From positions 1 through 28,850 of IMG/VR virus record IMGVR_UViG_3300049491_000314: a stretch of DNA of 28,850 bases. One strand, written 5' to 3'. How positions within the stretch are numbered: position 1 is the first letter of the stretch; each line of letters begins with the position of its first letter. This document shows positions 1 through 28,850 of the stretch, piece after piece. Below the pieces are notes generated by a model. The model ran no database searches. It had not been told where the DNA came from and saw only the letters and a list, made by a program, of their open reading frames with translations. The position numbers and the translations under genes were made by a program. Source of the DNA: a virus.

Positions 1-31
1 CGTCGTCTGTGAACTGCTCCGCGGCGCTCAT
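1..31 (-). CDS. 5' end of a gene leaving the window on the left (partial)
   Basis: An ATG at 31 overlaps the stop of the preceding gene in an ATGA junction. An AGGAG ribosome-binding site lies about 9 bases upstream. Ten codons are visible (MSAAEQFTDD). The next gene upstream also starts MSA right after a GGS-stop junction, so the two starts share the same local sequence. Too little remains to assign a function. Confidence 0.55.
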   Translation of the reverse strand, partial: MSAAEQFTDD

Positions 32-450
32 GACCCACCGCTCCTGATGCGCTCGGCGCACTTATCGGCGGCGAATCCGCCCGAGGCCCACTCGCCCAGT
101 TCGTTCAGCTCCAGGGCGTATGCGTCGCACTTCGCCGCGCACTCCTCGCGCACGTCGGCGCGCGCCTCCGTCAGCATCTCTTGCAGCCAGTGGTAGCGGC
201 CACTTCGGATTGCCGCATCGCGGCCCTTGCTGGCCATGCCGATGTGCAGGTCGTGTGCCTCCAGCGAGTTGGTAAGCTCAAGAATTCTGCCCTCGAGCTT
301 CTCTCGCTCCTCCTCGCGCACGTCTGCGATGAGCTCGGCGAGCGCGACAGGGCACGGGCACACCATGCCGTCCAGGTCGTAATCGTTGCCGTGCACGCGC
401 ACCCACTCGGCAGCGCGCGCGGTGTCCGCCTTCGTGACTTTCGCGCTCAT
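28..450 (-). CDS. hypothetical protein, 140 aa, with DLDG motif near the N terminus
   Basis: The start at 450 is chosen because it forms an ATGA overlap with the preceding gene and has a GAGGG-type ribosome-binding site; the frame stays open further upstream only inside that gene. The product is soluble and charged, with no recognised domain. Residues 16-29 (EWVRVHGNDYDLDG) closely match the C terminus of the upstream gene (EWLGGHGSDSDLDG), and the matching DNA is a 44-bp direct repeat. The middle (about 45-110) is helical with DVREE repeated twice (REEEREKLEGR, REECAAKCDAY), which suggests coiled coil. Function unknown. Confidence 0.7.
   Translation of the reverse strand: MSAKVTKADTARAAEWVRVHGNDYDLDGMVCPCPVALAELIADVREEEREKLEGRILELTNSLEAHDLHIGMASKGRDAAIRSGRYHWLQEMLTEARADVREECAAKCDAYALELNELGEWASGGFAADKCAERIRSGGS
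365..408 (-). repeat. 44-bp direct repeat, copy 1 (DLDG motif)
   Basis: Matches 475-518 at 38 of 44 positions, offset exactly 110 bp. It encodes EWVRVHGNDYDLDGM near the start of the 140-aa protein. Confidence 0.75.
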
Positions 451-1466
451 GACCCGCCCTCGTACTTGGCAACGATGCCGTCCAGGTCGGAATCGGAGCC
501 GTGCCCGCCCAGCCACTCCCGGACCTCGCGCACCAGCTCCGCGAGCTTGCGCTCGGCCTCAGCGGCGTGCGCCACCGAGCCGGTGACCCATGCGTGCAAG
601 CTGTAGGCTTGCTGCATCCAGTCGGCGAGCTCCTTCGCGACGGCGCGCGACGGGTCGGGGTCGGCCAGCAGGTCTCTCGCCCGCTGTTCAAACACTTCGA
701 TCGTGGTGCACTTGGCCGGACCACCGCGTGCAACTCGTTCAGCAATCGGGCCAGCCATCTTGACCGCTGCCGCGTCCAGTCGCTGCAGGCCGTCAAGCTT
801 GCGCTCCGCGGCTTCGGCGCGGGTCTTTAGGCTAGCGTTGTGTGCGTGTACGACACTGCAAACATCAAGAGCTTTCTGAAGCCTGCTCTGCTCTGCCTCG
901 GCAGCCTCGCCGCGGTCCCACGCCTGGTTGTGTAAAGCGTCCATGGCCGCGCACTCTTTGATGGAGGACGACAGCTTCGCCTCCAGGTCCATCGCCCTGG
1001 ATTCCCACGATGCGCGGTCCTCCAGCGTCACCCGATGCGCTGCGATTTCCGACGTGAGCCGTGCGTCAGCCTGGCGCAAGCTTGCGGCCAGCAGGTCGCA
1101 CTTGGCTTCGAGCGCTGCGACGCGATCGTCCGCCTCCAAGCGTGATCCCTTGCGCTCCTGGAGCACCAGGTAGTTCTCCGCGATTCGCCCTGCGGCATCC
1201 TCCGCACGCTCCCTGTCGTCGATGAGCTTCTGCAGACGTGGGATCGCCTGATCCAGCGTCATGCCGAACAGCTCGGCGGCCAACTCGTTCGCCTCTTTAC
1301 CTGGCCCGCTCATGACGCCCTCGCTTGCTGCTGCTCGACGCTCACGTTCCTCGGCGATCAACCGCGCGATCAGCTGCGGCTGAGTCTCGCCGTCGGGGTC
1401 GTGGTGCCAGTTCTTCCAGGCCGCGCGTGCGCGCTTGAGATCGTCATCGGTGTATTGCGGCTTCAT
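447..1466 (-). CDS. long coiled-coil hypothetical protein, 339 aa
   Basis: ATGA overlaps bound the gene on both sides. The protein is rich in Glu, Ala, Arg and Leu, with heptad-like stretches from about residue 70 to 315 (for example ADDRVAALEAKCDLLAASL and AEAAERKLDGLQRL), so an extended coiled coil is likely. No catalytic motif, signal peptide or membrane segment is visible. The last 24 residues carry the EWLGGHGSDSDLDG motif repeated at the start of the next gene. Long coiled-coil proteins of unknown role are frequent in early phage operons. No family is recognised. Confidence 0.75.
   Translation of the reverse strand: MKPQYTDDDLKRARAAWKNWHHDPDGETQPQLIARLIAEERERRAAASEGVMSGPGKEANELAAELFGMTLDQAIPRLQKLIDDRERAEDAAGRIAENYLVLQERKGSRLEADDRVAALEAKCDLLAASLRQADARLTSEIAAHRVTLEDRASWESRAMDLEAKLSSSIKECAAMDALHNQAWDRGEAAEAEQSRLQKALDVCSVVHAHNASLKTRAEAAERKLDGLQRLDAAAVKMAGPIAERVARGGPAKCTTIEVFEQRARDLLADPDPSRAVAKELADWMQQAYSLHAWVTGSVAHAAEAERKLAELVREVREWLGGHGSDSDLDGIVAKYEGGS
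475..518 (-). repeat. 44-bp direct repeat, copy 2 (DLDG motif)
   Basis: Matches 365-408 at 38 of 44 positions. It encodes EWLGGHGSDSDLDGI at the end of the 339-aa protein, so the same motif straddles the junction of two genes. Confidence 0.75.
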
Positions 1467-1849
1467 CGCGCCACCCGCTCGACTGCGAGCATCGCGAATT
1501 CAAGGGTGCCGTACCAGCGCGCGGTGTCTCTCTTGGCCCTTCCGATGTAGCCACCACGACTGGCGTCAGCGGCGACGATGTACCCGCCGCTGACGTGTTG
1601 GTACTCGCATCCCTCCTTGTGCCACCCCGGCCGCAGTTCGGGCTCTGCGGGCTTGCCGTGCACCTTGCACCACTCGGTATCGCCCGCCTCGGTCCAGCAC
1701 TCGCACCCTTCAGCGCGCGGCAGGAACGCGTGAGCCGAGATCGGGTCGGGATGGAGGTAGGCGCTACATCCGCACGTGATGCACTTGCTGGCAGGCTCCT
1801 CGCGCATCGTCTTGCCGATCATGCGCACGTACGTGTTCGTCTCGGTCAT
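1463..1849 (-). CDS. cysteine-rich putative zinc-binding protein, 128 aa
   Basis: The start at 1849 forms an ATGA overlap with the annealing-protein gene and has a GGGGAAG ribosome-binding site 3 bases upstream. Cysteines at 23, 26 and 28 (CITCGC), 49 and 51 (CEC), 61 and 81, with several histidines between, look like one or two metal-binding knuckles. The pattern is visible in sequence; zinc binding is inferred. The C-terminal half (GGYIVAADASRGGYIGRAKR) has no known motif. Tight coupling to the recombination gene suggests co-expression, but function is unknown. Confidence 0.7.
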   Translation of the reverse strand: MTETNTYVRMIGKTMREEPASKCITCGCSAYLHPDPISAHAFLPRAEGCECWTEAGDTEWCKVHGKPAEPELRPGWHKEGCEYQHVSGGYIVAADASRGGYIGRAKRDTARWYGTLEFAMLAVERVAR

Positions 1850-2868
1850 GGCTTCCCCATTTCGTCGTGACCATCGTCGCGGCCGCTGAGTCCCCAGCCG
1901 TCCGGACCGGCTTCGGGGTCGGGGTGCTTCGGGCTGTTGGCAATGCGCCCTGCGAGCACGGCTGCGGCGTACATCTTCAGCTCGCGATCCTTGCTGTTGT
2001 CGGCGTACCACTCGAGCTGGGGAATCCCGAGATCGCGCAGCGGCTTGTCCTTGTTCTTGCCGTTCGCCTTGATGATGTAGTCCTCTGGGTCAAGCTCGGG
2101 GTCGACGGCGGGCGACCACGTCTCCCTCTGTGCTGGTCGCGACTCCCGGTGACGCGCTTGCACGGGCTCGCGCGGCTCATCGTCCTCCAGGCCCTGCGTG
2201 AACAGGTCGGAGCATCGCGAGATCGCAATCGAGGCATCCACGAGCGCCCGCTTCTTGGCCATCTTCAGGATGGTGTTGACCTGGCTCGCGATGTCGTCGT
2301 TCTCGACCTTGCCCATGGGCTGGTCGACGATGACGGGGTCCGTGTCCTTGAACTTCGCGCCGCAGCCGCCCTTGTTCTTGAAGCAGAGCCAGCCCCCGCC
2401 GTACTCCTGCTTACCCTTGATGATCGCGTTGCTGCCGCACTCGGGGCACGTGCGGTCAGCCTTGCGCCAGCGGTAGCGGCCCTCGCGGCTGTTGCAGCTC
2501 CCCAGCCCCTGCGCGAACACGAAGCCCGTCTCTCGAGAGCGGAGCTCGCACTTGATCTCGTAGTGGAACAGGTTCTTGTCCCAGTCCTCGACCCTCTGCA
2601 CGACCGTGAAATTGGGTTCGCACCGGAACAGGTCGACCAGCTTCTCGGCGCCGGGCTTCAGTAGTGTTGGCTTCGGCGTGCCGGGGATGGTGCCGTAGTC
2701 GGTGCCCTCGACCATGGCGCCCTTCACGTACTCCTTGATCAGCTGTCGCTGCTCGCGGTCTGCCTCCATCGATGCGCGCATGATGGTCGCGCGCGCGGTC
2801 GTGGTCAGCGCGGCTGCGGGCGCCGGAGGTGCGGGTATGATTTCTGCTGTCAGTGCTGTGGTAGACAT
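1846..2868 (-). CDS. putative RAD52/Sak-like single-strand annealing protein with inserted zinc ribbon
   Basis: This 340-aa protein has the phage signature EGTDYGTIPGTPKPTLLKPG at residues 54-73. A beta-rich core follows (HYEIKCELRSRETGFVFAQG, 102-121). A four-cysteine zinc ribbon comes next (C141, C144, C162, C169), then KMAKKRALVDA at 202-212. The last motif resembles the 'K-A-x-x-D-A' helix of RAD52-type annealing proteins, which pair complementary single strands during phage recombination. The C-terminal segment 270-289 (GKNKDKPLRDL...LEWYA) resembles the small 'GK-x-KG-x-x-L' domain (DUF3820-like) attached to some phage nucleases. The Gp157-family gene nearby fits a recombination module. 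The start at 2868 is preferred over upstream in-frame codons because it has an AGAGGG site. The RAD52 assignment rests on motif resemblance; the alternative is an unnamed DNA-binding phage family. Confidence 0.6.
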   Translation of the reverse strand: MSTTALTAEIIPAPPAPAAALTTTARATIMRASMEADREQRQLIKEYVKGAMVEGTDYGTIPGTPKPTLLKPGAEKLVDLFRCEPNFTVVQRVEDWDKNLFHYEIKCELRSRETGFVFAQGLGSCNSREGRYRWRKADRTCPECGSNAIIKGKQEYGGGWLCFKNKGGCGAKFKDTDPVIVDQPMGKVENDDIASQVNTILKMAKKRALVDASIAISRCSDLFTQGLEDDEPREPVQARHRESRPAQRETWSPAVDPELDPEDYIIKANGKNKDKPLRDLGIPQLEWYADNSKDRELKMYAAAVLAGRIANSPKHPDPEAGPDGWGLSGRDDGHDEMGKP

Positions 2869-3170
2869 TGCGGTTCGTCCCTCTTCTCCGGCGCATTCGC
2901 GCGGGTCTGATTTCGTAGCGCTTCGGTGAGTACGTTCATCGTGTCGTTTCGGATGTAGCTGCCGGCGCTCTCGAGCGCGGCTGCCGTGTAGCGGTCGCCG
3001 TCGAGGCGCTTGGCCTCCATCTGGCGCAGGAGGTGGTTGCACGCGTCGTTGCGCATGTCCTCGCGGCCCTGCTCGTAGGCCAGGCGCAGCTTGCGGCGCA
3101 TCGCCACCACGCCCCACAGGCCGAGCGCGGCGACGACTGCGAGGGCGATGGTAACGAGGTAGGGGGTCAC
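2850..3170 (-). CDS. small membrane-anchored protein, 106 aa
   Basis: A GTG at 3170 forms a GTGA overlap with the preceding stop and has a GAGGAG site 4 bases upstream, so it is preferred over upstream ATG codons. Residues 4-24 (YLVTIALAVVAALGLWGVVAM) form one transmembrane helix followed by RRKLR, predicting an N-out, C-in topology with a cytoplasmic helical tail of about 75 residues. The 3' end overlaps the start of the annealing-protein gene by 19 bases. No family is recognised; a spanin-like or host-interaction role cannot be told apart. Confidence 0.7.
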   Translation of the reverse strand: MTPYLVTIALAVVAALGLWGVVAMRRKLRLAYEQGREDMRNDACNHLLRQMEAKRLDGDRYTAAALESAGSYIRNDTMNVLTEALRNQTRANAPEKRDEPQCLPQH

Positions 3171-3430
3171 GGCTCCTCGGGGTAGGCGAGGGCCCTGGAT
3201 ATCCAACGCATCGTCCGCTCGTCCATTTGCTCATCCGGATTCTGAGCAATCTGCGCGCAGACCCGCGCCACCCGTCGCGCCTCATCGCGTTCGTCGCGAA
3301 ACCCGTCGCGCTCGATAAGCGCTTGGTCCCGCTGTGCGCGGAGGACTCGGAGCGCCTCCGCGTGCTCGATCTGCCGGCGCTTCTCTTCGGCCTGTTCGCG
3401 ATACGCCTTGTCGTAGTCGAATGAGCCCAT
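3167..3430 (-). CDS. short coiled-coil hypothetical protein, 87 aa
   Basis: The start at 3430 overlaps the stop of the Gp157-like gene as TGATG and has a GAGGT site upstream. Residues 8-60 are almost entirely Glu, Arg, Lys, Ala and Gln, with a repeated 'RDxxxxERDGFRDERDEAR' pattern that predicts a helical coiled coil. There is no membrane segment and no catalytic motif. It sits between the Gp157-like gene and the membrane protein in the leftward operon. Function unknown. Confidence 0.7.
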   Translation of the reverse strand: MGSFDYDKAYREQAEEKRRQIEHAEALRVLRAQRDQALIERDGFRDERDEARRVARVCAQIAQNPDEQMDERTMRWISRALAYPEEP

Positions 3431-3936
3431 CACCGGAACCTCACATGGTCGCTCTGCACAAGCTTGGCGAAGTCGAACTGCGCCCCGTTCTTCAGCGCGC
3501 ACAGCATCTTTTTCTTGTCCGGTTCGGGGTCGACGGGGCGCGTGTACTCGGGAGGGATGGTGCGGCCTGCGACCAGTGCCACACTCGGGGGCGACTTCTC
3601 GATGCACACTTTGCACGTGGGCGTTTTCAGCGTGCTCACTCCCAGCCGCTTCAGCTCGCAGTGCAGCCGCTCCTTCAGCCGCTCCGCCGCAGCCTTCGGG
3701 GCGTGTGCACGCTTCTCGTAGTACGCCGCGAGCTCCTTCTGCGCGCACGCCAGCGTGGTCAACTCGGCGTAGACGTAGTGGTAGGCTTCGGCCTTCTGCT
3801 CCAGCGTGAGGTTCAGCGCGTCGAGCTGCGCCACGGCCTCGGGGGTGAGTTCGCCATCGTCGTTCACCTGTGCGGCGGCGATGATGGCGGAGGCAATTGC
3901 ATGAAGACTGCTTGTCCTATCTATCAGCGCTTCCAT
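3430..3936 (-). CDS. Siphovirus Gp157-family protein
   Basis: The 168-aa product matches the Gp157 family (PF05565) over its C-terminal half: KTPTCKVCIEKSPPSV at 104-119, IPPEY at 127-131, a DKKK segment at 140-143, ALKNG at 147-151 and the end VRFR, in the family order 'KT-x-F-x-V-x(R/K)-NPPSV ... IP-x-EY ... DK ... ALK-x-G ... LRIR'. The N-terminal half is the usual helical region (35-100). The family has no established biochemical activity but commonly lies beside phage annealing proteins, as here. The first 17 residues (MEALIDRTSSLHAIASA) strongly resemble the start of the adjacent HNH gene, hinting that the endonuclease entered at the 5' end of this gene. Confidence 0.82.
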   Translation of the reverse strand: MEALIDRTSSLHAIASAIIAAAQVNDDGELTPEAVAQLDALNLTLEQKAEAYHYVYAELTTLACAQKELAAYYEKRAHAPKAAAERLKERLHCELKRLGVSTLKTPTCKVCIEKSPPSVALVAGRTIPPEYTRPVDPEPDKKKMLCALKNGAQFDFAKLVQSDHVRFR

Positions 3937-4424
3937 GTAACCCCTCGGACGATTAGCCCGATGTTTCCCGATGTCGTTTCAAACAGTTCGGCAATCTCCG
4001 ATCGAGAAAAGACGCCAGACTCGTCCAGTCTTCGAATCGCCTCTACGTGGCAGCGGTGCAGCTTGCATGCCGGGTGTCGTTCCCACTCTAAGGCGGGCGT
4101 CCTCCCGCGCCCCTTCCTGCGCATGTCGCGCATGTTGTCGGTATGGGTTCCAAGGAACAGATGCGCCGGGTTCACGCACGGCGGGTTGTCGCAGCGGTGG
4201 CAAACCAGCATCCCCCTTGGGATCGCTCCGTTCTTGAGCTCCCAGCTCAGGCGGTGCGCTCGCAAACCACGCCGCTGGAATAGGATTTGCCCGTATCCGC
4301 ACGCGTCCCTCCGCGCTTTCCAGACCCAGCAATCGTCTTCGCGCCCTACGTCGACCTTTTCCCAGAACCTCTCTGCGGCCGGCGCGATCGCGTAAAGCGA
4401 CGACTCGCGTGTGATGGCGTTCAT
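3924..4424 (-). CDS. HNH endonuclease with C-terminal HTH (homing-type)
   Basis: The start at 4424 has a clear GAGGTGA site and lies just past the upstream stop. The 166-aa protein carries an HNH_3-like core: W33 and W35 with a GYG motif, AHRLSW at 56-61, LVCHRCDNP at 73-81 (C75, H76, C78), C83, N85 and H88 followed by FLGT. This is the beta-beta-alpha metal nuclease fold of phage homing endonucleases. Residues 125-163 (VEAIRRLDESG...SRSEIAELF...IVRG) form the HTH usual at the C terminus of these enzymes, for target recognition. It lies in line with the operon between the Gp157-like gene and the MGLDIYI gene, overlapping the former by 13 bases. Free-standing homing endonucleases are selfish mobile genes; activity is inferred. 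Confidence 0.88.
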   Translation of the reverse strand: MNAITRESSLYAIAPAAERFWEKVDVGREDDCWVWKARRDACGYGQILFQRRGLRAHRLSWELKNGAIPRGMLVCHRCDNPPCVNPAHLFLGTHTDNMRDMRRKGRGRTPALEWERHPACKLHRCHVEAIRRLDESGVFSRSEIAELFETTSGNIGLIVRGVTWKR

Positions 4425-4429
4425 GGTGC

Positions 4430-4888
4430 TCACCTCGACCATCGCATCCAGAACTGGTCCGGATTGTCTTGGGCCAAGACGTAGCCGCAGGTCTCCGCGA
4501 CGATCTTGAGCGCGGTCACGTACCAACCGTGGTGGTCGCCACCGGTTTCGTAGATGGCATAGACGACTGACGGCTCGGACGCGGAGATGTCTTCGATAGC
4601 CCCCGCCATCTCCAGCGCGCGTGCGCGGGCACCAGCCCAGTCCGGACGAAAGAAGCCGCTGTCGTCGTTGCCCTCCGGGAAGATGTGATAGAGACCTGGC
4701 TTGCAGAGCAAGCGATTGACGTAGGCGTTGATGCCTGCATTGTTGTACGAGCTGCGAAAGTAGCCGATTTTGAACAGGTGGTCTGGTTGCGTGGTCGAGT
4801 CGATGTTGATCGTCGAGTCATCGGCCCAGCGCTCTTCGTCGGTCCGTGGCTCGGATTCGTGCTTCGAAATGTAGATGTCGAGTCCCAT
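4430..4888 (-). CDS. MGLDIYI-type phage hypothetical protein, 152 aa
   Basis: The ATG at 4888 has a GGTGA site 6 bases upstream; a GTG at 4897 overlaps the preceding stop but has no ribosome-binding site. The N terminus MGLDIYI followed by 'F+xxYF+xxYNNAGIN' is typical of a widespread but uncharacterised phage family starting MGLDMYL/MGLDIYI. The protein is soluble and rich in aromatics (YHIF, WYVTALKIV) and has no recognised catalytic motif. It is separated by only 5 bases from the HNH gene downstream. Function unknown. Confidence 0.72.
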   Translation of the reverse strand: MGLDIYISKHESEPRTDEERWADDSTINIDSTTQPDHLFKIGYFRSSYNNAGINAYVNRLLCKPGLYHIFPEGNDDSGFFRPDWAGARARALEMAGAIEDISASEPSVVYAIYETGGDHHGWYVTALKIVAETCGYVLAQDNPDQFWMRWSR

Positions 4889-4893
4889 GTTGT

Positions 4894-5244
4894 TCACCAA
4901 TCGATGTCGGCCGGGGTTGGAGGCATCTGTGCTTCGTCCGGCGTCATGAATGCGAGCGCGGCCACGTCGGCCGGCAGCTCTCCGAAATTCTCTTCCCAAC
5001 GCTCCCCGCAATCGAGGTCGTATTGGACGTAATCCGCGCCGGCCTTCCACAGCGCCTTGCAGATGGCCCAACAGCGCATGCAATGCTTGAAGCTCTCCGG
5101 CCCCTCTCCGCGCATGCCCACCGTGCTGACGTGGTAGCGGTGACCCGGTAGGATGCGATTCGGGCACGCGACGCATTTATGCTCCTTGCGAGCGCGTCGG
5201 AACGCTTTGGATGAGTAGTCGCTGGATTCGTCGCTATCGCACAT
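4894..5244 (-). CDS. zinc-ribbon phage protein, 116 aa
   Basis: Residues 18-60 follow a pattern seen in many phage and prophage proteins: 'ARKEHKCVAC ... ILPGHRYHV ... FKHCMRCWAIC'. Cysteine pairs at 24/27 and 55/58 make a plausible single zinc site. The ATG at 5244 lies one base past the upstream stop; an in-frame ATG at 5259 has no ribosome-binding site. The C terminus MPPTPADIDW closely matches the end of the next gene upstream (MPPTPSDVGF). Role unknown; small zinc ribbons of this type may act in transcription or nucleic-acid binding. Confidence 0.72.
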   Translation of the reverse strand: MCDSDESSDYSSKAFRRARKEHKCVACPNRILPGHRYHVSTVGMRGEGPESFKHCMRCWAICKALWKAGADYVQYDLDCGERWEENFGELPADVAALAFMTPDEAQMPPTPADIDW

Positions 5245-5245
5245 C

Positions 5246-5467
5246 TCAGAACCCCACATCGCTAGGTGTTGGAGGCATCGGGACCAGCTTCGCCAGCTGG
5301 CAATGCAGCTCGGTGATGCGAGCTTCGAGACGCGCGATTTCTCGCGCCTTGGCCGCCTCCGACTCCCACACCTGGCGGTAGTCGCGCGGGTCCGTGTCCG
5401 CGTCGTGCCCACCGCACAGGTGGAAGTCCTGCGGGAACTGGTCGGGCGGATCGAGAAGCGCGTTCAT
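5246..5467 (-). CDS. hypothetical protein, 73 aa, with short coiled coil
   Basis: The start at 5467 forms an ATGA overlap with the preceding gene. The N terminus (MNALLDPPDQFPQDFHLCGGHD) is followed by a helical stretch (EAAKAREIARLEARITELHCQLAKL) with leucine/isoleucine heptads, likely a short coiled coil of the kind used for dimerisation. The C-terminal ten residues MPPTPSDVGF recur in the downstream zinc-ribbon protein. No family recognised. Confidence 0.65.
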   Translation of the reverse strand: MNALLDPPDQFPQDFHLCGGHDADTDPRDYRQVWESEAAKAREIARLEARITELHCQLAKLVPMPPTPSDVGF

Positions 5468-5706
5468 GACAGCCTCACGTTTGCCCACGCGTCGCGCAGC
5501 ATCGCTTCGCGCAGCCCGAGCTTCGTCGCCAAGCGCTTGATGCGCCCGCGCTTCAGTCGCCCGCACCGCTCGAAGTCGCCGACCAGGCATTCGAGAGCCC
5601 ACGACATGCGCGAGGCTTCCGGACGGTTCACCATGAGCATGTGGCTCGCGCGTTCCTCCGCGCGTTGGATCGGCCCATCAATGCCGTCTTCGTCGTAGAG
5701 GCTCAT
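5464..5706 (-). CDS. hypothetical protein, 80 aa, possible C-terminal HTH
   Basis: A strong GGAGG site 7 bases upstream supports the ATG at 5706, which also overlaps the stop of a 21-codon gene. The N-terminal half is acidic and mixed. The C-terminal 35 residues (ERCGRLKRGRIKRLATKLGL... then REAMLRDAW) are basic and have the spacing of a helix-turn-helix, with 'LATKLGL' as the turn. DNA binding is an inference from this pattern. Function unknown. Confidence 0.65.
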   Translation of the reverse strand: MSLYDEDGIDGPIQRAEERASHMLMVNRPEASRMSWALECLVGDFERCGRLKRGRIKRLATKLGLREAMLRDAWANVRLS

Positions 5707-5768
5707 GGCGCTTCCTCCACGGACCGCACGCATGCTTTCCAGTGCTCGACCACGTTGTGCCGGTTCAT
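5703..5768 (-). CDS. 21-aa micro-gene tiled between two ATGA overlaps
   Basis: The reading frame MNRHNVVEHWKACVRSVEEAP starts with an ATG that overlaps the upstream stop as ATGA and ends with a TGA that overlaps the downstream ATG as ATGA. It fills exactly the 60-base gap that would otherwise separate two otherwise tightly packed genes. Its last codons contain the GGAGG of the next gene. The two perfect junctions make a real translated leader or micro-protein likely, acting at least as a coupling device; a peptide function is not shown. Confidence 0.55.
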   Translation of the reverse strand: MNRHNVVEHWKACVRSVEEAP

Positions 5769-6049
5769 GACAGCACCCCGTCAGCGGTCTTGCGGTCGAG
5801 GCATTCGCGGCGCCGTGCCTCCACCATCAAACGCGAGGCGATCAAGGCGCCTTCCAAGCTCGCATCGGTGAGCATCACCATCGCGCTGTAGGCCGCGAGC
5901 ACAGTGGCCGACGTTCCATCCATCACATCGCTGATCGTGTCGTCGGTCGCGTTGCGCAGGTCTTTGGCAGCCCTGACGATTTCTTCGGGTCGGCTCGCAA
6001 GGTCGCGCATGAAGCGCAAAATCGCGTCGCCTGTTTTTTCGGGCTTCAT
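5765..6049 (-). CDS. hypothetical helical protein, 94 aa (possible paralogue of the first operon gene)
   Basis: The start at 6049 overlaps the preceding stop as TGATG. The sequence is predicted almost wholly helical. The segment LAAYSAMVMLTDASLEGALI resembles the first gene of the operon (AALAGVMLLDGGAEGAELAL), with a shared 'AA-x(2,3)-A-x-V-M-L-x-D-x3-E-G-A' core, which suggests an old duplication. There are no cysteine motifs or long membrane helices; the hydrophobic stretch is amphipathic. Function unknown. Confidence 0.68.
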   Translation of the reverse strand: MKPEKTGDAILRFMRDLASRPEEIVRAAKDLRNATDDTISDVMDGTSATVLAAYSAMVMLTDASLEGALIASRLMVEARRRECLDRKTADGVLS

Positions 6050-6342
6050 CACGCCACCTCGGCTTCCTGCTCGCAGAATGGGAGCACCTTGCCGAGCTCG
6101 TAGGTCAGGTGAGCGCCCGAGCACTCCGCCGTCGTGTGCGTGTAATACGCGTCAGCCTCTTCGCCGCCGAAGCGGTAGGCGAACTCGTCGCCGCGGATGA
6201 TGCGGCTGCACGCCTCGCAGTGGTGCGACCGACCGGTGCCGCTGCACTCGCCGCAGTGCCGACGGTTCCACCAGTTGCACGTCGTGCACACCGGAACGAT
6301 CGAGATGGCGACCAGAACTCCCACGCCTTGCATCGAGTTCAT
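6049..6342 (-). CDS. small cysteine-rich protein, 97 aa, with possible N-terminal membrane segment
   Basis: The start at 6342 forms an ATGA overlap with the upstream gene. Residues 6-18 (GVGVLVAISIVPV) are hydrophobic, short for a membrane helix. Then come cysteine pairs CTTC (19/22), CGEC (30/33) with a following SGTG, and CEAC (42/45), resembling DnaJ-type or rubredoxin-type zinc knuckles. Zinc binding is inferred from the pairs. The C-terminal part (YRFGGEEADAYYTHTTAECSG) has no recognised motif. Second gene of the leftward operon, so likely early expressed. Confidence 0.68.
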   Translation of the reverse strand: MNSMQGVGVLVAISIVPVCTTCNWWNRRHCGECSGTGRSHHCEACSRIIRGDEFAYRFGGEEADAYYTHTTAECSGAHLTYELGKVLPFCEQEAEVA

Positions 6343-6638
6343 GACGCCACCGCCGTTCCGGTCATGGCGCTGAGGTCGCGCACCAGCTCGATCATCCTCA
6401 CGCTCGAGGCGATCGTCAGCGCCAACTCCGCGCCCTCGGCCCCACCGTCCAGCAGCATCACGCCCGCCAGCGCGGCCATGATCTCGGGTCTGCCGTTCAG
6501 GTGCGCGAGCACCGCAAGCGTCGCCTCCCGCTCGTCGCCGGCCGACAGCTTGGCCGCCAAGTCCCGCAGCTGCGGGGCGCTGTCCGCCAGCGCCGTCAGC
6601 CGATCCCGGTACCGCTCCGCTCGATTCCGTGTGTCCAT
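6339..6638 (-). CDS. first gene of the leftward operon: hypothetical helical protein, 99 aa
   Basis: The ATG at 6638 has a GGGGAGGG site 5 bases upstream and lies about 39 bases from the predicted transcription start. An in-frame TTG at 6677 falls on that start point and is rejected. The protein is helical with charged N-terminal and hydrophobic C-terminal halves (IMAALAGVMLLDGGAEGAEL). It resembles the 94-aa product two genes downstream. First genes of early phage operons often act against host functions; nothing in the sequence says so here. Confidence 0.72.
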   Translation of the reverse strand: MDTRNRAERYRDRLTALADSAPQLRDLAAKLSAGDEREATLAVLAHLNGRPEIMAALAGVMLLDGGAEGAELALTIASSVRMIELVRDLSAMTGTAVAS

Positions 6639-6683
6639 GCCGTCCCTCCCCTTTGCGTCGCGCCATCGCGTCGACAAGGAGAG

Positions 6684-6711
6684 ATTATGCGTATCGGTAT
6701 GAGTCTGTCAA
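6684..6711 (-). promoter_or_regulatory. leftward sigma70-type promoter
   Basis: Read on the minus strand: TTGACA (6711-6706), a 16-bp spacer, then CATAAT (6689-6684). The -35 is a perfect match and the -10 matches at five of six positions. The predicted start near 6677 leaves a 39-base leader with the ribosome-binding site of the first leftward gene. The ATGCGYAT octamer overlaps the -10 and touches the -35. Confidence 0.8.
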
Positions 6712-6724
6712 TGCGCATGCGTAT
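6687..6724. promoter_or_regulatory. three ATGCGYAT operator-like octamers at the leftward promoter
   Basis: Copies lie at 6687-6694 (ATGCGTAT, overlapping the -10), 6711-6718 (ATGCGCAT, a perfect palindrome sharing one base with the -35) and 6717-6724 (ATGCGTAT, overlapping the second). A fourth copy lies on the -10 of the rightward promoter. Placement on both promoters suggests binding by one regulator, perhaps the 74-aa HTH protein; this is inference. Confidence 0.5.
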
Positions 6725-6727
6725 AAA
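6699..6727 (+). promoter_or_regulatory. weak candidate promoter for the lipoprotein gene
   Basis: ATGAGT (6699-6704, keeping only the TGA core) and TATAAA (6722-6727) are 17 bp apart on the plus strand. The -10 is good, the -35 poor. It would overlap the leftward promoter face to face and start near 6734, ahead of the TTG at 6772. Offered as a possibility only. Confidence 0.3.
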
Positions 6728-6771
6728 TATTTGTGTTAGGTGACGCGCCTCAACTCCTCGCTGGGGGCGCC

Positions 6772-7074
6772 TTGAACAGATTTGCTATTCCGTTCGCATG
6801 CTTCTGCGCTGTCGCCTGCGCGTCGCGAGAGCCAGTCATCATCTACCGAGATCGGCCTCCGATGCTCGCCGCGCCATCGATGACGGCACCTCCAGGCCAG
6901 GCGCAAGGACAGCAAGCCGCCGCCGTTCCGGCGCTAGCGCTACTGGCCGAGAACGGGCAAACGTGCGGCGGGCATCGCGACTGTGCTTCCGGGCAATGCG
7001 GTCGCCAGGGTGACTCGGGCGAATACCGTTGCTACGGGACGAGACTGGCCAACGAATCGTTTGTAGCGCTGTAG
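6772..7074 (+). CDS. small secreted lipoprotein with cysteine-rich C terminus
   Basis: The chosen TTG start at 6772 follows a GGGGG stretch and gives a compact signal peptide (MNRFAIPFACFCAVAC): a short basic start, a hydrophobic core and a lipobox-like AVAC with Cys16 as the lipidated residue. A GTG at 6733 would add 13 residues and spoil the n-region. The mature protein has a proline/alanine/glutamine linker, then TCGGHRDCASGQC and a further cysteine (YRCYG). The 'C-x5-C-x-S-G-x-C' pattern is common in secreted proteins of myxobacteria. The gene lies alone between divergent promoters, the position of a moron or superinfection-exclusion gene; that role is inferred. Lipidation and envelope location are predictions from sequence. 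Confidence 0.62.
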   Translation: MNRFAIPFACFCAVACASREPVIIYRDRPPMLAAPSMTAPPGQAQGQQAAAVPALALLAENGQTCGGHRDCASGQCGRQGDSGEYRCYGTRLANESFVAL

Positions 7075-7168
7075 GGCTCTACCATACCCAAGGGGTTTCT
7101 GGTCCTTCTCGATCACAGGCTTTCTGCTCATGGGCATAGTTTCGTTTGTGAAACCATGCGCCTGGGCA

Positions 7169-7197
7169 TTGACAGTATTTATCCCGATGCGCATAAC
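7169..7197 (+). promoter_or_regulatory. rightward sigma70-type promoter
   Basis: TTGACA (7169-7174), a 17-bp spacer and CATAAC (7192-7197). It shares CCGATRCGCATAA with the -10 region of the leftward promoter, and an ATGCGCAT octamer (7187-7194) overlaps its -10. The predicted start near 7204 is 2 bases before the ATG of the HTH gene, which predicts a leaderless mRNA. Confidence 0.7.
7187..7194. promoter_or_regulatory. ATGCGCAT operator-like octamer at the rightward promoter
   Basis: A perfect 8-bp palindrome overlapping the -10 element, identical to the one beside the leftward -35 at 6711-6718. Shared placement on both promoters suggests common control. Confidence 0.45.
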
Positions 7198-7205
7198 TCT
7201 TGGTG

Positions 7206-7430
7206 ATGGGTTCGACTGCCGCGGCTGCGCGACTGCGTTCATTCGCTGAAGCGAACAGCCTGAAGACTGCGGATCTCGCGAAGCGGCTCGGCTGCTCGCA
7301 GCCACACGCGTCGCGATTGCTGAACGGCGCCATGCCGTCCGTGCGCCTCGCGTTCCGCATCCAGCGCGCCACCAAGAACCACGTGAAGGCGTCCGACTGG
7401 GCCGAGGAAGCTGAAGAGGCGTCGCAATGA
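7206..7430 (+). CDS. Cro/CI-like helix-turn-helix regulator, 74 aa
   Basis: Residues 20-41 (KTADLAKRLGCSQPHASRLL) form a typical XRE-type HTH, followed by 'P-S-V-x3-F-x-I-x-x-A-T' and a tryptophan near the end, as in small Cro-like repressors. The length fits Cro rather than a CI with a cleavable C-terminal domain. GTG at 7203 and TTG at 7200 are also in frame, but the predicted transcription start near 7204 favours ATG 7206 and leaves no room for a ribosome-binding site. It is the first gene of the rightward operon. The likely targets are the ATGCGYAT octamers on both promoters (inference). It could instead be a replication-linked HTH. Confidence 0.75.
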   Translation: MGSTAAAARLRSFAEANSLKTADLAKRLGCSQPHASRLLNGAMPSVRLAFRIQRATKNHVKASDWAEEAEEASQ

Positions 7431-7552
7431 ACGCTGCACGCTTGCCGATTACTTACGAAGTTCACGCTTCGCCACCCCCAGGGGCTGGCATTCGTGCCGC
7501 GACATGCCCGGAAACGACCAGCGTTTACGCGCAGTGGTTCCCTGGACGGTGA
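7427..7552 (+). CDS. 41-aa micro-protein
   Basis: An ATG overlaps the HTH gene stop as ATGA and has an AGAGG site 8 bases upstream. The product begins MNAARLPITYEVHASPPPGA and ends in AQWFPGR. It is short, proline-rich and has one cysteine; no family is recognised. The coupled start and absence of any competing frame in this gap support it as a real gene. Confidence 0.5.
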   Translation: MNAARLPITYEVHASPPPGAGIRAATCPETTSVYAQWFPGR

Positions 7553-7555
7553 GCT

Positions 7556-7666
7556 ATGAGCGACGCCGCGAGCACTTCTCAAGAGTCCACGTCTGCCGTT
7601 GAGCCGACGTCTCTCCCCCGCGATGCCGCTCCAGCAGGCGTGGACGTTGTCTTGGAGGGCGCATGA
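7556..7666 (+). CDS. 36-aa micro-protein
   Basis: It starts at an ATG with a GGTGAG site and ends in an ATGA overlap with the next gene. The sequence (MSDAASTSQESTSAVEP, then TSLPRDAAPAGVDVVLEGA) is Ser/Thr/Ala-rich and probably disordered. The start lies only 4 bases past the previous stop. A 17-codon frame from the GTG at 7549 is a less likely alternative. Function unknown. Confidence 0.5.
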   Translation: MSDAASTSQESTSAVEPTSLPRDAAPAGVDVVLEGA

Positions 7667-7899
7667 GACCTCGCGACGTTGGCCGCGCAGTGATCGTGCG
7701 TACGCGCTGGGGCTCTTGGCGCGGCGTGCTGGTGCTTGCAGCGCCCCACGAACGCGTCTGCATGGTGCGACCTACCGAGCCAGGCAAAGGCTGGAGCACG
7801 ACCGCGCTGGAGCTGCGCAAGGACGTCGTCGACTTCGACCCGGGCACGACCGAGAGCCGTGCAGTGCTGCGGTTGGTCGCGGGGGGCAGGGCGCTGTGA
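7663..7899 (+). CDS. small basic beta-rich protein, 78 aa
   Basis: ATGA and GTGA overlaps bound the gene. The sequence alternates hydrophobic and polar residues (RAVIVRTRWGSWRGVLVL, then ERVCMVRPT), suggesting a small beta barrel of SH3 or KOW type. That fold is inferred from the pattern alone. It sits between micro-genes and the putative replication initiator. Function unknown. Confidence 0.65.
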   Translation: MRPRDVGRAVIVRTRWGSWRGVLVLAAPHERVCMVRPTEPGKGWSTTALELRKDVVDFDPGTTESRAVLRLVAGGRAL

Positions 7900-8777
7900 T
7901 CGTCGTCACTCCGCGCGCCATGGCAGCGATCGCGCAGGCGTACCACGACCTTCGCGAGTGCGGTCGCGACCAGTCCGCCGAGGAGCTTCTCGCAGCCTTC
8001 CGCGAGCCGCAGGCGACCTTCGAACCGGAGCCAACCCCAGCGCCTGAACCGTCCCAGCCTACGGACGAAGCGGCCAAGGAAAGGGCACGTCTGCGGGCTG
8101 CCCGGTACCGCCAGAACAAGGGTGCGACGCCCCGAAACAGCGTGACGGAGCGTGACGCGTCACGCGTGACGAACGTGACGAATAGCGTGACGAATCGTGA
8201 CGTTCAGCGTGACGATTTTCGTGACGTTTCGTCCTCGCGATCGCGCGTTTCCGAAGAAGAAGAGAAGAGAAAACCCTCTGATTTCAGGGCAGTCGTTGCT
8301 GAAATTGAATCGTCAGAGAAGAGTGGGAGCTCTGAATTCCGCGCGCGCACGAGCGTGACGAATGGCGTGACGGAGCGTGACGCGTCACGTGACGAACGGC
8401 GTGACGAACGTGACGTGACGCGGCGTGACGCGCTTCGAGTTCAGCGACGCTTCACCGACGCACTCTCGGTCACCTGGGACACGCACTCCTGGCGCTCTGA
8501 GCTCGACCGCATCGCCTGCAAGCCGGAGGCGGAGCTCGCCAAGGTGCTCGAGAACCTCCAGGCCGACCCGTGGGTGAAGGACAACCGCGGCGTGGTCACC
8601 CCGGGCCACCTCCTGAAGCACTGGGACCGCTACCTGCAACCGCCCAAGGGCAAGCGCGCGCCCGTCGATGAGACGCCAGTCATCCGGCGGTACGTGAACA
8701 ACGACGCGGACGCGCAGATGCGTCGCGACCTCGCAGCCGACAGGGCTCGCATCCTCAAGGGGGTCTCCAATGGCTGA
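7896..8777 (+). CDS. putative replication initiator (lambda O-like position) with embedded iteron array
   Basis: A GTG at 7896 makes a GTGA overlap and follows GGGGGGCAGGG; an ATG at 7920 is the alternative. The 293-aa protein has a helical N-terminal part (to about residue 45), a Pro/Glu linker (PEPTPAPEPSQP), a basic segment (RARLRAARYRQNK) and a low-complexity middle (about 80-178) built of VT and RD pairs. Its conserved-looking C-terminal domain ends in VTPGHLLKHWDRYLQP, a motif resembling C termini of phage replisome-organiser proteins. The low-complexity middle is encoded by sixteen CGTGACG heptamers in two frames around an A-rich stretch, matching how lambda carries ori inside gene O. 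Position after the Cro-like gene also fits an initiator. The function is inferred from this arrangement, not from a clear HTH or helicase match. Confidence 0.55.
   Translation: MIVVTPRAMAAIAQAYHDLRECGRDQSAEELLAAFREPQATFEPEPTPAPEPSQPTDEAAKERARLRAARYRQNKGATPRNSVTERDASRVTNVTNSVTNRDVQRDDFRDVSSSRSRVSEEEEKRKPSDFRAVVAEIESSEKSGSSEFRARTSVTNGVTERDASRDERRDERDVTRRDALRVQRRFTDALSVTWDTHSWRSELDRIACKPEAELAKVLENLQADPWVKDNRGVVTPGHLLKHWDRYLQPPKGKRAPVDETPVIRRYVNNDADAQMRRDLAADRARILKGVSNG
8141..8226 (+). repeat. iteron cluster I: eight direct CGTGACG heptamers
   Basis: Direct copies start at 8141, 8151, 8165, 8174, 8186, 8196, 8208 and 8220, with spacings of 9-14 bp and most 10-12 bp, near one helical turn. One inverted copy (8158-8164) forms the perfect palindrome CGTGACGCGTCACG at 8151-8164. 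Four copies encode Val-Thr and four encode Arg-Asp, so the repeat is kept in two frames. Confidence 0.8.
8253..8340. other. A-rich segment between iteron clusters, candidate DNA unwinding element
   Basis: A 21-base all-purine run (8253-8273) is followed by an A+T-enriched stretch to about 8340, clearly lower in GC than its surroundings. Its place between two arrays of initiator-type repeats matches an unwinding element; no melting evidence is available from sequence alone. Confidence 0.5.
8354..8430 (+). repeat. iteron cluster II: eight direct CGTGACG heptamers
   Basis: Direct copies start at 8354, 8366, 8376, 8388, 8400, 8409, 8414 and 8424, and an inverted copy at 8383-8389 makes the palindrome CGTGACGCGTCACG at 8376-8389. 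The 25 bases 8365-8389 are identical to 8140-8164 in cluster I. Three copies encode Val-Thr and five Arg-Asp. Confidence 0.8.
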
Positions 8778-9228
8778 CGGCCTCGCATGCATCAGCGACG
8801 CCCTCGGGGCGAAGTCTCTCGAGCAGGCCGTGAAGCTGGCGAGTGAGTCGCACTGGCTCGACTGCTGCGTCCCGCTGCCCATCCCAAGCATCCCGCTTCG
8901 CCTCGCGACCGTCGAGCAGTCGTGGTTGCACGACATGCGGGCGAAGAACCACGACGACGAACAGGGCACCGTAGCGGCCTACAACGCCTGGGTGACTGCG
9001 AGGGCGTCTGCGGTCGCTGAGAACGAGTGCCGGCTGCGTGGGGCCATGTGGTGCTGGCGCAGGCTACGCGCGGAGCACGACGCCAGCCCGGACCCCGCGC
9101 TCAAGGCCATGTGTCGGCGCGTGCGGAGCTTCCTGGCTGACCAGTGGGGCGTGACGGATCCACCGATGAACTACGCCGATGCGCACGCAATGGCTGTGAG
9201 CACCGTGCAGGGGAGGGTGACGGGATGA
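8770..9228 (+). CDS. hypothetical protein, 152 aa, in the helicase-loader position
   Basis: The start overlaps the initiator stop by 8 bases and has an AAGGGGG site upstream. The protein is soluble and helical, with five cysteines and several tryptophans (WCWRRLRAEH). No Walker motif is present, so it is not a DnaC-type AAA+ loader. Directly after a putative initiator one expects a helicase loader or a second replisome-organiser domain, but the sequence alone does not show either. Confidence 0.7.
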   Translation: MADGLACISDALGAKSLEQAVKLASESHWLDCCVPLPIPSIPLRLATVEQSWLHDMRAKNHDDEQGTVAAYNAWVTARASAVAENECRLRGAMWCWRRLRAEHDASPDPALKAMCRRVRSFLADQWGVTDPPMNYADAHAMAVSTVQGRVTG

Positions 9229-9401
9229 GTGACGGGAAAAGCCAGGAGTGGGGCCACAATACGCGACTGCTCGGCAGCCTTGGCGTGCTGTGGCTCGTGC
9301 TGTTTCTTGGGGACTGCAAGGGCGGGCTGACTCGCCTGCGCGAGCAGGCCTGCATCTACAAGACCGGCAACCCCTCCTGCAATCAAGCGGAGAAGCCGTG
9401 A
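9225..9401 (+). CDS. small single-span membrane protein, 58 aa
   Basis: ATGA overlap with the preceding gene. Residues 15-29 (LLGSLGVLWLVLFLG) form a hydrophobic span after a polar N terminus, followed by a cysteine and positive residues (DCKGGLTRLREQACIYK). Two further cysteines lie in the tail. No lipobox is convincing because Asp precedes the first Cys. Function unknown; toxin-like or holin-like small proteins cannot be excluded. Confidence 0.6.
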   Translation: MSDGKSQEWGHNTRLLGSLGVLWLVLFLGDCKGGLTRLREQACIYKTGNPSCNQAEKP

Positions 9402-9589
9402 TGGCGATGGTGCTTGAGCTGGAACTGGACGAGGCCGAGCGACGGCTCTGCGCGCAAGCGCTGGCAGCTGAGGCTTACGCGGAACTGAACAGGTCCGCGG
9501 GCTACATCGAGAACAACCTCGGCAAGGTCTACGAAAAGGTCGCGAGGCTGATGGCACGGGCTGCCGAGCTCACGAGGGCGGGCGAATGA
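9401..9589 (+). CDS. small helical protein, 62 aa
   Basis: A GGAG site precedes GTG 9398 and ATG 9401; the ATG gives a TGATG overlap and the GTG a GTGA overlap, so the start is uncertain by one codon. The product (MAMVLELELDEAERRLCAQA...) is acidic at the start and wholly helical. No motif is recognised. It lies in the coupled chain between two small membrane proteins. Confidence 0.6.
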   Translation: MAMVLELELDEAERRLCAQALAAEAYAELNRSAGYIENNLGKVYEKVARLMARAAELTRAGE

Positions 9590-9675
9590 CGTGGCAACAG
9601 CTGCTGCTGGAGAGCCCCATCCCCTTAGCGATGGGGCTGGCGTTCGGCTACTTCGTCATCGGGAGGATGCGATGA
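9586..9675 (+). CDS. 29-aa single-span membrane micro-protein
   Basis: The frame begins and ends in ATGA overlaps. The sequence MTWQQLLLESPIPLAMGLAF followed by GYFVIGRMR has a hydrophobic stretch from residue 11 to 26 and a basic end, the layout of a small inner-membrane peptide. The perfect tiling between neighbours is the main support. Function unknown. Confidence 0.55.
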   Translation: MTWQQLLLESPIPLAMGLAFGYFVIGRMR

Positions 9676-10148
9676 CCGCGCTCTGTCTGAGTCAGCTCGA
9701 GCAGCAGCTCCGCGTGTCGGCACACGACCAGGGCGGGGAAGGGTGGACGCTCACGCTACCGATCCAGGTCAAGAACGGCTGCAACCTGCGCGAGCACCCC
9801 ATGGCGCGGCACCGCAGGGTGCTCAAAGAGCACAAGATCGTTGCCCAAGCGCTGTGGGCACGCGAGCTGCTGAACAAGCGCCATCGCCCAAGCTTTCCAC
9901 CGTATGTCGTCACCATGACGCGCATCGCCGCGCGCAAGCTGGACGATGACAACATGGTCGCGGGCTTCAAGGGCGTTCGTGACGCCGTGGCCAAGTGGCT
10001 GGGCGTGAACGACGGCGACACCAGCAAGGTGCGCTGGGTATACGCGCCCGAAGAGAAGCCGCCGCGCAACGACGACGCCACGACGCTGCGCACCGGCAAG
10101 CGCAGCGCCTACGCCTGCCGTATCCAGATCGAGGGGGCGACGACATGA
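9672..10148 (+). CDS. RusA-like Holliday junction resolvase
   Basis: The 158-aa protein has the acidic signature of RusA-type resolvases: LDDDN at 90-94, a lysine and aspartate in FKGVRDAV (K100, D104), and ND-GD at 113-116 after WLG, following the family pattern 'D-x-DN ... K ... D-x-L ... D-D'. The N-terminal TLTLPIQVKNG and HRRVLKEHK segments fit the strand and basic helix that precede it. RusA dimers cut four-way junctions by a metal-dependent reaction, useful in resolving replication and packaging intermediates. It lies in the replication module, ATGA-coupled on both sides. The N terminus is a little longer than in typical RusA proteins of about 120 residues. Confidence 0.68.
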   Translation: MTALCLSQLEQQLRVSAHDQGGEGWTLTLPIQVKNGCNLREHPMARHRRVLKEHKIVAQALWARELLNKRHRPSFPPYVVTMTRIAARKLDDDNMVAGFKGVRDAVAKWLGVNDGDTSKVRWVYAPEEKPPRNDDATTLRTGKRSAYACRIQIEGATT

Positions 10149-10315
10149 GCGATGGGCTGAAGTGGTGCTGGTGCGTTCGCGGCTCCTTCTGCTCGACGTG
10201 CGACATGTGCGAACAGCGTCACATCGACCTGGAGCGCATCAAGCTTCGTGCGGCTGCCAAGGCGAAGGCTCTTGAGGAGCAGGACGCGTCGACCGAGATC
10301 GAGGGGGCGGAGTGA
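10145..10315 (+). CDS. cysteine-rich micro-protein, 56 aa
   Basis: ATGA and GTGA overlaps bound the gene. Five cysteines lie in residues 8-22 (WCWCVRGSFCSTCDMCEQRH), enough for one zinc site, followed by a charged helix (RIKLRAAAKAKALEE). Its 3' end AGATCGAGGGGGCG repeats the 3' end of the resolvase gene exactly and serves as ribosome-binding site for the next gene. Function unknown. Confidence 0.6.
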   Translation: MSDGLKWCWCVRGSFCSTCDMCEQRHIDLERIKLRAAAKAKALEEQDASTEIEGAE

Positions 10316-10497
10316 CGCACGTATGCCCGCAGGAAGGGTGCTTCGACTGTTACAGCGAAGCGATGAACGCGCCGATTGATGCGGCCCTCCAGGCCATGCA
10401 CGACCTGTGCGTGTGGGCTTTGTGCAGTGGCAACGCGCATTGCAGCGTGGTCACGCCCACGGAGTTCAAGACCGTGTGGGAGGTCAAGTGCCGGTGA
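10312..10497 (+). CDS. cysteine-rich micro-protein, 61 aa
   Basis: GTG start in a GTGA overlap with a GAGGGGGCGGA site. Cysteines at 5, 10, 13, 33, 38, 44 and 60 are spread through the sequence (CPQEGCFDC at the start). The middle is a helix (NAPIDAALQAMHDLCVWALC). No family is recognised. The shared context with three neighbouring cysteine-rich genes suggests a cassette of small zinc-binding proteins. Confidence 0.58.
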   Translation: MTHVCPQEGCFDCYSEAMNAPIDAALQAMHDLCVWALCSGNAHCSVVTPTEFKTVWEVKCR

Positions 10498-10664
10498 CCG
10501 TCCATCCCTGCATTCGCTGCGGCTGTGCCTGCCACTGGCTGCGAGGTGGCCTGGAGCAGCGCTGTTACCACTGCTCCACGAGGTCAGTGGCGCACGTCAG
10601 CTACCACCGCATCGGCAACAGGCGCGTGACTGTGCGGACCTGGGAACGCGAGGTGATGCTGTGA
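10494..10664 (+). CDS. zinc-ribbon micro-protein, 56 aa
   Basis: GTG at 10494 in a GTGA overlap; GTG 10488 is an in-frame alternative. Residues 6-27 hold CIRCGCACHW and CYHC, a two-knuckle zinc ribbon, followed by beta-like sequence (RSVAHVSYHRIGNRRVTVRTW). Zinc binding is inferred. It could bind nucleic acid or a host protein; nothing further can be said. Confidence 0.6.
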   Translation: MTVHPCIRCGCACHWLRGGLEQRCYHCSTRSVAHVSYHRIGNRRVTVRTWEREVML

Positions 10665-10843
10665 CGCCGGAGGAAGTGGAGGCCGAGTGCTTGGCGCTTC
10701 TGCAGAGCATGATGCACATATCCGACAACAACGTCTTGTACGCCATCCTCGTGACCATCCGCTGGGCGTTCGGCAAGGACAGGTCGATGCACGAGTGGGC
10801 GGTCTACTCGTTCTGCAACGGTCGATTGGTGTGGGACCGATGA
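10661..10843 (+). CDS. hypothetical protein, 60 aa
   Basis: GTG start in a GTGA overlap. The product (MTPEEVEAECLALLQSMMHI...) is predicted helical with aromatic residues near the end (WAVYSFCNGRLVWDR). No motif recognised. Coupled to a zinc-ribbon gene on each side. Confidence 0.58.
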   Translation: MTPEEVEAECLALLQSMMHISDNNVLYAILVTIRWAFGKDRSMHEWAVYSFCNGRLVWDR

Positions 10844-11013
10844 AACGCGAGCGCCCCCAGCCCAAGCCTGTGTGGAAGCCGCGACCAATGACCACGCTGA
10901 AGCTCAACCCGCAGTACGCGCGTTGCATGCGATGCGGTGCGGACAAGCCGCCTGACACGCGCGGGTCGTGCGTGTTCTGCGGGCCTGCACCGAAACTTCC
11001 ACCGACGTTCTGA
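10840..11013 (+). CDS. zinc-ribbon micro-protein, 57 aa
   Basis: ATGA overlap start. A basic proline-rich N terminus (MKRERPQPKPVWKPRP) precedes a clear ribbon: CMRCG at 29-33 and CVFCG at 44-48. It is the last gene of the coupled replication chain; a 32-base gap with no terminator follows before the terminase genes. Confidence 0.62.
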   Translation: MKRERPQPKPVWKPRPMTTLKLNPQYARCMRCGADKPPDTRGSCVFCGPAPKLPPTF

Positions 11014-11045
11014 CCAACCTTGCGACCTGCGCACGAGGGGAATCT

Positions 11046-11468
11046 GTGGCCGCGAATCTAACGATTTCCAACGAAATCCAAGAGCTGACTCCGCAGCAAA
11101 TGCGCGTCGTAGCGCTTAGAGTTCAGGGCAAGCGTTGGAGCGAAATCGCCGACGACTTGGGCGTTACACCGTGGACGATTTGGCATTGGCGCACAACCAA
11201 CCCCGAGATCGATCGCGCGGTTGTCGAGGAGTCGATGGACTTCTTGATAGCCTCGCGTCATCGGATGGCCAAGCTGTTGCCCATGGCCGACGACGCGATC
11301 GAGGACTCGCTCAAGGTTCACAACGAAGTGCGCGACAGGCTGAGCGGCGCGAAGATGGTGCGCGACACGTTCGCCAAGAATGGCTCGGAGGCTGCGCAAG
11401 CGGCCCCTATACCAGAACGCGGCCGGCTTCATGATGATGAGCTCGACCGCGTTCTCAGCGCCGGCTAG
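11046..11468 (+). CDS. putative terminase small subunit
   Basis: The GTG at 11046 follows a GAGGGG site by 5 bases; an ATG at 10968 lies inside the previous gene. The 140-aa product has an HTH at about 30-50 (RWSEIADDLGVTPWTIWHW), followed by NPEIDRAVVEE and a long helical part (residues 60-120) suited to oligomerisation. A DNA-binding HTH plus helical core directly upstream of the large terminase is the small-subunit layout, which recognises the packaging site and assembles as a ring. The 3' end overlaps the large subunit gene. Assignment rests on context and layout. Confidence 0.68.
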   Translation: MAANLTISNEIQELTPQQMRVVALRVQGKRWSEIADDLGVTPWTIWHWRTTNPEIDRAVVEESMDFLIASRHRMAKLLPMADDAIEDSLKVHNEVRDRLSGAKMVRDTFAKNGSEAAQAAPIPERGRLHDDELDRVLSAG

Positions 11469-13050
11469 CTACGATAAGCGCACTATCGCGCTGCGTCAGG
11501 CGTGGACAGAAGGCAAGCTGCGCTTCCTCCTACACGAAGACCAGAAGCGCGTCTACGACCAATATCGGCAGTGGGAAAAGCTCGATCCCACAACGCAGCC
11601 GGGCAACTTCCCGCGCGTGTTCGTGTTCGACATCGGGAGGCGCTGGGGCAAGACCACGGCGCTGCTCGTGATCATGTTCGAGAACGCGATTCGCAATCAG
11701 CGCCACATCCTGCGCTACTCGACCGCGTACCAGAAGAACATCCAGGAAATCATCTCGGACGTGTCGCGCTACGTGCTCGAGACGTGCCCGAGCGACCTGC
11801 GCCCGAAGCTCGTAGGCCAAACGTTCAAGTTCCCGCGCAGTGGCTCTGAGGTGCGCCTGGTCGGCCTCGACATGCACCCAGACGGCTTGCGCGGGCAGGC
11901 GTGCGACATGGACGCGCTCTCCGAAGCTGCGTTCATCAAGGGCCTGTCCTACAGCATCAAGAGCGTTCTCTATCCGCAGTACCAGGGCAGGCCGTGGGCG
12001 CGCATCGTGCTCGAGTCGTCGGCGCCCGTCGAGGCGGAGAGCGACTACGACACGCTCTTCGTCGAGGATGCGAAGCTGCGTGGCGCGTACGTCTACCGCA
12101 CGATCGACGACAACCCGCGCTTGTCACACGAGGAGCGCGAAGAGTTCATCAAGGCTGCCGGAGGACGCGAGCACCATGACTGCCAACGCGAGTACTTCAA
12201 CATCCGCGTGCGCGATCCTGAAGGCAGCGTCGTGCCTGAGTTCTCCGCTCCTCGACACGTGCGTCTGTCGACAGTGCCGGATTATGCGCACTGTTATGTT
12301 GGCGCTGACCCGGGGACAAGAGATAAATTTGGCCTGGTCTTCGGTTACTGGGATGCGGCTCGAAGTAAGCTCGTCATCCAACGCAGCTGGGCCGAGCGAA
12401 ACGCCAGCCTCGCCGACGTCGCAGAAGTAATCCGCACGACTGAGCAAGAGCTGTGGGGTACCGCCGCAACGACTGATGACGCTGCTTCCAAGCTCCGGAC
12501 GCAGTCGAGCGACGGCACCCCAGAGCCCTTGCGCTTCTGGAACGGCAAAGAGCTCCAAGCGAACCCGCACCGGCGCGTATCCGACACCGACGCGCGCGTC
12601 ATCTTCGAGCTGGGCAAGGCGCACGGCATCGCGTTCAACGCAGCCGACAAGCGCCACGCAAAGGCTGTCGCCGACGCAGGCTCAGCGCGACGTCTGCCCG
12701 AGCACAAGCTCGCCACGCTGCGCGACTGGATACTGAACGACCGCGTCGAGATATGGCCTGACAGCGGGCCGCTTCAGCACCAGCTGAACGCAGGGCGTTG
12801 GAACGACCAGCGCACCGACTTCGAGCGCACGCCAACGCACGGCCACCTCGATTGCATGATGGCGCTTGTCTACATGCTGCCCGCGGTCGAGCGCAACGCG
12901 AACCCCAGCAAGCCCGACTGGGCGGACGCAGACCCGCAGCAGACGTACGTGCCCGACCACCTGCGCAAGCCCGAGAAGGCGTCGACCGCGGAGCTGAACA
13001 AGGCGTTCGGCAGCCTGCGCGTTGCCGGCGCGCGACGGAGGTTTGCGTGA
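11431..13050 (+). CDS. terL: terminase large subunit
   Basis: About 539 aa from the ATG triplet at 11431-11439; the exact start is unsure because no good ribosome-binding site precedes any candidate, and it overlaps the small subunit gene by 38 bases. The ATPase domain has Walker A GRRWGKTT at about 69-76, a Walker B-like acidic region ending in LSEAAF, and a coupling motif LESSAP. The nuclease domain has GADPGT with the first RNase H aspartate near 293, and HLDCMMAL with the last aspartate near 474. The enzyme drives DNA into the procapsid by ATP hydrolysis and cuts the concatemer. Domain order and length are normal. Confidence 0.9.
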   Translation: MMMSSTAFSAPASYDKRTIALRQAWTEGKLRFLLHEDQKRVYDQYRQWEKLDPTTQPGNFPRVFVFDIGRRWGKTTALLVIMFENAIRNQRHILRYSTAYQKNIQEIISDVSRYVLETCPSDLRPKLVGQTFKFPRSGSEVRLVGLDMHPDGLRGQACDMDALSEAAFIKGLSYSIKSVLYPQYQGRPWARIVLESSAPVEAESDYDTLFVEDAKLRGAYVYRTIDDNPRLSHEEREEFIKAAGGREHHDCQREYFNIRVRDPEGSVVPEFSAPRHVRLSTVPDYAHCYVGADPGTRDKFGLVFGYWDAARSKLVIQRSWAERNASLADVAEVIRTTEQELWGTAATTDDAASKLRTQSSDGTPEPLRFWNGKELQANPHRRVSDTDARVIFELGKAHGIAFNAADKRHAKAVADAGSARRLPEHKLATLRDWILNDRVEIWPDSGPLQHQLNAGRWNDQRTDFERTPTHGHLDCMMALVYMLPAVERNANPSKPDWADADPQQTYVPDHLRKPEKASTAELNKAFGSLRVAGARRRFA

Positions 13051-13544
13051 TCCGCGAACTGACAACGCCACTGCAAGAGCACGCCGAGGTCGACTCCATG
13101 CGCGATCGCTACTCGCCCATGCGCTACATCGCGCACCTCAAGGGCGCGATGGTTGGCGAGTTCAGGGGCCGTGGCGAGTGGTCACGCGTGCTGCGCAACA
13201 TGCCGGCCGACGATGCAGTGGCGTTCTGGTTCGAGTTCGATGAGCTCGCGGAATCTGGCGCCTGGGTGAAGGTGCTGGACGCCGAGGAGCGCGAACAGGT
13301 GAAGGAGCGCGTGCTTGCGAAGGTGGACGAGTGGCGCGCGCTGTCGTCGAGCCTGCAAAGCGGCGACTACGGCATCCCCGCAGCGCTCATGCACCAGATT
13401 GCGAACGACCCCGACTTCGAACCGGGCGAGGAAGAGATGGACGACGCCGAGGCTGAAGCGTGGCTTGAGGACGTCGTTGAGGAGGACTCGGGTTGGCCCG
13501 AGGACATTGAAGACGCCGATATCGGCAAGGGAGAAGAACGATGA
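13047..13544 (+). CDS. hypothetical acidic protein, 165 aa
   Basis: GTG at 13047 in a GTGA overlap with a GGAGG site 5 bases upstream. The N-terminal part is mixed helical (RYIAHLKGAMVGEFRGRGEW). The C-terminal third is strongly acidic (EEEMDDAEAEAWLEDVVEED), suggesting binding to a basic partner or DNA mimicry; this is speculative. No family is recognised. Position after TerL suggests a late gene. Confidence 0.7.
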   Translation: MIRELTTPLQEHAEVDSMRDRYSPMRYIAHLKGAMVGEFRGRGEWSRVLRNMPADDAVAFWFEFDELAESGAWVKVLDAEEREQVKERVLAKVDEWRALSSSLQSGDYGIPAALMHQIANDPDFEPGEEEMDDAEAEAWLEDVVEEDSGWPEDIEDADIGKGEER

Positions 13545-13708
13545 ACGCGACAATCGATACGAATGTGGACGGGGCGATCGCAGCGGCAAAGCGGCGGTTC
13601 GACGCGTCTGTAGAGCTTCTGATGAGCTTCGAGCCGACGGCCGAGCAGCTCACCGAAGCTGCGCGCGCGCTGGTGAAGATCGCTCACAAGGGGATGCGGG
13701 CAGAATGA
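13541..13708 (+). CDS. small hypothetical protein, 55 aa
   Basis: ATGA overlaps on both sides and a GAGAAG site upstream. The sequence (MNATIDTNVDGAIAAAKRRF, ending HKGMRAE) is two predicted helices with no cysteines or membrane span. Function unknown. Confidence 0.58.
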   Translation: MNATIDTNVDGAIAAAKRRFDASVELLMSFEPTAEQLTEAARALVKIAHKGMRAE

Positions 13709-14169
13709 TCTACGCAGCGGCGGCCGCATTCGCACTGGGGTTGTTGGCGTGGGACATCGGCCGCCGCTGGCTCGACACCGTGCGCGCGAACGACGTGCAC
13801 CGACAGCTGCTGAACTCGGTGAGCGCCGACGTGGCGCGTCTCACCGACGAGCACGGTGAGCGCCTGGACGACGTCGCCGACAAGATCAAGGTCGCCATCG
13901 CCGACTACGCGCGGCAGAAGCTCAACGAGGACGAGTGCTACGCACGCCGCGTGAACGAGCGCCTGGCTTTTCTCGAGGGCAGCATCGCGCTGCTGCCCTC
14001 CGAGCCGCCCGACCTCACGAAGTTCAGCAAGGCGCTCGAGAACCTGGTGCGTGAGACGCGCGACGAGCTCGCCAAGCGCCCCACACACGAAGACCTGAAA
14101 GCCGCTGAGACGCGCCTGCACGGCGTGCTTAGCGGGAGTGTCGCGAAGGGCGCCAAGAGGTTCGCATGA
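13705..14169 (+). CDS. membrane-anchored coiled-coil protein, 154 aa
   Basis: Residues 1-16 (MIYAAAAAFALGLLAW) form an N-terminal membrane segment, followed by DIGRRW and a long charged helical region with coiled-coil character to about residue 150. The shape, one N-terminal span and a long helical tail, resembles an inner-membrane spanin, but no outer-membrane partner is seen next to it. First of three membrane-protein genes between TerL and portal. Confidence 0.66.
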   Translation: MIYAAAAAFALGLLAWDIGRRWLDTVRANDVHRQLLNSVSADVARLTDEHGERLDDVADKIKVAIADYARQKLNEDECYARRVNERLAFLEGSIALLPSEPPDLTKFSKALENLVRETRDELAKRPTHEDLKAAETRLHGVLSGSVAKGAKRFA

Positions 14170-14390
14170 GCGACGAAGGCATGCAGGCGTTGCGCGATGA
14201 GCTCGACGCCAAGGAATCAATTGAGGAAGGCACCATGAACCCGAACATCTTGCGAATCGTTGGAACGCTGGTGGCGGTGGCACTCGGCGTGCTTGGTCAC
14301 GCAGGCGTTGTCCCGGTCAGCAACGAAGTCAGCTCATCGATCGCCACGCTGCTGATCGGCTGGCTGCACCTGGAGAAGCCGAAGTCATGA
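14166..14390 (+). CDS. holin-like two-span membrane protein with two possible starts
   Basis: The 74-aa form begins at 14166 in an ATGA overlap with an AAGAGG site. A second ATG at 14235 has a better GAGGAAGG site and gives a 51-aa form. The shared part has two hydrophobic spans, about residues 28-47 (LRIVGTLVAVALGVLGHAGV) and 56-65 (SSSIATLLIGW), with a basic end (HLEKPKS). The 23 extra residues of the long form are charged (MSDEGMQALRDELDAKESIE). Dual starts that alter the N terminus are known for lambda S holin and antiholin. A holin role is inferred from topology and start arrangement only; a virion or packaging membrane protein is possible. Confidence 0.55.
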   Translation: MSDEGMQALRDELDAKESIEEGTMNPNILRIVGTLVAVALGVLGHAGVVPVSNEVSSSIATLLIGWLHLEKPKS

Positions 14391-14857
14391 GTCAGCCGCA
14401 GCAAACCGCGAAGCTGGGTGAGAAGGACTACCTCATCTCGCCCACCGACGAGAACGAGCACCGCATCGCCGTTGCGTGGATCGAGAAGCACTATCCGAGC
14501 ATCAACACGCCGGGTAACCCACGCTTCACTACGGCGCTCCCGGTCGACCGGCTCACGCCCGAGCACACCGTACGCGTGCTCGCGCGGATGGGGCGCAAGC
14601 TCACGCCCGCGCTGCGCACCGAGCGCAACGCACAGGGCGAGTCCAAGGTGCATCGCGCGACCGACGAGGAGCTTGCGAGCGAGCTGTCGTTGAGCGCGCC
14701 CGTCGCCGTGCGCAAGCACTGGATGTCGCCCGCAGACGGCCAGGAAGGCGAGATCATCGTCTCCAGCTTCCTCGAAGAACTGGGCAATGTGTGCGTGCCC
14801 TACTGCCCGAAGTGGAAGCCCGAGGACGGCCGCAAGGTCCGGTTGGCCTGGGCATGA
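14387..14857 (+). CDS. hypothetical protein, 156 aa
   Basis: ATGA overlaps on both sides. Soluble and mixed alpha/beta with several Pro-Val and Lys-His segments (HRIAVAWIEKHYPSINTPGN). It contains no lysozyme, amidase or peptidase motif that I can see, although it follows the holin-like gene. Cysteines at the end (VCVPYCPKWKPEDGRK) form a CVPYC pair. Function unknown. Confidence 0.68.
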   Translation: MSQPQQTAKLGEKDYLISPTDENEHRIAVAWIEKHYPSINTPGNPRFTTALPVDRLTPEHTVRVLARMGRKLTPALRTERNAQGESKVHRATDEELASELSLSAPVAVRKHWMSPADGQEGEIIVSSFLEELGNVCVPYCPKWKPEDGRKVRLAWA

Positions 14858-15069
14858 TCGATCTGATCGCGTGCGGCGTGCTGCTTCTAGGCCTCGGCTG
14901 CGTGATGTGGGGGCTCTGCCACCACTTCTACCGGCGAGGCTGGGAAGCGCGCGAACGCGCCGCGCGCGAGAGACAGCAGCGCATCGAACTGCGCAAGACC
15001 ATCGACCTCGAGCGAGAGCGACAGCTCCGCAGGAGATTGCGACGTGACCCCGATCGACCAGCTTCCTGA
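14854..15069 (+). CDS. small membrane protein with basic tail, 71 aa
   Basis: ATGA overlap start. Residues 1-22 (IDLIACGVLLLGLGCVMWGL) form one transmembrane segment, followed by a strongly basic helical tail (ARERAARERQQRIELRK) that should remain in the cytoplasm. The 3' end overlaps the portal gene by 26 bases. Third membrane gene of the cassette. Function unknown. Confidence 0.62.
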   Translation: MIDLIACGVLLLGLGCVMWGLCHHFYRRGWEARERAARERQQRIELRKTIDLERERQLRRRLRRDPDRPAS

Positions 15070-17152
15070 GCTCGAGACGCAGCCCGAACCCAAAGAGGCT
15101 TCGGATGAGCTCTACTGGGCTCGCAAGACGGCCGCCGAAGTCGTCTCCGTTCTCCAAAACAAGGAGACGTCCTACTTCACGCACGCCGACCGACGCGGCT
15201 TCAAGACGATGTGGCGCCGCGCGTGGGCCACGTACTTCGGCCAAGACCCCGAGAGCATGCAGTCGTTCGACGCCCAGACGATTTCGATCGCAGGCGAGGA
15301 CGGGGAGCTGTTGCAGTTCCGTCTGAACGAGAACAGGCCGCTGATCGAGCGCCAGCTGCAGATGATTTGCGGCGAGCGCGCAGCCTTCCAGTGCCACGCA
15401 GTGAACTCCGACTACTCGACCAAGGCGCAAATCAACGCCTGTGACGCGTTCGTCGAGTACGGCTATCGAAAAGCGCACGCTGAACGCAAAGAAGTGCGCG
15501 TCGCCGAGTCCGATTTGGTGTTCGGCAGCGGCGCGGGGTGGTTCCGCTGGGATTCGGACGCCGGGGACGAGATCCAGGTCGTCGAACAGCAGCCCACGGG
15601 CATCGATGGGGCGCTTGCACCCGTCCCGACCATGAAAAAGTCGGGTTTGCCGACCGCGACGGTGCTGTATCCGTGGTCGGAGTTCAAAGAAACGTGCGCC
15701 GAACGGCATTTGTGGCGCACGCCGCGCGAGCCCATCAGCAAATGGGAGCTCATCGCGCAGTATGCCGAGCACGCGGATAAGATTCGCGCGATCAAGGGTC
15801 GCGACGAGTACACCACCGGCGCTCTCTTCGGCTTCAGCGATGACCAGGAGGGCGAAGGCGATGAGGTGATCGTCAAGCACTTCCTGCACGAGCGCTGTGG
15901 CGCGCTGCCGCAGGGTCGGTACATCGGATATGTGGGCTCCGTGGTGCTCTGGGACCTGCCCTGCCCGGTCTCCGAGGGCCTGCCCATCGTCGAGATGATG
16001 TCGACGCCCATGATCGGCACCACGCTGGGCTACGCGGCCAGCTGGGACCTCATGGCGCCCACGCAGATGCAGGACCAAATCACGTCCGACGTCGCGTCCA
16101 ACCTCGCCACGTTCGGCCGCCAGGTCATCGGCGTCTACGACGGCACCAAGTTCGACTTCGATGCGCTCGCCAACGGGCACCGCGTGCTGAACCTGCCCAC
16201 CGCGAGCGCGGCGCCTGTCGCCCTGAGCTTCGCATCCATCCCCGAGGCGTCCCAGTGGATGCTTAGCGAGTACCTGCCGGGTGCGCGCGCGCGCCTGTCC
16301 TCCGTGAACGAGGCTGCGCAGGGAAACCCCGAGGCGATGGTCAAGAGCGGCACCTACGCCGCGCTACTGCACTCCATCGCGATCGAGGGACAAGCCCCGA
16401 AGCAAACTGCGTTCGACAACTACCGCGAGCAGAGCGCAAACCTAATCCTCGACCTGGTGCGCCAGCGTGCGAGCGCGCCGTTCCTGATCGACGTCGCGGG
16501 CAAGGACGAGCGCCCGTACCTCCAGGAGTTCACGAAGGACACGCTCAGCGGCGTCAAGCGCGTGGTCGTGAAGACCGCCAACCCGATGATGCGATCGCAG
16601 GCGGGTCGGCTGCAGGTGTTCGAGGCGGTCGCGCCGATTCCGAACCCCGCGGACCGCGCGGCCGCACTCGACCTGATCATAACGGGCGACTCCAAGGCGT
16701 TTTCCAAGGTCGACCGCTCCGAGGACATGGCGATCACGTGGGAGAACGAGCAGCTGGCGCAGGGCATCCCGTGCCCGGTGCTCTACTGCGATAAGCACGA
16801 TCTGCACTGGGCCAAGCACAAGGCCGAGCTGGACGCGCGCAGGCCGGAGCTGATGGGCAACCCCGCCGCGCTCGAGGCGTACATGCAGCACATGATGGAG
16901 CACGAGAGCGTCTACACGACGCTCACGAACCCCATCGCGAGCGAATGGAACAAGATGATGCCCGCGCCGATGTACCGCGGCATTCCGACGCCGCCACCGG
17001 CAAACAACCAGATGGCACCCGAGGGCGCGATGGGCGGGACTGTCGACGCCGCCGTGAACGCGGGAGCAGGAGCACCCCCGAGCGACCCAGCCGCACAGGC
17101 TGGCGCTGAACAACCTGAGCCGGCACAGCCGCCGGCGGAGGCCGCAGCATGA
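15044..17152 (+). CDS. portal protein, P22-like
   Basis: The GTG at 15044 follows an AGGAG site by about 8 bases. The 702-aa length is close to P22 portal (725). Typical features are the early helical region (YWARKTAAEVVSVL...), RPLIERQLQMICGERA, the GYAASWDLMAPTQMQ segment in the middle, and SSVNEAAQGNPEAMVKSGTY in the C-terminal half, which resemble podoviral portals. The last 60 residues are Pro/Ala-rich. The portal forms a dodecameric ring at one capsid vertex, is the docking site for terminase and DNA entry, and binds the adaptor later. Position between TerL and scaffold supports the call. Confidence 0.82.
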   Translation: MTPIDQLPELETQPEPKEASDELYWARKTAAEVVSVLQNKETSYFTHADRRGFKTMWRRAWATYFGQDPESMQSFDAQTISIAGEDGELLQFRLNENRPLIERQLQMICGERAAFQCHAVNSDYSTKAQINACDAFVEYGYRKAHAERKEVRVAESDLVFGSGAGWFRWDSDAGDEIQVVEQQPTGIDGALAPVPTMKKSGLPTATVLYPWSEFKETCAERHLWRTPREPISKWELIAQYAEHADKIRAIKGRDEYTTGALFGFSDDQEGEGDEVIVKHFLHERCGALPQGRYIGYVGSVVLWDLPCPVSEGLPIVEMMSTPMIGTTLGYAASWDLMAPTQMQDQITSDVASNLATFGRQVIGVYDGTKFDFDALANGHRVLNLPTASAAPVALSFASIPEASQWMLSEYLPGARARLSSVNEAAQGNPEAMVKSGTYAALLHSIAIEGQAPKQTAFDNYREQSANLILDLVRQRASAPFLIDVAGKDERPYLQEFTKDTLSGVKRVVVKTANPMMRSQAGRLQVFEAVAPIPNPADRAAALDLIITGDSKAFSKVDRSEDMAITWENEQLAQGIPCPVLYCDKHDLHWAKHKAELDARRPELMGNPAALEAYMQHMMEHESVYTTLTNPIASEWNKMMPAPMYRGIPTPPPANNQMAPEGAMGGTVDAAVNAGAGAPPSDPAAQAGAEQPEPAQPPAEAAA

Positions 17153-18294
17153 GCGCAGAACTGGCAGCGACGCCCTCGAACTTCGAGGCGCATCTCGCGA
17201 ACGTGGGCAACACGCCCGCGGACACTGGAAGCGACGACGGTGGCGCACAGGAAATGCGCGACAACACCGGCCCGAGCAACACCAACGCCTGGGGCGGTGA
17301 CGTCTCGGGCGCCGAGCCGAAATGGGAGAACCCCGAGCGGCGCGCCGAGGGGGACGCCGAGGACCCCACGCAGCAGTTCAGCGATGAGCCGTCCGAAGGC
17401 GAGCCGCAAGAGGGCGAACAGGACGAGCAGCAAGCCCCCGACGGGATGCCGCCATACGAGCAGCTCCAAGAGATGTTCCAGGTGACGCAGCGCCCCGAGC
17501 TGCACGAGTACTTCCTCGACAAGACGGTGCCGGTGCCGGTGAACGGCGTCGAGGTGCCCAAGACGGTGCGCGAGCTGAAGGAAGGCTACCTGCGCATGTC
17601 GGACTACTCGCGCAAGAGCCAGGAGGCGGCTGCGGAGCGCGGGCGCGCGCAGCAGGCGATCGAGCAGAACCGCATGTTCCTCGAGCGCATGAGCAACCCG
17701 AAGGTGCTGCGCGCGACGCTGCGCCGGCTCGGGCCGCAGCACGAGGCCGCGTTCGAAGCCTGCGCCGAGGACCTCGCCCGCGAGCGCCTTTCGCTGCTGA
17801 AGATGACGCCTACCGAGCGCGCCCACTTCCAGCGCGCCCAGGACGCCGAGCGCCGCGCCGAGATGCTGGAGGAGCAGGCCCGCCGTCAGCCGCGCGAGCC
17901 CGAGGTCGATCCGCGAGAGCAGGCCAAGCCGCAGATGATCGCGGCGCTCAATGCGCACGTCGGCCCCGCCTGGCAGCGCTACAACATCACCCCGTCGCCC
18001 CTCGCGACCCGCGTGTTCCAAATGCACATACAGAACGTGTGGGACTCGCAAATGGGCTCGATCCCCGAAGCCGTCGAGCGCGCCTCTCAGGCGACTGCCG
18101 AGACGCTCGAGGACCTCGCCCGCAAACACCTCGGGCAGGCGCCCCAACAGCCCACCAACGCCCCGCGGCAAGTCCAGCCCCTCGGGCCGCGCAGGGTGCC
18201 CGCAGGAGCCCCGCCGCGCCCTAAACTCGCACCCGGTCAGCGTGACACGCGCTTCCGGTCCACCAACTTCGCCGACTTCCTCAAGGGACGATGA
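17149..18294 (+). CDS. capsid scaffolding protein
   Basis: The 381-aa protein has an acidic, disordered N terminus (residues 25-100, EGEPQEGEQDEQQAPDG), then VNGVEVPKTVRELKEGYLRM at 131-150 and SDYSRKSQEAA. This 'V-x-G-x-x-V-x-x-x-E-L-x-x-GY-x-x-x-SDYSRK' motif occurs in many phage scaffold proteins. A long charged helical region follows (160-300). The C terminus is Pro/Arg-rich and ends in a basic tail (FADFLKGR) suited to coat binding. Scaffold directs coat assembly and is then removed. No protease domain is seen. ATGA coupling to the portal fits assembly stoichiometry. Confidence 0.75.
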   Translation: MSAELAATPSNFEAHLANVGNTPADTGSDDGGAQEMRDNTGPSNTNAWGGDVSGAEPKWENPERRAEGDAEDPTQQFSDEPSEGEPQEGEQDEQQAPDGMPPYEQLQEMFQVTQRPELHEYFLDKTVPVPVNGVEVPKTVRELKEGYLRMSDYSRKSQEAAAERGRAQQAIEQNRMFLERMSNPKVLRATLRRLGPQHEAAFEACAEDLARERLSLLKMTPTERAHFQRAQDAERRAEMLEEQARRQPREPEVDPREQAKPQMIAALNAHVGPAWQRYNITPSPLATRVFQMHIQNVWDSQMGSIPEAVERASQATAETLEDLARKHLGQAPQQPTNAPRQVQPLGPRRVPAGAPPRPKLAPGQRDTRFRSTNFADFLKGR

Positions 18295-18575
18295 CCGCCA
18301 AACCCATCGCACTCGAGAAGGCCCGCAAGGCCAAGGCGCTCGTGCAAGGCCAGCTGCGCAGCCTGCAGCAGCTGCTGGGCGTGATCGTGCTGCACAGCGG
18401 CCCCATCACGCTCGACCTCGAAGACATCGAGACCACCGACCCCAACCGCCTGGTGCTGGTCCAGCTTCACGGCAAGGTAGTGATCGGCTTGAAGGACACC
18501 GGCGACCAGCCGCTCGAGCTGACCGCGATCGCAGATCGCGCGCTCGCCGACGCAAGTGAGGAGCCCGTCCAATGA
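18291..18575 (+). CDS. hypothetical protein, 94 aa
   Basis: ATGA overlaps on both sides. A basic helical N terminus (MTAKPIALEKARKAKALVQG) is followed by two beta-like stretches (PITLDLEDIETTDPNRLVLV). No family recognised. Its place between scaffold and coat genes hints at a small head protein, by context only. Confidence 0.65.
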   Translation: MTAKPIALEKARKAKALVQGQLRSLQQLLGVIVLHSGPITLDLEDIETTDPNRLVLVQLHGKVVIGLKDTGDQPLELTAIADRALADASEEPVQ

Positions 18576-18946
18576 ACGCCGACGACCTCGCCGCCCTGAT
18601 CGAGACCGAAGCCGAAGTCGCGACGGGCCGCGCCAGTGGCGGCCCGTCCGCACGGCGCGTTCCGTGGCTGTGTGCCCTGGCGCGCCGGCTGGACGAGCGC
18701 GTCACGCAGCTCGAAGGCGCGGGCATCCCCGCAGTGGTCGCCGCCATGGATCGCAAGCTCGAAGCGCGCGACGCACTGCTGCGCGAGCACGCCGAGAAGG
18801 TGCGCGAACTCGAAGCGCTCAAGCTCCCATCGCCTGATGAGATGTTCCGACCCGAGCGTGTGCATAAAGAAAAGAACAGTAGCAACGAAAGTCACAAGGA
18901 CACCGTTGCAAACGGAAAGTCACACGATCAGACTGGTGTGAAGTAG
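18572..18946 (+). CDS. hypothetical protein, 124 aa
   Basis: ATGA start. The middle carries a helical segment (ARRLDERVTQLEGAGIPAVV, then MDRKLEARDALLREHAEKVR) with coiled-coil character. The last 30 residues (PERVHKEKNSSNESHKDTVA...) are polar and come from a lower-GC stretch that continues into the leader. Last gene before the coat leader. Function unknown. Confidence 0.65.
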   Translation: MNADDLAALIETEAEVATGRASGGPSARRVPWLCALARRLDERVTQLEGAGIPAVVAAMDRKLEARDALLREHAEKVRELEALKLPSPDEMFRPERVHKEKNSSNESHKDTVANGKSHDQTGVK

Positions 18947-19139
18947 TACCAACGCTCTCAGACCTGAGCATAGTAGGACCGACGTATTTAGCTGGCAGGA
19001 CTCGCATAGACGCACGCGGACTCTGAACGTCAGAGCAACCAAACGGCGTCAAGTGTCAGAGCAACCAGGCCACTAAACCGCCCACCGGCAACCGAACGCG
19101 AAGGGGTTCCTCAACCCGTTCCATTTCGGAGGCCGGACA
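18947..19139 (+). promoter_or_regulatory. structured leader upstream of the major capsid gene
   Basis: This 193-base gap, the largest clean gap in the right half, contains several inverted repeats: CTCAG/CTGAG at 18957-18968, CTCTGA/TCAGAG with a 3-base loop at 19021-19035, and GGGTT/AACCC at 19104-19115. A 13-base direct repeat GTCAGAGCAACCA lies at 19029-19041 and 19055-19067. A GGAGG site lies 7 bases before the coat ATG. No convincing promoter hexamers were found, so a diverged late promoter, an RNA-processing site or a stability leader are all possible. Confidence 0.5.
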
Positions 19140-20426
19140 ATGTCCAGCTACGCCAACTGGCAGCCAAATTTCAAGCAGCGGTACGGCAAGTTCATCAATC
19201 CCTTGCCGGCCGAGAACACTCTCGCCGATTACTCTGAATTCGTCGCGGCCGATTCGCGACCGGGCATCGCATACAACTTCCCGGTCCAGGTCTCGCTTGA
19301 GCACGGCCAGACGCACAACACCGACGGCACCGCGTTCGCACTGAACGCCGCCGTCGACAGCGTCCTGCAGAACGCTCAGATCGACGGCTCGACGATCATG
19401 GTGCGCGGCACCATCCCGTACGATGTCATCGCCAAGGGCAAGAACGGCGCGGCCAACGGCAACGATGGCGGCGCATTCTGGAAGCCTACCGATCTCAAGA
19501 CGAAGTCGCTCATGCAGTCGGGCGAGTTCTACCGCGAGATCGACATGCTGTACGGCTGCGGCACTGCCGCGGCGGCCGCAGCGAACCTCGGTGTCGTGGC
19601 GGCGTCCGTCTCGGGCGCGAACCTCGCGGCTCCGCAGGTCGTGCGCCTGTCGCAAGCGACCTGGGCGCCCGGCATCTGGAACAGCTTCATCAACGGCCTG
19701 GTGGACGTCTACCAGTCGGACGGCACGACCATCCGCGAAAGCAGCGTCACCGTGCAGGCCGTCACCTCCAGCACGCAGACGCGCTTGCAGCTGTTCAAGA
19801 CCGCGTCGGCTGCGGTCGTCGCTGCGAACGACATCATCGTGCCTGCGGGCGCGCGCACCAAGTCGTGCGTGGGCGTGCAAGCCATCCTCGAGAACGTCGG
19901 CTCGCTGTTCGGCATCTCGGCGGCCACCTATCCGATGTGGCGCTCCCCGCAGTACGCGGTTGGTGGTGCCATGTCGCGCGCGAAAATCCTGCAAGGGATG
20001 GCGCGCATCTACCCGAACGGCCTGACCAAGGGCGGGAAGCTGTTCGTCAACGGCATGACCTTCGCCGAGTTGGCGGAGGAAGCTGACGCGCTGCAGCGCT
20101 ACACCGGCAACACCGATGAGGTGAAGCGGCAGGGCGTCGAAAACCTCGAATACAAGAGCCCCGTCGGAAACGTCAACGTCGCGCTGCACCGCTTCATGAA
20201 GCAGGGCATCTCGATGTTCATCGCGCGTGACGTGCTCAAGCGCGTCGGCTCGACGGACCTCACGTTCTCGCTCCCCGGAACGAACCAGTGGTTCTACCAG
20301 GAGCTGAGCAACAACGCGGGTAGCGAAATCCGCATCTTCAGCAACCAGGCTCCGATCATCGAAATTCCCTACTACTGCATGGAGTTTACGGGCGTCGTGA
20401 ACACCGGCGACATCGCTTCGAGCTGA
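19140..20426 (+). CDS. major capsid protein, HK97-fold, P22 coat-like
   Basis: The 428-aa length is nearly that of P22 coat (430). It starts at an ATG with a GGAGG site. The C-terminal half has the blocks typical of podoviral coats: YPMWRSPQYAVGGAMSRAKI, LFVNGMTFAELAEEADAL, and LPGTNQWFYQELSNNAGSEI near the end. The N-terminal region (NWQPNFKQRYGKFINPL) resembles the N-arm and E-loop part. The protein forms the capsid shell. The gene has its own leader and a strong terminator, which should give a large excess of coat message over neighbours. Identification rests on pattern and place. Confidence 0.85.
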   Translation: MSSYANWQPNFKQRYGKFINPLPAENTLADYSEFVAADSRPGIAYNFPVQVSLEHGQTHNTDGTAFALNAAVDSVLQNAQIDGSTIMVRGTIPYDVIAKGKNGAANGNDGGAFWKPTDLKTKSLMQSGEFYREIDMLYGCGTAAAAAANLGVVAASVSGANLAAPQVVRLSQATWAPGIWNSFINGLVDVYQSDGTTIRESSVTVQAVTSSTQTRLQLFKTASAAVVAANDIIVPAGARTKSCVGVQAILENVGSLFGISAATYPMWRSPQYAVGGAMSRAKILQGMARIYPNGLTKGGKLFVNGMTFAELAEEADALQRYTGNTDEVKRQGVENLEYKSPVGNVNVALHRFMKQGISMFIARDVLKRVGSTDLTFSLPGTNQWFYQELSNNAGSEIRIFSNQAPIIEIPYYCMEFTGVVNTGDIASS

Positions 20427-20434
20427 GCACTTCC

Positions 20435-20474
20435 AGCCCCGCGCCAGGTTAGTCGCGTTCCCTGGCGCGGGGCT
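20435..20474 (+). terminator. strong hairpin terminator after the major capsid gene
   Basis: AGCCCCGCGCCAGG (20435-20448) pairs perfectly with 20461-20474 across a 12-base loop, a 14-bp GC-rich stem. The tail TTCTCCCCTT has few T residues, so it may act as a partial terminator or a 3' stabilising hairpin, letting some transcription pass to the downstream virion genes. Confidence 0.82.
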
Positions 20475-20494
20475 TCTCCCCTTGAGGTCCCCGC

Positions 20495-20911
20495 ATGGCT
20501 CCGTGGATTCCCATCCTCGCCGGCACCCTCGCCAGTCAGCTGTTCGGCGGCGACGACGAAGAGAAGGCCAAAAAGCAGGCGATCGCGAACATGCGCATGG
20601 ACTTGGCGCGCCGCATGGCGCCCGACATGCCCACGTACGGCTTTCAGGCCGCGCAGCTCAAGCAGCAGCTCGCCGACCGTCGCGACGAAGGGCAGCGCTC
20701 GCTGCTTGCTTCGCTCGTGCCGATGGCTGTGGGCGGCATCGACAGCTTGTCAGCTGCGCCGTCGCAGCCGTCGATCGGTGGACTGAGCAATGCGCTCGGT
20801 GCGAGCAACGACCAGCGCTTCGGAACGACTCCGGTGCCGTACGCGAACGGCGCCTACCAGGTGAACCATTTCCGCGGGCTCGATGATGACGAGTTCGGAG
20901 GTCTGTTCTGA
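20495..20911 (+). CDS. hypothetical virion-region protein, 138 aa
   Basis: ATG with a GAGG site 8 bases upstream, first gene past the terminator. The N-terminal segment (MAPWIPILAGTLASQLFGGD) is weakly hydrophobic, followed by helical sequence (KAKKQAIANMRMDLARRMAP) with a later Gln/Ser-rich part and an acidic end (GLDDDEFGGLF). No family recognised. TGATG-coupled to the next gene, so probably co-expressed with structural genes. Confidence 0.68.
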   Translation: MAPWIPILAGTLASQLFGGDDEEKAKKQAIANMRMDLARRMAPDMPTYGFQAAQLKQQLADRRDEGQRSLLASLVPMAVGGIDSLSAAPSQPSIGGLSNALGASNDQRFGTTPVPYANGAYQVNHFRGLDDDEFGGLF

Positions 20912-21642
20912 TGGCTGTCACATTCAATACCGGTAAGTCGAGCATTCTCGACACCGTCAAGAAGCCGGCCACGGTCACAAAGAGCCCGAGTTACTCGGCT
21001 TCGCCGACGCCTGCGCCTAAGGCCGCGACATCTTCGAACAAGCTCGTCAACTCGGGATACTCGTACACGCCGACGATCTCGAAGCCGATCACGACTCCAT
21101 CGAAGGCGTACCAGCCGGCGCAGACCTACTACCCGGTCGGGCATCCGCCCGGCGACGTCCAGATCAAGCAGCCGTCGATCGTCAAGAACCCGAGCTACTC
21201 GTACACGCAGCCGCGGCCGCCGACGGTGACGCTTCCTCCGACGCGCACCAGCACGCCGACCAGAACGCCGAGTGGTGGCGGAGGCAGCACGCCGAGCTAC
21301 CCGCCGAGCAGCGGAGGCGGATACCCAAGCACGCCGACCTCGGGTGGCGGTTATCCGACCGGAGGCGGTGGAGCAGTCGATCCCGTCCCTGCGCAGGCGG
21401 GCGCGATGCCCGACATGTCCAGCGTCGCGAACGCGATGGCGATGATGTTGAACGTCAACGCGCCCACGGCGACGTCGGACCAGTCGCAGTCGCAGAATGT
21501 CTACGTCAGTGGCGGCGGTGGCGGTGGCCCGATGCTGCCCGGCCAGGCCGATCGCGCGTTCTCGGGCGCTGACCCGCGCATCGCTGCGCGCGCAGGGCAG
21601 GGCAACTACCTCGACGCGCTGCGCTCGGGGTTCTGGGGCTGA
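20911..21642 (+). CDS. Pro/Ser/Thr/Gly-rich disordered protein, 243 aa
   Basis: TGATG overlaps on both sides. About two thirds is low-complexity: SYS/YT repeats (SPSYSASPTP, NSGYSYTPTI, NPSYSYTQPR), then Gly-Gly-Gly linkers (TPSGGGGSTPSYPPSSGGGY). Only the C-terminal 60 residues (MPDMSSVANAMAMMLNVNA and ADRAFSGADPRIAARAGQGN) look folded. Genes with such tails between coat and tail genes can encode capsid decorations or tail-appendage linkers; no family is recognised. It seems to pair with the next gene, which has a similar composition and ends. Confidence 0.68.
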   Translation: MAVTFNTGKSSILDTVKKPATVTKSPSYSASPTPAPKAATSSNKLVNSGYSYTPTISKPITTPSKAYQPAQTYYPVGHPPGDVQIKQPSIVKNPSYSYTQPRPPTVTLPPTRTSTPTRTPSGGGGSTPSYPPSSGGGYPSTPTSGGGYPTGGGGAVDPVPAQAGAMPDMSSVANAMAMMLNVNAPTATSDQSQSQNVYVSGGGGGGPMLPGQADRAFSGADPRIAARAGQGNYLDALRSGFWG

Positions 21643-22499
21643 TGGCGCTCTCGAACCCATTCAGCACGGCGGTAACCCGTGCGTGGCAGCCGGGCGAGAG
21701 CAACGGCGGACTGCTCTCCAGCGGCTTCACGACCGGGCCGACGAGCATCGTCAAGGACTCGAACTTTGGCGTCTACTACCCGACCTCCACGGGCGTATTC
21801 AACGCTGGGACGCATTCGTTCCCCGGGCAGGTGACGACCTCGACGCCGCGGCCCGCGCCTGCACAGCAACAGCCGCAACAGCAACCCGCGCAGCAACAGG
21901 CCCCGCAGCAGTCGAGCGGTGGCGGGATGTCGATGAGTGGCGGTGGCTACGGTGCAAGCGCTGGTGGCGGCGGCGGTGGCTTCGACATGTCGGGCTACCT
22001 CAACCAGCTCGCCGGCATGATGACGTCGGCGCTCCAGCCGCCCAAGCCGCCGGAGAAGCCGAAGACCGAGGCGGAGCTGCATCCCAACGGCACTCCCAGC
22101 GGCGCGAACTACAAGGACCCGCGCATGCAGGGTCCGAGTTGGATCGGCGGTGCGAACCTCTTCGACGACGAGACGCACGGACAGAACTTCCTCGGGCAGA
22201 TGGCGGCGCGGCCGCAGCCGGCGGCGACTCCTACGCCTGCTCCCACGCCCACGCCGACCACTCCCACCACTCCGACGACACCGGCTCCGACGCCGACGAC
22301 TCCGACCACGCCCGCGCGGCCCACTCGCCCGCATCGTCCAGGCATGGGTGGTGGGCACTCTGCGCCGCACCGCCCCGGCCTCGGCATCCTGGCGCACCTG
22401 GGAGGCCGGGGCGCGCTCGGTGGCATCGGCTCGCGCGGCGGCGCGCTCGGTTCGCGGCCGGCGGCGCCCGCGGCATCGCGCGGCGGGAGGTGGTGGTGA
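21642..22499 (+). CDS. low-complexity Gln/Gly/Thr-Pro-rich protein, 285 aa
   Basis: Starts in TGATG overlap. An N-terminal 60 residues looks folded (NPFSTAVTRAWQPGESNGGL ... FGVYYPTSTGVFNAG). Then come a Gln/Pro stretch (75-90), a Gly-rich stretch (93-114), a short helix (DMSGYLNQLAGMMTSALQPP), a Thr-Pro repeat near residues 196-225, and a basic Arg/Gly-rich end (GGRGALGGIGSRGGALG). Disorder is visible; function is not. Coupling and composition match the preceding gene. The Thr-Pro stretch comes from an imperfect short tandem DNA repeat. Confidence 0.68.
   Translation: MALSNPFSTAVTRAWQPGESNGGLLSSGFTTGPTSIVKDSNFGVYYPTSTGVFNAGTHSFPGQVTTSTPRPAPAQQQPQQQPAQQQAPQQSSGGGMSMSGGGYGASAGGGGGGFDMSGYLNQLAGMMTSALQPPKPPEKPKTEAELHPNGTPSGANYKDPRMQGPSWIGGANLFDDETHGQNFLGQMAARPQPAATPTPAPTPTPTTPTTPTTPAPTPTTPTTPARPTRPHRPGMGGGHSAPHRPGLGILAHLGGRGALGGIGSRGGALGSRPAAPAASRGGRWW
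22228..22320 (+). repeat. imperfect short tandem repeat encoding Thr-Pro
   Basis: Variants of ACTCC(G/C)AC(G/C) and CCCACGCC recur with a 6-9 base period and encode a Thr-Pro run. Slippage-prone repeats of this type change length easily, so this segment of the protein is likely to vary between relatives. Confidence 0.6.
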
Positions 22500-23488
22500 G
22501 AACGGATGAACTCGTGGCTGAGGTTCGCATGCGCGCGTTTATCGGCGACGCGTTCCCGGACTACACGTCCGCGCGCATTATCCTCGAGGCGAATTCGATC
22601 CTGTCGACGGTGTTCCCGCAGATGGTGGTGGACGCACGCGGCGGCTACTGGCTCGACGCGGCGATCACCACCACGACCGCGGGCCGCGCGCGCTACCGCA
22701 TCCCCGGCCGCGCGGTCAACGGCGGCCTCGAGAAGGTCGAGATCGCGGACGCGAGCGGCTGCTTCTGGCCGCTCACCGAGGTCGGCGCCTACGACGCGGG
22801 CCAGCTCGAAGGCCCGTATACGAACCCGACGCGCGGCTTCAGCAATCACTACGTGGTCGAGGGCGATCAGGTGCATCTGCTTCCCTCCCCGGACAACGCC
22901 TACGCGCTGCGCATGCGCTACTACCGCCGTCCAAGTCGGCTCGTAGCGCAGCAGAGCTCGACGCTCAACAGCGGCGTCGTGCGAGGCCAGGTCAGCGCGG
23001 TGAACCCCACCGCGCGCACGATCACCGTCAACGTCATCCCGTTCGACCAGGAAGCGGTGGCGGCCGGCGTCATCACGCCCGCAGCTCTCGTCAGCGGTAC
23101 GACGCGCATCGACGTCATCCACCCCGACGGATGGCACGAGCTCGCTCTCACCGGCGTTCCGCAGACGTACAGCGGCACCACGATCACGGTCGGCGGCTCG
23201 GACGACATGAGCGCGGTCGAGCTTGGCGACTGGGTTCGCGCTGCCGAACAGTCCGACTGGCCGCAGCTGCCCGACGACTTCCACGCGACCTTGGTGGATG
23301 CGACCGCGGTCGAGATTCTCACGTCGATGGACATGCCCGACAAGGCGTCGGCCCTGTCGCAGCGCATGGGCGCGGACCTGGCGCGTTTCAAGGACCTGTT
23401 GTTGCCGCGCGTGAAGGACTCCGCGCGCATCATCAAGCCGACGTACAGCTACCTGCACCGGCGTCGGCGCAACTGGGTGCAGGCATGA
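22496..23488 (+). CDS. head-tail adaptor (neck/connector) protein
   Basis: A GTG at 22496 overlaps the previous stop as GTGA with a GGGAGG site 5 bases upstream. The 330-aa product begins with a helical segment (DELVAEVRMRAFIGDAFPDY), then RARYRIPGRAVNGGLEKVEI, and later HYVVEGDQVHLLPSPDNAYA with RYYRRPSRLV. This 'YRIP-x-RA ... Y-x-V-EGD ... YYRRP-x-x-L' arrangement is common in an uncharacterised podovirus family placed just before the nozzle gene. By genome order it should bind the portal and connect it to the tail, like T7 gp11 or P22 gp4. The function is inferred from order and pattern. Confidence 0.62.
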   Translation: MRTDELVAEVRMRAFIGDAFPDYTSARIILEANSILSTVFPQMVVDARGGYWLDAAITTTTAGRARYRIPGRAVNGGLEKVEIADASGCFWPLTEVGAYDAGQLEGPYTNPTRGFSNHYVVEGDQVHLLPSPDNAYALRMRYYRRPSRLVAQQSSTLNSGVVRGQVSAVNPTARTITVNVIPFDQEAVAAGVITPAALVSGTTRIDVIHPDGWHELALTGVPQTYSGTTITVGGSDDMSAVELGDWVRAAEQSDWPQLPDDFHATLVDATAVEILTSMDMPDKASALSQRMGADLARFKDLLLPRVKDSARIIKPTYSYLHRRRRNWVQA

Positions 23489-25983
23489 GCCGGCAGAGCA
23501 TCGTCGCGCCCATCGGCTTGGTGACGCAGCCGGCGAAGTACGGCCAGTACAAGCGCGGCGCGCTGAGCGTAGCGACCAACGTCGTCATGCGGTCGCCCGG
23601 TGTCATCTCGAGCATGCCGGGTGTGACGCTGTATCGGAGCGCATCCGGCACCGTGAGCCTTCTTCCGCGACTGATCCATTCAGGCGCGTCGAGTCTCCTG
23701 GTGTACATCGAGGACGCGGGCGTGACGACCTATCGCCTGAACTGGGCGACGAGCGGGTCGCTGGTGGTTGCTGGTGTTCCCAACGCACTTTGGGATCCAA
23801 GGGCAATCGCTGGACGCGTTCGGATGGCAACCCAGCGCGGACGCTTCTTCCTCACGTCGTGGAACACGACGCTGTCAGCGGTCTTCCGCGGTGTGGCCGC
23901 ATGGGACTCGGAGGGAAGCTCGTCGCCGCGTATGTCCGGGTTGTCTCCGGTTTCGTATACGGACTACGGCGGGGCGACGTCGACTGACGCGGTGTCGATG
24001 GCAGACGACACCTGCGCCGGATGGCGCGCCATCATTCGGCGCAAACAGGCTGACGGCTATGAGCTTGTCAGCGCCGCGTCTGCGCCGAATGCGCTCAGCG
24101 TTCAACCTGCGGCGGGTGGACCGTTCGATTTTATCTTCAAAATCGGCTTCCCGATGCACCACAACTACGCGGCTGGCGACTTTGTAGAGCTCTACCGCAC
24201 GCGCACGGTTACGCCTTACACGACGTCACCTGGTGACAGAATGCAGCTGGCCGTGTCCCAGGTAATAACGGCAGGGGACGTCGCGAACGGATACGTTACC
24301 GTTCGCGACTCGTGCCCTGACGACGCGCTTGGTGTCGATCTGTATTCGAACTCCGGCCAGGAGACTTCGGCGGGCGCGAACTACGACCCGCCAGCCAGCT
24401 CCGACATGTGCGGATTCAAGGGGCACATGTTCTACGCCGCGACCGCAGTGCCTGCGCAGGCAACGGTGGGGCCGCGCGTTGCCTATGGTCCTCTTTCCAC
24501 GAACTCAGACCGCATCTACGGCATCGGGGTTCGTAACACCACGGGCACGACATCCAGCGGCTCTCCAACGATCACTGCAGTCGTAAACATGCGCGGAATC
24601 GTCGCAGGTCAGAAGCTGTTTTGCGCCAACTTCCCAGGTGGCGTGACGTCCATAGTTTCTGTCACGGCGACAACGATAACGTGCGTCGCGAACGCCAATG
24701 CGTCGTCAACTCTGACGGTCGCGACCGAAGACGTGATCAACGTGACGGTCTCTGGGCTCGTGACTTCCGAGCTGGCGCTTGCGATGGGGTTTGCAGCCTC
24801 GTTTGACGATTTCGCTATCGCCGCAGTCGCGGGTTACAGCGCGAATGGGGTCAACGGAAGCCCGTTCGTATACGTCTCTGGACTCGTCGACGACTTGTTT
24901 GTCAATCCTGCCCGCGGACAGGAGTACATCTTCCGACTCCCTCGAGTGTACGCGGGTGGCAGCTTCACCCTGCGTGCGACGAACGGCATCAACTACTCAC
25001 CGCCGCTTCCCGAAATCTCGGCCACCGCGAACACGTACACGCCCGACGTGCGCGAGAACCGCCTCGCGTGGAGCAAATTCCAGCAGCCCGAGCACGTGCC
25101 ACCGCTGAACTTCACGTTCGTTGGCAGCGGCACGCTCTACCGGATGGTGCCGACGCGCGACGCGCTCTGGCTGTTCTGCTCCGACGGTCTGTATCGCCTG
25201 TCTGGCGACGGTGGAGACGGCGACACCGCATGGCGCGTCGACCTCGCTGACCCCAACCTCATTCTCTCGGCGCGCAACGCGGCTGCATCGCTGAAGGAGA
25301 CCGTGTGGGCGTACACGAACCGCGGCCTGGTCGCGATCAGCGATGACGGCGGCATCCAAGAGATTTCGCTGGGCGTGATCGGCGACACGCTCGTGGGCGC
25401 CAACTTCTCCGACACGTGGGAGACGTTCATGTCCGTGGACCAGCTGCACCAAGAGGTGTGGTTGACCTTCCGCGCGTCGCCTTCGAACAGCACGACGTAC
25501 ATCTTCAACACGATCACGAAGACGTTCGTGAAGTTCTCGAACGCGGACTACTCCGTCAGCGAGTGGGCGCCCTACCTGCAGTCACTCGTGCTCGGCAAGT
25601 TCACGTCGGGCGCGGTGCCCGAGCTCTACACCTTCAACGCGGACACCTCGAGCTCGCGCATGACCGGCGCGGACGTGCGGTTCCAGCCGCTGTTTGTCTC
25701 CGACCCGTTCGACATGAAGCAGTTCCAGTCCGTGACGTACGCGTTCGAGGGCGTGAACGCCGCGGCCACGATCACGCCGGTGTTCGATGACGTCGACAGC
25801 GTCGCGTTCGCTTGCAACCAGAGCGCGGGAGAGTCTCGCGCGACTGCGGGCGTGCCGCGTCGATGCGCGATAGCGCCGGTGCTGCGTCCGGGCTTCAAAA
25901 TGAGCAACGTTGCAGCGCCGTGGAGCTTCCGCGGCATCTCGGCGAAGTACACGCCAGGCGGAGAGGAGACCGAGCGTGACTAA
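23485..25983 (+). CDS. tail nozzle/hub protein (beta-propeller type, T7 gp12/P22 gp10 position)
   Basis: ATGA start; 832 aa, near the size of T7 gp12 (794). The N-terminal part (SIVAPIGLVTQPAKYGQYKR) leads into beta-rich sequence. The C-terminal half has propeller-like blades: RLAWSKFQQPEHVPPLNFTF, LYRMVPTRDALWLFCSDGLY, then KETVWAYTNRGLVAISDDGG, with a late QEVWLTFRASPSNSTTYIFN. Residues about 351-415 look like an inserted beta domain (TTSSGSPTITAVVNMRGIVA) of a kind seen in phage tail fibres. The nozzle closes the tail and holds packaged DNA. Assignment is by order, length and pattern. Confidence 0.6.
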   Translation: MSRQSIVAPIGLVTQPAKYGQYKRGALSVATNVVMRSPGVISSMPGVTLYRSASGTVSLLPRLIHSGASSLLVYIEDAGVTTYRLNWATSGSLVVAGVPNALWDPRAIAGRVRMATQRGRFFLTSWNTTLSAVFRGVAAWDSEGSSSPRMSGLSPVSYTDYGGATSTDAVSMADDTCAGWRAIIRRKQADGYELVSAASAPNALSVQPAAGGPFDFIFKIGFPMHHNYAAGDFVELYRTRTVTPYTTSPGDRMQLAVSQVITAGDVANGYVTVRDSCPDDALGVDLYSNSGQETSAGANYDPPASSDMCGFKGHMFYAATAVPAQATVGPRVAYGPLSTNSDRIYGIGVRNTTGTTSSGSPTITAVVNMRGIVAGQKLFCANFPGGVTSIVSVTATTITCVANANASSTLTVATEDVINVTVSGLVTSELALAMGFAASFDDFAIAAVAGYSANGVNGSPFVYVSGLVDDLFVNPARGQEYIFRLPRVYAGGSFTLRATNGINYSPPLPEISATANTYTPDVRENRLAWSKFQQPEHVPPLNFTFVGSGTLYRMVPTRDALWLFCSDGLYRLSGDGGDGDTAWRVDLADPNLILSARNAAASLKETVWAYTNRGLVAISDDGGIQEISLGVIGDTLVGANFSDTWETFMSVDQLHQEVWLTFRASPSNSTTYIFNTITKTFVKFSNADYSVSEWAPYLQSLVLGKFTSGAVPELYTFNADTSSSRMTGADVRFQPLFVSDPFDMKQFQSVTYAFEGVNAAATITPVFDDVDSVAFACNQSAGESRATAGVPRRCAIAPVLRPGFKMSNVAAPWSFRGISAKYTPGGEETERD

Positions 25984-26332
25984 CTTCCGCTTCCTCTCAG
26001 GCCGCATCCGCAAGCGTCTCTGGAAAAACAGAGACCTCGGCGAGCTCGCGCGCGACGTCGACACGGTCATCTCAAAGGTGCCGTGGATCGAGCTCGTGCA
26101 GTTCGACGCGCCTTACACGGAGCCGCTGTACGTAGGCTACGACCACGAGCCGGCGATCCTGTGGTGCGGTCGCATCCGCAACGTGGAGACGATGGAGACG
26201 CCATTGCGCACGGGCGGAATGGTGCACTTCACGTGGGAAGGCACTCGCAAGCGCTGCCGCATCGATTCGGTGGACGGCATGACGCCGACGCCCGGCGATA
26301 CCTACCGATACACGTTCCTGATGGTGGGGTAA
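25976..26332 (+). CDS. hypothetical tail-region protein, 118 aa
   Basis: GTG at 25976, overlapping the nozzle stop by 8 bases, with a GAGGAG site 7 bases upstream. The N terminus is basic (MTNFRFLSGRIRKRLWKNRD) and the rest alternates beta-like and charged stretches (GGMVHFTWEGTRKRCRIDSV). No family recognised. Between nozzle and ejection-type genes, so probably a small virion or tail-assembly protein. Confidence 0.66.
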   Translation: MTNFRFLSGRIRKRLWKNRDLGELARDVDTVISKVPWIELVQFDAPYTEPLYVGYDHEPAILWCGRIRNVETMETPLRTGGMVHFTWEGTRKRCRIDSVDGMTPTPGDTYRYTFLMVG

Positions 26333-26336
26333 CGCG

Positions 26337-28112
26337 ATGGTGAGCAAAAACACCAAGAAAGAGGTCGCCCAGTGGGCGGTCAACCCCTTCTGGAAGGGCT
26401 CCAAGGAGCTCGTCAAAGGTCTTGTTGGCGGTACGACAACTCCGCTCACCGATGAGCAGCTCAGCGCGTGGGATACCACGAGCGGCGGGCCACCCCCGGG
26501 CACCGACGAGGCCACCTGGCGGATGTTGCCTGCATCCCTGAAGGCCGAGCTCGCCTCCAAGGTCAACGCTGCCAAGAGTGGCGGCGCCGCATCCAGCGAC
26601 GTTGCAGATGACTCCTACGTTGAGGAGCGCCAGCAGCGCACCGACGAGTTCCTGAACGGCTCCCCTCAAGACAACCTCGCGTACGCGCAGGACACCTACG
26701 ACCACCAGCTGTTCGCCCAGGCACTCGGCGGCGACCCCAACGCGGTCATCACGCGCAACGGTCAGCCGCTGTTGCCTCCGGCGATGGAGCAGCCCGGGGC
26801 GCTCGCCGCTGTGAGTCGCGCAGACCATGGTGCGCTCGCTCAGCAGCAGTCCTTCGTCGACCAGCTCATCGGGCGCAACACCGGAATCACCGACCACCTC
26901 GGTGCCCAGTTCGAAGACTTCAACGCGGAGGACCGCGCGCGGGTGGACGAGCTCGCCTCCACGCTCGGCGGGATCAACCAGTCGCCGTGGGAGGCGCTGC
27001 CCCCCAGCGTGGCGGCTCAGGCGTACGCGGACCCCGAGAGCATCGCAGCGCAGAACGAGGCGCTCGACATGCTGTTCGGAGCCGCGAACGGCAGCATGGA
27101 CGCCCACAGCAACCCGCAGGACGTCGCCGCCCAGCAACAGGCGCTCGACATGCTGTTCGGCGCGGCCGGCGGATCGCTCGACGCGCACACGAACCCGGAA
27201 GACCTCGCTCGTCAGACGCAGGCGGCCGACAAGTGGTGGGGCCTGTCCGATCCGGAGATCACGGCCGAGGAAAAGTTCATCTACGAGAAGCAGCGCTTGG
27301 TCGAGGAGCAGGACCGGCGTGCGTCGATGGACGCAGCTCTGCGCAACCTGTCGAGCCGCGGCATGCTCTCGAGCGGCCACGAAATCGGCGCGATGCTCGG
27401 GTCACAGCAGCAGACCTCGCAGAATCGGTTGCTTGGAGACCTCGGAGCGCAGGCCAACGCGATCGCGCGGTCGCAGAACTCGCTCGCTCAGTACTCGAAC
27501 CTCGCGACGAACATGCGCAACGCCTCCGACGCGCTGACGGCCGGCAACATGACCCGCCGGCTCGGCGGGATGAACGGCGCTGCGACGCAGTCCAGCAACA
27601 TGCGTAACGCGAGCGATGCCATGGCGTCCGGGAACATGAATCGTCGGCTCAGCGCCACCACGGGCGCGGGGAATCTCGCAAGCAACATGCGCGACTCGAG
27701 CTTCAGCGAAGCCTACAAGCGCGGAGAGGCGCTCGACTTGGCTGCCAGGCTCAACCAGACCAGCAAGCAGCAGCACGACCAGTTTGGCGTCGACCTTGGC
27801 GTCAAGAAGGCCGGGATGATCTCCGACGCGCGAGGCGGGGCCACGACCGCCGCGTCAAACCGCGCGAGCCAGCTCGCGGACGCCGGTCTGAGAACGAGCG
27901 GGCAACAGTTCGCCGCGCAGTCGTACATTCCGGGCATGCAGCGCGACATCGCGAGCGACGAGTTCAACCGCGGGTTGCTTGGTATCCAGTTGCAAAACCA
28001 GTCCAGCAAGGACGCGCAGGAGAACGCCCAACTGGCCAGCGCGATCGCCACGATCAACCAGCCGGCTCCGAAGAGCTGGTTCGACAAGGGCCTCGACTGG
28101 CTCACCGGGTAA
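26337..28112 (+). CDS. repeat-rich probable internal/ejection protein, 591 aa
   Basis: An ATG with a GGGG stretch upstream, 4 bases past the previous stop. The first 100 residues are mixed (WAVNPFWKGSKELVKGLVGG). Two adjacent 27-residue repeats at 237-263 and 264-290 share 20 identical positions (AAQ-x-x-ALDMLFGAA-x-GS-x-DAH). Two 29-residue repeats at 392-420 and 421-449 share NMRNASDA and GNM-x-RRL, with a third partial copy NMRDSS at 450. The C-terminal half is Gln/Asn/Ala-rich and helical. The place after the nozzle is where podoviruses keep proteins ejected with the DNA; function is inferred. Confidence 0.6.
   Translation: MVSKNTKKEVAQWAVNPFWKGSKELVKGLVGGTTTPLTDEQLSAWDTTSGGPPPGTDEATWRMLPASLKAELASKVNAAKSGGAASSDVADDSYVEERQQRTDEFLNGSPQDNLAYAQDTYDHQLFAQALGGDPNAVITRNGQPLLPPAMEQPGALAAVSRADHGALAQQQSFVDQLIGRNTGITDHLGAQFEDFNAEDRARVDELASTLGGINQSPWEALPPSVAAQAYADPESIAAQNEALDMLFGAANGSMDAHSNPQDVAAQQQALDMLFGAAGGSLDAHTNPEDLARQTQAADKWWGLSDPEITAEEKFIYEKQRLVEEQDRRASMDAALRNLSSRGMLSSGHEIGAMLGSQQQTSQNRLLGDLGAQANAIARSQNSLAQYSNLATNMRNASDALTAGNMTRRLGGMNGAATQSSNMRNASDAMASGNMNRRLSATTGAGNLASNMRDSSFSEAYKRGEALDLAARLNQTSKQQHDQFGVDLGVKKAGMISDARGGATTAASNRASQLADAGLRTSGQQFAAQSYIPGMQRDIASDEFNRGLLGIQLQNQSSKDAQENAQLASAIATINQPAPKSWFDKGLDWLTG
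27045..27206 (+). repeat. 81-bp tandem direct repeat within the 591-aa gene
   Basis: Units 27045-27125 and 27126-27206 encode 27-residue repeats that agree at 20 positions. The DNA is identical over GGCGCTCGACATGCTGTTCG. A weaker third unit may follow (ARQTQAADKWWG). Confidence 0.75.
27510..27698 (+). repeat. 87-bp tandem repeat with a third partial copy
   Basis: Units at 27510-27596 and 27597-27683 encode NMRNASDA ... GNM-x-RRL; a truncated copy (NMRDSS) starts at 27684. It is a different repeat family from the 81-bp one in the same gene. Confidence 0.72.
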
Positions 28113-28115
28113 CAC

Positions 28116-28850
28116 ATGCCAGGCCTATTCCCATTCGAAGAAGACGAGGGCGAGAAGTGGGGCGCGCTGCTTGGCATGCCCCCGCTCTCCGCGCCTGCGC
28201 TCAGCGACCCGTCGATGCAGCCGCAAGGCCCGCCCGGTCCAGAGCAGGCGGAGCTCGCGCTCAACCAGACGCCGCCGCTCGGGCACGCCGAGAACCGCGA
28301 CAAGCCTGCGCCGGTCATGGACCACTGGCAGGCGCTCGCTGACGGGCTGCCCGAGCCGCCTCAGATGGAGGCGCATCGCGATCAGACCGGACTCATCCTC
28401 GCGATGTTCGCCGACGCCATCTTGAACAAGGGGCGCTCTCTCGGGCCGCTGGTGGCTGCCGCGAGCAAGCCGCTACCCAACGTCGACCGCGAGAACTACG
28501 AGCTCCAGCGGCAACACGCGCTCGACAGGGCGGGCATCGCGGAGCGCATGCAGCGCAGCCAGGGCGATCCCGAGACGCTCGCGATCCGCAAGGCTGAGAA
28601 CGATGCGCGGATGCGTGCGCTCGGTCTGCAAGAGCAGCAATTCAAGGCGAACCAGGCCAACGGCGGGCTGACCCCGTACCAGCTCAAGGAGTTCGAGGCC
28701 CGCCATCAAGAATCCGCCGGCCGCGACGCCGATCGGGACGAAGACCGCGCGTTGCGCCGCGAGCAGATGCGGTCATCGCAAGCCGCACGCACGGAAGCCG
28801 CATCGATGCGTGCCGACCTCGCGGACGAGCGACGCACCCGGCAGCAACAG
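28116..28850 (+). CDS. coiled-coil protein leaving the window on the right (partial, probable ejection or virion protein)
   Basis: An ATG 3 bases after the previous stop opens a frame with no stop to the window end (245 codons visible). The N-terminal part is Pro-rich (MPGLFPFEEDEGEKWGALLG). Residues 88-110 (RDQTGLILAMFADAILNKGR) are amphipathic or hydrophobic. From about residue 125 the sequence is charged and helical (RENYELQRQHALDRAGIAER and later RDADRDEDRALRREQMRSSQ), a coiled coil typical of long internal proteins. The right end is cut, so length and function are unknown. Confidence 0.7.
   Translation, partial: MPGLFPFEEDEGEKWGALLGMPPLSAPALSDPSMQPQGPPGPEQAELALNQTPPLGHAENRDKPAPVMDHWQALADGLPEPPQMEAHRDQTGLILAMFADAILNKGRSLGPLVAAASKPLPNVDRENYELQRQHALDRAGIAERMQRSQGDPETLAIRKAENDARMRALGLQEQQFKANQANGGLTPYQLKEFEARHQESAGRDADRDEDRALRREQMRSSQAARTEAASMRADLADERRTRQQQ

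Follow-up and report, generated by a model that had tools for sequence, protein, structure and literature searches.

Results

Gene arrangement at the locus

The window considered here, by which we mean the whole 28,850-nt stretch of DNA analysed, comes from an unclassified GC-rich phage. An operon on its minus strand runs from the gene we call MGLDIYI through an HNH endonuclease gene, a Gp157 gene and two small genes to a probable annealing/recombination gene. The features on which the argument depends are the following.

4430..4888, minus strand: upstream operon gene MGLDIYI (P0003), which matches no Pfam or PHROG family
3924..4424, minus strand: HNH_3 endonuclease gene (P0001), 166 aa, assigned by Pfam, PHROG and conserved HNH residues
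4377..4424, minus strand: HNH leader MNAITRESSLYAIAPA, 16 codons, Gp157-like, GC3 0.875, marked off by the limit of HNH homology and by the Gp157 N-terminal profile
3924..3936, minus strand: HNH/Gp157 overlap of 13 nt, with the Gp157 ATG within the HNH 3' end
3430..3936, minus strand: Gp157 gene (Sipho_Gp157 / Mu Gam-like; P0002), 168 aa, assigned by PF05565 and PHROG 253
3886..3924, minus strand: second motif copy, IDRTSSLHAIASA, shared with the leader and lying at the Gp157 start, in a low-GC3 5' end
1846..2868, minus strand: downstream probable single-strand annealing/recombination gene of the same module, homologues of which adjoin Gp157 elsewhere; its role is putative

The HNH coding sequence occupies 3924-4424; the interval 3895-4424 given in the initial annotation thus takes in the first 14 codons of Gp157 as well. 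The HNH ATG lies 5 nt past the MGLDIYI stop, the place where the next gene of the operon would be expected to start, and a ribosome-binding-like GAGGTG overlaps that stop ahead of the ATG. The Gp157 ATG is preceded by GAGGGG, located inside the HNH gene. Homologues of the annealing gene adjoin Gp157 in phages D6E and Geobacillus E2 and in locus L239. The best match of this gene among phage records, in Myxococcus phage Mx4 (54% over 59%), hints at a myxobacterial-type host, and the MGLDIYI protein has a single relative among phage records, in Bordetella phage PHB04 (hypothetical protein, 41% over 71%).

Both proteins at the centre of the locus pass the curated cut-offs of their families. The HNH protein does so for HNH_3 in Pfam (PF13392; E=1e-13, 51.1 bits vs 24.8) and matches PHROG 1872 (E=7e-34), and the Gp157 protein does so for Sipho_Gp157 (PF05565; E=5.1e-25, 88.8 bits vs 28.6) and matches PHROG 253 (E=1e-22). 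The HNH motif residues H57, H76, C78, C83 and H88 are invariant and N85 is nearly invariant (alignment A3), and a Trp near the C-terminus is kept in 40 of 41 HNH relatives. The endonuclease is of the free-standing, homing type, homing itself being presumed. In most of 80 relatives, whose leaders are mostly unlike one another, HNH homology starts at residue 15-18; because it begins only there, the leader lies outside the HNH family, as had been proposed initially. The AlphaFold model of the HNH protein has a mean pLDDT of 87, with only 49 for residues 1-10, and it predicts a helix, H6-22, in which the second half of the leader lengthens the first HNH helix. Because this predicted helix runs from 6 to 22, the leader could perhaps be a mere helix extension.

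The HNH leader resembles a Gp157 start

The segments ITRESSLYAIAPA of the HNH protein and IDRTSSLHAIASA of Gp157 are identical at 9 of 13 positions, with a BLOSUM62 score of 36, and have I-x-R-x-S-S-L-x-A-I-A-x-A in common. They lie in register, offset by one residue from the starts, and these 13 residues are the whole extent of the sharing between leader and Gp157. The resemblance between the two N termini noticed at first reading is therefore real. None of 20,000 shuffles of the N-terminal 25 aa of the HNH protein reached this score. As an empirical null we used random pairs of N-terminal 25-mers from non-homologous phage ORFs, 150,000 pairs per set; a score of 36 was reached by 27 pairs when all loci were drawn upon and by 37 when GC-rich loci were, or ~1-2 in 10,000, and 16 and 21 of these pairs, respectively (~60%), were in register. 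With ~40 adjacent gene pairs in a stretch of the size of the window, the chance of such a score is ~0.5-1%, and when many windows are scanned, some coincidences of this size must be expected. The HNH comparison set consisted of 103 genes with an ATG-bounded leader, 82 of which, the window included, had a downstream start. When each leader was compared with the start of its downstream gene, the window scored 36 and the next best among the 81 other HNH genes 24; mismatched pairs of leader and downstream start reached 36 in 3 of 1502 cases.

The leader can also be compared with the Gp157 family without reference to its neighbour. Our Gp157 N-terminal profile comprises 62 loci, with the window left out; it was enlarged from 12 sequences once 50 new Gp157 relatives, added from viral contigs, had been found, a step prompted by these relatives and not by the score. 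On the earlier profile of just 12 sequences the leader came out at a weak 54/2591. On the profile of 62 loci it scores 11.6 bits, as high a score being obtained by 2 of 2,878 other N-termini, which bears out the initial description of the leader as Gp157-type. The best of the other 126 HNH leaders reaches 5.6 bits. The 48 distinct Gp157 starts span 9.0-23.9 bits, a range into which the leader falls; the window's own Gp157, at 5.3 bits, scores below all 48 of them and below the HNH leader. According to the widened set, the family start reads M-x-x-x-[ST]-L-Y-x-[IL]-A-x-E. For the L-Y-x-I/L-A motif near the start, the leader has LYAIA and the window's Gp157 has LHAIA after 10 residues. The spacer before L-[YH] is 9 and 10 residues long in the window copies and 2-7 in 47 of the 48 Gp157 starts with an assigned Met. 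Some Gp157 relatives start MTAMSLYAIA or MTALSLYVIA, close to the M-N-A-I-...-SLYAIA of the leader.

The present Gp157 start and the DNA of the two copies

The Gp157 ATG consists of the last base of an HNH Thr codon (ACA) and the TG of the conserved Trp codon (TGG), and some dozen codons before this ATG the Gp157 reading frame is closed. With its start codon inside a conserved HNH codon, the present Gp157 start therefore postdates the arrival of the HNH gene, in agreement with the earlier idea that Gp157 had regained a start of its own. This order of events is the best-established part of the history of the locus, and it is independent of the leader.

The DNA of the shared segment is identical at 17 of 39 bases, compared with 23.4 +/- 2.4 matches expected from independent draws from the codon usage of the window (P=0.006); the two serines, for example, are coded TCG TCG in one copy and AGC AGT in the other. 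Because the copies match at just 17 of 39 bases, a simple recent duplication is ruled out, and a difference larger than independent codon choice would produce is as expected if one of the copies is foreign. The suggestion that the HNH gene took over a Gp157 start accords with the position of its ATG after the MGLDIYI stop, but it does not hold in the form of a simple recent duplication. No duplication or direct repeat joins the two starts at the DNA level, and the repeats around the HNH gene include none that pair its two ends. A group I intron bearing the HNH gene was considered and rejected, there being no Rfam match for an intron core RNA.

The GC3 of the leader is host-like. That of Gp157 is 0.40 in the first 15 codons after the ATG and 0.88 in the remainder, values as low as that of its 5' end being found in 1.6% of 513 GC-rich ORFs, and the last 30 HNH codons have a GC3 of 0.57. 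This is suggestive of a foreign block that reaches from the body of the HNH gene to roughly Gp157 codon 15 and was placed behind the original start. The annealing gene also begins low in GC3 (0.40 at 2821-2868 vs 0.88 in the remainder). Because this gene of the same window shows such a start, a low-GC3 start is not unique to Gp157, and we rejected the dip as proof of foreign DNA, treating it as suggestive only.

Relatives of the locus

An HNH-free relative with a single copy of the N-terminus was not found in IMG/VR, phage records or plasmid records, and peptide patterns gave no close relatives of Gp157 or MGLDIYI in IMG/VR. The viral collection contained no second HNH gene with such a leader. 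The DNA pattern Y-[AED]-[IL] within ~10 codons before ERFW had 116 matches, none of them in an HNH gene; the matches listed for SLYAIA-x-A came from an unrelated phage gene, in a frame that looked antisense, and included no Gp157, which makes for a weak negative. PF05565 in the phyla or classes of a Sorangium, a Caldimonas and a Pelagibacterium genome was represented by distant members only. The sole sister contig (L248, IMGVR_UViG_3300043406_000047), reached via the terminase, is 99.99% identical over window positions 7460-23047 and belongs to the same phage; it ends short of the HNH/Gp157 locus, and its 25 kb record holds no Gp157 match. The sister contig aside, the terminase had no pattern match in IMG/VR and one 27% match among phage records. 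Judged by these searches, the phage lineage would be nearly an orphan.

The initial annotation had named an HNH gene with the same N terminus and no Gp157 gene nearby as the case that would speak against an invasion of Gp157; none was found among 127 HNH leaders. The nearest is an HNH_3 gene (L070:2595-3044) in a structural-gene neighbourhood, with the leader MVARALSLDAIAEK, which contains SLDAIA, and no Gp157 in its 7.9 kb. This leader is a weak look-alike, at 3.5 bits on the Gp157 profile vs 11.6 for the window leader. Another HNH_3 gene (L381:2211-2678), from a phage that also has Gp157, lies between ERF-like and SSB-like genes. Its ends overlap the ERF-like stop and the SSB-like start (ATG at 2662), it has no captured leader, and it represents a separate, seamless insertion of an HNH gene into a module of this kind.

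Discussion

We tentatively propose, at a probability of roughly 0.4, that the HNH gene landed on the Gp157 gene at this locus and captured its start, and that Gp157 has since been using a second, divergent 5' end. In such a scenario, the gene for a free-standing HNH homing-type endonuclease would have inserted at the 5' end of a Gp157 gene so that its frame joined the first ~16 Gp157 codons (MNAITRESSLYAIAPA), and it would now be translated from a start formerly owned by the gene after MGLDIYI. The Gp157 protein before insertion would have begun MNAITRESSLYAIAPA and run on into IIAAAQVNDDGEL. Gp157 would survive via the second 5' end, IDRTSSLHAIASA, with its start codon and ribosome-binding site inside the HNH 3' end; this 5' end probably came from another phage along with the endonuclease, or was perhaps recoded later. 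Gp157 might thereby stay working while the presumed HNH cutting site is interrupted. The order of events, the donor origin and homing are parts of this scheme that we infer. The more specific possibility of a natural home-and-rescue, in which a phage homing element seizes the start of a recombination gene and brings a recoded 5' end that restores the gene, we regard as unlikely.

The leader might owe its likeness to coincidence or convergence, the HNH gene being an ordinary free-standing one between two operon genes with its own short Ala-rich helical leader, and we would grant this explanation somewhat less than even odds. It leaves to chance that the leader fits the Gp157 family profile independently of its neighbour (2/2878), that it adjoins a Gp157 gene and aligns in register with the start of that gene, and that none of the other HNH genes with a downstream start (82 in all, this one included) does the same; yet HNH_3 leaders vary freely, the shared residues (S, L, A, I) are common and predicted to be helical, and as high a score arises in ~1-2 of 10,000 random pairs of N-termini. 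The two DNA copies bear no trace of common descent, and HNH genes that fit in seamlessly and overlap the next start, such as L381, exist without any leader likeness. Coincidence keeps this much weight because the likeness spans just 13 residues and genome scans cover very many gene pairs.

If the likeness is one of descent, the fusion might have taken place elsewhere: the HNH gene would have acquired the start of a Gp157 gene while in another phage and come here finished, perhaps together with the neighbouring Gp157 5' end, leaving the resident gene uninterrupted. The low DNA identity and differing codon choice of the two starts would fit such an origin, as would the unusual GC3 at the Gp157 5' end and over the final 30 codons of the HNH gene. 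However, the leader has host-like codon use and begins exactly at the next-gene position after MGLDIYI, and a donor phage was not found in our searches, so that we consider this quite improbable. An HNH gene within an intron or intein-like insertion splitting Gp157, with the leader as the first exon, is brought to mind by the frequency of intron-borne HNH_3 genes (PMC10448857) and by known out-of-frame HNH insertions in phage genes (PMC11855218). We find it scarcely credible here: Rfam finds no intron family in the window, HNH-homologous sequence occupies the space up to the Gp157 start, and Gp157 has its own start and a complete motif, with its frame closed upstream of the ATG.

Returning to capture of the Gp157 start at this locus, the nearest known arrangement is that of mobile ORFs in fungal mitochondria, where gene ends are duplicated in atp6 of Allomyces and in atp6, atp9, cox2 and nad3 of Glomus (PMC3630166). 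There, too, an endonuclease lies beside a second, divergent end of the neighbouring gene, and native and inserted copies are far apart in DNA and similar in protein; in Glomus, native gene ends match those of the sister species at 91-98% and inserted ends at 64-81% (PMC3630166). In the fungal cases, however, the C-terminal end is duplicated and element-free sister species prove it, whereas here the end is N-terminal, 13 residues are shared and there is no sister genome. The fungal endonucleases are LAGLIDADG or GIY-YIG enzymes; here an HNH enzyme is found in a phage. By analogy, the start-capture reading would describe an N-terminal counterpart, in mirror image, of the atp6-type elements of fungi.

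Phage HNH genes that interrupt other genes, sit at recombination boundaries or form chimeras have been described (PMC10448857, PMC11855218, PMC8263062). Like the free-standing phage HNH_3 genes described before (PMC10448857), the present one is a small gene in a useful module, overlaps its neighbour and encodes a C-terminal helical part; unlike the 81 others compared, it has a neighbour-like leader. Odn, the chimeric nuclease of Vibrio phage ICP1, is likewise a homing-type nuclease with an N-terminal part from another gene, but it took a whole DNA-binding domain of a satellite replication gene for targeting, in contrast to the short non-domain leader here (PMC8263062). The hidden HNH of the ShiLan phage methylase is similarly inserted without known splicing in a gene thought to remain usable; in that case the host frame continues across the insertion, whereas Gp157 has a separate start (PMC11855218).

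If the likeness is a coincidence, the locus is a recombination module with an ordinary HNH gene in it. If our proposal is true, a free-standing homing endonuclease would have invaded a useful gene without destroying it, having fused to the start of that gene and supplied another in its place. Gene-end capture is documented in fungal mitochondria (PMC3630166), and a limited literature search found none for a phage HNH gene. Start capture could, if true, help explain the variable leaders of HNH_3 proteins, some of which might be relics of genes on which they had landed.
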